In this document: positions 1-64,000 of the stretch, in pieces
Layout of the letters: each line of letters opens with the position of its first letter
Numbering within the stretch: the first letter of the stretch is position 1
Position numbers and translations under genes: made by a program
Assembly: GCA_028697205.1 (NCBI GenBank)
Contig: JAQVFO010000002.1
Location: 62,001 to 126,000 of the forward strand
Direction of reading: 5' to 3'
DNA: 64,000 nt
Source: Candidatus Altimarinota bacterium
GTDB taxonomy: Bacteria; Patescibacteriota; Gracilibacteria; BD1-5; UBA6164
The notes under the pieces: generated by a model
Seen by the model: the letters and a program-made list of their open reading frames with translations, nothing else
Told to the model about the DNA's origin: nothing
The model's database searches: none

Positions 1-93
1 ATCAACTTCAAAAACATAACAATTTTTAGATAATTCCATTGAAGATGTTTTTTCTGTAACAATAGGTTTTTGTATAATCCTATAAAGTCTCAT
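1..93 (-). CDS. rplW: Ribosomal protein L23, N-terminal part (cut by window edge)
   Basis: The 31 codons present begin MRLYRIIQKPIVTEKTS. The segment IQKPIVTEKTS is the classic L23 start (P-x-[VI]-T-E-K), so this is the large-subunit protein that sits at the polypeptide exit tunnel. It lies 17 bases after rplD in the order L3-L4-L23, as in S10-type operons. The remainder lies outside the window. Confidence 0.9.
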   Translation of the reverse strand, partial: MRLYRIIQKPIVTEKTSSMELSKNCYVFEVD

Positions 94-110
94 AATAAGT
101 AATTAAAAAA

Positions 111-731
111 TTATTTTATTGTATTTAATTTAACCAAAGAGTCTTTTAATAAAACTAATGTTTTATATTTCAACAAGTCAGCAATATTCAAATAATCAAC
201 TAATATAGATTTTACATAAGGTAAATTAGCAGATGATTTTTGTAAAATATCATTTTTAGCAGGAATTGCTAACAATATATTTTTCTCATATGGTAATTTA
301 GTAAATACTCAATCCATAGCTTTAGTTTTTATAGAATCTAATTTAATATCATCTACAACTAATAATTGATTATTTTTAACTTTTGCAGATAAAGCACAAA
401 GTAATGCTTTTCTTCTTTCTTTTTTATTCATTTCAAGAGTAAAATTTTGATTGCTTCTTGGTCAAAATGCAACTCATCATTTTCTTCTTATAGGAGATCT
501 AGCAGATCATGCTCTAGCATTACCTGTATGTTTTTGTTTATATAATTTTCTTGTAGAACCTCTTACTTCTCATCTATTTTTTGTGTGAGCTATATTATTT
601 CTAGCATTTGCTAATTGATAAACTAAAGCTCTATGGATTAATCATTCATTTACTTCTAATCCAAACACAGACGATTCTAATTCTACAACTCAAATATCTT
701 TTCAATTTTGATCTAAAAGTCTTGTTTCCAT
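111..731 (-). CDS. rplD: Ribosomal protein L4
   Basis: 206 residues, full length for L4, which binds 23S rRNA and in many bacteria represses its own S10 operon. The diagnostic loop around residues 60-90 reads ARAGSARSPIRRKGGVAFGP, and the C-terminal half carries the usual VVDDI and K-A-L-L segments. This gene is the clearest code proof in the window: each UGA in that loop sits where L4 has glycine. It starts at ATG 731 and stops at TAA, 18 bases after rplC. Confidence 0.97.
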
Positions 732-749
732 TATTTGTAGTATTAAGGA

Positions 750-1355
750 TTAAAAAATAATTTTTACTAAAGAATTTCTAGCACCTGGTACTCATCCTCT
801 AACTCAAACTACACTTATTTCCTTATTTACTAATTCTACAGGAACTTTTTTTAATGTAATTACATAATTTCCGTGATGCCCGTGCATTTTCTTACCTTTA
901 TGAGTTCTTCTTGGTTTTCTGTTACCTATAGAACCTAAAGCTCTATGGAATTTAGAACCATGAGTTGCTCTACCTCAATGAAAATTCCACTTTTTCATAG
1001 CTCAAGTAAATCAATTTCATTTAGAAATTCATTCTACTGAAACTAAACCAACTCAATCTAATACATCAAGAGTAATTTCATCTCCTATATTAAATTTTGC
1101 CAGATCTCATTCTTCACATCTAAATTCTCTAATCTCATAAAAGTCACATAAACTTAAAGATGATTTACCTTCTTTTAATTTTCATTCAGAACCGCTTCTA
1201 AGTATACCTACTACTAAAGATGAATATCAATCTTTTTCAAGAGTTTTTTTACCAACAACTTTTAAAGTAGGAACTTTTAACAATGTAACAGGAATAAATT
1301 TATCATCCTTTATTACTCTTGTCATTTCTAATTTTTTTGCTATTAATCAAGCCAT
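750..1355 (-). CDS. rplC: Ribosomal protein L3
   Basis: 201 residues. The L3 signature [22 protein letters not shown] and the preceding GRATHGSK segment are present (middle of the protein, the peptidyl-transferase-proximal loop). The start ATG at 1355 gives [15 protein letters not shown], where [11 protein letters not shown] is the typical L3 N-terminus; second codon-region UGA is Gly. It is first in the visible operon: rpsJ (S10), usually upstream, is absent here. A strong leader hairpin precedes it. Confidence 0.96.
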
Positions 1356-1382
1356 AAAAAATTTTTAATTAAAAAATAAGTC

Positions 1383-1429
1383 AGAGGTTAAACTTGTCCT
1401 ATAAAAACAGGTAGTTTAACTTAACCTCT
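1383..1429 (-). promoter_or_regulatory. Nested leader hairpin upstream of rplC
   Basis: On the minus strand AGAGGTTAA (1429-1421) pairs with TTAACCTCT (1391-1383), and inside it GTTAAACT pairs with AGTTTAAC. The two stems share bases, so alternative folds are possible. The hairpin ends 28 bases before the L3 start codon and has no U-run, which argues against a simple terminator. Position and form suggest an S10-operon leader under ribosomal-protein control, as known for L4 in other bacteria; that role is inferred. Confidence 0.55.
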
Positions 1430-1570
1430 ACAATAAACTTAATAGTTATTTCACAAAAAGTGAAGTTATTTTATTAAAAAGATAAGATTTGTCAAAAGAA
1501 AATTTTATTTTCTATTATTTGTTTTAGAATAGAGAAAAAATATATTATAAATCTTTTTTTCAAAATATAA

Positions 1571-1607
1571 AAAGACTATTTTTGTTATTGATACAGAAAT
1601 AGTCTTT
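1571..1607 (-). terminator. Rho-independent terminator of the Fo operon
   Basis: An 11-bp stem (AAAGACTATTT / AAATAGTCTTT) followed on the minus strand by a U-rich run. It lies 21 bases after the atpF stop codon, separating the Fo genes from the ribosomal operon. Confidence 0.75.
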
Positions 1608-1628
1608 ATCTAGTTTTCAAATATAAAG

Positions 1629-2099
1629 TTATTTTACTTTTTCTACTTGTTTTTCTATGAAAGAATTTGTAGAACAAGTTTGATCAAAAAGTTTTTTATT
1701 TAACTCTAGTGATAAGTTTATTGCACTTTCTTTTAATTTTTCAAGCATTGTTAATCTCTCTTTTTCAACCTCCCTTTTTCATCATTCTATTATATACATT
1801 ACATCTTTATTTGCTTTTTTAATTATATCTTCAGCTTTTTTATTTGCTATGTCTTCACTTTGGTTTAGAAATGAATTTGCATCCTTTTTTGCTTTTTTAA
1901 GTATTTCTTGTTTTTCCTTATCTGCTTCTTCTAATTTCTTTACATAATAAGAATCAGCCTCTTCTAATTTTTTTAAAAGAGCCTTTCTTTCAGATAATTT
2001 TTCATTTAAATGATCTGCTATAAACTTCTTAAATAAAAGAAAAATTATAGAAATATTTATTATCTGAGCTACTATTATTGATAAATCTAAATCATTCAT
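1629..2099 (-). CDS. atpF: F-type ATP synthase subunit b
   Basis: 156 residues. One hydrophobic N-terminal helix (about residues 6-24, including IINISIIFLLFKKF) is followed by a long charged coiled coil rich in E, K and A with an LLKKLEEAD repeat, the peripheral-stalk b topology. Two consecutive UGA codons near residues 107-108 end the ORF under the standard code; reading them as Gly extends it to a normal b length. It is the last gene of an a-c-b cluster, followed by a terminator; no delta, alpha, gamma, beta or epsilon gene follows, so F1 is encoded elsewhere. Confidence 0.85.
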
Positions 2100-2103
2100 A
2101 TTT

Positions 2104-2550
2104 TTATTTTAATAGTTGTAGAGCTATAATAAGACCATAAATTGCAACTACTTCAATTAATGTTAAAAATAAAATCATAAATTGAAGTGCTTTATTTTTA
2201 TTTTCTGGATTTCTATTAACAGTTTGTATAGTTTCTGAAACTAATTTTCATTCTCAAAATCAAGCTCATAATCAAGTTAATCAAATAGCAAGTCAGGCTC
2301 AAATTGCATGCATAGAATCTAGTCATTCTTTTCCTAATATCTGAAAAGCAACTAAAAGTCAAAATATAACTACTGACTCAACTAATGCTATTCCAAGAAT
2401 AGTATAAATAAGTAATGTTGAATATAATTTTGGATTTTTACCTAAAATATCCATAGATGATGTTGCTAATAAGCTTTGTCATGTAGCAACTCATAATCAA
2501 GATAATCAAATAGCAAGTCAAGCTCAAATCGCAACCATAGAATTATCCAT
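2104..2550 (-). CDS. atpE: F-type ATP synthase subunit c, fused double hairpin
   Basis: 148 residues, about twice the usual c length, made of two tandem c-type hairpins (four membrane helices). Hairpin 1 (residues 1-73) has Q25 and E58-S59; hairpin 2 (74-148) has E100 and E133-V134. The ion-binding Glu is thus kept in both halves, 33 residues after Q25 or E100, the same spacing as Q32 to E65 in Na+-binding rings. Hairpin 1 resembles Na+-type c subunits (Q..ES); hairpin 2 has the two-carboxylate arrangement known from Fusobacterium. It lies between atpB and atpF with short gaps. Ion specificity is inference. Confidence 0.88.
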
Positions 2551-2609
2551 AAAAAATAATTATTAAATAAACTATTATAATTTTATCATAATTGATAATT
2601 TTTATCAAA

Positions 2610-3443
2610 TTATCAATTTTCTTCCATTCAAGAAATAGCAACTTTTATAAATATAGAAACAAGTAATGGAAAAACTATTGCTTGTATAAAAGCAACTAAT
2701 ATTTCTTGTAAATATATCAGAACAGGTAATAAAACAGGAAAATTTATAGAAAATAGATTTTGAGTCAATGAATTCATTCAAAAAATTGCCATTGCTAAAA
2801 GAATTGTTCAAGATGTAATATTTCAAAACAACCTAAAAGATAATGAAATTATTTTTGCTATTAAACCAACAATTTCTAATAATCATAAAAATAATGAAAT
2901 CACTATATCAAATGTTTTTACAAGAATTAAACTTGGATAATATATATATGCTTTTTTATTTCATCTTTCAATTGGTAAATATCATTTTCATCTTATTGGA
3001 AAGTATTCTTCAGCAAAATGTTTAATTCAAAGACTATTAAATTGTATATACAAAATTGTAAATACGCTTATTATTGCTAGTGCTAAGTTAAAATTTATAC
3101 TTCTTGAAGGAATTGATACAAAATGTTCTAATATAAATTCTCATTCTTTACCTATTCAAAAAATTGGGGCAATAATCTCAAGAACTATTCAAAGAAAATT
3201 TGAAAGAAATATAATGAAAAATAATGTGACAATGTATGTTTTTATCCATCTTTTTTGTTCTTCTCATAATATTTCCTCAAAAAAACTATAAATTTTTTCA
3301 TAGAAAAAATCTATAAGAATCACTAATGAAGAGGTCTTTGTATACTTCAAAATAATAGCAATAATTAAAATTATTATTACTTCTAACATAATTCAAAAAC
3401 TTGTTGGAGAATGTAGGTAATTTAAGACTTCTTGTATTCCCAT
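2610..3443 (-). CDS. atpB: F-type ATP synthase subunit a
   Basis: 277 residues, polytopic membrane protein. The proton/sodium half-channel signature is clear: SLSFRLFGNITSGT (about residues 205-218) carries the essential Arg, and the last helix holds Q-A-I-V-F-P. The Gly residues in LFGN and TSGT are UGA codons. The start at ATG 3443 gives MGIQEVLNYLHSP. It is the first gene of the Fo operon (a-c-b) and is divergent from the cNMP-domain gene; the gap contains A/T-rich promoter-like sequence. Confidence 0.93.
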
Positions 3444-3499
3444 ATTTTTATTAATTTTATATATTTAAATTTTAACATATATTTTATTATTTTGCAAAA

Positions 3500-3528
3500 T
3501 TGCATAATTATAGAAAGTATGATAAAAT
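3500..3528 (+). promoter_or_regulatory. Promoter of the cNMP-domain gene
   Basis: TTGCAT, a 17-base spacer and TAAAAT, ending 32 bases before the start codon at 3561. The same TTGCAT-17-TAAAAT arrangement occurs before the gene at 20196, which strengthens both calls. Confidence 0.6.
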
Positions 3529-3560
3529 AATATAAATTTAACTTTTAATATTTTCAAAAA

Positions 3561-3962
3561 ATGTCTTGATTAAAAAATTTAAAAATATTTAATTGAATAA
3601 ATGAAGATGTTGTGAATAATATTCTTGATAACTGTAAAGAAGAATTTTTTAAAGCTGGTGATACCATCTTTGTAGAATGAGAAGTTTCAAACTGAAAATG
3701 ATATATAATTAAAAACTGAAATGTTGACATTAAAATAAAATGACAAAAAATTGCAGAATTAAATCAATGAGATATCTTTTGAGAAATAGCTTTATTAAAT
3801 GAAGAAGAAAGAACAGCAACTGTTATTGCTGCAACTGACTTAGTAGTAATAGTTTTGAGTATAAACAATTTAATTGAAATGATTAATAATGATGAAAATA
3901 CTATAAATAAAGAAATACTTAGAAGAATCGAAGAAAATTTAGAAAGTGCTTATAAAAAATAA
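3561..3962 (+). CDS. Cyclic-nucleotide-binding-domain protein
   Basis: 133 residues, essentially a single cNMP-binding (CAP_ED) beta-roll without a DNA-binding domain. Visible family features are FKAGDTIFVEGE in the first strands, a G-D-I-F-G-E-I-A-L-L phosphate-binding-cassette segment near residue 75 and ERTATVIAATD after it. The Arg of E-R-T-A fits the phosphate-contacting Arg of the family. It is preceded by a good promoter and followed by a bidirectional terminator shared with tyrS, so it is a single-gene unit. The ligand and partner are unknown. Confidence 0.8.
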
Positions 3963-3991
3963 AGAATTGCTTCGCAATTCTTTATTTTTTT
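3961..3991. terminator. Bidirectional terminator between cNMP gene and tyrS
   Basis: A perfect 10-bp stem AAAGAATTGC / GCAATTCTTT with a 3-base loop, flanked by T-runs on one side and A-runs on the other, so it can end transcription of both convergent genes. Confidence 0.85.
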
Positions 3992-5262
3992 ATTATTAAT
4001 TTAAAAGTTTTTTTTCATTTCCTTAAAAGTAAAACTTTTCAGTTTATAAAATCATTTGAAAAATCATATTTTGTATCTATAACTTTTTGTTCATTTATAT
4101 AAAATGCTCAAGATTCTATAGCTTTTCTCGCTTCACTATTACTTGTTGCAAGTCAGGATTTTACTATTAATTCAAAAAGATTTTCTCAAGAGTATTCTAA
4201 TCAACCTAATTCATTATAAAATATATCTAATTCTTCTTTCGTAGTATTTTTTATAATGGAAACCTTATCCTCATTTCAAAAAAGTATTTCAGTAATTTTA
4301 GAAGAACTTTCACTATCCGCTTGAGAATGAATAATTTCAACTACTTTATACGCTAAAGTTTTCTGAGCATACCTTTCTCATGGATTTTTTAAATGTTTAT
4401 CTAAAATAACTTTTATTTCTTTTAAATCAACCAAAGTCAAAATCTTTAAATACTTTTCTAAATCATCATCAGCTGTATTTAAAAAATATTGATACAATTT
4501 ATAAGGTGATGTTTTATTTCTATCAAGCCATAAAGCATTTCATTCAGATTTACCAAACTTTTTTCAAGTACTATCAACAAGTAGTGGAAATGTTAAAGCA
4601 TAAACTTCTTTATCAGTTTTTTTTCTAGTTAATTCAACTCAAGTTACTATATTTCCCCATTGATCTTGTCATCAAACTTGCAATATTACATTTTTATCAG
4701 AGAATAATCTATAAAAGTCATATCATTGTAAAAGCATATAAGAAAATTCAGTATAGCTTATTGATTTATCTGGATCTGTAATTCTTTTTTTAACTGTATC
4801 TTTTGCCATCATTTGGTTTACAGTTATATACTTTCCTACTTCTCTTAAGAAATCTAAATATAAAAATCACTTATAAAAATCTACATTATTTACAACCTCA
4901 AAATCAAATTTATTTCAAGTAGTTTTTTCCAAATGAGAAAGTATTTTTGAAATCTGATTTTTTATAGATTTTTCGTTGTTTCTCAAGTTTTCCTCAGATA
5001 AAAATGTTCTTTCACTTTCTTTTCCACCTGGATCTCAAATCATACCAGTAGCTCATCAAACAAGTGCAAAATATTTGTTTCATTGCTTCATTAAATGAAT
5101 TGCTAACATAAAACCTATAAAGTTTCACAAATGTAGTGAATCAGCTGTAGGATCAAATCAGCAATAAAAATTTTCTCATCATTTTTCAAATTTTTCAAAA
5201 ACATTCTCACTAGACTTTTGATATATAAATCATCTTTGTTCTAATTCTTTCTTTAAATTCAT
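3982..5262 (-). CDS. tyrS: Tyrosyl-tRNA synthetase
   Basis: 426 residues, normal length. It charges tRNA-Tyr. Class I motifs are seen: HLGN at residues 44-47 (HIGH-type) within TADSLHLGNFIG, and KFGKSEGN (KMSKS-type) near residue 230. The tyrosine pocket segment GFDPTA and VGGQDQWGN are present, and a C-terminal S4-like RNA-binding domain ([21 protein letters not shown]) completes the protein. The stop TAA lies within the shared terminator. Confidence 0.97.
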
Positions 5263-5404
5263 AAATAAAAATCATAAAATAATTATTTCCTAAAATACAT
5301 AATTTTAGCACAAAATCAAATAAATTATTGTTCAAATTTTTTATTTCTACTTGATTTTAAGTGATAGTTTCTTAATATAAGTAAAATTTAATAATTCTTT
5401 TGAA

Positions 5405-6013
5405 ATGAAAAACCTAGATATATCAAAATTATTTTGATCTAAATGTCGTTCTAAATTACTTGAGAAGTTTTTCTTAGAATATGAATCATGAAATAATGAT
5501 TGATTTCATATGAGAGCTTTGGAAAGAGATTTAGATGAACAAATCAATTCTATAAAAAGAGAACTTGATAATTTAGAAGAAATTTGACTTTTAAGAAGCA
5601 AAGAAGAACTTAAGAAAAAAATTTTTTTCTTAAATCCAAATTTCTTACTTTTTAAAGAGTTTAAAGACATATTTATAAAAACTTATGATCCTTTAGATAA
5701 AATTAAAAAATTTTTTTCTATTCAAAAATGACTTGATTTAGCAATAGTAAACGAATGTGTTAGAAATAAAATGACAGATTCATGAAAAGCTATACTTGAT
5801 ATATTTATGATTTGAGAAATAGATAAAGATGATTTTAATTCTTTTCTATGAGCAACTTTTTTTAATAAAAAAATAAAATATGCTATTATAACTAATGATG
5901 ATTTCTATAACAGACTAAATTACTGAGATAAACTAATTCACAATATACTATCTCAAAATTGAAATATTTTTTTGATAGATAAAATGAAAATAAAAGAAAA
6001 AATAAGTAAATAA
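5405..6013 (+). CDS. Winged-helix protein with possible nucleotidyltransferase-like C-terminus
   Basis: 202 residues. The N-terminal third (about 8-75) looks like a winged helix-turn-helix: GSKCRSKLLEKFFLE, then a helix MRALERDLDEQINSIKREL, then EEIGLLRSKE as the wing. The C-terminal half contains LDLAIVNE and AILDIFMIGEIDKDDF, which resembles the strand pattern of small nucleotidyltransferase-fold proteins, but no clear G-S-x(n)-D-x-D motif is visible. It is followed after 17 bases by the DUF202 gene, probably as one transcript. Specific function unknown. Confidence 0.65.
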
Positions 6014-6030
6014 TTTATTAAAGCAATATT

Positions 6031-6282
6031 ATGAAAGAAGAACATAAACCTAAAAAAGATTATCTAGCAATTGATAGAACAAATCTTGCTAATGAAAGAA
6101 CTCTTCTTGCATATTGGAGAACCTCATTAACTTTTTTTGTACTATGAGCTTTTTTAATAAAAACCATTTTCTGATTTTGATCAATTATGTTCTGAAGTAT
6201 TTCTATATTGTTTTGAGTTATCTTATTTTTATATTGAACTATTAGATATATGAGATATAAAAAAATAATTAAAAAAAGATAA
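6031..6282 (+). CDS. DUF202-family membrane protein
   Basis: 83 residues. The motif DRTNLANERTLLAYWRTSLT at residues 15-34 is the hallmark of DUF202 (YidH-like) proteins, followed by two hydrophobic helices and a basic tail. Several Gly in the membrane helices are UGA. Function of the family is poorly known. Second gene of a two-gene unit ended by a bidirectional terminator. Confidence 0.85.
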
Positions 6283-6309
6283 AAGTATTTAACCTTTTAT
6301 CTTTTTTTT
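6271..6309. terminator. Bidirectional terminator between DUF202 gene and tsaD
   Basis: A long A/T stem (AAAAAAGATAAAAG / CTTTTATCTTTTTT) spanning the stop codons of the two convergent genes. Confidence 0.75.
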
Positions 6310-7284
6310 AATTTTATAATATGCATTTATCCCTACCATTGCTGCATTATCCATACTATACACCTTTTTTACAGGATAAATAAATTTTATATCTTTTCAT
6401 TTTATAAGCTCTTCAATATATTCTTTTAATCTATCATTTGCACTTACTCATCAAGCAAGCATAATAGTATTTACATTATAAATATCTGCTGAATTTACAA
6501 GTTTTGTAGATAATACTTCACAAACAGCTTCTTGAAATTCAAAAGATATTTCTTGTTTATCTTGTTGAGTTAACTCTCATTTAGATTCAACTCTCTTTTC
6601 TATTTCTCTTTTTACACTTGATTTAAGTCATGAAAAACTAAAATTAAGTTCTTCTTTTACTAACCAACTACGTGGAAAAAGTTTTTTTGATTTTCAAGCA
6701 TTAATAGTCTTATATTTTTCAGCTAAATCTGAAATTATTGGACCACCAGGATAACCAAGTCACATCATCTTTGCTACTTTATCAAAAGCTTCTCAAGCAC
6801 TATCATCTTGCGTTCATCATATTTTTTTGAAATCAAACATGTCCTTCATAAGATATATCTCATTATGTCATCAAGAAACTGTAAGACAAGTTAGAGGGTA
6901 TGCTATATTATTATCTTTTCTATCAATATAATTTGAAAATATATGAGCTTCTATATGATTTATTTCAACTAATGGAATTTGTAAAGTCTTACTAATTGTT
7001 TTTGCAACTGTAATTCAAGTAAGTAAAGATGGAACAAGTCCAGGAGTAATAGTTACTGCTATATGATTAACTTGATTTAATTTTATTCAAGAAAAAACAA
7101 GTACATTATCAAGTACTTTAAATATATTATTAGCATGTTCTCTTGCGGCAACTTCAGGAACAACTCATCAAGTTTCTTCATGAATTTTGATTTGTGAAGC
7201 TGTATCCATAGCTACAAGCTTATCATCTTCAAACAGAGCTACTGATGTATCATCACAACTAGTTTCAAAAGCTAAAATATACAT
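6289..7284 (-). CDS. tsaD: tRNA N6-threonylcarbamoyladenosine transferase TsaD
   Basis: 331 residues, full length. It transfers threonylcarbamoyl to A37 of ANN-decoding tRNAs. Visible: N-terminal MYILAFETSCDDTSVAL, the metal-binding NHIEAH motif near residue 110, VSGGHN, KMGGLGYPGGP, and the C-terminal LAGGVSAND and MDNAAMVG segments. Gly in the nucleotide-binding turns is often UGA. It is the last gene of the minus-strand block starting upstream with nrdB. Confidence 0.97.
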
Positions 7285-7338
7285 AAAAAAATAACATAAA
7301 AACTATGAACATAACAAAAGTAATAGTAGAATTTATTA

Positions 7339-8379
7339 TTAAAAATCCCAACTTCACTTCATAGAACTTGATTGAAAATAATTTGTAACTGTACTTTCAA
7401 AGAAATTTCATTTTTCACTATTATTATCTTGTAATGCTTCAAGATGTTTAAATGGATTTGTTATAACATTTTTATATAAAGGTGATAATCATAACATTGC
7501 AAGTCTACCATTTGCTAACCGTTTTGTATAGTTCTCTACATTTTCATCGTTCATTCATATAATCTTATTTGCCAAAATATGCTTTGACCATTTAACTTCT
7601 TGTTCTACAGCTATTTTCATCATTTCATAAACTATTTCTTCATTAAATATTGAAGGAAATTCTTTCTTAATGTCTTTTATTATATTAGCAAAGATAGTAA
7701 CATGAGTTAATTCATCTCTTCTTATATAGTTAATCATCCTATCTGTTGCAACCATTTTTGTTTGGCTTGCAAGTGTATCAAAAAATGCAAATCAGTTATA
7801 GAAATAAATACTTTCAAGTAAGAAATTTCAAATAATTCATCTAAATAAATTTTCTTCTGTAGGATTATCTATAAATTTTTGATATATTCATCCTATAAAT
7901 TCATTTCTTTCAAGTAAATGTTTATCACTTCTCCAAAAATAATAAATTTCATCTCTTAAATCTGATGGAACTACAGTTTCCAAAATAGTTGCATAAGATT
8001 GTGAATGAATTGCTTCTTGGTATGCCTGTATAGATAGTAATAAATTAACTTCTGGAGCAGTAACATAATCATTAAAATTTGGTAAATTTACAGTTTGTAT
8101 ACTATCAAGAAATATTAAAAATGATAAAATTCATTTATATGCTCTTTGTTCCTCAGGTGATAAAGATTTATATTGTATAGCATCTTCTCATAATCATTTA
8201 ACTTTTTCAGGAATCCAAAAATTTCAAATCATTATTTGATACATAGATTTAGCCCGAGTATATTTTGTTGTATTTAAGTTAAAAAGTCATGTAGTATTTC
8301 ACTTAATTATTGTTCTATTAGCAAGAGTATCATCTCATTTAGGGTTAAATATAAAATTTGCTTTTACTTCATTTACCAT
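7339..8379 (-). CDS. nrdB: Class Ia ribonucleotide reductase, beta subunit
   Basis: 346 residues. It carries the diiron-tyrosyl radical centre that activates NrdA. All ligands can be placed: D92 (FLDSIQ), E122 and H125 (QEAIHSQSY), Y129 as the radical tyrosine exactly four residues after the His, then a Glu in LLESIYFY, and E/H in RDELTHVT. It is therefore the tyrosyl-radical type, not a Mn/Fe Phe or Val variant. Its partner nrdA lies 5.5 kb upstream, separated by the class III genes. The start ATG 8379 gives MVNEVKANFIFNPNGDDT. Confidence 0.96.
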
Positions 8380-8451
8380 TTTTTATAATGTTAATATTTA
8401 AAATTTTTGTTCCTCATTATATATAAAAATATTTAATTTCAAAAATTATTT

Positions 8452-9153
8452 TTAATCTCGTATTTCTACATATTTTACAAATTGTAAAGCCATTTCTTTA
8501 AGATTTAAAAGTTCTGCTTTTGAAAAACTAATTCATTCAAAATTTCTATCTAAAATATCTCAATTCCTAAAATTTTGTATATAATATTTTTTTGCTCATG
8601 TTATTAATTTAAATATTTTTTTTAGACTTTCAAATGTGTGAAATCATTTTATGACTGTTGTTCTAAATTCATAATCAACTTTTGATTTCATTATAATTTC
8701 TATACTCTTACTATAATTTTCTATATTATCATTTATTTTCGTTATTTCATTATAATCTTCTAATGGATTTTTTACATCCATAGCTATGTAATCAAGCAAG
8801 TTATCATCTAGAAGGTTTTTTATAATATCAAAATCTCTTCAATTTGTATCAAGTTTAACTTTAAATCACATATCTTTTACTTTTTTACAAAAATCATATA
8901 AATCTTTTTGTAATGTTGGTTCTCATCAACAAATAGAGACTCAAGTTAAAAGATTTTTTCTCTTTTCCAAAAAATTGAAAAAAATATTCTCAGGGATCAA
9001 ATTTTTAGAAGTATTTTTAATCATTTCTGGTAATACAAACTCTGGATTATGACAATAAGAACACCTAAAATTACATCCGACTGTAAAAACTATACAAGAT
9101 GTTTCCCCAGGAAAATCCAAAAGTGAAAATTTATTTACAGCTCAAATTAACAT
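8452..9153 (-). CDS. nrdG: Radical SAM activase of anaerobic ribonucleotide reductase (NrdG type)
   Basis: 233 residues. Radical SAM cluster motif C27-x3-C31-x2-C34 in [14 protein letters not shown], preceded by [13 protein letters not shown], which is the usual start of NrdG/glycyl-radical activases (binding SAM and a 4Fe-4S cluster); SICGGEPTL follows. It would generate the glycyl radical on NrdD, whose tail is encoded just upstream (ORF 9227-9391). A hairpin separates the two. Length fits the longer bacterial NrdG subtype. Confidence 0.9.
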
Positions 9154-9179
9154 AGAAAATAAGATTATAGAATAAAGTT

Positions 9180-9208
9180 AAAGACTAAAGAATATAGCTT
9201 TAGTCTTT
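9180..9208 (-). terminator. Hairpin between the NrdD-tail ORF and nrdG
   Basis: An 11-bp inverted repeat (AAAGACTAAAG / CTTTAGTCTTT) with a 7-base loop, followed on the minus strand by a short A/U-rich stretch. It may attenuate transcription into nrdG rather than stop it fully. Confidence 0.55.
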
Positions 9209-9226
9209 ATGCTTTTTATCTTTTAT

Positions 9227-9391
9227 CTATTTATTATCTTCTATAAACTTCTTATTATCATCATAACAAAAATAAGTTCTACTATAATACTCTGATTTTT
9301 TTCATATATTAAAATTACTAACAGGTCTATAATAACCCATAACTCTAGTAAAAATCTCGCATTTTGTTCTTCAATTATTTATTGTTTCCAT
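9227..9391 (-). CDS. Free-standing glycyl-radical tail of anaerobic ribonucleotide reductase
   Basis: 54 residues, too short for routine gene calling. RTKCEIFTRVMGYYRPVSNF matches the C-terminal glycyl-radical loop of class III reductases (pattern R-V-x-G-Y-Y-R-P-V), with G (codon GGT) as the expected radical site. The body of NrdD (9420-11627) stops before this region, 28 bases upstream and in another frame. Stop is TAG. It either assembles with NrdD as a separate subunit, comparable to the spare-part protein GrcA for pyruvate formate-lyase, or reflects a split gene. Start ATG 9391 gives METINNGRTKCEIF. Confidence 0.85.
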
Positions 9392-9419
9392 AAATTAATT
9401 AAATTTAAAAAATAAATTT

Positions 9420-11627
9420 TTATTTCACTATTTCCTCCCTTTCTTTCTTTAATTTCTCATAATTATCACTATATTTTTCTCTTGTATCCATATCAAATTT
9501 TTCTCATTTATACCCTATTTCTGCATCACATTTTGGACAATAATCATGTTCTCAACTTACATATCCATGCTTTGGACAAATAGAAAATGTAGGAGTTATA
9601 GTTATATATGGTAGTTGATAATTTGATAAAACAGTTTTTACAAAAGTTTTACATGAATTTGCATCTTGTAACCTCTCTCAAGTATATAAGTGAAGTACAG
9701 TTCATCATGTATACTTACATTGTAAATCATTTTGTTTTTCAAGAGCTTCAAACGGATCATCTGTAAACGAAACAGGAAGTTGAGTAGAATTTGTATAATA
9801 AGGAGCTACTTCAGTTCCAGCTTGAATAATATCTGTTAATTGTTTTTTATCTTCACGAGCAAACCTATATGTTGTTCATTCTGCTGGAGTAGCTTCAAGA
9901 TTATATAAGTTTCAAGTTTCCTCTTGAAAAGCTTTTAATCTTTCTCTCATAAAATCAAGTATTTCCATAGCTAACTCCTCTCATTTTTTTGTTGAAATAT
10001 TTTCTTTTCAATTTGTAAAATTCAATATTGCTTCATTCATTCAGTTTAATCAAATAGTTGAAAAATGATTTCTAAAACTTCTTAGGTATCTATATGTATA
10101 AGGATAAAGTCAATTTTCAAGCCACTTAGTAATTACTTTTCTTTTTAATTCAAGAGAAGTTTTTGATATTTCCATAAGATAATTTACTTGTTTTTTAAAT
10201 CACTCTAAATCTCATTTACAATTATAACCAATACGTGCAAGATTAAGAGTTACAACTCATATACTTCATGTCATTTCAGCTGAACCAAAAAGTCAATTTC
10301 ACCTTTTTTCCAAAAGTCTTAAATCAAGTTGTAGTCTACAACACATACTTCTTACAGCTCATGGTTTATATGCATTTTCATTTACTACTTTTTCAAATGT
10401 TCAATCATCTTTTTTTACTCTTTTAAATTGACTTCATACAAAGTTTTGAAAATATGGTAATCAATATTTTGCAGTCATTTCAAACAAATCATCTACAAGT
10501 GGGTCAGTCCATGGAAAATCTGGAGTTATATTGTATGTTGGAATTGGAAAAGTAAAAACTCTTCAAGAATTATCTCATTTTACATAAACATCTAGTAATG
10601 CTTTATTTATAATTCTCATCTCTTTTTCAAGTTCTCAATATTTCTTTTTATAATAACCAGATTTTATTCCTCCTAAAAATAATGCCTTTTCTTTCAAATC
10701 CTCAGGACAAACAAAATCAAGTGTAATATTTGTAAAAGGAGTTTGTGTTCACCATCTTGATGGAACATTTAATCAAAATATAAAGTTTTGCATTTGTTGA
10801 TATACATATTCATAAGTCCTATCATAAATGTATTTTTCTTTTGCTTCTTTATTCTCAAATTTTGCATTAACTTGCTCTAATTCTTTTTCTAAATGTTCTT
10901 CATATTTATGAACAAATGGAGCAAGGTAAGTATCAAAACTTGAAAATGCTTGTGCTCAAGCCCATTCATTCTGCAAAGTACCAAGAAAATTTATCATTTG
11001 ATTAACTGCTGATTGTAAATTTTTTGCAGGAGCAGAATCAGTTCTTGTTCAAACTCAGTTAAATCATTCTTCAAGTAATTGTCTCAAACTCCATCAAGCA
11101 CAATATCAACAAAACATATCTAAATCATGTATATGAACATCTCAATTTCTATGTGCATTTCATACTTCTGCTGGATAAACATGACTTAACCAATAATTTG
11201 CTGTAACTTTTCATGAAACATTTAAAATTAATCATCATAAACTATATCAAGAATTTGCATTTGCATTCACTCTCCAGTCTGATTTATCTAAATATTCATT
11301 CATTGTATCAACAACCTCAACTACCACATTTCTATCACTTCTATCTTCAGTTCTTTTTTGACGATAAAGAATATATGACTTTGCAACTTTATCATGACCT
11401 GCTTTTATTAATGATTCTTCAACTGCATCTTGTATATCTTCTACTGTTGGTATATTTTTTCATACTTTCTTAGCAGTTAAATTTATTGCATTTTTAGATA
11501 GACTGATAACTTCACTAAAATCGGTTCATCAAACTGACTCAATAGCTTTCTTTATAGCATTTTCAATTTTTGTTACATCAAAAGTAACTATAGATCAATT
11601 CCTTTTTTTAATCTTAAAGATTTGCAT
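9420..11627 (-). CDS. nrdD: Anaerobic (class III) ribonucleoside-triphosphate reductase, body lacking the glycyl-radical tail
   Basis: 735 residues. N-terminal ATP-cone (IKKRNGSIVTFDVTKIENAI), then the NrdD core: HIHDLDMFCGYCAGWS (active-site Cys region), FIFGLNVPSRWG, TPFTNITLDF, GSAEMTGSIGVVTLNLARIGY. Near the end a zinc ribbon is visible: CPKHGYVSGEHDYCPKCDAEIGY. The protein then stops after a charged tail, without the glycyl-radical motif, which follows as a separate ORF. A palindrome and an NrdR-box-like site lie upstream. Start ATG 11627 gives MQIFKIKKRNG. Confidence 0.95.
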
Positions 11628-11703
11628 AATAATATAAAATTAACTAAGTATTTGCATAATAAACAGAAATATACCTATATGGCCATAAATTTATTTCTAT
11701 TTA

Positions 11704-11726
11704 CTATATGTAGTAATAATTATTAC
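11704..11726 (-). promoter_or_regulatory. Putative operator upstream of nrdD
   Basis: A perfect 14-bp palindrome GTAATAATTATTAC (11713-11726) abuts CTATATGTAG (11704-11713), which matches the core of the NrdR box consensus (CwATATaTwG) at nine of ten positions. It lies about 80 bases upstream of nrdD; nrdR itself is the next gene. Only one convincing box is seen, whereas NrdR usually uses two. Confidence 0.45.
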
Positions 11727-11763
11727 ATATATATACTATCCCTAGTTAATAAAAAATGCAAAA

Positions 11764-11798
11764 TAAAATACTAAAATCACCTTGACTTTAGTATTTTA
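11764..11798 (-). terminator. Terminator after nrdR
   Basis: Stem TAAAATACTAAA / TTTAGTATTTTA with a 10-base loop, followed on the minus strand by a U-rich run. It would end nrdR transcription before the nrdD promoter region. Confidence 0.75.
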
Positions 11799-11876
11799 AT
11801 AATTATTGCATTAATCTAATTCTGCTCATCATCAATCAAATCAACCTCATGACCATAATAATCTATCATTATCAGT

Positions 11877-12317
11877 TTAATTTCCTTTAATAAATTCTAT
11901 AAAATCATCTTTGTTTGAGAAATTATGATAAACTGAAGCATATCTAATATATGCAACTTCATCAAGTCTTTTAAGAGCCTCTAATATGTCTTTTCATATT
12001 CTTTTGCTTGATATTGCATTTTTATTTGATGCCCATGAACTTTCAAGATCAAGAATTATTTGTTCAACTTTATCTATATCTATTTCTCTTTTATTACACG
12101 CTTTTAAAATAGAATTTTCAAGTTTATCTCTATTATATAATTCTTTTTTTCATCAAGATTTAAGAACAAAGAATCTAGGAAATTCTATTCTTTCAAAAGT
12201 TGTAAACTTATGAAAACAATTTTCACATTCTCTTTTTCTTTTTACTAACTTTCAATTTTCTACGACTCTTGTATCAAGTACTCTAGTACTTTCGTTTTTA
12301 CATTTTGGACAATACAT
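11877..12317 (-). CDS. nrdR: Transcriptional repressor NrdR
   Basis: 146 residues. N-terminal zinc ribbon MYCPKCKNESTRVLDTRVVE with the second CxxC pair in RKRECENCFHKFTTFER, then an ATP-cone (FFVLKSGGKKELYNRDKLENSI). It represses ribonucleotide reductase genes in response to (d)ATP and sits amid its likely targets nrdA, nrdD and nrdB. After the TAA an in-frame, Gly-rich stretch of about 20 codons (to TAA near 11810) continues without further stops; it is noted as a finding. Confidence 0.95.
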
Positions 12318-12412
12318 AAAAAACCAAATTATAAATATATATTACAAATTAAATTGTAATACTATGAAATTTTATTGCAAATATATTTTTAAAATGATAT
12401 TTCTGCTTGATA

Positions 12413-12544
12413 TTAATGATGTAATATGTAATTTAATTTATTTAAATATTTCTCTCTTATTTCTCCCACTTCCTTATCAGTTTTTCATCTTATAGCTTCC
12501 TCATATTGCAAATGCAATTCATAACAATCACTTAACAGGTTCAT
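12413..12544 (-). CDS. Possible small protein of 43 residues
   Basis: ORF starting MNLLSDCYELHLQYEEAIRGK and ending KLNYILHH with one internal UGA. It is charged, probably helical, with no membrane segment or recognised motif. It lies between nrdR and a divergent small membrane ORF. G/C content is slightly higher than the surrounding intergenic sequence, which supports coding, but homology cannot be judged here. Confidence 0.45.
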
Positions 12545-12720
12545 ATTATTAAAAAAATTAAGAACTTTCTTAATATAAATAAAAATCTTTACTTGATTTA
12601 CTTAAATTTAATAATATTTTTTTAGTAAGAAATAAAGTATTTTTTATATTAAAATATAGTTAAAAATACTAACTATACTTATATTATCTATAAATTTTAA
12701 AATTTTGCAAAAATTTGCAC

Positions 12721-12750
12721 TTGACAAATTATAGTAAAATTATTTGTAAT
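12721..12750 (+). promoter_or_regulatory. Possible promoter of the small membrane ORF
   Basis: TTGACA, an 18-base spacer and TGTAAT, about 50 bases before the ATG at 12803. An alternative -10 (TATAAT at 12766-12771) lies nearer to the gene. Confidence 0.4.
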
Positions 12751-12802
12751 AATTCACATTTATATTATAATCCAAAATAATATAAAATAATAAATAAAAA
12801 TA

Positions 12803-12937
12803 ATGAAAACAATAGTATTAAAAATTACACTACTAATTATTTTTATAATTATAGGAATATTTCTTGTAATATTTAATAATGATTTAAAAAATGAGGTACA
12901 TGCTTTTTTAAGAAATATCACTCATTACATTTTCTAA
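12803..12937 (+). CDS. Small single-helix membrane protein
   Basis: 44 residues. A strongly hydrophobic segment (about residues 4-27, rich in I, L and F) is followed by a short polar tail NNDLKNEVHAFLRNITHYIF. It has a plausible promoter and ends 7 bases from the convergent radical SAM gene. No family recognised; small size keeps confidence moderate. Confidence 0.5.
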   Translation: MKTIVLKITLLIIFIIIGIFLVIFNNDLKNEVHAFLRNITHYIF

Positions 12938-12944
12938 AATATTT

Positions 12945-13838
12945 TTATTTTATTGGGACAAATTCATCCCACCCATAAATTAATGGATATTCCTTCCATG
13001 GTCATTCACAAACTTTGTATTTGCTACAAGTTTTACATTCATCTCTTTTTGCCTTTCATTCATTCCATCTATAATCTGTATAACTATCAGTTCTAAATTC
13101 AGCATCAACTATTGATGTTTCAGGCATTATATTTTCAGAAATAGCCCATTCATATCATTGCATTAAACAATAAGGAATAGCTTCTGTAAAAACTGGAACT
13201 CAAGATTTTTTTGCTATGTCTAATGCTTTATGTATGTAAGGCATACAATCAGATTTCTTTGGTACTACATAATCTTTATTTTTATCTGCACTTCATAATA
13301 TATGAACAAAAGCAAATTGAAATTGGTCTATTCATAATTTTACAAGTAACTCTGCCAGTTGTGGAATTTCTTTGTAATTTGATTTTGTAACAACAGAATT
13401 TATTACAACTAGTTGTCACAATTTTTTCAAATTTATAAGTCCCCTTACAACCTCATCCCATGCTCACTTAGATCATACTTGATTATCATGAGTATCTCTA
13501 TAAAATCAATGTATAGAAGGACTAAATTCAGTAACTCAAGCATCAATTAAAGATTTCAAATAATCTAACTTAGAAAAATTCCTACCATTTGATTGTATCT
13601 GAATTTGTTTAAATCATAAATTCTTTGCAAATTTTACTGCTTCTATTAGGTTTGGATGAAGTGTTGGTTCTCATCATGTAAAAACAACTGATTCAGCTCA
13701 TTTCTCAAATTCAGTTTTAAGTATGTCTTTTATTTCATCAATTGTACGAGATTTATACTTAAATCTTTTATCTCATTGAACACAAAAAGTACACATATTA
13801 TTACAAGCAAATCATACCTTTATATCAGTCCTTTTCAT
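12945..13838 (-). CDS. Radical SAM protein, HxsC-like
   Basis: 297 residues. Radical SAM motif CNNMCTFC at the N-terminus, then VVFTGGEPTLHPNL (SAM-binding GGEP) and SPSIHG. The C-terminus has a second Cys set, CKTCKYKVCEGPGKEYPLIYG, closely like that of the short radical SAM proteins of the 33-47-kb cluster. It follows nrdA by 27 bases and may be co-transcribed with it, but the Cys pattern ties it to the peptide-modification paralogues rather than to NrdG. Substrate unknown. Confidence 0.85.
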
Positions 13839-13865
13839 AAAAATCAATTAAAAAATTACATTTTT

Positions 13866-16478
13866 CTATCCACTACAACTTACACATTCTTTTACATCTA
13901 AACTCATACTTCTTACATAATATACTGTTTTAATTCATTGATTCCATGCTTTTATGTAATAACTATAAAGTTCTGATGGAGTTACTTTTTCTGGATTAAT
14001 TATCCATTCAAAAGATGCTGATTGATCTATCCATTTATAAATTACACTCATCATATCAATTACATCATTCATATTCATATTTATATATTCTTTATAGAAC
14101 CAGAAGTTATCTTCATTTAAATTTGGAGCTACTATAACTGATGGAGCTACTGAATTTGTTTCTATAAAGTATTTTTTATATATTGGTAATAAAGCTGCTG
14201 TAGTTCAAACTACAGATGCTGTTGAAGTATTTGGTGCTGGAGCTATATGATAAGCAAATCTTACTCAATTTTTCTCAATATCTTCAATTAATTTTAGCCA
14301 TTCAGAAGACATTTTTGAATTATCTTTGAACCATTTTTTATCTTTTCACATTATAATTCATTTTGACCAATCACTTCAAACAAATAATTCATAAGCTCAT
14401 CTCTCTTTTGATAAATCATTTGAGGCTTTCATAGTTTCATATGCAAATAATTCCATAATTCTATCTACTTCATCTCTAGCTTCTTTACTATCATAAGCTA
14501 ATTTATTTACAGCTAAATATTCTGCAAGTCACAAAAATCAAAGTCATACAGATCTATATTTTTTTGCAGTTAACTCAGCTTCTTTTATAGGATAATAATT
14601 CAAAGAAATTACATTATCAAGAATTCTCATAACTACCTCTGTAACATTTTTTATATTTTCTGGAGTATTTACTTTTGCAATATTAATAGAAGCTAAATTA
14701 CAAACAACTGTATCTCATGGAGTATATTTTATTGCTATTGAGCCATCTTCATATGTTTCTTCAACAAATTTTGATGAAGATGTATTTTGACAAATCTCAG
14801 TACAAAGTTGTGTACTATATATCATTCAAGCATGTTTATTTGGATTTAAATTGTTTACTGTATCACGGAAAAATACATAAGGCATTCATGTTTCTACTGT
14901 AGATTTTAGAAATTTTTTAAATATCTCTTTTGCACTTATTTTCTCTTTTAATTCTAATTTTGGATTATTTTCACATTCTATATAAAATTTTTCAAATTCA
15001 TCTCAGTAAAGATCTTGCATTGATTTTCAAGTTATATCTTTAACTTCTTTTGGATCAAAAAGTGTCCATTCTCTATTTTCTTGAACTCTTTTCATAAACA
15101 AATCTGGCACTGAAATTGCAGGAAATACATCAAAAGATTTTCTTCTAATATCACCAGTTTCAGTTTGCATATCTAAAAAGTCATATATATCTCTATGCCA
15201 CATATCAATTGTAACACTTATAGCTCAAGCTCTTGCTCATAATTGATTAACAGCTACAGCAGTATCATTTATTACTTTTATCCATGGCATAACTCAAGCT
15301 GAAGTTCATTTAACTCATCTTATAGATCATCCTTTACTTCTTATATTTCACATATAAACTCAAATTCATCCTCAAAATTTTGAGATTTGAGCCATATTTT
15401 CAACATTATGATATATAGATCTTAAATCATCATCAACATTTAACTTAAAACAACTTGATAATTGATGATAATTTGTTCTCGCATTTAACAATGTAGGTGT
15501 TGGTAATGATATCATTGCTTTAGAACAATATTCATAAATTTTTAATGCTGTTTTTAATCTTGTTTCCTTAGATTCAGGAATTGCCAAAAACAACGCAGCA
15601 GCCATATACATTTCTTGTGGAAGCTCTTTTATTATCTTATTTGGATTCAAAAGATATCTCTTCTTATACATCAAAACAGTTGTATAATTATATGTAAAAT
15701 CTGTATCCTTTTCTAAATATTTTCACACTTTTAAAATATCATCTTTACTATAATATTTATAAAAATCTTTATAATAAAGTCATTTTTCTATATATTCATC
15801 AAATAAATCTTTAAAAGCCTTTGAAGAATAAATATCTTTTATTTTAATTCCTCTATTATTTGAAGCTTTTTTATATAAATCAATCATAGCTAGTCTTCAA
15901 GCTATAAATTGCCAAGAAGTATTTTCAACAGTTATCAAATCTATACTTGCTTTTATCATCATATTTAATACATCACTTGTTTTCATTCAATCTACAATAT
16001 ATTTTTTTAGAGAATTTTCTAACTCTTCAAATTTACAAATACGAGCTAAACCATAAGATACTTTTTTATATGTTTCTTTTATTTTTTCTCTATCAAATAC
16101 TTGCTTACTTCAATTTGATTTAATTATTTTTAAAGTTTTATTTTCTAGTTTCTTTTCAACTTGTTCTTTTGCTTTCTCTCTTAACTTAGCTCTTTCACTT
16201 CTATAGATAATATATGCTTTAGCAATATCAAAGTATCATTTTTCCATTAATTTTTTTTCAACAGCATCTTGTATAGCTTCTATATAAACAAAACAATCTC
16301 AATCTATGTCAGATATTTTATCATTTAAGTCTTCTAAAACTTCTAATGCAATAGAATCTACAAAAGAAATATCATAATAATTTGTTGCTTCAGCTGCTTT
16401 TTCTATAGCTCTTTCTATTCTAGTTATATCAAAAGGAAACATATCTCAGTCTCTATTTTTTACATATTTTATTCACAT
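13866..16478 (-). CDS. nrdA: Class Ia ribonucleotide reductase, alpha subunit
   Basis: 870 residues. It reduces ribonucleotides with the radical from NrdB. N-terminal ATP-cone (residues about 5-95), then LPTPTLLNARTNYHQLSSCF (first redox Cys), SKGGSIRGVKGTSAGVMPG, QLCTEICQNTS (active-site Cys and Glu), PWDTVVCNLASIN (second redox Cys region), and a C-terminal radical-transfer/redox tail YYVRSMSLDV followed by CVSC. It stops at TAG. Gly codons in RNR loops are mostly UGA. Start ATG 16478 gives MGIKYVKNRDGD; the next ATG, 13 codons in, is less likely. Confidence 0.95.
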
Positions 16479-16680
16479 TTTCAAGAATCTTAGAAAGTAA
16501 AACAATCAAGAAATAAAAAACTAAAAAATACTTTTTGTCCAGTTTTTAACAAACTATAATAAAAAATATCGTTTTTTTATATTTCTAATTATCTTTAATT
16601 TATAACAAAAAAATCAATTAATGCTAACAAAATTTATACAAAGATGTTAAAAAAAAACCTTCAATTGTTAAAAACTAAAA

Positions 16681-16708
16681 AGTCTACTAGTATTTTACCT
16701 AGTAGACT
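16681..16708 (-). terminator. Terminator after the small membrane gene
   Basis: Perfect 10-bp stem AGTCTACTAG / CTAGTAGACT with an 8-base loop, followed on the minus strand by a U-rich run. It isolates nrdA (start 16478) from the upstream genes. The rest of the 16479-16774 gap is A/T-rich with nothing further seen. Confidence 0.8.
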
Positions 16709-16774
16709 AAAAATCAAGTATTTTTTTAAGTTTTTTTTACATTAAAAATGTATACAATTTTCATAATCACATTA

Positions 16775-16990
16775 TTATTTTTTTTCTTTCATTTCTCAAC
16801 TTTTCTTCATACAAATAGGTAAATTCCAAAGATAACATAAAGGACAATTCCCAATTAATCAAGTTATAAGTGGGATCAAACCTATATATCCCCAATTTGA
16901 TTGATAAAAGTATCCTAAAGCAAGTATCAATACTCAAACAATAATTCTAACAATTCTTTGAGTATTATCTATGTTTTGCATTTTGCACAT
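16775..16990 (-). CDS. DUF2892-type (YgaP-like) small membrane protein
   Basis: 71 residues. NTQRIVRIIVGVLILALGY followed by LIPLITGLIGNCPLCYLWNL fits the two-helix DUF2892 family (R-x-x-R at the first helix, G-x-C-P-x-Y at the second). The cytoplasmic tail is basic. ATG 16990 is followed by a second ATG three codons later that could be the true start. Function unknown. Confidence 0.75.
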
Positions 16991-17084
16991 ATTAAAATAG
17001 TTAAGAAATAAATTTCTTAACTATTTTACATAAATTTTATGAAAGTAAAAACAAATTGTAATTTAAAATCTTAATTTTTATTTT

Positions 17085-18350
17085 TTATACTTCTCATCTA
17101 TCCTTCATAGCATCAAATACCCTTTTCATTGCAATGATATAAGCTCATGCTCTCAAAAAAGTTTCATGATTTTTTGAAGCTCAGTAAACATCTAAAGTAG
17201 CTTTTGTAATCTTATCATAAAGTTTTGCATTAACTTCTGCTTCACTCCAATAATAATTCATATTATTTTGAACCATCTCAAAGTAACTAACAGTAACTCA
17301 TCAACTATTTGCAAGTATATCAGGAATAACAATTACTCCTTTCTCAAAAAGTATATGATCTGCTTCAGTTGTAATAGGTCAATTCGCAAGTTCAAGAATA
17401 TATTTTGCTTTTATATCTCTTGCATTATCTTTTGTTATTTGATTTTCAAGGGCTGCAGGAATAAGTATATCACACTCTTGTTCTAAAAGTGCTTTATCAG
17501 CTAATTGTTCAGCTCATTCATAATAAACAACAGATAACTTATCCTTTTTAAGTTTCTCTATTTCTTTTACATCTAATCAATCTTTGTTGTAAATTGCTCA
17601 TTTAGAATCAGCAATTCATATAATTAAAGATCATTCTTTTACAAGTAACCTTGCCATTATTAATCAAGCATTTCAAGCTCATTGTATGATAATTTTTTTT
17701 CATTTCAAAGTATCTCATTCAACTTTTAATATTTCTTGTAATACATAAAGTCCTCATTGAGCAGTAGCATTTCATCTTCATAAAGATCAACCTGCAGTTA
17801 CTGGTTTTCAAGTAAAACTTCAAGGACTATATTTTCAAACAAGATAAGAATATTCATCCATCATCCAAGCCATTATCTTTGGATTTGTATTTACATCTGG
17901 AGCAGGAACGTCTTGTTCTGGTCATATATATTTATAAAGTTCTCTTACATATCATCTACTAAGTCTTTCTAATTCTCACTCTGACAATTCTTTTGGATCT
18001 ACTATAATTCCACCTTTTCATCATCATAGTGGTAAATCAGCAACAGCACATTTAAACGTCATCCATAAAGAAAGAGCTTTAACTTCTTCTTTTGTTACAT
18101 CTTGATGAAATCTAATTCATCATTTAAAAGGTCATCTTGCATCATTATGTTGTGCTCTATATCCTACAAAAGTTCTTATAAGTCAATTATCCATTCTTAC
18201 TGGAATATTTACTTCTATAATTCTTCTAGGGTGACTAACTAACTCAAATTTATTTACATCAATTCTACATTCATCATATAAATTACACGCATGTCTGATT
18301 TGATTTTGCGCATTTTCAAAAGCATCTTGTATATTTTTTTCGTGCAACAT
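17085..18350 (-). CDS. gdhA: Glutamate dehydrogenase
   Basis: 421 residues, hexameric GDH type. It interconverts glutamate with 2-oxoglutarate and ammonia. Visible: [34 protein letters not shown] (substrate-binding Lys residues), [15 protein letters not shown], a Rossmann GAGNAG motif and a C-terminal PDILANSGGVTVSYFEW-like segment (here FEMVQN). Nearly all loop Gly are UGA. It is one of the few evident amino-acid catabolic enzymes in the window and stands alone between two terminators. Confidence 0.96.
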
Positions 18351-18442
18351 AATTTTTGGTTAAGAAATATTATTTGTTTTATAAGTTTATTATATTCTCT
18401 TTAAATCAACTTAAAAATTATATTATTGATTTTTAAAAAATC

Positions 18443-18475
18443 AAATTATTATGAGAATTATTCTCATAATAATTT
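18443..18475 (-). terminator. Palindromic terminator after yraN
   Basis: A near-perfect 33-base palindrome (AAATTATTATGAGAA and its complement) overlapping the yraN stop codon and followed by a second A/T hairpin with a U-run on the minus strand. Confidence 0.65.
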
Positions 18476-18812
18476 ATATTTCAACATTTTCATAATGATT
18501 TATTTCATTTCAAAGGATAGTTATGACATCAAACCTTGCTTGTTCTAAATCTATTCTTTTAGTTAAACAATAATAATTTATAGTCTTTTTTAGTTTTTGT
18601 TTTTTGTAATAATTTATACTTTCTTCTCAAGTTCAATATCTATCATTTTTACGGTATTTTACTTCTACAAATATATATAAATTTCATAATTTCGCAATTA
18701 TATCAAGCTCTCCTATTATCCCAAATTTAAAATTTGTTTCCAAAACTTGATATCATTTATTTTTAAGATAATTCATTGCCATAATCTCCCCTAAATCTCA
18801 TGATTTTTTCAT
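18474..18812 (-). CDS. yraN: YraN/UPF0102 endonuclease-fold protein
   Basis: 112 residues. MKKSGDLGEIMAMNYLKNKGY, then GELDIIAKLGNLYIFVEVKYR gives the PD-(D/E)XK-type core (E-D-E-V-K) of UPF0102 proteins. Typical length. Cellular role of the family is not firmly known. It starts 3 bases after the stop of the deoxyribosyltransferase-like gene, in one operon with tmk. Confidence 0.9.
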
Positions 18813-18814
18813 AA

Positions 18815-19393
18815 TTATAATAATTTTAAGACCTGTAAGCAAGTATCAGTAAGAGTATTTTGTACTTCTAAATTTGGAGCATCCATTTTTATATCTATTT
18901 CTATCGTCCTAAATTCAGGAAAATTTCAATCTGTTCAAATTGCTAATCTTCAATTATATTTTGATAATTCTTGTCATAGTTCTATTCTAGTCATAGCTCA
19001 ATACGTTTTTCATTCAACGTAATTTCAAGTTCTTGATTTATCTTCTCATGGCAACCAAAATAAAATTCATCATACCTTTCTAGCAATATCTAAATAATAT
19101 CTTTCCCATGCTCTTTGCCTTTTTTCATCAATATATTTATTTAAAAAATCAGGATTGTTTTCTAAAAATTCACCTATATTTTCTCATTCTATTCATAATC
19201 ATTTAAATTCTTCTTCTAATCAATACCATGCAGATGGATCAACAATAATTAAATCAGATTTCTTTGAAAATAATAATTTAATTGCTTCAGGATGCCATTT
19301 TGGGGCATTACCAATTGGTCAACCCAAAAAGATAACAGGATTGTCAATTCTTTCATATGTAATATAATTTTTTGGGGTAATGATTCATCTCAT
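18815..19393 (-). CDS. Nucleoside 2-deoxyribosyltransferase-like protein
   Basis: 192 residues. VIFLGGPIGNAPKWHPEAI near the N-terminus matches the nucleotide-binding start of deoxyribosyltransferase-like proteins (F-L-x-G-P/S-x), followed by DLIIVDPSAW and, further on, GGILFWLPGEDKSRTGNYVEGKTYGAMTRIELG, a fused version of the family pattern in which E-L-G lies near the catalytic Glu. It sits between tmk and yraN with near-zero spacing, which fits a nucleotide-salvage or nucleotide-modifying role. Exact substrate unknown. Confidence 0.75.
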
Positions 19394-19403
19394 AAAAATT
19401 TAA

Positions 19404-20057
19404 TTATTTTATAATTTTTTCTAAAATCATTTTTGTTATTTCTTCTTTTGGTAAAATATCATCATTTTTTACACAATTTATTATTTCCCAGTTATAGTCA
19501 TGTGCTACTTTCAGTGCTGCATTATAAGCATTTTGTAAATGATTTTCATCTTTTTCGTGAATATCTTTATTTTCTCCTCATTTTATATAATCTCTTTTTT
19601 CTTTTTTTTCTATTAGTTTTTGTGATACTTGAGGATTTACATCTAGAAAAATAACTTTATCTGGTTTAGGAATAGCTAATATTTCAAACTCTAATTCCAA
19701 AAGCCAATCTAAAAATCATTTTACTTTTTCATAATCTTTAATTTTTCATGATTGATGAACCATATTTGATGATACATATCTATTTGCAACTATGTAATCA
19801 TAATTTTTTAAATCTTCTACTAATTCAAAACTTGAATCATATCTATCAAGAGCATAAAAAAGTGATGCAGTTTTTGCTGAAACATTTGTTCAATAATCTC
19901 AATTTAAGTATTTTTCTACAAAAAATGCTCATGGATTTCAGTATCTAGGATAATCAACTATTTTTACTTTTTTTCATAGTTTTTCAAGTGATTCTTTTAC
20001 CAAAACAACTTGAGTTCATTTTCCACTTCAATCTATTCATTCTAAAACTATAAACAT
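19404..20057 (-). CDS. tmk: Thymidylate kinase
   Basis: 217 residues. It phosphorylates dTMP to dTDP. P-loop MFIVLEGIDGSGKGTQ with three UGA-coded Gly, DYPRYGNPGAFFVEKYL, the DRY motif (ALDRYDSS), ANRYVSSNMVHQ and a LID region KLIEKKEKRDYIKGG are seen. It is first of a three-gene unit tmk, deoxyribosyltransferase-like, yraN. Confidence 0.95.
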
Positions 20058-20125
20058 AGAAAATTTCAAATTAAGAATTACAAATTATAATTTATTGTAT
20101 AAGTATTTTTGAAAAAAGCCAATTT

Positions 20126-20154
20126 TTGCATAGGAGAAAAATTTATGGTAAAAT
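20126..20154 (+). promoter_or_regulatory. Promoter of the gene at 20196
   Basis: TTGCAT, a 17-base spacer and TAAAAT, identical in boxes and spacing to the site at 3500, ending 41 bases before the start codon. Confidence 0.6.
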
Positions 20155-20195
20155 AAAGATAGTACAAATATAAAATTATTATTTTAAAAATAAAT

Positions 20196-20996
20196 ATGGC
20201 TTGAAGGAATCCAACAGAAGTTTATGATTTTGATAAACAACTAATTAATGAACAAAGAAAAATAGAAATAGTAAATAAATTTTGAAAACTAATTAATGAT
20301 TTTTTAAAATCTACAAATTATAAAACTGAAGAATGAAAATTATATAAAGAATGAATTCTATGAGAAGCAAAAGAGTTAAAAGATGAAGATAGAGTTTTAC
20401 TAAAAGAATATTTAAAAGAAGAAATGGAAAAATCAACTTGAGATGATAAAATGCAATTATTAGAGTTATGGGCTTGAGTATCAAATATATGAACAAATTA
20501 TGAAAATATACCTTTACAAACTATAAATTGACCTCAAATAATAAGAGAAAGTAGAGAATACCCTGAAACAATAAAAATAGATTTTTTTTCTAATCCTATT
20601 CCGAATAGAACATATACAAATAAACAAGAAAAATTAATTGATTATGAAAATCACTGAATCTCATTTTATTTTCATGATACAAAATGGAGTTCTGAAAGAT
20701 TTGATGTATTATCAAAAGTTGAAATTGAAAGATGAAACAATTTTAATTGATTAATAAATAATTGAGAGAGTAAAAAATTATTTTTATACTTTTGAAGAAA
20801 TATTGAAGAAGTTGAATTATCATACAATAATTGAATATTAAACATAGTATGAGATAATTGGGAATGAAATAGTATAATAAATTTAAGAAACATTAGAAGA
20901 TGAAATACTTTAGTTAAAATATCAACTTGAGAATGAGCAAATAGAAAATGAGATTGATTTAGAGTTGTTTTAAATTTCAAATTATCTTGAATATAA
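20196..20996 (+). CDS. Protein of unknown function, 266 residues
   Basis: Starts MAGRNPTEVYDFDKQLINEQ. The first half is charged and helical (many E and K); the second half (from about 140) looks beta-rich with WSSERFDVLSKVEIERGNNF and repeated G-N/R-N turns. No signal peptide or membrane helix. It has its own promoter and is followed by a terminator hairpin before dnaG. No family recognised. Confidence 0.75.
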
Positions 20997-21027
20997 TTCC
21001 ATCTTTACAAATCACAAACTTTCCATA

Positions 21028-21058
21028 AAATAAATTCAGAATTTGAATTTATTTTTTT
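21028..21058 (+). terminator. Terminator before dnaG
   Basis: Stem AAATAAATTC / GAATTTATTT with a 7-base loop and a T-run, lying 13 bases before the TTG start proposed for dnaG, so it ends the upstream gene or attenuates dnaG. Confidence 0.65.
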
Positions 21059-21070
21059 ATTTTTCAAAAC

Positions 21071-22747
21071 TTGTCAATAATAGAGGATTTAGAAAATAGC
21101 ATAGACATCGTAGATCTTGTTTGAAAATACTCTCGCCTTAAAAAAGTTTGAGCTAATTATAAGTGTCTATGCCCTTTTCCAGGTCACTCTGAAAAAACTC
21201 CATCGTTTGTAGTAAGCCCAAGTAAACAAATAGCTTACTGTTTTGGTTGTCATAGATGATGATGACCCATCAAATTTGTTATGGATATCGAAAATTGTGA
21301 ATTTAAAGAAGCTGTTGAAATTCTTTGAAATCTAACTTGAGTAAAAGTAAAATGATTTGAAAACATAAAAGATAAAGAAGAAATAAAAACAGAAAAAAAC
21401 TTGTACACTCTTTACAAAGATATTGCAAATTATTATAAATCTAGTTTAAAAAAATACCCTGAAATCCTTGATTATATTAAAAATAGATGACTAAGTGATG
21501 AAAGTATAAACATATTTTCTCTTTGATATAGTGATGATTGAATAAATTTATATAACTACTTGAAAGAAAGATGATTTAATGATGAAATAATTAGAGATTC
21601 TCAAGTATTTCTTGATATCTCAAGAAGAAAAGATAAATTTATATGAAGAGTTATTTTCCCAATTAGAAATCATAGATGAGATACTGTTGCTTTTGCTTGA
21701 AGAATAATAAAAACTTGAGATCCAAAATATTTAAACTCTCCTGCTTCTCATATTTATGATAAATCAAATATACTTTATGGACTTTTTGAAGCCAGACAAG
21801 AAATAACAAAAAAAGATTTTGTAATAATTACTGAAGGTTATATGGATACAATTAGCCTTCATCAATATTGATTTAAAAATACTGTTGCAGTAAGTTGAAC
21901 TGCTCTTACTGAAAAACATCTAACACTTCTAAAAAGACTTACAAATAAATTGTATCTTTGTTTTGATAATGATAAAGCATGAGACCAAGCGACTAGATTA
22001 AGTTTAGAACTTATTAAAAACAAATGATTTGAAGTAAAAATAATAGTACTTGATTGATGAAAAGATCCAGATGAGATACTTAAATCATGAGCTAACTTTC
22101 AAGATTTCATTGATTCTGCTTTATCACCTATTGCTTACTTTATCAAAAAAAGCCATTTTGATGAAAAAAGTATAAATGATAAAAAGCAAACTCTTAAATC
22201 AATTTTGGATATTTTGAAAAGCTATAGTGATAATATAGAAAAAGATTTTTATATAAAAGAAATATCTAAATTGCTTGATATTCCTACAAAACTTATTTAT
22301 GATGAGTTAAATAAAATCCCAAATGGAAAAGAAGAAATTTCTTGAGAAAAACAAATTCAAGCATCTGGACAAGACTATGCAATAGCATACATTATTACAA
22401 ATAAAGAATATAAAAATTTAATTGAAAAAGAATTAATTTTTATAGATAACATAGACTTTCCCCTTCAAGATGCACTAAAAAATGATAATTTTCTAAGCAA
22501 TTTAAATTTAGAAAAAAAAGAGTTTTATAGATGACTAGCTCTTGAATTAGAAGATAAACTAACAACGTTAACTGAAGATAAAATAATTGATGATATAAAA
22601 AAACTCTGTTTAAAAATTAATTCAGACATATTTAAAAAACAATCAATAAAATTAAAAGATGTTTTACAAAAGGATAAAAATAATCTAGATGCTTTGATAA
22701 AATATAACAATTTAATTAAAAAAGCTAAAGAGATGAAGATAGTGTAA
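21071..22747 (+). CDS. dnaG: DNA primase
   Basis: 558 residues. Synthesises RNA primers at the replication fork. Zinc-binding domain with C34, H39, C57 and C60 ([12 protein letters not shown] ... YCFGCHRGG), with two residues more than usual between the first Cys and His. The Toprim core shows [11 protein letters not shown] and FDNDKAGDQA, then DPDE. The C-terminal helicase-interaction domain is present but weakly conserved. No ATG exists between an upstream in-frame TAA at 21026 and the zinc domain, so TTG at 21071 ([17 protein letters not shown]) is the likely start. Confidence 0.94.
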
Positions 22748-22822
22748 AAAACTTGAAAAATTATATTTTTACATATAATAAAATTCATGAAAAATATATT
22801 AATTCTTTAATACTTTAATTTT

Positions 22823-22856
22823 ACCTTCTACAAGCAGAAAAAGAAGGTGTTTTTTG
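22823..22856 (+). terminator. Terminator between dnaG and rpoD
   Basis: Stem ACCTTCT / AGAAGGT with a 12-base loop followed by GTTTTTTG. Confidence 0.65.
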
Positions 22857-22882
22857 CAATAAACTATAATTATTTATTAAAT
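22854..22882 (+). promoter_or_regulatory. Putative rpoD promoter
   Basis: TTGCAA, 17-base spacer, TTAAAT. The -10 box ends only 8 bases before the rpoD ATG, so a transcript from here would be leaderless or nearly so. Confidence 0.4.
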
Positions 22883-22890
22883 AAATCACA

Positions 22891-24273
22891 ATGGTAAAAA
22901 GAGATAATGACCAAGATGAAAAAAAACGTAAATGAAATCAAATAGAAGAAGTAGACTTAGATTCTCTAGATTTAGATAACCAAGTTGAAGACGAAACAGA
23001 AGATGATTTTGAAGATGAATCAGAAGATGATTTTTTTGAAGATGATTTTTTACTTGATGATTTTTGAGATGATTTAGATTTGGTTGATGTAAAAGATTGA
23101 AAAAAAGAAAAATGACTTAAAAAAATGCCAGTTGATAGAGATGATGATAAAAGAAGAGCTTGAAAATGACTTCTTAAATTCATTGATGTTGAAGTAGATC
23201 CTGCTATGCTTGAATGAATGCCAGATAGCATTCAAATACTTATGAAAAAGTGAAAAGTTGAATGAAAAATAACTCAAGATGAACTTATGTCAGCTATTCC
23301 TCATGCTGAAGATGATATAGACTTACTTGATGAAGTTTATACTAGATTTCTACAATTAAAAATAGATATAGTTGATACTCTTGAGAAAGAATCTTTATTT
23401 GATCTTGAAAAAGCTGCAAAAGAAGATAAATCAGCTATCTCTCTATCTGAAATCAGTGATGATAGTATAAGAATGTACTTAAATGAAATCTGAAGAGTTC
23501 CTCTTTTAAGTCAAGATGAAGAAGTTGAACTTGGTAAAAGAGTAAGAAACTGAGATCAAGATGCTAGAAAGAAACTTGCTGCAGCTAACTTAAGACTTGT
23601 TGTTTCAATTGCAAAAAAATATATGTGAAGATGACTTTGACTTTTAGATTTGATACAAGAATGAAATGTATGACTTTTTAGAGCTGTTGATAAATTTGAT
23701 CCTGATAAATGATTTAAATTCTCAACTTATGCAACTTGGTGGATTAGACAATGAGTAACTAGGGCAATCGCAGATCAAGCAAGAACTATAAGAGTTCCTG
23801 TTCATATGATTGAAACTATAAACAAATTTACACATACTTATAGAAGACTAACTCAAGAACTTACTCGTGAACCTCTTATGGAAGAATTAGCGACAGAACT
23901 TGATATGGACATAAGAAAAGTAAGACAAATAATGAGAATATCTCAAGATATATTATCACTTGATGCTCCAGTTTGAAGCGAAGAAGATACTTCTCTATGA
24001 GATTTTATAGAAGATGATAAAAATCCAACTCCTGATGACCAAACTAATATGAAACTATTAAAAGAGAATCTTTATCAAATGCTTGATTTCTTAACTCCTA
24101 GAGAAAGAAAAATAATCATAATGAGATTTGGGCTTGATGGTTGAGATGTACATACACTTGAAGAAGTTTGAAAAGAATTTTGAGTTACAAGAGAAAGAAT
24201 TAGACAAATTGAAGCTAAAACTTTAGAAAAACTAAAAGAACATCCAAATGCAGATAAAATAAGATTCTTTTAA
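22891..24273 (+). CDS. rpoD: Primary sigma factor (sigma-70, RpoD)
   Basis: 460 residues. An acidic low-complexity N-terminus (DDF/EDD repeats, about 25-70) replaces region 1.1. Region 1.2 to 2: [46 protein letters not shown]; region 2.4 [13 protein letters not shown]; region 3 [17 protein letters not shown]; region 4 helix-turn-helix [14 protein letters not shown]. These are primary-sigma signatures, so it directs housekeeping transcription. Neighbour dnaG recalls the classical dnaG-rpoD arrangement. Confidence 0.97.
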
Positions 24274-24274
24274 A

Positions 24275-24308
24275 TAAAAAAAACCAGATTTTAAATCTGG
24301 TTTTTTTT
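24275..24308. terminator. Bidirectional terminator between rpoD and surface gene 1
   Basis: Stem AAAAACCAGATT / AATCTGGTTTTT flanked by A- and T-runs; it serves both convergent genes. Confidence 0.85.
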
Positions 24309-24314
24309 ATTGTA

Positions 24315-27300
24315 TTATTGTTTAAATACTACAGGAGGATTTACTTGTATTAATGGATTATATTCTACAACAAGTGGATATTTATAATTTGATGATGTGT
24401 TTGGAAAATATGATACTCATCATCATGCTGGTGTATCTCATATTCCATCTCCATTTGTATCTTTCAAATAATATCTTCTCAAATAATCTAAATCATACTT
24501 CTGTGCTTCTTCTATACTAGTACATGTATTTATATAATATGGACATTTTATTGGATTTGATCTAGATCATCCTATTGTATTCTCACTAAATATTGAACCA
24601 TATATATATAATTGATTCTTTAATACTCCAAAACTTGTATCTCATCACAATTCATTAGTTCAATCATAACTTATTAATGATTTATCTGCATACATAATTG
24701 ATTTTATATATGATACATTTGGATCTATATATATATTTCATCAGTTTCAATTACTATCTTTCATTACTACTATTCACAATACATCATTACTAGTTCCATT
24801 TGTATTTATATTTCAATTTATATATAAGTTTCATCACTCTATTACTATTGTCTTATTTCATGTCACTGTTCCTCAATTCAATGTCACTATTCCTCAATTT
24901 AATCATCAAAAATATAGTATACTATTTTGCATCAGTTTTACTCAATCTGTATTTAATGCAAAATCTGTTAAATTATTTATCTTCTTTGTTCAATTATTAT
25001 TTGGATCTATGAACTTTATTATATCATACACATTCTTCTTGATTTCTCATCTCAAACTTGATTTTGTAATCGTTCAATCTACTAAACTTACATCTGTTAT
25101 TGATTGTCATGTAATTACATCACTATATTTATCTGAATATGTCTTTCATATTATTTTTACTACTGATTCATACGTGTTTCATGTACCTGTTACTCACCAA
25201 TAACTATCTTTTCAATATACATCACTATTATATATTGGTGTCACAACTCATACTCAATTTGGAGCTGTTATATTATATGATATATGTGTCGATATATAAC
25301 TATTTTGAATATCACTTAATGAAGCTCATGTCTGTAATAATAATTTCGTGTATATCGGATATGTCGCTATTCAAAAATTATTTACAAAATTTATATAATT
25401 TCAATTTCATTCTCATACATTATTATTAACTGATGTCGCTACTGTTCAATATTCTAAATTAAGATTTGGATTTAAAACATTTGTATTTCAACTTCAAAAC
25501 TCTATATGCAATACTCAAGTTGGAGACTCTGCAGATGCATTTTTTGCTACTTGAATACTACTACTTTGTATAGATCATTCAATTAATCAATCATTTATAA
25601 TATCTCAAGCTATTTTTGTATAATACAATGGTGAGAATTTTGATATTATATTACTTGATCATACTAATTGTCATACATTTGCTCATAAAGTTCAGTTTAC
25701 ATCAAATGTAATGCTATTTATATTAAATATTCAATCTTTATCTGAAAGTGGTAAATTGTTTTGGTTAGAAGTTGGAGTATAAACCTTGAATCCATATGTA
25801 TATGTTCAATCTGTTGACACTTCAGCATTCAAAGAAGTAATTCATCAAGGCAATCTTGTATTTAAATAATTTCATACATTTGTTGTTCTATCTGCATATA
25901 TTGATTTTCATCAAGATCTTAAATATTGATTTAAATACATAGTATTTGTTACATCAAAATTAAAATCTATGGTTCTTGATATTCATGTTGCAGGTATTAT
26001 TATATTTCAGTATGCATCTTTAAGAGTTATAGTTAAATTTTTTATACTTCAATCAGCAATATTTGTAGAATCTGATAAGTTACTTGTTGCTGTTTTTGTA
26101 GTAACATTTAATGAGTTTGAATAAACATTATATGTATAAGTTACTAAATTACTTGTATTTACATCACTTCATAAACAATTTCATGCTGCATCACAAACTT
26201 TAGAAACCCTTAACATATATTGTCTTGACCCATTTGCAGTTCTATCTATATCTACATTTTGAATATTTTCATTATATGACCAAGTTCATGTAAATGCTAC
26301 CTCTTCAGATTTAAAAGAGTTTAATGTAGTATAATCTTCAAAGAAAGATCAAATATAATTAATTGGAGATCCTCAAGCATCTGACACAGTGAAAGAAAAA
26401 TTTTGTGAATTTGTTGCTAATAAATTTGATAATGGTAAAGGATTAGTTGTACCTATATCACTTACAGTAGGAGGAGTATTATCCAAAATAATTTCATGTC
26501 ATGGTAAATCTGTATAATTTCATGCTACATCATAAACTCTAAGATAATATTTATATTTACTATTAATATTAGGAACAGTATCTGTATATGTTTCAGAAAT
26601 TACTGTATTTGTTGTATCAACTATTCAAGCCCATGTTTTTAATGTAACCCAAGGGGATAATCATTCTTTTCTATATAATATCATTCTATCTAAAGTACTT
26701 CATCATCTATCTTTTGCTGATAAATTTATAGTTACAGTACTTCAGCTTAAATAATATAAATAGTCTAAAGTTAGATTTTCAGGAACTTGAATATCATACA
26801 TGGCACAATCCATTTTTGATCATGATAATACAGGTCAAATTTTTGGTGACAATTCAGTACTTGTAAAATCAATTGAACTTATTACTTTGTTATTATCTAT
26901 ATCAGCAGCATGGTCACACATATATTTTCATCATGATACAGTTGTTCAACATATTGATTGTCCATCATATGCTCAAGTTCAAAAATCAAATTGAAATTCT
27001 CATCATGTAATATCTCAATCATCATCACATCAAGATGCTATATCCATTAAATGAAAATTATACCATCAATTAACTGGAATAGGTGTTATATCAATAAATA
27101 TTATATTTGAAGAGTTAAGTGTAATAGAGTTTCCAGCCCTATCATAAACTATGGCTTTATATTGATAATAATCTCAATCTGCTGAAACTGTTCTTGTCCA
27201 TACTCAAGTTGCTGTATCTTGTCAAGATACATCTATAGTTGTAGCAATAGCAAATCAAGCATTGTTTTTGTTCTCATATAATTCTATTTTTGATAATTTA

Positions 27301-27770
27301 CTTCATCAAATATCAGATGCATTTACTGTTATATCTTGGTTTGCATTTGTATTTCAGTTATAGTAAGTAAGTGTTCCTGCTGGGTTAAATGAATCAATTA
27401 TAACACATTTCATTACATTTCAAGGTAATACAGGTCAAATCTTTTGTGATGATTCTGTACTTGTATAATCTAATGAATCTATATTTCAATCATTATTTAT
27501 ATCTGCAAATCAACTACAAACATATTTTCATCAAGTTACAGTTGTTCAACATATTGATTGTCCATCATATGCTCAAGTTCAAAAATCAAAAGTTAGTTTT
27601 CATCAATTCGCAACATCAGGATTTAAAGGACATGATATTTGTGATCAAATAGTTACTGGATAGTCATAAATATAGTATGATGCATCTACTTTAAAAAAAG
27701 AAAATATTAATAATAATGAAAAAAATATTCTCCCAATAAATTTATTAATCCTGAAATTTAAATATATCAT
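24315..27770 (-). CDS. Giant secreted surface protein 1 (Ig-like and calcium-loop domains)
   Basis: 1151 residues. N-terminal signal sequence (FIGRIFFSLLLIFSFFKVDAS). Two similar Cys-containing modules (about residues 35-115 and 240-310), each with TGAYDGQS, CGTTV and a calcium-loop-like ADI[ND]N[ND], are followed by Ig/Fn3-like segments (KIELYENKNN, DRAGN, YNVDITP style). The C-terminal 380 residues form a beta-rich domain with INGNINTNG and a DTNGDGIGD calcium loop near the end. That last part is nearly identical to surface protein 2. Start MIYLN at 27770 is preferred; an upstream in-frame ATG at 27845 would spoil the signal peptide. Probable cell-envelope or host-contact protein. Confidence 0.8.
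24333..25473 (-). repeat. Copy 1 of a 1.14-kb near-identical repeat
   Basis: Matches 27892-29032 at a constant offset of 3559 bases with only a handful of substitutions, then diverges sharply at both ends. It encodes the C-terminal third of surface protein 1. Such identity between otherwise diverged neighbours points to recent gene conversion or a recombining cassette. Confidence 0.93.
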
Positions 27771-27798
27771 ATAATAATAGATAATAATATATAATATT

Positions 27799-27827
27799 AT
27801 TAAATCATATCTTTTATTTTTTTGCAA
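27799..27827 (-). promoter_or_regulatory. Promoter of surface gene 1
   Basis: On the minus strand TTGCAA (27827-27822), 17-base spacer, TTTAAT (27804-27799), about 28 bases before the ATG. The block around it resembles the promoter of surface gene 2, so the promoter was duplicated with the gene. Confidence 0.5.
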
Positions 27828-27830
27828 AAA

Positions 27831-27868
27831 AATAAAAGAATTCAAGTTAATTTTATGAATTCTTTTAT
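27831..27868 (-). terminator. Terminator after surface gene 2
   Basis: Stem AAAAGAATTCA / TGAATTCTTTT with a short A/T loop and flanking U-rich sequence, between the stop of surface gene 2 and the promoter of gene 1. Confidence 0.75.
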
Positions 27869-27873
27869 CTTTT

Positions 27874-30381
27874 TTATTTTTTAAATGGGGTAGGAGGATT
27901 TACTTGTACCAATGGATTATATTCTACAACAAATGGATATTTATAATTTGATGATGTGTTTGGAAAATATGATACTCATCATCATGCTGGTGTATCTCAT
28001 ATTCCATCTCCATTTGTATCTTTCAAATAATATCTTCTCAAATAATCTAAATCATACTTCTGTGCTTCTTCTATACTAGTACATGTATTTATATAATATG
28101 GACATTTTATTGGATTTGATCTAGATCATCCTATTGTATTCTCACTAAATATTGAACCATATATATATAATTGATTCTTTAATACTCCAAAACTTGTATC
28201 TCATCACAATTCATTAGTTCAATCATAACTTATTAATGATTTATCTGCATACATAATTGATTTTATATATGATACATTTGGATCTATATATATATTTCAT
28301 CAGTTTCAATTACTATCTTTCATTACTACTATTCACAATACATCATTACTAGTTCCATTTGTATTTATATTTCAATTTATATATAAGTTTCATCACTCTA
28401 TTACTATTGTCTTATTTCATGTCACTGTTCCTCAATTCAATGTCACTATTCCTCAATTTAATCATCAAAAATATAGTATACTATTTTGCATCAGTTTTAC
28501 TCAATCTGTATTTAATGCAAAATCTGTTAAATTATTTATCTTCTTTGTTCAATTATTATTTGGATCTATGAACTTTATTATATCATACACATTCTTCTTG
28601 ATTTCTCATCTCAAACTTGATTTTGTAATCGTTCAATCTACTAAACTTACATCTGTTATTGATTGTCATGTAATTACATCACTATATTTATCTGAATATG
28701 TCTTTCATATTATTTTTACTACTGATTCATACGTGTTTCATGTACCTGTTACTCACCAATAACTATCTTTTCAATATACATCACTATTATATATTGGTGT
28801 CACAACTCATACTCAATTTGGAGCTGTTATATTATATGATATATGTGTCGATATATAACTATTTTGAATATCACTTAATGAAGCTCATGTCTGTAATAAT
28901 AATTTCGTGTATATCGGATATGTCGCTATTCAAAAATTATTTACAAAATTTATATAATTTCAATTTCATTCTCATACATTATTATTAACTGATGTCGCCA
29001 CTGTTCAATATTCTAAATTAAGATTTGGATTTGGTAAATTTGTATCTCAACTTCAGAATTCTATATGCATTATTTTATTTAGTGTAGTTATTACTCAGTT
29101 CATAAATACTTTTATAGATCAACTTTGAACTACTCATTCTGCAAGTCACTCAGTAACTATATCTCATGCAATTGATGTATAATAAATAGGTAAAAATGTA
29201 GAATTAAATGTAGAATTATTTATAGTTAAAGTATTACTTCATAAACTATCAGATATTGTTGATGTTATATAATTAAAAATTAGATTTCAATATGCCTTAT
29301 TATATATACTTTTAGTTGGAGTATAAATTTTAAAAATATAATTATAATCTCAATTCGTAGATACCTGAGAAGGTATTGTAGTATTTATAGCACTTCACAG
29401 TCAAATTCTATTTAAAAAATTAGTAGTATCAGTTGTTGTATTTAAAAATACTGCATTTCACGTTTTTAGATATTGATTTAAATATAATGTATTATCATTA
29501 TTAAAAGTAAAAGCTATAGTTCTTGATATTCATGTTGCAGGAATTAATATATTTCAATAAGCATCTTTAAGAGATATAGTTAAATTTTTACTTGTTCAAT
29601 CTGCAATATTTGATGGATCATTTAGAGTATTTGTAGTTACATTATTTGTAGATACATTAAAATTATTTGCATAAACATAATAATTGTAAGTTTTTAAGTT
29701 ACTAGTATTTACATCATCTCATATACAATTTCATGCTTCATCACAAATTTTTGAAACTCTAAGCATATACGTTCTTGAACCATTTGAATCTCTATCTATA
29801 TCAACATTTTGTATATTTTCATTTTTTGACCAGATTGCAGTTCCTGATGTTTCCTCAGACTTAAAAGAATTAACAGTATTATAGTCTTCAAAGAAAGCTC
29901 AAATATATGTAATAGGAGATCATCAAGCATCTGATACAGAAAAAGAAAAGTTCTTTGAGTTTATTGCTAATAAATTTGATCAATTAGGTGGAGTAGAAGG
30001 TCATATATCACTTATAGATGGCGGAATATCATCATATTTTCTACAAGTCATTGTACAAGTTCATGATACACAAGATGCAGGAGAAATTCAAACTACCATA
30101 TCTCAAGGTTGACAAGCAGTAATTCATCAATTATTTGCAGTAAAAGTTATAGTATAATCTGAAAATGAGTAATAAGAATGAGTTGTACAAGAAGTAGTTC
30201 AAGTTGATGTAGCTAATCATGTATTTGAATCTGGAACTCAATAATGAGTAACTCAGTGAGAAAATGTAGTTGGACAATTAATTATATTATTATCCCAAGT
30301 TAATATTGTAGTTCATGAATTTGCATTTGCTTGAGAAACTCATAAAGTTATGAATAATATTAGAAATATATATTTTCTCAT
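27874..30381 (-). CDS. Giant secreted surface protein 2
   Basis: 835 residues. Signal peptide MRKYIFLILFITLGVSQANA with a clear AxA-type cleavage site. The N-terminal region has several Cys (CTTHSYYSF, ITACQPGD, CTMTCRKYDD), then two beta-sandwich-like stretches homologous to the middle of protein 1 (SFSVSDAGGSPITYIGAFFEDY; DIDRDSNGSRTYMLRVSKICDEAGNC). The last third is the repeat shared with protein 1, ending QVNPPTPFKK. It lies upstream of gene 1 on the same strand with its own promoter and terminator. Likely a paralogue with an interchangeable C-terminal domain. Confidence 0.8.
27892..29032 (-). repeat. Copy 2 of the 1.14-kb near-identical repeat
   Basis: Partner of 24333-25473. Differences seen include TACC for TATT near the 3' end of the gene, AAATGG for AGTGG and CGCCACTG for CGCTACTG; beyond these, long stretches of several hundred bases are identical. 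Confidence 0.93.
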
Positions 30382-30411
30382 TTTATATAAAAATAAAAGT
30401 ATATTAATAAT

Positions 30412-30440
30412 ATTAAATCATACTTTTTATTTTTATGCAA
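30412..30440 (-). promoter_or_regulatory. Promoter of surface gene 2
   Basis: On the minus strand TTGCAT (30440-30435), 17-base spacer, TTTAAT (30417-30412), 30 bases before the ATG at 30381. Confidence 0.55.
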
Positions 30441-30454
30441 AAATAACAAAATAG

Positions 30455-31579
30455 TTAATACTGTAAATTATAATAATTTGAATTTACATTTTTGAAATGT
30501 TGATTTTGTTTTTCTTTCGCTGAATTAATAATTTCTTTTGATGGGTTTAATTTTTTAAACATATCATCCATTAAAGTAACTATATAATCCATTTCTTCAT
30601 TTATTTCTTTTCATAAGTCAGTTAAAATTGCATATTTTTTAAAAACTTTTTGAAGTAATTTTGTTTTTATATAATATAAAACTATTTTTTCATACCATTG
30701 AATATCATTTCAAAGAAGTCAATTTAAATATGCTTTCATCATAATATACATTGTTGGAGCAAATGCATGATACCCTAGAAGAATTCAATGTATATGCCTT
30801 GCATCTGGTCTAATAGCTGAGTAATATTTTTCTTCGTTATTATTTAAAATTAATTTATCAAAATGCATAATTAAATTTAATTTATTATGACTAGATTCAT
30901 GAATTATAGCTTCTAAATTATTCATCTCTGGTTTTGATGAATTTATAGTATATCATAAATACAAGTGTCAAACACATTCTTTATATGATGCAGAATTATG
31001 TACTGAAAGTGATGTTCCTAGTGGAATAATCTTTTTTATTATAAAATTTAACTCATCATAAATTCATATATCTACTATTTTTAATAATTTAAATGTTTTT
31101 TCATAAACTTTTAACCATTCTTCTTCTGTTTTTTCTCACCAATTTCATGATATAACTCACTGTTTTTCATGATCTGGATGAGCTTCCATAGTATTATATG
31201 GATTATTGTCACAATTTGTTAACTTTATAGAAGTTCAAGCTATATTTTTTCATTTATTCATTTGTAGTTCATCATATTTTCATAATAAAAACAAATCTAT
31301 TTCCTTTTTTAATTTATTCTCATAAATTTTATAATCTCATAAATATTGTGGTTCCTTTTTTATTATTTCTTTATAAATTAAATTTATAATTGCTGATTGA
31401 TCTGGATCTAGAATAAATTCTTTATTTTCTATTTTCAGCAGATTTGAAATTTCACTTTTAAGTATTCCATAACTTAATATTTCTCTTAAATATGAAAGTA
31501 AAAGTAAATAGTATTTTTCAAGATACATTGAAAGCATTTCATTATCTTTTTTTCACAAAACATAATAGTTTAATTTCAT
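30455..31579 (-). CDS. HExxH-type putative peptide-modifying enzyme (mod_HExxH family)
   Basis: 374 residues, no signal peptide. HESSH at residues 227-231 followed by YYSAIRPDARHIHGILLGYHAF (split here as YYSAIRPDARH then IHGILLGYHAF, about 254-275) fits the RiPP-associated HExxH family, in which an R-x-D-x-R and G-x-x-x-G-x-x-A-F follow the metal motif; members are reported as 2-oxoglutarate-dependent peptide beta-hydroxylases. The gene lies just beyond the radical SAM array, separated from it by the A24 protease gene on the other strand. Assignment as a tailoring enzyme of the HXS peptide is inference. A plain zinc protease is the alternative. Confidence 0.75.
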
Positions 31580-31630
31580 ATTTTATAATGATTACATATA
31601 ATATGATAAATTATAAATCTAATTTTTTTT

Positions 31631-32980
31631 ATGCAATATTTTTTTCTTTTTATTCTATCAATTCCATTTTTATTTATAAACTATAAAATAGTAATTTCTG
31701 ATTTAAAAAATAAAATTATTCCAAATAAATTTTTATTATATTTAATTTTTATTTTACCTTTTTATTATTTATATACATTTTTTTATTTTGATGTAAATTA
31801 TCTGTTTTTTTTCGGACAGATAATTTTAGCTATATTTATTTCATTTATTTTATATTATTTTTGAATATGGTCTGCTTGAGATGCTAAATATTTACTTGTT
31901 TTAGCCTTATTTATTCCTCACATTTGAATAGTCACATTTGTTTGAAATATAGCACTATTAACACTAATTTATTTGTTTTGTTACTTTGTATGGTTTTATA
32001 TATGAAGGTGTTTATTTAATTGGAAATATACAAAGAGTTTATATAAAAACATATATAATGAACTGAAAGATAAATTTTTAATTTTTATCAAAAACAATGA
32101 TTGAAATATATACTGAAATGATGTAATAAAAAAAATTATAAAGTGGATAATATTATTTTTGATTATTTACATAAGTTTTAGACTTTTTAGAATTTACTTA
32201 TTTAATGATATTTTTTGAAATAATAACTGAGTTTCTAATATAAAAATCTTACAAGCTCTTATTGAAAAGTACCATTTTTATATAGTTATTTTAGTTTTAG
32301 TAATTATATTATGATTAATTTATTTATTTAGAATATTTTTAGCTAAACTTAAAATCTATATAAAAAACCTATTTGATAATAAATTTAATATTACTTCAGA
32401 AATAATTGATTTTATTTTCTTATGAATATTAAGTTTTTCTTTACTTTCATTTATAATATTTGAATTCTTAAATAATCCTATAGAAATAAAAAATGATTTA
32501 ATAAAAATTTTTACAATTTATCTTTGATTATATTTGCTTACTAAATTTTTAATTTATAGTTATAAAATCACTTTTAGTGTTTCTGAAACCTATTATATTG
32601 ATATAAAAGAGTTAAAAGAATGAGATATAGTAGATAAGGAATATTTAGAAAAAATGTTTTGAGAACAATCAAGTTTATGAGCTCATTGACATATATGAAT
32701 CTTATCACCAAATCCAAGTACTTTTTTCCAATATATCAAAAATCCTATTGATGAAGAAATAAAGGATAAATTAATTGAGATTTATTCTATTGTGAATAAT
32801 TATCATAAAAAAGATAATTCTAAATACACAAAAAATACAAAAATAAAAATATTAAAAACTTTTGCATTCTGATGATATTTATTTTTATGATTTATTATAA
32901 CTTATTTATTTTGAAACAAGTTATTTACAGATATAATTAACTTTTTTATAGATTTAATAAAAATTATTTACAATAACTAA
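31631..32980 (+). CDS. A24 (prepilin-peptidase-type) membrane protease with large C-terminal extension
   Basis: 449 residues. The first 130 residues form an A24 aspartyl protease: SDLKNKIIPN gives D24 and SAGDAKYL gives D84 of the (G)xGD motif, within several hydrophobic helices. The rest adds more membrane helices and a hydrophilic loop (GAHGHIGILSPNPSTFFQYI), far longer than the minimal family. It is the only plus-strand gene inside the modification locus and its stop codon overlaps that of the last radical SAM gene. It might cut the leader of an exported peptide or pilins; no pilin gene is adjacent. Confidence 0.75.
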
Positions 32981-33921
32981 TTCATTATTTTATCAATAAT
33001 TATTTGTTTTTCTTCTTTTGTAAGTTTTTGAGGATTCAACTTAACATAATTATAAAACTCTTCCATTTTCCAAACTCAAGAACATATACTATTTAAATCA
33101 CAATTATTACAAATATCTAATTTATCATGCTCCCAATGTCATCAAGTTTGTCTTACTGTTTCTCTTTCATCTAAGAAATGTACCATTCTTTCTTCATTTT
33201 TAACAATCTTTCTAGTTTCAGTTGAAGCCCATTCATATCATCTCATAAAACAAAGTGGAAGTCTTTCAACTCTAAAAGTTCTTCAAGTAGATTCTAAAAA
33301 ACTCATAGCTTTTATAATTGATTCTCAAGCTATATCATAATCTGGCAGTGTAGAAAGTGCAGTTTTTGTTTTTCTCATCATTAAAGGATCTAAGTTATTC
33401 CAAACAAAATGCCTAATTTCAGGAAAATTTTTAACTATAAATTTTACCGTTTTATCTAAATGATTCTGATTATATCTATTTATAACACAATTTAACTGAA
33501 CTCTAATTCAAAGCTTTATAGCATTTTGAATTGATTTTAATAGTTTTTTGTATGATCATTGAGTATCAGTTAAAAAATCATGAATTTCTTCAATATAAGA
33601 GTAAAGTGAAAAATGAATTAATGAAAGTCATGCATCTCTTAATCTTTTTACATAATCAAAGCTGGAACACATCATACCATTTGATATAATTCTACAATCC
33701 ATATTATGTTTTGTACTATATTCTATCCATTTAGAAAGATTAGGAGATAATGTAGGTTCTCATCATGTAAAAATAATTCATTTATAATCTCTGGAAATAA
33801 AATCATCAATTAATTCATATCATTTTTCTAAACTAATATTTTTTCAATTACTTGGGTTACTACAAAAATGACACGAATTATTACAGTGTCTATTTACTTG
33901 TATGTAACCTATATTTGCCAT
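32977..33921 (-). CDS. Radical SAM protein A (HxsC-like), last of the array
   Basis: 314 residues. N-terminal CNNSCHFC cluster motif, then GIIFTGGEPTLSPNL and IHFSLYS. C-terminal extra Cys set CNNCDLNSICSGVGKMEEFY, the pattern shared with its paralogues. An acidic/basic tail follows. It stops at TAG, overlapping the convergent A24 gene by 4 bases, and follows gene B after 4 bases. Together these place it in the same transcript as the nitrogenase-like genes. Confidence 0.85.
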
Positions 33922-33925
33922 AAAA

Positions 33926-35194
33926 TTAAATTATTGGTTGTAAAATATCAAATCAGTAACTTCTAATAAAATTTATATGAATACCATTACATTCATTATT
34001 ATACTTACATTTAGTACATCTTAAAGACTTTTTTCTATAAAGATTATTTATGTATTTTTTTGTATAATCATCTATTGTAAATTTTGGATTCAAATCACCA
34101 TAAGTTACATAAACTCATGTTCATCATAAACATTTTGGAATATTTATAAGTTTTTGTTTCTCCATTTTTAAATAATTTATAAAATCTTCTTTTGTATTTC
34201 AATATTTTTCAAAAACCTGACTTGGAAATTCTTCTCAATTAATTAGTTTATAAGCTTTTATGTTTTCATTATTTTTTTTATTAATTCATGCTAAAAAATC
34301 ATGACAATAATCATGAATAAAACAATAATCACAACTTTCTCAAAAACAAGTTGGTTTTTTAAGTCACTTTGACTCTATAAATAAAGAAAACATATTATAC
34401 GCCTCTCACATTACTTCTGATTTTATTTTTCTTGGATCTTGTATCAAGTCCTCATATCATTCAAAAGCCTCTATAGGAAAACGATTAGTCCACATATACA
34501 TTCATGGTATTTTTGATAATTTCCATGTTTCTTGTAAAGATAAAATATTTTCTTTTATATCATAAAATAATTTATCTTTATTTTCTTTAAATCATCTACC
34601 AAAAGGAATAATTTGAAGAATATCAAATTCATAAATTCATAGCTTAATAAAAAATTTCACAATATCTGGTAAAAATCTTACATTGATCTTATTTACTACT
34701 ATATCAACATTTAATATAATATTTGGATAATTTTTCTTTATAAAAATTAATCACTTTAAAGATTTATTAAATGCTCAAGGTGTAGCTACTAAATAATCAT
34801 GAAGTTTAGAATTATGTCAATGAAATGAAAAAGTTACTTCCTCAAGCCCAGCATCAAAAACTTTTCTACAAAAGTTTTCATTTGCAAACATATTACCATT
34901 TGTAACTGTCTGAATTCTATTATATCAAATTTCTTTTGCAAAAGATATATACTCTGCAAATTTTGGATTTATAGATGCTTCTCCTCATGAAATAATAATC
35001 CTATTTTCACATCATGTTTTAAATCAGTTTTTTATCTCTTTCTTTATTGTTTCTTCATTTGGGAAAGTTCAATTTTGAGCATCTGAATCAAGACAAAAAA
35101 CACACTTATTATTACATGCTGAAGCTATACGAACCCAAATACGATTTTGTTTAATTGTCTTTTCTTTAGATAAAAGATTCTCTTTATTTTTCAT
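33926..35194 (-). CDS. Radical SAM protein B (long HxsC-like form)
   Basis: 422 residues, about 100 longer than its paralogues. CNNKCVFCLDSDAQNG holds the SAM cluster; IIISGGEASINP replaces GGEP by GGEA. The C-terminus has two Cys groups: CFGESCDYCFIHDYC near residue 275 and CTKCKYNNECNGIH near 400, enough for one or two auxiliary Fe-S clusters (SPASM/twitch-like). Its start overlaps the end of the NifD-like gene by 11 bases, indicating translational coupling to that protein. Confidence 0.85.
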
Positions 35195-36431
35195 TTTTAT
35201 TTGTTAAAATTTTATTATAAATTCTATTTATAAAATTCATTCATCATTTTATTCAATAATATGGATTATTTGTAAAAACATGATAAAAATATGATGGGAA
35301 AGAAAATTCTAGTATTTTACCATCATAAATATTTACTCAATTATTTCTAATTGAAATAATTAAATCAATATCATTGGAAAAATTACCTCAACAAACTTCA
35401 GATATCACTTTATATTCTAAATTATTTTTAATATGCTTTTCGCTTCAATTTATATAAATCTCTAAAATTTCCAGTCATAAAGTATTAGAAAAATCAATTA
35501 TTCCGTCTATCAAAAATGGGTCTCAATAATAAGATATTTTTTTTCAGATAAATTCTTCTCTCACAACATGCTTTATAATTCAAATACCATTTTCTATTAA
35601 TTCTTTTTTGATAAAACCTTCAATTTTTTCTTTCTCCAAATTAAAATATTCTCAAACTTTATTTATAAAAGCTATTGTTTTGTTTAATCAAAAAGGGATA
35701 TCTAATTCAAGTAAATCAATTCATAATCTGTTTGCTATTTTTTTTGCTGCTTTTCTTCAATAAGGCAAAGATATTATAGTTGATGCTTCTTTTACCTTAA
35801 GTATTTCATCAAAATTTCATCATTCAAGCCAAACTGAAACAACTTTAATTCAAAGTGACTCAAATATATTTTTCAATTCTATAACATTTCATTTACAATC
35901 TCACTCATTTCTATCAAACATATTTCAAACTATTGCAACTTTATTTACTCAAGGATTACTTCATGAAATATCTATATTTTTGGAAAGTGAAAAAAGTAAA
36001 TCACTATATCATTCAAGCCAACAATCTGTCATAGATCTTGAAGGAACATTAAAAATATTTTTTTGTGGGAATTCTTCTCTAACAATATTTATAAGTCAAT
36101 CATAATCTGCTCAAACTACTTGACTCATCGGCATAGAACTAACAAAGATTAAATTTGTATAATCTTTTGATGCCATATTTGAAAGTGTTTTAACAAAAGA
36201 TGAATTTCTATTATCAATAACATTATCAACATCAGATATTGTAGATAATATTCTGTGTTCTCAATTTGGTTTTCTAAGTGTTGAGTTCAAATCATGATTT
36301 AATTCAATATTATCAACTTTCATAAAAAAACAATCTGGGGAATCAACCCATAAATAAGCATCTTGTATTGCATTAATTCATAAAAGAACTCAAGTTAAAT
36401 AACTATTTGGTAGTATTTTATGTTTTTCCAT
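35184..36431 (-). CDS. Nitrogenase-like component 1 protein, NifD type
   Basis: 415 residues. PF00148-type pattern: VDSPDCFFMK (first cluster-region Cys), a run EHRILSTISDVDNVIDN like the ENRI...DVVFG region, FVSSMPMSQVVGADYDGLI where the usual Cys of s-C-p-x-x-I-G-D-D is Ser, TDCWLEGYSDLLFSL, VAIVGNMFDRNEGD at a second Rossmann domain, and the C-terminal PYYGIKGGMNFINRI resembling G-Y-x-G-A-x-N-x-x-x-R-I. It lies between the NifK-like gene and radical SAM B, overlapping the latter. Loss of a P-cluster Cys argues against N2 fixation. Substrate unknown; a substrate-reduction role in peptide or cofactor chemistry is inferred. Confidence 0.82.
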
Positions 36432-36441
36432 AATTTTCTAA

Positions 36442-38337
36442 TTAAAAATATTTTGAAAAATTTTTGTAATAATCTATTTCTATGAGTTTAATCATATAAT
36501 TTATAGTATCAAGTGCTCATAAATATCATTCTTTAAATGCCCTAATATTGAAAAAATTAACTCAATTTTCATAAAATCTATTCTCAGTATAAATATCTGA
36601 ATAAACTAAATTAATATTTAATTTATCAATTTTATCTTTCATTTCTTGTTCTGAAGAGAAAAAATTTATTGTATATTCTTCAGTTTTTACTTTATTTTTT
36701 ATAAGATTACTGATAACTTTCTGATTAATATCTTCTTCTGTAAATCTTATTTCATTATTTACAATAAAATATTCTTTTAAGTTATCATAAATCAAAAAAT
36801 CAATTCAAAATCACATTTCTTCAAGAAAATCAATAATATCAACATTGTTGTTGTAATCAGAATCAAAAAATGTTTCTAGTTGTTTTTTTCAAAGAAAAAT
36901 CAATCAAATTCTGTAATTTTTTGATTTTATATAATCTGATTTTTTAGAGAAATCTTCAATAATTTTTATATTTTCATTTGATATAAAATATTTTTCTCAA
37001 AAATATTTATAAATTTCATCAAACCACTCATCAGTTTTTTTTATTCAATATGGATAATTAGGAGAAATATAATCAATTCACATATTTTTGAAAGGATATT
37101 CAAAAATTTCCTCTTGAAATTTATTATTTGAAAAAACAAATAATTCAGTTTCATAAAGTCTTTGCAATAATTCTATATTTATAGTTGGAATAAAAATCGC
37201 ATTTAAACTTACATTATTTTCTTTTAGTGAAAAATATAGTTTTTCTAAATATTTATTTTCATGATATCAAAAAAGTGAAATTGATTTTTTATTTTTTTTA
37301 AATTTTTGTTTACTAATCTGATCTAAATAATCTTCCAATAATGAAATTTTCTGTTCAAATGGAGTTTTTTCTAGCTGTCCTTTAAATATAAATGGAATTT
37401 TTATATTTTGTTTTGTTTTTTCCAAAATAGATTTTATATCATCTCAAATAACTCTTGGGACACAACAACAATTGAAACTCAAAAGTTTTAAACTTTCTTT
37501 TTCAATTTGACTAGCTAAATAATCTAATGAAGAAGAAAGCTTCTCATTTCATTTTCACATCACAATATCATCTTCTGATAAATCTGTAAATACAGAAACT
37601 CAAGATTTTGAATCTTTTTTTAAAATTATATTTTTTTCTTCTTCCGAAAGGTAAAAATATTTATTAAAAGTATGATCATAAAATCAATTTGGATATGAGA
37701 AAAAAGTAAATTCCTTATCAGGATCAACACTTGGTCAAATTGCCAAACATTCTCTTTCTGAATGGTGAATGTATCAATGTGCAACATTTAATTCAATACT
37801 TTGGTCAATATTTCTAAGAACTCATTCTGGAACAATAAATCTAAATTTGTGAGTTTCATGTCACCAATCTTGAATTATAGAAAACGGAGGTCTATTTGCT
37901 TTCCAAAATATTTGATAGTATTCTTTTTTGGCTTTGTAATCTTTTGATAAGATTTCTAAAAAATATTTAAAAGTTAAGTCTTTTCATTTTTTTGAAAAAT
38001 AAATTAAAAATTTCAAAGATTCGTTATCATTTGGTTTATAATGAACTCAAGTACAAATATTATCTGTACAAAATTCTCAATTACATTTTTTGTTTCAAAA
38101 ATTATCTTTTATATAAAAGTCAAATTGGTCTTTTCAATCTTTACTTGATAGTAAAATTCTGAATTTATCTTGTTCAAATACTAAATTATTTATTGAAAAT
38201 TTTTCTCCAAAATCTTTGTCAACCAAGTTAAATAACTTAAAAAAACTATTTTTTATAAAAATAGAAGGAGTGTATCTTTTTCACAAAAAATCTTCTGGAT
38301 TAATAATTCTATTTTTTATTATTTCTTCTCTATTCAT
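36442..38337 (-). CDS. Nitrogenase-like component 1 protein, NifK type, with N-terminal extension
   Basis: 631 residues. Residues about 1-250 form an extension rich in aromatic residues, with CNGEFCTDNIC and HHSERECLAIGPS. After it the nitrogenase fold is plain: SVFTDLSEDDIVMGKGNEKL, LLSFNCCCVPRVIGDDI (the T-C-x-P-x-x-I-G-D-D motif with Cys kept), ISPNYPYGIKKTDEGF, a Rossmann GLIFLGKK, and the end ENGVNFFNIRAFKEGYLGAL (G-Y-x-G-A). The extension contains no radical SAM motif. It is 10 bases upstream of the NifD-like gene, so both are probably made as a pair. Confidence 0.82.
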
Positions 38338-38432
38338 AATTTTGAAATTTTTAATACTTAAAATTGGTTTAACTTAATTTTCTCAAAATATATCAAGATA
38401 AAGCTTATAATACCAATTATATTTTTCTTTTA

Positions 38433-38779
38433 TTAAGCATTTGTAACATGTTGTCTTTTTAGCATCATTTTTATTTTATATATTTTTGAGCTTAGATTAT
38501 TTTCATAATTATTTTCTTTATAATTTAAAATGTTTTTATCAAATGAAGATCTATCAATTTCATACAAAATACATAAATAAAGCCCAATTTCTCAATTATT
38601 ATTTGAGAAATATTCTAAAAACAACAAAATTCTCTTTTTCTTTTTAAACTTGGCAAAAAGGAGCTCATTTCAAAGAAATTAGTATTTTCTAAATTTGAAA
38701 TTAATTTATCAACTTCTTTTAATTTATTATTTTTTAGAAGGTAAATAAATTTTGCATTTATTTTTTCAAGTTCTTGCAT
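38433..38779 (-). pseudogene. Small gene with an apparent -1 frameshift
   Basis: ATG 38779 opens MQELEKINAKFIYLLKNNKLKE, ending at TAG 38615 after 54 codons. A second frame, open from about 38670 to TAA 38433, continues convincingly (GNELLFAKFKKKKRILLFLEYF ... NNNGEIGLYLCILYEIDRSSF, cut here). Joining them by a -1 shift near 38670 gives a 110-residue helical, basic protein. It lies between the NifH-like and NifK-like genes with no room for another gene, so it may belong to the complex. Programmed frameshift, sequencing error and pseudogene remain open. Confidence 0.5.
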
Positions 38780-38790
38780 TTATTAAAAAA

Positions 38791-39606
38791 TTAAATTTCT
38801 AAATTTTTAAAAAATTCTTCAAATTCTTCATCTCACATAGGTGTTGGTAATTTTTTTTGAGCCTTTGTTATTGAAACTATATCATCATTTAATTTGTAAA
38901 AAATTTTTATAACATCACTATCTGGAGCATATTCAGCTAAACTCATAGCTTTGTATTCAGCCATAGCAATTACATCGCTTCTTGGTATCCAAACAATGAT
39001 ATCTAAATTTATTTTATTAACAAAAGCTTCAATAACTTTCTTATTTATATTATTATCTCTAGCATTTACAATAACTCATCAAACATAAATTCAATTGCGG
39101 GAATATTCTAAAACTGCTTTACAAATATTATTACAAGCATACATACTCATTATTTCTTCAGAAATCACAATAAATACTTTTTCTCAATATCAAACTCTAA
39201 GCGGTGAAGCAAATCCCCCACAAACTACATCTCATAAAACATCAAAAAGTATTACATCATAATCAGTTTTTAATAAATCTACATCATCAAAGATCTCAAA
39301 CATTTTAGAAATTCATCTTCATGCACACCCCGTTCAAGGAATTGGACCTCAAGCCTCAATACAATCAATTCAATTAAATCATCTAATTACTAATTCTTTT
39401 ACATCAACAAAATCATCATTTGATTTAATCATTTCCATAACAGGGGTAATCTTTTTTCATTGTAATAATTTTTTTGTTGAATCTCTTTTTGGATCGCATC
39501 AAATTTGTAAAACTTTTTTTCATTTTAGTGAAAAACAAGCGGATATATTCGTCGAAATTGTTGATTTTCATATTCAGCCTTTTCAATAAATTGCTATTCT
39601 TTCCAT
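38791..39606 (-). CDS. NifH-like ATPase (nitrogenase reductase family)
   Basis: 271 residues. P-loop GKGGIGKST at 8-16; GCDPKRDST at 36-44; the two Fe-S ligands C94 (GTGCAGRG) and C129 (VVCGGFA), 35 residues apart as C97 and C132 in NifH; switch regions with DVLGD. This is the NifH/BchL/CfbC family, not a plain ParA, because both cluster Cys are kept. As a homodimer it would hold one 4Fe-4S cluster and feed electrons to the NifD/K-like pair downstream. It follows radical SAM C by 6 bases. Every P-loop Gly except none would be lost without UGA=Gly. Confidence 0.92.
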
Positions 39607-39612
39607 AATTTT

Positions 39613-40584
39613 TTAGTTAGTAATAGGATTTATTTCTGATAAAGAGTAAATTTGTTTGTATTCTTTCCAAACTCACTCACAAATATCATTATATTTGCAT
39701 TTCTTACATTCTTTTTTCTTGGTTTTCAATATATTTAATCTCCTATATTTCCACTTAAATCTTTCTTTCTCATCATCTATATTTACATGATCAATTTGGT
39801 TTATAATATCAAATTGCTCTCATAAAAATCTTTTTACTAAACTATCCGTATTTTTTTTACCAATTTTATAAAAAATACAAGGAGGAACAGTATCAAATGT
39901 TATTCTAATATTATATTTTATGGAGATGTAGATAAGTTTTTTTAAATATGGTAAAAAATCAGTATACGAAATTGCAAGTTCTTCCCATCATTTAATAAGA
40001 CCATCTGAATCAGATAACCGAATAAAATTTATTCTTATATCATTAATTCATTTTTTATAATAGAATAATACTGTATCAAGTATCTTTTCTAAATTTAGTT
40101 TATTTAAAACAATATTTATTGAGATATTGCTTTTAAGGGTTCCATCTTTTTGAAGTTTTTGAAAATTTTTAATTGCTTTTAGCTTTCTTTCCAATCATCA
40201 TGGAATTTTTGTTATATAATCTTCTGTTTCTGAAATATGTGAATGAATTGAAATATTTATTCTGGTAACTCACGCATCAACTATTTGGTAAGCATATTCA
40301 TAGTTTGAAAAAAGCATTCAATTTGTAATGACATTGATACTTTTAAATCATAATTCTTTAGAATATGAAATTATATCAATTATTTTTGGATGAATTGAAA
40401 TATCTCCTCATAAATATCAAACTGAATTAAACCCTTGTTTAGCATAATATTCAAGTTTGTTTTTTACATATGATAAATCCGCCAGCTTAAGCATGTCTGG
40501 ACGAGAATTTCAGCTCATACAAAAAATACATCTATTATTGCAGGCTTTTCATATATTTAACTCAATATGTTTTATAGAAATCAT
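39613..40584 (-). CDS. Radical SAM protein C (HxsC-like)
   Basis: 323 residues. Begins KHIELNIGKACNNRCIFCMS, very like paralogue I, so the two are recent duplicates. The SAM-binding motif is GYLGGDISIHP, with G-G-D in place of G-G-E. NISIHSHISE is the substrate-side strand. C-terminal Cys set CKKCKYNDICEGVGKEY. It overlaps gene D by 50 bases and is followed after 6 bases by the NifH-like gene. Confidence 0.86.
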
Positions 40585-41488
40585 CACAAAAATTATTTAA
40601 TATTAAATCAACATATTTCACAGATTTAAGAACTAGTGAAGTATATTCTTTTTTTAATATATCTCAAATCAATATTAGATAACTTTCTACAAATATATGA
40701 TCATTAAAATCAAACTTTAATCAGTTAAAAATATCACCGATTTTTAACTGATTTTTATACATCTCAAACTTTCAAGATAATATTAAATTAGTTCAATATA
40801 TAATACCATCCGTATCAATAACCAATCATAAATTAAAAAATGAAACATCACTATAATTTTCTAGATTCACAAGTTTAAAATGATTTCAAGATTTATAAAA
40901 ATTAAATACTTCCTCAAATCAATTTTTTAAGTTTATAAATCACTCTTTTGACCACTCCTCATAATAAGCTGGTAAAAAATTAAACTTTCTGACTCATAAA
41001 TCATAAATAAATTTAAAGTTTTTAAAAAAAGTTTTTGAATTTTTTGATGTAATTACTTGATTCACTCTTACGAAATCAGCATACTTTTTTGTATTTTTTA
41101 TAATTAACTCTCAGCTATTAAATCAATTTTCTAAAATTCTATTTTCTCATAAAATATCTAAATCTCAGTCAATAGAAAAAGTTAAATTTATATTATTTTC
41201 CTTTGAAAAAATAATAAAATTTTCATCAACTAAAGTAGTATTTGTTGTTATATAAAAATTTGGATTATATTTCTTTGGAAAATTTTTTATTATATCTTTA
41301 ATAAATTTTTTTTTTAATAATGGCTCACCACCAAAAAATTTAACTTTTTCTATTATAAAGTTATTTTGTTCTAAAAATAATAAACTTTGATTTATAATTT
41401 CCTGTGAAATACTATTTTTATGTTTATAAACATCACAATATTTACAACGAAAATTACAATCATAAGTTAGGATATATATTAACTCCAT
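40535..41488 (-). CDS. Radical SAM protein D (no C-terminal Cys set)
   Basis: 317 residues. CNFRCKYCDVYKHKN and VKFFGGEPLLKKKFI define the radical SAM core; the C-terminus lacks the CxxC...CxG signature found in its neighbours and instead shows VIDTDGIIYGTN and KIGDIFNG, the turn seen in SPASM-type peptide maturases just before their clusters. It therefore forms a separate subgroup. Its 3' end overlaps gene C by 50 bases. Confidence 0.85.
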
Positions 41489-41490
41489 AA

Positions 41491-42405
41491 TTAAAATTTA
41501 TAATATTCTAAATATTTTCTAAATATTCAAGTACAAGGATTAGTTTTCCATTTACAATCATTACACATTTCTACAAAAGTTCTTTTTCTTGAATTATCTG
41601 GACTATAAATATCTTTTAAAACTATTTTTCAATCTTTTGTTGTAAATCTTTCTATAGTATGTCTTTCTTCCCAATGTTCATCATTAGAATAATCATAATA
41701 TAGTTCTCATAATATACAAGTTGGTAATCAAAAAAATCTTAATGTTAAACTATTTTCGTTACAATAATTAACTATTTCTGGAATATATTTTTTAAATTCA
41801 TATAAATCAAATACTAACTCAGAAAATGTGTGATCTGCCAATCATTCTGGAGCAATATTTGAAATCAAAATTTGTTTGACATCAATATATGTACTTTTTA
41901 TAAATTTAATGATTTCCATTATATTTTGATAATTGTATTTATTTAAAACAATATTTGAAAAGAAAAAATTATTATTTGTCTTATATTTTATAATATTTTT
42001 TGAAATATAGTTCTTATAAATATCAAAATGGTTTTTTAATCATGTTTGTTTTTTTACTGTTTCTTCATCATACCAATGAATTGATAAAGACAATTCATCT
42101 ATATATTTTAAGGCTTCTTTTGCAAAATTTTCTCAAGCAAACATAGTTCAATTTGTTCAAACATATATCTTATATCATAGCTTTTTTGTAAACTTTAAAA
42201 GTTCTAAAAATCAAGAAATAATAGTAGGTTCTCATCAAGTAAAATTTACATGATTAAATCATTGTTTTCTTCTATCTACCAAAATAGTTTTAATTTGCAA
42301 TATTGTTAGAGGAGAGGTTCTATATTTTTGTAACCTATCATACTCGCTACAAAATATACAATTATGATTACATATATATGAGATGTGGAATTCTAATCTT
42401 TTCAT
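41491..42405 (-). CDS. Radical SAM protein E (HxsC-like)
   Basis: 304 residues. CNHNCIFCSEYDRLQKY, NFTGGEPTIISGF, LSLSIHGYDEE. C-terminal MCNDCKGKTNPCTGIFRKYLE. It follows gene F after 1 base and precedes gene D after 2 bases. Same two-cluster architecture as A, C, F, G, I and J. Confidence 0.85.
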
Positions 42406-42406
42406 T

Positions 42407-43261
42407 TTATATAGGGTTAAACTCATTATCTCAATGCAAATCTAAATATTCTTTATAAACTCAAGTACATAAATTATTTTTATATGCACAAGAATCACAT
42501 TTTTTTCAATAATAAAAAATCTTGTTTTGCTTTTCTATTTCTATTTTATATGGTGATATTTTTATCTTATTTCAAATATGCCCTTTTGAATAGTTTATCA
42601 ATATTTTATCTAATTTTGACATTCATATTTTTAAACATGGTATCCTAAAAGGTAAAATATTATTTTTATCATATTCATTTATGTCTGATAATTTTATAGA
42701 AAATAATTTATAATCTAATTTATTATCTTTATATGGGTAGTGTGCAATAATTCTTGATTTTTTAAATACACCTTCAAAACTAAATGGGTAATTTTGCTTA
42801 ATTAAAATTGTATGAAAATAATATTTTATTCATATTTTTGAAATATTTTCTATTGCTTGTTTTAATTTAAAATAAGCTCAATCTTTTCCGGTTACTTTAT
42901 CATGAATTTCATCATCTCAGTAAATAGGAATATATAATCATTTAACTCCTAAATCATAACATTTTTTTGCAAAGTCATAATCAGAAAATCTTTCTCATGT
43001 AGTTTGTATATATATATCTTTAATTCATAAATTGTTTAAAAATTCTAAAAATTCAAAGAAATAAGTAAAATTTGTAGGCTCATTTCATATTAACATACAT
43101 TCAGTAAATGATTTTCTTCCTATAAAAACTAAAATCTTTTTTTTAATTTCATTAAAATACCAAGAATGATTGTCCTTATTCATTCATTCTTTAAAGTATC
43201 AATGACAAAAAATACACTTTTGAGTACAATCTCAAGATAAATTAATTACTATTGGTAACAT
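42407..43261 (-). CDS. Radical SAM protein F (HxsC-like)
   Basis: 284 residues, the shortest of the set. CTQKCIFCHGYFKE is the cluster motif; MLIGNEPTNFTYF carries G-N-E-P instead of G-G-E-P. C-terminal CDSCAYKNNLCTGVYKEYLD. Five bases separate it from gene G. Variation in the GGEP motif suggests relaxed or altered function. Confidence 0.83.
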
Positions 43262-43266
43262 ACAAA

Positions 43267-44181
43267 CTAAATATTTATAAAACTAATTCACTTATTTCAG
43301 TATAGATTAATATATTCTTTCCATACTCCACCACAAAGTCATTTATAAATACATTTTTCACATTCTTTTATATACTCCTTGTTATTATCATCTCTTTTTA
43401 TTCATTTTTCAATAAGATCTTTTCATTCATTAACCTCTATACAATTTTTATTATAGTAATTCCATCACATAATGCAAACTGGTAATCAGCAATACGGATT
43501 GTTTACTATTAATCACAAATTATATGTATAATCTAATATTCAAGTCAATTCTTTATTTATTGTTTCATAATCAAGCATTAAATTTATATTTTTTTTAGCT
43601 TCTCAGTGAGGTTGAATGAATGACAAAGATATATATTTAATAAATGGAAATTCAATTTTAATAAAATCAAAATACCCTTTTAAATCTTTATAATTTTTTT
43701 TACTAATTACAGGATTCAATATAATTTCAATATTCTCATATTTTCAAAGATTTTTTATATTATTAACAACTATATTAAATACTCAATTTAATCAAACATA
43801 CTCTTCAAAAATATCTTTTTTATGTGAATGAAAACTTATGAAAAATTTATTAACTCAAGAATTAACTAATTTTTCAACAAGTTTTTCATTCAACAGAGTT
43901 GCATTCGTTTGAAGTTCAATATATTTAATTCATAATTTTTTAATTCATAAAACTATCTTATCTAAGTCTTTTCTTAAAGTTGGTTCTCATCATGATAAAG
44001 TAATCTTAACATCATTAACTCATCACTGACTTTTAATTACTTTTTGTACTTCTAGTAATATTTCAAAAATAGTTTTCTCTTTAAAATTTGGTTCTGTTTC
44101 ATTTGTTACATTACAAAAACTACACTTTTCATTACAAAGCATATTTAAACGAATGAGATATGAACGAATGTTATTAGACAT
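43267..44181 (-). CDS. Radical SAM protein G (HxsC-like)
   Basis: 304 residues. CNEKCS plus FC completes the cluster motif; LSGGEPTLRKDL and FFISFHSHKKD follow. C-terminal CEKCIYKGLCGGVGKEYINLYG. Stop is TAG. Its start overlaps the end of gene H by 8 bases. Confidence 0.86.
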
Positions 44182-45517
44182 TGTTATTTCAATTATTATT
44201 AATAAGACTTTTCTTTATAAAGCTTTTTTTCTCAGTTTCATTCAAAAAATTATTAAATAAATACAAAAATAATACATATCTATTTTTCTCTATAACTTTT
44301 ATAAAATTTCATTCAATGCTCAATATATTTTTTTTAAGTCACATTGAGATTTCTTTTAAGAATACATCGGATAAATTTTCTCAAAAAGTTAAATTAAATC
44401 ATTCTAAACTAACTCTACCATATAAATCTAGTCAATAAAAAATGTAATATAACATTTCATCTCTAATTGTTATATTATATTTTTTTACATTATTTTTTGT
44501 ATTATATTTATCTAAATCAAAATTTATATAATACTCTTTACCAAATACATTTCATACTGCAGTTGGTCAAAGTCAGATTACAGATCTTCATTCATAAAAG
44601 TGATTAAAATGATATTTTTTATCTTCTAAATATTTATGATTATTTCTTATCAAAAAAAATGCTGTTGAAAAAACTTTTTCATTATACATATAATAATCTG
44701 TGTCTGTACTAATTTGATTAATAAATTCATAATATCTTTCAATAATATTATTATAAGTATTTACCATCATATCTTTTGAAATTTTTTTTCAATATACAGT
44801 CATTTGTAATGGAAATACGCATATATTATCAATATCAATAGATTTTAAAAATTTGAATGTATTTATTTCATCTTCAAGGGTTGATCATGGTAATCATAAA
44901 ATCATATCAGATGAAACTTCTTTAAAATTCTTTGACTTAACATAATTAATTATATTTACATATTTATCAATATAACCTTTTCCTTTAAATCTATTTACAT
45001 CTTTTATTATATTTTCATTTACAGATTGAATTGGTATTTTTACCATATCAAAACCATAATTTTTAATCAAATCAACTTTTTCATTATTCAAATAAAGATG
45101 ATTTAACTCTATAGTATGGACAAATCAATCTTTAAAATTAAAATATTTATATAACAGCTTAAATAATCTCTCCATCTCATCATAGCTTAATATGTTTGGA
45201 GTTCATCATCAAATCCATAAAGCTGATATATCAATTTTTCAATAAGTTATGAAATAATATTCCATAATTTCCTCTAGTTTTTTTAGAAATAGAGATATTT
45301 CGTTTTTATTATATTTTGTTTTATTACAATGACAATAATCACATATATCATTACACCAAGGAATATGTAAATATATATCAATCCTTTTTCAACTATTTAT
45401 TACATCCTTATAATCATTAATTAAATCTTTTATATTATATTCAATATATGTTTCTCTTTCAAAAGGGAGTAATGTATATAAATAAAATCCCTTGAAAATA
45501 GAATATTTATTAATCAT
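44174..45517 (-). CDS. HemN-like radical SAM protein H
   Basis: 447 residues. HIPGCNDICDYCHCNK gives CxxxCxxCxC, the coproporphyrinogen-III-oxidase-like motif, and GIGGGTPNILSYDEM and IELNHLYLNNEKVDLIKNYG follow the HemN/HemW plan. The C-terminal half is divergent from HemN. No other heme-pathway gene is present, and three further paralogues (K, L, M) stand in the same array, so a peptide-modifying or methyl-transferring role is more likely than heme synthesis. Confidence 0.84.
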
Positions 45518-45525
45518 AGAAATTT

Positions 45526-46452
45526 TTATTTAAATATATAATCTACATATCTTTTCCATATACCTTCACATTCTCATTTCAAAAAACAATTATTACATTT
45601 TTTTAAATAAACTTTTAATTCTTTTCTCCTATTAAATTGATTTATTATATCCCTCGATGTCAAATTTATATCATCTCTAGAAATCTTATCTTTTTCTCTA
45701 TCAATATTTTGCTCACTAAATTTTAAAAAATTTTCATAATTTAATCAACTAAAACACCATGGAATAGCTTCAAAATTTATTTTTAAGTCTTTATAACTAT
45801 TACATAGATTTAAAATATCTAATAAATCATCTTTAAAGTCTTCATATTTTAAAGCAAGAATATCATAATTTTTTGTCGAATATCATTCAAGCTGAATGAA
45901 GTTTAACCTAAAAGATTTTATTCATATTTTATATAAAAACAAAATAGTTTTTTTAATACTTTTATAATTCAACTTTGATATAACTATATTTACTGAAATC
46001 TCCTTTTTTAATAATCACTTATTAAAAAAGCATAATAAATTTCTTATAGCTTCTATTTTTTGGTTTACAACTCAGTTAATTCATCAAACTAAAAAACTTT
46101 CTTCTTTTTCAATAATTGAATGAAAAGAAATAGATATCCTAGTAAGTCAAAATTTTAAAGAATCACTTAAAAAATCTTTATTAGTAAATTTTGATCCATT
46201 TGAAATTACTTCTATATTTTCAAAATTATGATTTTTAGCACATAAAATAATTTCTAAAAAATTAGGATGAATTGTTGGTTCTCATCACAAGAATCATATT
46301 GAGTTATATCACAGATTTGATAATTTCTTTATTTCATTTTCTATAGTTTCAAACTTTTCAAATCATAAAACTTTATTCCTTGTAATTCATGACATACAAA
46401 AAATACATTTATGATTACAAGCTTTTCATATATTTATCTCTATATGTTTCAT
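45526..46452 (-). CDS. Radical SAM protein I (HxsC-like)
   Basis: 308 residues. MKHIEINIGKACNHKCIFCM, FLGGEPTIHPNF, ISISFHSIIEK. C-terminal CNNCFLKGECEGIGKRYVDY. Nearest paralogue is gene C (39613), matching along the whole length including the start, with H and the G-D block between them. Confidence 0.86.
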
Positions 46453-46509
46453 TTTAAGTTTTATTTAGAAATATATACTTCCTAACATAGTCTCTTAAAT
46501 TTATTAATA

Positions 46510-47436
46510 TTATATTTTAGGTAAAAATTCATTCCATCAAAATAGTTTTATATAGGAATCCCAAATTCATTCGCAATTATTATAATACTTACACTTCTTA
46601 CATTCTTCTCTTTTTGATTTTCAGTTTATCATAGATATATCAAACTTATCATTTAATTCTAAAGAATGATTATCAGAATGCCTAGCAAAGTTAATATCTC
46701 ATTGTTTAAAAGATACTGGTTCTCTAAATCAAATCATGCTTTCAATATTTTCTCAAAGACAATATGGAAATCAATTTATATATATGTTATTATATTTTTT
46801 TTGAAACTCAACAAGTTTTTCAAACTCTTTAGATATAATAGAGTATTTAACCAAAATATCTTCTTTATTCTTATAAGCTTCCTCTTGAGGAATAACTACA
46901 TTTAAAACAATACTATCAATCGGAAATTTTTCAAGAAAGTAAACAATTTTATATACTTCTTTATAATTTTGTCTAATAATTGTTGTATTGGTATTAAAAA
47001 CTAAATTATATTTTTCTTTTAATTTTGATAAATTTATTAATCACTTTAAGACATCATTAAAAACTCATTTTCTTCTAACTATTGAATCATGCAAATTTTC
47101 ATTATATCAATGAATAGAAACAATAAAATCAGTTACTCAAGCATTTATTAAATCAAGTAAAAAATTTATATCTTTATATTTTCTTCAATTTGAAATTATT
47201 TGAATAGTTTTATATCATAATTCTTTTGCAATTCAAATCATTTCAACAATTTTTGGATGAATAGTTGGTTCTCAACTAGTAAAAGTTACTTCATTACTAT
47301 ATTTTAATCATTCTATAAGATTTTCTCTCACTTTATCTAAAGTAATAAAATTTCTTATAGTTTTATCATCCATACAAAATATACAATCATTAGTACATCA
47401 TCAACTAGTTAGTATATGAACTCTTTGATCTTTCAT
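46510..47436 (-). CDS. Radical SAM protein J (HxsC-like)
   Basis: 308 residues. SGGCTNDCIFCMDDKT, VTFTSGEPTIHP (S-G-E-P), FIVSIHGYNENLHDS. C-terminal CKKCKYYNNCEGIGDSYIKL. A 57-base gap to gene I is among the largest in the array. Confidence 0.86.
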
Positions 47437-47439
47437 AAG

Positions 47440-48798
47440 TTATTTATATGCTATAGATAAAGTATTTTGGAATTCTTTTACATAATCTCTTTTCTCATCA
47501 TATGAAAATTTATCTAAAATTAACTTTATATTTTCTACTGAATAAAAAATCTTTGAAAATAAAAGTTTTTCATATACATTTTCAATTTTTGTCTTAAAAA
47601 AATTATTTTCAATATTAATTACTTTATTTTCTTCTAAAAAGGAAATTTCGTTTTTATATAAATCTAAAAAGTTAATTGAAAATTTTTGATTTATCTCATT
47701 TATATCAAATCAGTGTCTAAAATGAGATATAATAAACCTTGATATATAATCATTCTTAAACATTTTTATTCCCATATATGTAGGATAATCATCTTTATAC
47801 ATATCATATCAAGTAAAGTACATAAGATTTTTATGTATATAAGACCTAGTAGGGTATCAAAATCAAAGTATCGAACAATTATTCACGATTTTATCAACTT
47901 CTTGATCATTTCTTGCACTTTCATTTAATCACCAAGAATCATTTTCAATTCATTTATATCAAAAACTTTCAATTAATTTTACTCATAATTCATACATTAT
48001 ATCCCTATTTTTTATATCATTATCAGTATATGTAAATCAATCTTTATAAAATAATGTTTCTTTTGTTGGCCTAAAAGGATATAAATGAATCATATTAGGT
48101 TTAAGCAATATTATTCTTTTTAAATTAATTAAAAAATCTTTTAAATTCTCTCATGGTATTCAAGGCATCAGATCAACATTAATATTTTCTATTCAAGAAT
48201 TTCTAATCCATAAAAATGTTTTTTCAATTTTTTCCCAAGTTTGAATTCTATTATTAAATTTCAAAGAATTTTCAGTCATTGTTTGAATTCATATAGTAAC
48301 TCTAGAAACTCAGTACTTTTTTAAAATCTTTATTTTTTCTTCAGTAATAGTATGTGGACTAATTTCAAAATTCCATTGAGCATAATCTTGAAAATTATAT
48401 AATCACCTAATTGTTTTTAGTAATTTATTCAATTGATCATTGTTATAAATTGATGGAGTTCCTCATCAAAAATATGCATGATTCAATTTAATATTTTTAA
48501 ATATAGGTGAAAAATAATTTAATTCATCTAGTATCTTGTTTAAATAATTATCTAATGTATTTCATCAAACTATTTTCTCACTTCCACAACTGCAAAAAAC
48601 GCATTTTGCTTCACAAAAAGGAGTATGAAGATAAAGTCATATTTTTTTATGTTTTTCATAATCATTTTTTATATAATTTTCCCAATTATCATAAACAAGT
48701 TCTTTGGACATTTCAATAGCTATATCCTGTGGTGGATATATATTTCATCAAGAAGTATGTAAACATATAAAAGCTAACTTATTTAGATTAATTTCCAT
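47440..48798 (-). CDS. HemN-like radical SAM protein K
   Basis: 452 residues. YPPQDIAIEMSKELVYDN opens a conserved N-terminal block shared with L and M; then LHTPFCEAKCVFCSCGS (CxxxCxxCxC), AYFGGGTPSIYNNDQL and GIQTMTENSLKFNNR. Starts overlap the end of gene L by 11 bases. It has the HemN-type core but a distinct C-terminal domain with FGYPTRSYIHKNLMYF. Confidence 0.85.
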
Positions 48799-50062
48799 AT
48801 TTTTCTTTTAATTTATTAATTACATCTTTTCAAAAAAACAATGAATTAAATATAAAATTATTTATTTTATCAAAATTAATTTTTAATTCACTATTTGATA
48901 ATAAAATACTTTCTTTTCAATATTTAGAAGTTAAAAGTTTTAACTTAATTCAATAATCTTTTAAAAAATCAGTTTTAAAAATAGTTTTATATTTTTCAAA
49001 CGATAATCATTCAATCATATTTTGCAAAACATACCTATCTTTTTCATCATTTATCAAATAATTATATCAAATATATGAGTCTAGATTTATTTTGTTTCAA
49101 ATTATTACTCATGAATTTACATATGCTAATTTTCAAAAAATATTACTTCTTGCTGTATATCAAAATCATATATTTGAACTTGCATTTTCTATTCTATCAA
49201 CTATTGAAATATTTCTAGCACTTATATCATATCAATAATCGTCATTTTTTAACTTTACTCTTCAGGTTTCATAAATTCTTTTTATAGCATATTGATACAT
49301 TAATTCACTTATTTTACTATTTTCATCAGTATAAATTTTTCAAATTTTAAAGAAATTTGTAGTTTCCGATGGATTAAATCTATATATATGAATTATATCA
49401 GGACTAATATTTAAAACAATTTCTAATCATTTTATAAATGTATTAAGTGTTTCTCATTCTAATCAACAAACTAAATCAACATTAATATATTTTATTTTTT
49501 TCTTTATATAATTTACATTTTTAAGTAAATTTTCTAAATTTTGTATTCTATTAATATTTTTCAATACCTTTTCATCAAGAGTTTGAATTCATAATGAAAG
49601 CCTTGTAACTCAGTACTTTGAAAGTATATCTATTTTTTCAAAATCTAGTGTCTCAGGCATAGCTTCAAAACAGAATGGAACATTATCTATAAAATTAAAT
49701 TTATCATAAATAAATTTTAAAATATCTTCTAATTGAATAACATTTAAAACTGATGGAGTTCATCATCAAAAGTATATACTTGAAATGGTTTTATTTTTAA
49801 ACAATGAAGAAAAAAATAAGATTTCTTCTTTTAAATTATCTAAATATCTTTTTATTTCACTTTCATTTGAAACATAACTATTACAATGACAAAACTCACA
49901 TTTAGTTTTACAAAAAGGAATATGAATATAAAGTCATACTCTATTATCAAGTCAATCATTTAAATATGTTTCCCAAGAATTATATATTTCTTTTTTACTA
50001 ATAGATTCATACAATTCAATTGGTGGATACATATTATCTCTAGATAAAATCTTTTTTAGCAT
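48788..50062 (-). CDS. HemN-like radical SAM protein L
   Basis: 424 residues. MYPPIELYESISKKEIYNSW at the start, IHIPFCKTKCEFCHCNSY (CxxxCxxCxC), YFGGGTPSVLNVIQL and SLGIQTLDEKVLKNINR. The frame was followed codon by codon over its whole length using UGA=Gly. Closest relatives are K and M on either side, an evident tandem triplication. The C-terminal FGYTARSNIFGKLAYVNS block is shared by all three. Confidence 0.88.
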
Positions 50063-50063
50063 A

Positions 50064-51437
50064 TTAATCTGTAAAAAATTGTTTTAATTTTAAATCTAGA
50101 TTTAAAAACTCTCCTTTATTATTTAATATATATTTTCAAAATTTTTCTATTAATTTTTCATCATATAAAAACTTTGAATATATTGAACAATATAAGTCAG
50201 AATTAATTGCAAATCTAATTCATTTTCATCAATCAAAATTATTTAATATTCATTTACTCAAAAGGTATTCTAATTTCTCATATATTTTATTTTTTTTCAA
50301 ATCACTTCAAAATAAATTTCAAAAATTCTCATAATAAACTCATCATCTAAGATTATTTATTAAATAAGTTATTATTTCACATTCTAAGTTTAGTTCATAT
50401 CAAAAGAAATTTATCTCATTATTACTAGTTAAAAATGTTTTATATTCTTGAAAACTATTTTTTGTATAATGTAAACTTCAAAATGCATGACTTATAGCTC
50501 AATATCAAAGTCACAATATAGAACTATTATAATTATGAGAGTTATATAGTTGTAGATTTTGTTGTTCAGTATCAGTAATTTTTGACTCTTGATCCTCAAA
50601 AAATTTTCAATATTTTTCCATTTCATTTCTAAGCTTTATATTTTCATAATTATATATTCATCAACTTTTTATAAAATTTGTACTTTTTGTTGGCCAAAAT
50701 GAATTTATATGAACTGTGGTTGGATCTAATGTTTTAACTAAATCTATTGTTTCTTTAAATCAATCTATATCTTGTCATGGAATTCAAGCCATTATATCAA
50801 GATTTATATATTTTATTCAATGTTTCCTAGCTAAAAAAATAGCATTCTTAACATCATCAAATTGTTGAAATCTATTATTTGTTTTTAAAGTTTTTGAATC
50901 AAGAGATTGAACTCAAAAAGTCATTTTATTTACTCAATGTTCTACTAAAACTTTCATTTTATCATCAGTTGTTGTATAAGGACTTCATTCAGTCATTATT
51001 TGTTTTACGTTAGACAAATCAAAATATTTTTTTAATATCTTATAAAACCTATCAATTTGACTTGCTGATAATATAGTTGGAGTTCATCATCATACATATA
51101 CGGTATTAAATTTAGTTCATTTAAAAATATCTGAAAATAATTTAGATTCCTTTTCTATTAGATCCAAATATTCTTCATATTTATTTGTATCATGTTCTAC
51201 CTTTGTTACACAAGTACAAAAAAAGCAATGTGTATAACAAAAAGGAATATGAACATAAAGTCACATATTATGATTCTTTTCGGAAGATTTAATATAATTA
51301 ATTGTATTTTTCCAAGAGTTTAATACTTTATCTTTTGAAATATTGTTATCCCAAAATAAAACAGGCGGATATGGCATATCACCTGCTTCATATTTTATTT
51401 TCCAGGAAAGATGTTTATAAATTTCTATTTTATTCAT
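50064..51437 (-). CDS. HemN-like radical SAM protein M, first of the tandem
   Basis: 457 residues. MPYPPVLFGDNNISKDKV, VHIPFCYTHCFFCTCVTK (CxxxCxxCxC), YVGGGTPTILSASQI, FGVQSLDSKTLKTNNR. It is the first radical SAM gene after the kinase-like gene, whose end it overlaps by 8 bases. Its role as a second type of radical SAM enzyme of the HXS locus is inferred. Confidence 0.86.
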
Positions 51438-52422
51438 TATTATAACTTATATCTAATTTTTCAAAAAATACTAAAAAATCTTTTGTAAATTTATAATTTA
51501 TATATATATCTTTTAAAATTATATTCCACTCATTTCTTGATATATCAATATCAATATATGTAAAAAATGTAAAATATAAAAATAATCATTTAATAAACTT
51601 AAAATTACTGATATTATTGTCTGATAATTTCTTAAAAAATAAGTCAATTACGTATAAATATATTTCATATCTTTTAGTATTATCTTTATTATAGAACTTA
51701 TATGCAAACAATAATATACTACACATATCATAAAATTTATCTCAAAACTTTATAGAATCTAAATCTATAAACAGTATATTATCATTATTTTTATATATAT
51801 TTCATTCCCAAAATGAAGAATAAATTAAATTTAGTTTATTCTGACTTAAAAAATCAATATATAATTCTAAATTATCATAAAAGTATTTCTCTTCAATATC
51901 TAGTTTTTTTAATATTAAACTAAAATACTTTTTAGTTTTCTTAGAAAATTGTAAAAAGTATTTTATATTATTAATATAATCAGTTACACTAGAATTTACA
52001 TTATATTTATTAATAGATATATACAAATTACTATATATATCTATTATTTTGTAAATGTCAGATTGTAAAGTTTTCTCTAAATTATACTCAGGAAATAACA
52101 AGTAAAATCATCAATAAAAATTAGTTTTATATCATCCAAAATTATTTTTAATAGGATAAATTGTATTTGAAAAATTATCTAATTTTAAATTATTAAATAT
52201 TAAATTTAAATCTACTGTATTCCTACTATTATTAATATATTTTAATATATATTTATTACCAGATTTATCTATTAATTTAAATACTTTTCTTGAATTTAAT
52301 ACCGAATAATCTATTCTATCTCTCTGTAATATATCAATTTTTTCAATTTCTAAATAGTTATAATTTTCATATAAACTAGATATAAATTCATTAATATAAG
52401 AAATCTCGTTTTTATTTTTCAC
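51430..52422 (-). CDS. APH-fold kinase-like protein
   Basis: 330 residues. N-lobe: KVFKLIDKSGNKYILKYIN gives the ATP-binding Lys strand. C-lobe: NLIYSSFGEGNIYKNNDNI (position of H-G-D-x-x-x-x-N, Asn kept but the usual His-Gly-Asp replaced by Ser-Phe-Gly) then FIDLDSIKFGDKFYDMC, the D-[LF]-D and G-D-x-x-Y-D segment of aminoglycoside/choline phosphotransferases. Loss of the catalytic Asp suggests a non-phosphorylating or changed activity. Coupled by overlap to the anchored protein upstream and gene M downstream. Confidence 0.65.
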
Positions 52423-53107
52423 ACTCAGCTAAAAATTGTTTATTTAAAGTTTCTAGATAAAAATCTTTTCACTTTACAGAAATTATTTTTCAATGTTCCA
52501 TAGAACCTAATGCTAAGATATCAGCTTTAGAATCAACATCATCAAATAAAACATTATATGAATTATAAATATCTGTACAATCTTTTAAATCATTTTTTTC
52601 AGTTAACTGATTACATTTATTAGTAGAACTTAATAATGAATCAAATAATACTGAATTAAAAGTATCATTCTTATAAGTATTTAGAATACTTTCTCTGTCA
52701 TTTGCTTTAAAATATATACAAGTTTCTTTTTCAGATCATTTAAAAAAATCACAATTTCACTTTTTTAAATTTAAAAAATTTAAATATGACTTATTATTTA
52801 TATTAGATAAAGCTCCACTATATATATTAAGCAAATCTAATTTTTCGCTTTCTAAATATTCTGACCTTTTTCAACTAATAATTTTTTCACACTCTGTTTG
52901 TAATTCTAATCAAGATTTTTTCTGATTTGTAGGTCAAGGAATAGAAGCACTTCAAGAGTTATTAATATCAGATCATTTAACTCATCCTTTAATTGTTTCT
53001 ATTTTTTGATTATTTGAAACTCAACCATTAATTTTTGCTAAAAAAAATACACCTCATAACAAAATTATTATAACTAAAAGAACTAAAGCAAAATAACTTT
53101 TTTTCAT
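52412..53107 (-). CDS. Membrane-anchored extracytoplasmic protein
   Basis: 231 residues. One N-terminal helix (residues 6-25, FALVLLVIIILLGGVFFLAK) leaves about 200 residues outside the cytoplasm, with a Gly/Ser linker and five or six Cys (TECEKI, GNCDFF, KETCIYF, NKCNQL, KDCTDI). No family recognised. It follows the precursor gene directly, so it may bind, hold or display the modified peptide. Confidence 0.75.
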
Positions 53108-53128
53108 TTTAATATATTTAAAAATAAA

Positions 53129-53599
53129 TTACCATTGTCAGTGGCTTCAATGACTTCAGTGACTTCAGTGGCTTCAATGACTTCAGTGACTTCAATGACT
53201 TCAGTGTCAAGCAATTTTATCTACAGATCAAAGTGTTGATGTAATATTTCAAGTACCAGTTCCACTAAAATGTCCATTAATTATACCACTACTATGACTA
53301 ACATCACACAAAGAAGTTCAATCTGTATAATTAACATTAATATTTCAATAGTTTCAACATCAAGGAGCGGTAACATCTCATCAAATTGGAAGAGGAGAAG
53401 CACAAGATGCAACAGCATCTGGAGTATACTTGTTTAAATGACTTGTAGCTGCCATAACATCATCAGCTCAACTCAATAGTATGGCTCAAGTTGCTAATCA
53501 CAAAGCATCTTTCTTGCTAATCTTTCAACTTTCATCAGTTAAAAAAGATTTAATTTGCTTTTTTAACTTTGGAAAAACCTTTTTTTTACTTTCTGACAT
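53129..53599 (-). CDS. hxsA: HXS-type RiPP precursor with C-terminal (His-Gly-Ser)7 repeats
   Basis: 156 residues. Leader-like N-terminus with SGKISKKDALGLATGAILLS and a short linker DDVMAATSHLNKY; four or five Cys in the middle (SCASPLP, APGCGNYG, TSLCDVS); then from residue 132 seven tandem H-G-S units and a final HGQW before TAA. This is the layout of HxsA-type precursors. All eight repeat Gly codons are UGA, so under the standard code the peptide vanishes. It lies 63 bases after hxsB and 21 before the anchored protein. Symbol by family resemblance; final product unknown. Confidence 0.85.
53141..53206 (-). repeat. 9-bp tandem repeat encoding His-Gly-Ser
   Basis: Seven units of the form CAy-TGA-AGy (y = T or C) plus one partial unit. 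Third-position variation (CAC/CAT, AGT/AGC) among units shows that the repeat has been under coding constraint rather than freshly expanded. Confidence 0.95.
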
Positions 53600-53662
53600 A
53601 AGGTAAAATAAAAATAAATAAATTTTAAATATGATATTATTATTTATAATAAAATCAAATTT

Positions 53663-55153
53663 TTATATAACTTCACATTGACTTATAAACAAATCATTAT
53701 TATTTCACAATATCCAATTCTCAAAAACCTTCTTATCATCATCAACTCTAAGTTTAGAAAAAATATAATCTAATACTGAATAATCTAAAAATTTTTTATG
53801 GTCTTTAGAAAAGTTTGGGATTAAATTACCTGTAGTTTTATATGAATGAATTGGACAAACTCAAATATATGGCTTATAAACACTTTCATTATATCATGGT
53901 AGTCAATCTATAGTACTTGCTTGTACCATAACCCTTGTAGTTTCTCAATCAATCATATTTTTATAAGTTTCTTCTGCGCTATCAGAGACTTCTCACATCA
54001 AGAAATTTTGATCTCACATACGTCAAAGCATTCTTCATTCATCACAACTGTAAATTTTTCAATCATAGTTATAAGCGACTTGACCAATACAAGCTCCACA
54101 AGGACTTCTCTCATCTAAGAAATTAGGGTCTTTTGGAGTTAGTATTTTTGATAAATAAATAGCACTTAGCATCTCTCTAAAATTTGTTCATTTTTTATTT
54201 AAATCTAAAATATAATCCATTGATCTTTTATAAAACTCTATAAAATCTTCTGCAGAATATCAAAGATTTTCTAAATCTGCAGCAGCAAATCAATATGGAT
54301 TTAATGGTCTTAAAAAAATTCAATCAAGTCAAAGATCTACATAAGTATCAATAACTTCTTTATATCTTGATAAAGTTTTCTTTGTAACAGTTAAAAGAGC
54401 TCATACTTTTTGATTTAATCATCTCTTTTCATACTCTTCATTAATCCTTTTTATCCAATAAGTAACTTTATCAAAACTATTTCATTCTTTAAATGTTCTA
54501 TTAAAATTATGAGTTTCCTCATCTCAGTCAAGAGAAGTTGAAATATGTACATTATGAGATAGTAAATATTCTAATTTTTCTTCATCCATTAAAGTAAGAT
54601 TTGAAACTAGTGCAAAAGTTAAATTTTTCTTTAAATGAAAAGCTTTTACTTTTGCATATTCAATTATATATTTTACTATATCCCAATTAACCAATGATTC
54701 ACCTCATTGAAACTCAATTGTTAAATTTGGATTTGAAGTATAAAATATTGTATCAACAACTTTTTTAGCAGTTGATTCAGTCATATCCATATTTTTTGCA
54801 GTCATTGGTGCAACTGCAGCATGACAATATTGACATTTATGATTACATCTAAGAGTAGTAACAATTATATGAAGAGAAGGTCAATATGCCAAAAATTGGT
54901 TTTTTTTAGCATATGAAAAAGTCATATCACTTTCATAATTATCTTCTTTTATAAAATTTTTTGATATCAATTCATTATATTTCTCTCAAGAGACAATCTT
55001 TCAAGATATAAAGTCTCAAAATTCCTTTTCAGTTAAAAAAGAATATTTTCCTACATCATTTGTAATTAAATATGTATTTTTATCTAGTTTTTTAAATCTA
55101 AAAAATCATATTTTTTCACTTTTAAGTGATTTTATAGTTTGTAAATTCAACAT
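53663..55153 (-). CDS. hxsB: His-Xaa-Ser system radical SAM maturase HxsB
   Basis: 496 residues. N-terminal FRFKKLDKNTYLITNDVGKY and FLTEKEF are characteristic of HxsB, then GPSLHIIVTTLRCNHKCQYC (CxxxCxxC), NLTIEFQGGESLVNWD, ISTSLDGDEETHN and IFLRPLNPYGFAA, which match my recollection of the HxsB family closely. A SPASM-type Cys region follows: CGACIGQVAYNYDGKIYSCDEG and VCPIHSY. It should act on the HGS-repeat peptide encoded immediately downstream. Confidence 0.9.
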
Positions 55154-55170
55154 AATTGGTTTTCTAAAAA

Positions 55171-55365
55171 TTAATATTCGTTAACTATCGCAAGACAATA
55201 ATTCATAAATTCATTAAATATATTATCTAATTCTCAATCTGACTCAATCTCTAAATTTCAATTTGAGTAAGAAATATGTGCTATATCTTGAAAATCTTTT
55301 ACAGCACTAATAACAACATCGTCTTTATATATATTATTATCTATTTTGAAACTTTTTTTTAACAT
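55171..55365 (-). CDS. Small HxsD-associated protein
   Basis: 64 residues, starting MLKKSFKIDNNIYKDD inside the 3' end of hxsD (29-base overlap, another frame) and ending FMNYCLAIVNEY. The phrase YKDDVVISAVKDFQDIAHIS echoes the start of HxsD itself, so it may be a reduced paralogue or a precursor-recognition element. It lies 17 bases before hxsB, in the position expected for a helper protein. Confidence 0.7.
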
Positions 55366-55903
55366 CTTTAATTGAATTAGTATCTAAAGTTATTGTTGGT
55401 CTAGAATTATCATTCATAGATTCTGTTTCCTCTTCTATCTCTTTCAAAATTTTTTCAATTTCTTCTTCATCAATTTTAAGTTCAGGATCATTTTCTATTT
55501 CTTTTAAAATTTCATCTATATCTTTATCAAAATCTATTTGATTTTGTTCTTGTGAATCAGTATTAATATTAACAAATCATTTACTATCAATACTATTAGA
55601 AATTGCAGCCCATACGATTCTTTCTCTTATTTCTTTATTATCATGTTCTAATTTATCTCTTAAATATACAGATAAAAGTTCATCACTAAAATCTCAAATT
55701 ATTCTTTCAGGAGATTCAACAACTCAAGCTTTTGAAGTAAATTGTAAAATAATATTTCTATTTTCATCAAGCTTGAAGAAAAAATATCATTTATCTAAAA
55801 AATTATATGACGCTTTTAAAACTATATCTTTTGAAAAGATATCTTTATCTATTAATAATTCAAAACAATTTCATTCAATTATTTCTCTTAAAAAATTTTC
55901 CAT
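55337..55903 (-). CDS. hxsD: His-Xaa-Ser system protein HxsD, with acidic C-terminal extension
   Basis: 188 residues. The first 105 fit HxsD: CFELLIDKDIFSKDIVLKAS, YFFFKLDENRNIILQF, SDELLSVYLRDKLEHDNKEI. HxsD is a small obligate partner in HXS loci, likely a precursor-recognition or scaffold protein. The remainder is acidic and repetitive (DIDEILKEIENDPELK), probably disordered. It is first gene of the locus, after a terminator and a -10 element. Confidence 0.75.
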
Positions 55904-55936
55904 AAAACAAAATTAAGCATATAAAAATTTGACCCA

Positions 55937-55942
55937 ATTATA
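55937..55942 (-). promoter_or_regulatory. Putative -10 element of the HXS operon
   Basis: TATAAT on the minus strand, 34 bases upstream of hxsD and just after the pyrH terminator. The -35 box (TTTTGT at 17-base spacing) is weak. It is the only promoter-like site found before a run of about 23 co-directional genes. Confidence 0.45.
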
Positions 55943-55953
55943 TAGAAAAAAAT

Positions 55954-55981
55954 AAAACTACAAAATTATATTTATAGTTTT
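55954..55981 (-). terminator. Terminator after pyrH
   Basis: Stem AAAACTA / TAGTTTT with an A/T loop followed on the minus strand by ATTTTTTT; separates pyrH from the HXS locus. Confidence 0.6.
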
Positions 55982-56008
55982 TTAAAAACTTAAAAATAAA
56001 TTAATTAT

Positions 56009-56722
56009 TTATTTTTCTACTATAGTTCATTCACTTTTTCAAAGTAAAGAGTTTAAAATAGCATCTTTATTAAATAAATTTGTTATAATAAGTGACATAT
56101 TATTATCACGAGCTAATGCTATTGCAGTAGAATCCATAACCTTTAAATCTTTCTCTAAAACTTCATCATAAGTAACTGTTTCATACTTAACTGCATCATC
56201 ATATTTTTTTGGATCCTTATCATAAACTCAATCAACTTTTGTCGCTTTTACTATAACATCACATTCAAGTTCCAATGCTCTCAGAACTCAAGCAGTATCA
56301 GTAGTAAAATATGGATTTCACGTTCATCATACACATATTATAATATTTCACTTTTCAATATATTTTAACGCTTTTATCTTATCAAATTTTTCTCATATTC
56401 ATGATATATCAATAGAAGTCATTAATTTAGCTTTTATCTTACTATTTTCAAAAAAATCAACTAATGCAAGTCAGTTTATAAAAGTTGCCAACATTCACAT
56501 TTGATCTCAAGATACTCTATCAATTCAATTAGATTCTCAAGATATTCATCTAAATATATTTCATCATCATATAACTATTGCAAGGTCTATTCATTTTCAT
56601 TGTATTTTTTTTACCAAATTTACTACATACTGAAGCATTTCACTATCCAATCAATATCATTTATCTCAAGCCAATGCTTCACCTGATATTTTTATTAAAG
56701 CTCTTTTAATTTTTTTTGTCAT
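56009..56722 (-). CDS. pyrH: UMP kinase
   Basis: 237 residues. It phosphorylates UMP in pyrimidine synthesis. [69 protein letters not shown] (three classical blocks) and [14 protein letters not shown] are seen; most of these Gly are UGA. Five bases after the upstream lipoprotein gene. Confidence 0.96.
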
Positions 56723-56727
56723 ATGTT

Positions 56728-57717
56728 TTATTTAATTTCTTTAAATAATTTATCTACCAATAAAACTTGGTCAAAAGTTTGTTGTTTTAATTCATTGTTT
56801 TTATCTTGCAACATTTGAGAAGTAACTCATGTTCATTCTTCTAAAAGCAAAACTCAATATAATCATTTTTCATAATTTATATAATGTTTTTCATATTTAT
56901 AATTATCTCATTCAAGTCTTAGAACATAATATCAAATTGATTTATCTTTAACTATATCTCTACAAGTATTCCAATATGAATAATTATAAACTTCTGTTAA
57001 ATAATCTGTCAAAGTATCACATTTTATATTTTCTACATTATCTTTTCTTAAGTAAAAATTATTTATATTTGAATAAATTATAGTTGAATCACTTAGTAAA
57101 CTTGGATCTCAATACTCATTTGAACTAGGTAAAGACAAATCACCTAAGTTTTCTATATTTTTGTATGTTGTATCATTTTTTACTATCTTTTCAGGTAAGT
57201 TTATTTCTACATTTATTTTAGTAATAACTCATGAACTATAAGCTGTAAATATGTATTCATTTAATCAAAAATCTAGAGTTTGAAAATTTGAAGAAGCTAC
57301 ATATCTAAAAGTAGAATCCCCAGATTTAAATTGTTTCAAATCATATAAATCTGAAGGATAAGTTGATGTTTTATTAGAAAAACTAACATTTATTTTGTCT
57401 ACATATCATTTAGTTTTTCAAGTTATTACAACTTCTCAAGAATAAAAGTCTTTTCAAGATAAATCATCAATTTCAATCAATGGATCTCATTCTGAAACTT
57501 GTGATATATTATAACTTGGTTTTATTTCCTCTACTGGAGAATTTTCAGCAGTTTGCTCTTCAGTTCAAGTAGATACAGAATTATTTACTCTATTATTACT
57601 AACTTCATTTCAAAGAATTTCTTGCTTAGCTTTTTCTACTTCATCATTATTATTATTTGAAGAAAAAAAACATGAAGTTAACACAAATGGTATAATTAAA
57701 AATATTATTTTTTTCAT
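56728..57717 (-). CDS. Predicted lipoprotein, 329 residues
   Basis: Signal peptide MKKIIFLIIPFVLTSCFFSS with lipobox L-T-S-C (Cys16 would be lipidated). The mature part begins with a low-complexity N/E region and contains beta-rich segments (SGEVVITGKTKGYVDKINVSFSN, written here in part) reminiscent of Ig-like folds. No enzyme motif. Upstream of pyrH on the same strand with 5 bases between. Confidence 0.75.
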
Positions 57718-57818
57718 ATATTTTTGATTAAATGATAATTTTTTTATTTAATTTATTATACCAAAAAAAAGATAATTACAAATTAAATTGTAACTACCTT
57801 TATTATAATTATTATTTT

Positions 57819-59735
57819 TTACATCCACATAATTATTGGAATAATCATAGGAGATCTCTCTATTTTTTGTAAAACGAAAGCTTCTAAATCAGTTTTTATA
57901 ATTTTTAATAAATCTTTTTCTTCCATATCTGGAACATCTTTTATAGTATTTTCAAAAACATCTTTTGCTTTTTTATGTACCATCTTATGAACAAGTCTAA
58001 CTTCATCTAAATAAACAAGTCATCTTGACTCTATTTTTAAGTTTCACAAAATCGCTTTAGTATTTGAATCAACTTTATAAAGTACAACCAATACTCAAGA
58101 ATCCATCATTTTTTCTCTAGCTTTAATTACATGACTATTTGCAGTTCATATACCATTTCAATCAATTATTATATCTTGAATTGGCATTTTTATTCTAGAT
58201 CTAAATACACTTTGATCTGGAGCTAAATCTATTATATTACCATTTTCTAAAAGTAATACATTTTCTTCTGGAAATCATATACTAACTGCAGTATTTTTAT
58301 GCAAAGTTCTAAAATATAAATCTCAATAAACTGGCATAAAATACTTTGGATTTACAAGATTTAACATTATTTTTTGTTCTTCTTGAAATGCATGTCAACC
58401 TGTATGTACTTCACTATCATCTTTTGTTATTACATTTGCTCAAAGTGCAAGTAGTTTATTTATAACTCAAACAACAGATCTTTCATTTCCAGGAACAACT
58501 GATGATGAAAATATAATTGTATCTCATTTTAATATTTCAAGAGAGTTATGTTTTCATTCTGCCATTCTAGTAAGTGCTGAAAATTGTTCTCATTGACTTC
58601 AAGTTGTAACAATAACTTGATTATGAGGAGCAACTCATTCTGTTGCTTTTGGACTCATTTTTTTTACAGTTCCTGGTTTCATTTTTAAATATCCTAATTC
58701 TTTTGCTATAGCAACATTCTCTACCATACTTCTTCAGCTTAAGAAAATTTGTTTTCAATGCTTATCACATATATTTATAAGTTGTTGAATTCTTGAAATC
58801 CAAGATGAAAAAGTTGCAATTATAAGTCTTCATTTTACATGATTTTCTATAATCTTTTCTAATGATTCTCATATATCTTTTTCTGATTTTGAAAATCATT
58901 TTCTAATAGATCCTGTAGAATCAGATAAAAATAAAGTTACTCATCTTCTTCACATTTCTCAAATTCTTCATAAATCAGCTGGTTTATCAATAGCTGGAGT
59001 AAAATCAATTTTAAAATCTCAAGTATGAACTATACGTGCTCCACCTGGAGTTTCTAAACATACTCAAACACAATCTGGAACAGAGTGATTAACTCTAAAA
59101 AATTCTACAGCAAAATGTTTACCTATTTTTACTTTTTCAGTACTATCTCACGAAATTTCAACAAAAGTTGCATGACTTAAAATTCTAGCTTCTTCAAGTC
59201 ATTTTTTAATAATTCAAATAGTTAATTTAGTTCCATATATTGTTGGCATTCCTAAAGGAGGAAGTATATGTTTTAATGCCCCTATATGATCAAGATGAGC
59301 ATGAGTTATGATAATTCATTTTATTTTATCTTTGTATTGGATTAAAGATGAAATATCTGGTATAGAGTAATTTGCCCCTAGCATATCTGGTTCAGCAAAT
59401 TGAACACCACAATCTAAAAGCAATAAATCATCTTCATATTGAAATAAATTCATATTTTTAGCTCAAGTCTCATTATTTCAACCAATCGGAATAACTCTAG
59501 TATAACCAGATCTAAGAGTTGGTAAGTAAAATTTTGTTTCTGGAAAATTAAGTAAAGTTCTTGGTTTATACTCTCTATTTTCTTTTACAGCATTATCAAA
59601 CTCTTTTTCTTCTGCAGTATCACTTTCACCTGCTTCTTCACTTTTTTCAATTTCTTCTTTAACTTCTTCTTGAGCTTGTCCTATTGATTCATCTCAAGTT
59701 AATTCTTTGTCTAATTCGTCAAAAAAATCTTTCAT
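57819..59735 (-). CDS. rnj: Ribonuclease J
   Basis: 638 residues. A 70-residue acidic N-terminal extension precedes the metallo-beta-lactamase core: IIITHAHLDHIGALKHILP with H145, H147, D149 and H150, then VNHSVPD, FLSDSTGS (the Asp), IIATFSSGISRIQQL and a beta-CASP domain ending VHTGGHAFQE. RNase J is the main 5'-3' exo/endoribonuclease of many bacteria. The C-terminal domain is present. The extension resembles that of other Gram-positive-type and CPR enzymes. Confidence 0.94.
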
Positions 59736-60070
59736 AATTGATTAATAAATTAATAAATAAATAATATGAATAAATAAAAAATATTTAAACTTTTAAAATA
59801 ATAGCGTTACAAAGTTTTATATTTCAAGAAATATTGATTGATTTTTCTAGAAATATAAGATTTTTTCTGTAATTGAAATGCCTAAAAATTTAATAGTTTT
59901 GAATTATTTCACATTTAATGGTATTTTCTTTGTAAAATTTTTACAAAATAAATAAAGTCAAAGTAAGTTAAAAGCAAAAAACTATGATTATGTTAGCTTC
60001 TATTTAACTATATTTACCTTGCAAAAATTTTTGATTGAAAAAAGAAATTTCTTTAAATATATCTTCTATA
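59736..60070. other. 335-base gene-free, A/T-rich interval
   Basis: No reading frame with coding character in either strand. It contains a perfect palindrome TTTGTAAAATTTTTACAAA at about 59929-59947 without a U-run, and a short GCAAA-rich stretch near 60015. It probably holds the rnj promoter and the 3' end of the metalloprotease transcript; nothing firmer is seen. Confidence 0.4.
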
Positions 60071-61039
60071 TTATATTGATTTTTGCAAATACTGCAAAAA
60101 ATTTTCTAAATTTATATCAATTTTAGTTATATCCCGGTAATAATCCTTGATTTTATCTCAATTTCAAAAATCATTTTTCTGAAATTCTTTATTCTTAAAT
60201 AAATAATCTCAGAAAAAGTTATATTTTTTAGTTAAAATATCACTACTTTTGGTCTTTTCTTTAAAATCTGAGTTATGTAATACATAATAAGCAAATGATT
60301 CAGCAAAGTCTTCATACTTATTTGTCATAGCATAACCTGAAACAAAATCTTTTTGTGATAATCATTTCTTTGAAATTTTAGTAGATTCCCAAGCTATATT
60401 ATAAAAATAATAACTTGGATCTATATTTCAAAATGAATTTTTATCTAAATAATATATATCTAAATAATGAGCAAACTCATGAATAAAAACTGATACTAAC
60501 TCACTATTTCAAAGTTTTTTTACTCAAAAAAGCTTAACTTTTCAATCCTTCATTTTTCACCTAACGTCATATATTATTTTATTAAACTCTACTCATAAGT
60601 TTACTATTTTATCATTAAAAACTGTTTCTAAAAGCAATTTCTTCAGAATATATGATTGTAAATTTATATCACTTGCAAAGTCTGATGGAATATAATCAAA
60701 ATAAAAATTATTTTTCTGGGATTTATTTTCTGTATTATTTTCTTTATAAGTAGTAACATTTAAGTTTTCTTTGTTTTTTTCACTTAAATCATTGTTTATA
60801 GTTCATGTACTTGAAGAAATATCAAAAGAAGAATTATTTACTAATTCCTCATTTTGTGTATTGTTATTTACTGATTCTAATTGAATATTTGGTTCTATTT
60901 CCAAAAATAAACTTCTATCTATATATTGTTCTTCAGCATTTTTTGCAACTCAAGAAAAAAAGTAAGTTTTAATTAAAAATATAATTAAACTAAATAAAAT
61001 AGTAAGAATTATTATTGTAAAAAAATCTTTTATTTTCAT
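60071..61039 (-). CDS. Membrane-anchored HEXXH metalloprotease
   Basis: 322 residues. N-terminal membrane helix (FFTIIILTILFSLIIFLIK), a low-complexity N/S/E linker to about residue 115, then a gluzincin-like catalytic domain: SVFIHEFAHYLDIYYLD with HEFAH and, about 60 residues later, YEDFAESFAYYVLHN with the third ligand Glu. It faces the outside. Upstream lie four pilin-like genes on the same strand, so it may process surface proteins. Confidence 0.78.
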
Positions 61040-61048
61040 AAATTTAAA

Positions 61049-61459
61049 TTAATTTAATCAATAAATTAAATTAATTATTATAGCAATAATTCAAGAAGCA
61101 GCTACCAATCATGTAAATCATATAAGAGCCCATTTAATTATGTTTTTTCATTTTTTTATTTTTTCATCATTTCCTCAACTAGAAACCAAAACCATTGATC
61201 CATATGCAATAAATCCAATAGCAGCTAAAGCTAAAATAGTTCAAACATTTTTTATAAAGTTTAAAATAACTATTTTAAATCATCCCGATACTTTTAAATT
61301 TCATCAAGATCATGTTTGTACTACATTAGAATCTGACAAACACCCTTCTAATGAAGTTAAATCCTGTCAAGTTTTACATTGCTCAAGCGCAGAATAAGCT
61401 AAATCTCATATAAAAAAACTTGAGATTATTAAAATTATTAAAAATATTTTTTTAAACAT
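61049..61459 (-). CDS. VirB2/TrbC-like pilin paralogue 1
   Basis: 136 residues. Signal peptide (MFKKIFLIILIISSFFIGDLAYS), a short exported region with Cys pair (EQCKTG ... EGCLS), then two membrane helices separated by GNDEKIKKGKNIIKGA. This is the VirB2/TrbC pilin plan: helix, charged K-K-x-K loop, helix. First (5'-most it is last) of four tandem paralogues. Confidence 0.72.
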
Positions 61460-61476
61460 TATTTTAAATTAACTAA

Positions 61477-61848
61477 TTAAAGTCATAATGTAGTTACCAA
61501 TTTTACCATTCACCAAGATAAACTTATTATAGCAAGTCAAATAACTGTATACATAGTCATTTTCCATGCTTTTTTAAATTGTTCCTCATTTCAAGAAGAA
61601 GTTATAAACAAATATCAAATATATATAAATATTGCTACTGCAATTAAAGCTAACAATCAAAATGTATAATCAACTATTTTTGCAAAAATACTATCTAGTA
61701 CATTTGTTCATGTTTCATTTGTAGTAATTATAGTATTAGTTTTATCTGGAATTATATTGCTTTTTATATCTAGATTATCTACTGCAAAAGTAGATAAAGG
61801 TGAAAGAAAAAGTATCAAAAAAGAAATGATAATAGTTTTAATTTTCAT
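61477..61848 (-). CDS. VirB2/TrbC-like pilin paralogue 2
   Basis: 123 residues. Signal peptide MKIKTIIISFLILFLSPLSTFA with A-x-A-like site, then two helices flanking GNEEQFKKAGKMTMYTV. No Cys. Same plan as its neighbours with little sequence identity beyond the loop. Confidence 0.72.
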
Positions 61849-61864
61849 GATTTTTAAATATTAA

Positions 61865-62221
61865 TTATAATGTTATATTTGCATTGTTTATTGCATTTAT
61901 CAAAAAATATCAAGAAATAGATATAAATACTGCTATCAAAGACCAAGTTATCCATTTTTTGGCTTTTTTAGTTTTCTCTTCTTCTCATGCTGAAAGCATA
62001 TACATTATTCAAGCATACATTAAAGCAATTACAGCAATAACTGCAACATATTTTATTACTTCTGATACAAAGTTTCATATTACATTAACTATTCAATTTT
62101 GTCATAAATTATCTCAGGATTCACATCAAGGTAATCATGTACATTCAAACTTTGGTCAACTTGCTGCAAAAGTAGTTAAATATGAACTTAATCATAATAT
62201 TATAAAAAGTATTTTTTTCAT
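61865..62221 (-). CDS. VirB2/TrbC-like pilin paralogue 3
   Basis: 118 residues. Signal peptide MKKILFIILGLSSYLTTFAA, Cys pair (FECTGLPGCES), then helices around GEEEKTKKAKKGITGSLIA. Cys spacing is like paralogues 1 and 4. Confidence 0.72.
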
Positions 62222-62224
62222 AGT

Positions 62225-62644
62225 TTAATTTCAAGTATATAATATATATCTAAGAAGAGTTACTAGGTAATAAGAAGATAATGCAACAATAAGTGCAACG
62301 ATTCATGTTGTAAACATAGTTTTACCTTTTGAAAGCATTTCATCTTGTCAATGATAGAAAATCATATATCAAGCTCAAATAGACATAACCAAAAGTGCTA
62401 TAACTCATATAGCTATCATCAAATTTTGTATAATTGTTGATAAAATATTATTTGCAGTGTCTTTGATATCTCAAGTTTCGTTATAATTCTTAGTTCATGG
62501 TGATATGTCTGTTGTATTTATCATAAATTCAGTTGAGTTTAGACAATTTTCTCAAGTACATCAAGAACTAGTTGTTCAATCTGCAAAAATATTACTTATT
62601 CATAAAGTTGATAATATTAAAAGTAAAAGTATCTTTTTAATCAT
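62225..62644 (-). CDS. VirB2/TrbC-like pilin paralogue 4
   Basis: 139 residues. Signal peptide MIKKILLLLILSTLGISNIFA, Cys pair (GCTGENCLNS), then helices around GQDEMLSKGKTMFTTG. It is the promoter-proximal member, with a divergent glycosyltransferase gene upstream; promoter-like A/T-rich sequence lies in the 112-base gap. Confidence 0.72.
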
Positions 62645-62756
62645 AATTTTATTATAAAATCACTAAACTAGGTAAATTTTAATAAAAATTTTATATTTAG
62701 CAAAAAATTATTAGAATTACTTTCAATTATCTCTCTATAAATATAAAAAACATTGT

Positions 62757-63884
62757 ATGAAAATTGCAATTTTACATGAAATGCTTGTAAAACTTGGTTG
62801 AGCAGAAAAAGTAGTTGAAAAAATTATTTCTATTTTTCCTGATGCTGATTTATTTACATTAATTTACGATGAAAATAAAGTTTGAAAGGTATTTCATAAA
62901 AACAAAGTACAAGTAGCAAAAATTACTGAGAGGATTTACAATCTTACTAAAAATCAAAGATTTTGTCTTCCTTTTATGCCAAGAGCAGTTGAAAGTATTG
63001 ATTTTTCAAAGTATGATGTGGTTATATGTTCTTCATCTTGATTTGCACATGGGGCAATTACAAAACCAGACACTAAATTTATTGTTTATTATCATTCTCC
63101 TGCTAGGTACCTTTGGGATTGGACAAATGAATATAAAAAAGATATATGATGGAATAAATGAATAAAGTGATTATTATTAAATAATTTATTTTTAAAGCTT
63201 AGACAATGGGATTTTATAGCTTCAAATAGAGTAGATATAAATCTTGCAAATAGTAATAATTCTGCAAATAGAGTAAAAAAATATTATAAAAAAGATTGTG
63301 AAATTCTTTACCCTCCTATTGAAACAAAAAGATTTAATAAAGAAATAAAACCAATTTGAGTATTAAAAAATTTGGAAACAAATTACTACATAATAATTTC
63401 AGCTCTTACAGAATTTAAAAAAATAGAAATTGCAATAGAATGATTTAATAAAATGCAAGATAAAATTTTAGTTATAATCTGAGCTTGAAACTATAGAGAA
63501 ACTCTTGAAAGCAAAGCAAATTGAAAAAATATTATTTTTACATGAGCAAAATACTGAGATGAACTTGTTGAGTTAGTACAATGAAGTTTATGACTTGTAT
63601 TTCCTTGAGAAGAAGACTTTTGAATAGTACCAATAGAAGCTATGGCTAATTGAAAACCTATTTTTGCATATCGTGGTTGATGATTGCTTGAAACAGTTCT
63701 AGAAGAAAAAACTTGAAATTTCTTTGATGATAAAAATTGATATGACTTTGTTCCAAAATTTATAGAATTTGATAAAAAAGTAAAAAAATGATTTTTTGAC
63801 AAAGAATTTATTAAAAAACATGCTCTACAATTTGATGAAGCTATATTTGAAAAGAGATTGAAAGAAATAGTGTACAAAAAATAA
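62757..63884 (+). CDS. GT4-family glycosyltransferase
   Basis: 375 residues. N-terminal domain with KIAILHEMLVKLGGAEKVVE (donor/acceptor glycine turn) and YDVVICSSSGFAHGAITKP, then the GT-B C-terminal domain with IISALTEFKKIEIAIEGF, LVIIGAGNYRETLE and the sugar-nucleotide motif FPGEEDFGIVPIEAMANGKP (E-x7-E, G-I-V-P-I-E-A). Acts on a cell-surface polysaccharide or lipid-linked sugar, probably mannosyl/rhamnosyl type. No other glycan gene is in view. Confidence 0.88.
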
Positions 63885-63950
63885 AGATATTTTTGCAATT
63901 TTTTTTAATTTTGTAAAATATATTATAACTATTATTTATTATCCAAAAAC

Positions 63951-64000
63951 ATGAACTTCGCAAAGATATTTACCAAATCACTATTTGTAATATTTATAGC
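63951..64000 (+). CDS. Start of an exported or membrane protein (cut by window edge)
   Basis: Only 16 complete codons are present: MNFAKIFTKSLFVIFI, a basic start followed by a hydrophobic run, as in a signal peptide or membrane helix. Same strand as the glycosyltransferase, 66 bases after it. Confidence 0.5.
   Translation, partial: MNFAKIFTKSLFVIFI

Follow-up and report, generated by a model that had tools for sequence, protein, structure and literature searches.

Evidence for an Hxs-type RiPP precursor gene in a bacterium with UGA recoded to glycine, and for an incidental role of the genetic code

Results and Discussion

In the 64,000-nucleotide stretch of DNA from Candidatus Altimarinota bacterium analysed here (the window), a code-25 reading frame on the minus strand, running from 53599 to 53129, encodes a peptide of 156 aa with the C-terminal tail (HGS)7-HGQW, in agreement with the coordinates and repeat tail of the initial annotation. 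We assign the gene (53129–53599) to hxsA, encoding a His-Xaa-Ser repeat precursor peptide, on the basis of this frame, matches to the NCBIfam models HxsA4 and HxsA3 and homologues adjoining hxsB in relatives. A leader of approximately residues 1–50 (53450–53599), reading KKKxFPKxKKxIKxFLTDESGKISKKDALGL..., is kept across relatives and is matched by the HxsA3 model at residues 9–51. The central motif HSSGIINGHFSG (residues 102–113; 53261–53296) has the family form HxSGIVNGHYSG and lies inside the HxsA4 match (residues 106–156); a motif of this type is present in the HxsA of 32 out of 37 relatives. The C-terminal repeat (HGS)7-HGQW (53132–53206) is built from nine-base units CAY-TGA-AGY and shows periods of 9 bp and 27 bp. 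Speaking against the assignment, the peptide stays under the curated cut-offs of both models, with 47.7 bits for HxsA4 (NF038313, E 2.2e-12, cut-off 55) and 39 bits for HxsA3 (NF038309, E 5e-10, cut-off 65).

Every gene from 55903 down to 32977 lies on the minus strand. The neighbouring hxsB (53663–55153) encodes a radical SAM/SPASM maturase that scores 510 bits against TIGR03978 (cut-off 370) and whose CxxxCxxC motif is invariant in an alignment of 11 sequences. It is preceded by a gene for a small HxsD-like protein (55171–55365), which is below the cut-off of NF038315 (35 bits, cut-off 41) and keeps its position in relatives, and by hxsD itself (55337–55903; TIGR03976, 55 bits, cut-off 50). 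The order hxsD, hxsD-like, hxsB, hxsA recurs in about 30 relatives belonging to two families, and of 77 genomes analysed for the order, 45 encode an HxsB that scores above the cut-off. A canonical HxsC (TIGR03977) above the cut-off of 267.9 was detected in none of the 21 genomes tested, including the present one, where the best protein reaches 118 bits (12945–13847). Thus, we are dealing with a variant and not with the canonical four-gene Hxs system. The gene at 12945–13847 encodes another radical SAM protein of the HxsC4-like type (152.7 bits) and is located outside the cluster between two ribonucleotide-reductase-like genes.

The cluster comprises 14 radical SAM genes including hxsB, four being HemN-like, several HxsC-like and others recognised by their Pfam domain alone. 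A probable membrane-anchored protein is encoded at 52412–53107; it has a hydrophobic N-terminus in its sequence, an NCBIfam search gave no match, and homologues are located 3′ of hxsA in two relatives (G004 and G010). The gene at 51430–52422, which overlaps the cluster, encodes a protein of 330 aa that by eye alone looks possibly phosphotransferase-like; it has no NCBIfam or Pfam match, and no counterpart was seen in the relatives compared for gene order. The region 43267–51437, 3′ of hxsA, shows four HemN-like radical SAM genes amid HxsC-like ones, all scoring under curated cut-offs. Three are HemN/STM4012-like with NF006067 as best model (cut-off 380), namely 50064–51437 (168.8 bits), 48788–50062 (175.1 bits) and 47440–48798 (175.6 bits). 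They are followed by an HxsC4-like gene at 46510–47436 (NF038332, 187.7 bits, cut-off 500), an HxsC-like gene at 45526–46452 (NF038332, 79.6 bits; TIGR03977, 70.6 bits), a HemN-like gene at 44174–45517 (TIGR00539, 115.8 bits, cut-off 205.4) and another HxsC-like gene at 43267–44181 (TIGR03977, 91.4 bits, cut-off 267.9). Four more radical SAM genes (42407–43261, 41491–42426, 40535–41488 and 39613–40587) each match PF04055 above the gathering score. Two radical SAM genes close the cluster, rS_b (33926–35194; PF04055) and rS_a (32977–33921; PF04055, 85 bits). Both appear to be widely linked to hxsB, with matches in 49 (rS_b) and 51 (rS_a) of 80 cross-phylum hxsB loci, to which other radical SAM proteins could contribute.

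The cluster also contains a nitrogenase-like set. Its NifH-like Fe protein (38791–39606) scores 289 bits against PF00142 as well as 303 and 299 bits against CfbC and NifH, both under the respective cut-offs, and its two cluster cysteines C94 and C129 are invariant. Two nitrogenase component 1-like subunits are encoded at 36442–38337 (subunit 2; PF00148, 63.6 bits; C197 and C292 invariant in 9 homologues) and 35184–36431 (subunit 1; PF00148, 116 bits; C34 invariant in 8 homologues). None of the nitrogenase, CfbCD or DPOR subunit families gives a score reaching its curated cut-off within this set. PF00148 occurs in 9 of the 77 genomes of the order, in 9 of the 48 with HxsB (here taken as E <= 1e-60) and in none of the 29 without (Fisher P=0.012, five of the nine genomes being from one genus and hence not independent). 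Nitrogenase-like homologues are also encoded close to HxsB at five loci from other phyla. An Hxs-linked NifH-like protein with one or two component 1-like subunits, as carried by code-25 relatives and by standard-code bacteria outside the phylum, is seen in the window (35184–39606), in L186 (8646–12634) and in L153, L165, L172 and L212. Locus L186 is a compact standard-code run with the order hxsD-hxsB-hxsA-rSAM-NifH-DK2-DK1-rS_b.

Elsewhere in the window, two adjacent genes (24315–27845 and 27874–30381) encode large predicted secreted proteins whose C-terminal ~390 aa are, judged by eye, near-identical, as after a recent duplication. The region 60071–62644 encodes a zinc-metallohydrolase-like protein together with several small membrane proteins, one of them weakly matching a pilin-like conjugal transfer family.

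Code 25 is securely in use here, the code already known from Gracilibacteria and Absconditabacteria, in which UGA is recoded to glycine (PMC4032931, PMC8629427). The codon counts come from the window and from additional sequence stretches. Over 56 further window genes UGA accounts for 1094 of 1311 glycine codons (83.4%), and the 57 listed window genes end with UAA (54) or UAG (3) and never with UGA, a zero that is partly built in, as these genes were called with code 25, in which UGA is no stop codon. No RF2 match reached the cut-off. A tRNA with UCA anticodon, not among the matches listed by the RF00005 search but recovered by a pattern search, carries the acceptor pairs G1:C72, C2:G71 and G3:C70 and U73, which are the glycine criteria used in PMC8629427.

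The 25 glycine codons of hxsA are 21 UGA, 2 GGU and 2 GGA, with UGA at all eight glycines of the tail and at the glycine directly preceding it. This reading of the codons bears out the initial annotation on two points, the eight UGA codons and the absence of a standard-code ORF, as translation table 11 gives only unrelated frames of 30–55 aa, none covering the hxsA frame. The gene was further said to be invisible to routine pipelines, which is correct for table 11 runs but not for code 25 runs, where the HxsA4 and HxsA3 models match, if below their cut-offs. Similarly, its coupling to a tRNA-Gly(UCA) and its untranslatability elsewhere do apply to this copy of hxsA but are nothing special, since practically every gene here behaves alike.

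Taken together, the gene is very probably a real hxsA, encoding a precursor peptide for a radical-SAM RiPP system of the His-Xaa-Ser (Hxs) type in a bacterium with UGA as a glycine codon, to which the code is incidental. This identity is based on HxsB and HxsD scoring above their cut-offs, on the matches of the HxsA4 and HxsA3 models to the peptide, and on the gene order in relatives of two families. In addition, hxsA in the relatives examined lies 3′ of hxsB and encodes the same three parts, namely leader, central motif and a tail of HGS repeats. The peptide had been described as a precursor, which we can now specify as RiPP-type because HxsA adjoins an HxsB maturase above cut-off, the modification itself being a prediction from sequence. 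Disruption of the frame in close relatives had been named as a sign against the gene, and the frame is kept in the relatives examined.

How unusual is a tail in which every glycine is UGA? At the rate of this genome the chance of eight UGA out of eight is 0.834^8 = 0.235, and among runs of eight consecutive glycines in other window genes 270 of 933 are all UGA. With UGA making up 83% of the glycine codons in the window, the result is therefore unremarkable. Furthermore, Tandem Repeats Finder describes the array as a 27-bp repeat (2.4 copies, 94% match) in which adjacent units recur in blocks, so that the eight tail codons are not independent of each other. We conclude that the all-UGA array is the usual codon choice of the genome copied by tandem duplication, without a functional link between code and product, and that the 27-bp duplication is recent. 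Thus, an all-UGA array may look striking and still be nothing out of the ordinary, as a UGA-rich genome and tandem duplication suffice to explain it, and it is the relatives that settle the question.

Indeed, the relatives show the opposite pattern. We surveyed 32 code-25 HxsA with three or more glycines in the tail and found UGA at 32 of 251 glycines of the tail compared to 330 of 534 in the remainder of the same genes. The tail share was the lower one in 30 of 32 genomes (Wilcoxon 1.7e-6) and in 19 of 20 genera, with genomes and genera treated as independent, which is only roughly true, and with relatedness and array homogenisation not fully corrected for. No UGA at all is present in 21 of the 32 tails, where within-gene shuffling predicts 2.4, and tails with a UGA majority number 3 of 32 (P=1.4e-4 even if only 40% UGA is assumed). 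The present genome is an exception; the arrays of most relatives use GGN and avoid UGA. Avoidance by the whole conserved core, which four GGN codons in or near the central motif had suggested, was rejected as the motif shows none across relatives.

One explanation for this depletion is that UGA is selected against in HGS arrays, the dense decoding by tRNA-Gly(UCA) being slow or error-prone, and that in the present genome this selection is relaxed or the array was recently homogenised from a UGA-bearing unit. We rate it at somewhat less than an even chance. The consistency of the effect over genomes and genera argues for it, as does ribosomal protein L2, which likewise is lower in UGA (mean 0.39) than HxsA outside the tail (0.64), the tail itself showing 0.13 and falling below L2 in 18 of 22 cases. 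On the other hand, UGA is not avoided where other genes are dense in glycine (65% vs 66% UGA), and codon context accounts for some of the effect: glycine following histidine is encoded by UGA in 46% of cases, and in HGS in 6 of 15, so that the histidine context explains part of the depletion in the tail but not all of it. Repeat turnover, either by GC-biased gene conversion or by re-expansion of a GGN unit, could generate the GGN bias without any translational selection, and we consider it rather unlikely. The arrays are strongly homogenised, with examples of 11/11 GGT and 8/8 GGA, and the tail has more CAC among its histidine codons (23% vs 9%), both of which speak for such turnover, whereas the third positions of serine codons show no GC shift and those of GGN codons are if anything reversed (10% vs 21% GC). 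GC-biased conversion as the cause of the array bias is thus not clearly supported. The avoidance of UGA in code-25 HGS arrays offers a natural test of how a reassigned UGA is decoded in comparison to the standard glycine codons.

These data also bear on the claim of the initial annotation of a repeat core dependent on the altered code, which we take here in a strong form: that the core is deliberately tied to this code, that production requires tRNA-Gly(UCA) and that the gene is thereby contained within code-25 bacteria. Such a dependence is highly improbable, although all eight tail glycines are UGA here and one further tail (G073) has 8 UGA among 13. UGA is the usual glycine codon of the genome, and across the 32 tails its share is 12.7% against 61.8% in the remainder of the same genes, with two thirds of the tails lacking it as described above. 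Relatives of the same genus contradict the dependence with their GGN tails (UGA 0/11 in G004, 1/8 in G002, 3/27 in G003 and 3/10 in G001). UGA throughout every other gene already provides the same containment. Finally, HxsA with an (HGS)n tail is encoded beside HxsB in standard-code Parcubacteria, Buchananbacteria, Azambacteria, Elusimicrobia, Omnitrophota, Myxococcota and other Deltaproteobacteria, and one standard-code copy from Azambacteria even ends with HGQW. Since ordinary glycine codons specify these repeats in relatives and in standard-code bacteria, we regard the altered code as incidental to HxsA. The alternative of a code-25 frame that arose by chance across a repeat and is no gene, as its low-complexity tail and the lack of a match at curated cut-off might suggest, is refuted by the conservation of leader, motif, tail and position next to hxsB in relatives and other phyla and can practically be dismissed.

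The reading frame, the code, the homologies, the order of the genes and the distribution of the system are shown by the analysis, and we propose the following model for the maturation of HxsA. The peptide would act as a leader–core precursor, and maturation proteins, with HxsD and the HxsD-like protein as candidates, would recognise its conserved leader. HxsB together with HxsC-type and other radical SAM enzymes would then modify the C-terminal (HGS)n repeats, which presumably hold the modified residues, and from gene linkage the enzymes encoded downstream may also act on the HxsA peptide. We tentatively suggest, at odds slightly below even and with linkage as the basis, that some Hxs systems mature the HGS-repeat peptide, or a cofactor for it, by means of a dedicated nitrogenase-like ATP-driven reductase, composed of the NifH-like protein and two component 1-like subunits, alongside the radical SAM enzymes. 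If true, nitrogenase-like enzymes would gain a new role, one that extends from the code-25 Gracilibacteria to Elusimicrobia and Deltaproteobacteria with the standard code, and if the set acts on the peptide itself, nitrogenase-like chemistry would be extended to peptide maturation. In a literature search, the titles and abstract openings of the matches revealed no paper joining nitrogenase-like enzymes and RiPPs.

Conclusion

In summary, the recoding does not differ from that of Gracilibacteria and Absconditabacteria: UGA encodes glycine, a tRNA(UCA) has glycine identity elements and no RF2 scores over cut-off. With the Hxs (His-Xaa-Ser) system HxsA/HxsB/HxsC/HxsD (Haft and Basu, as cited in PMC9062424; NCBIfam TIGR03976-03978) the locus shares an HxsB above the equivalog cut-off, an HxsD above cut-off and a neighbouring precursor with C-terminal His-Xaa-Ser repeats. 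It differs in that the place of an HxsC above cut-off is taken by several radical SAM genes of HxsC- and HemN-like type plus a nitrogenase-like set, and in the use of code 25. Compared to HxsA4/HxsC4 (NF038313, NF038332), central motif and tail of the peptide give 47.7 bits and the protein encoded at 46510–47436 gives 187.7 bits, both under the curated cut-offs (55 and 500) of models that are each of the type ‘exception’. As in CfbCD, DPOR (BchLNB) and nitrogenase, a NifH-like protein is combined with two component 1-like subunits; a component 1 subunit scores only 31 bits against solved nitrogenases but 191–244 bits against the Hxs-linked homologues of other phyla, which are therefore its nearer relatives.
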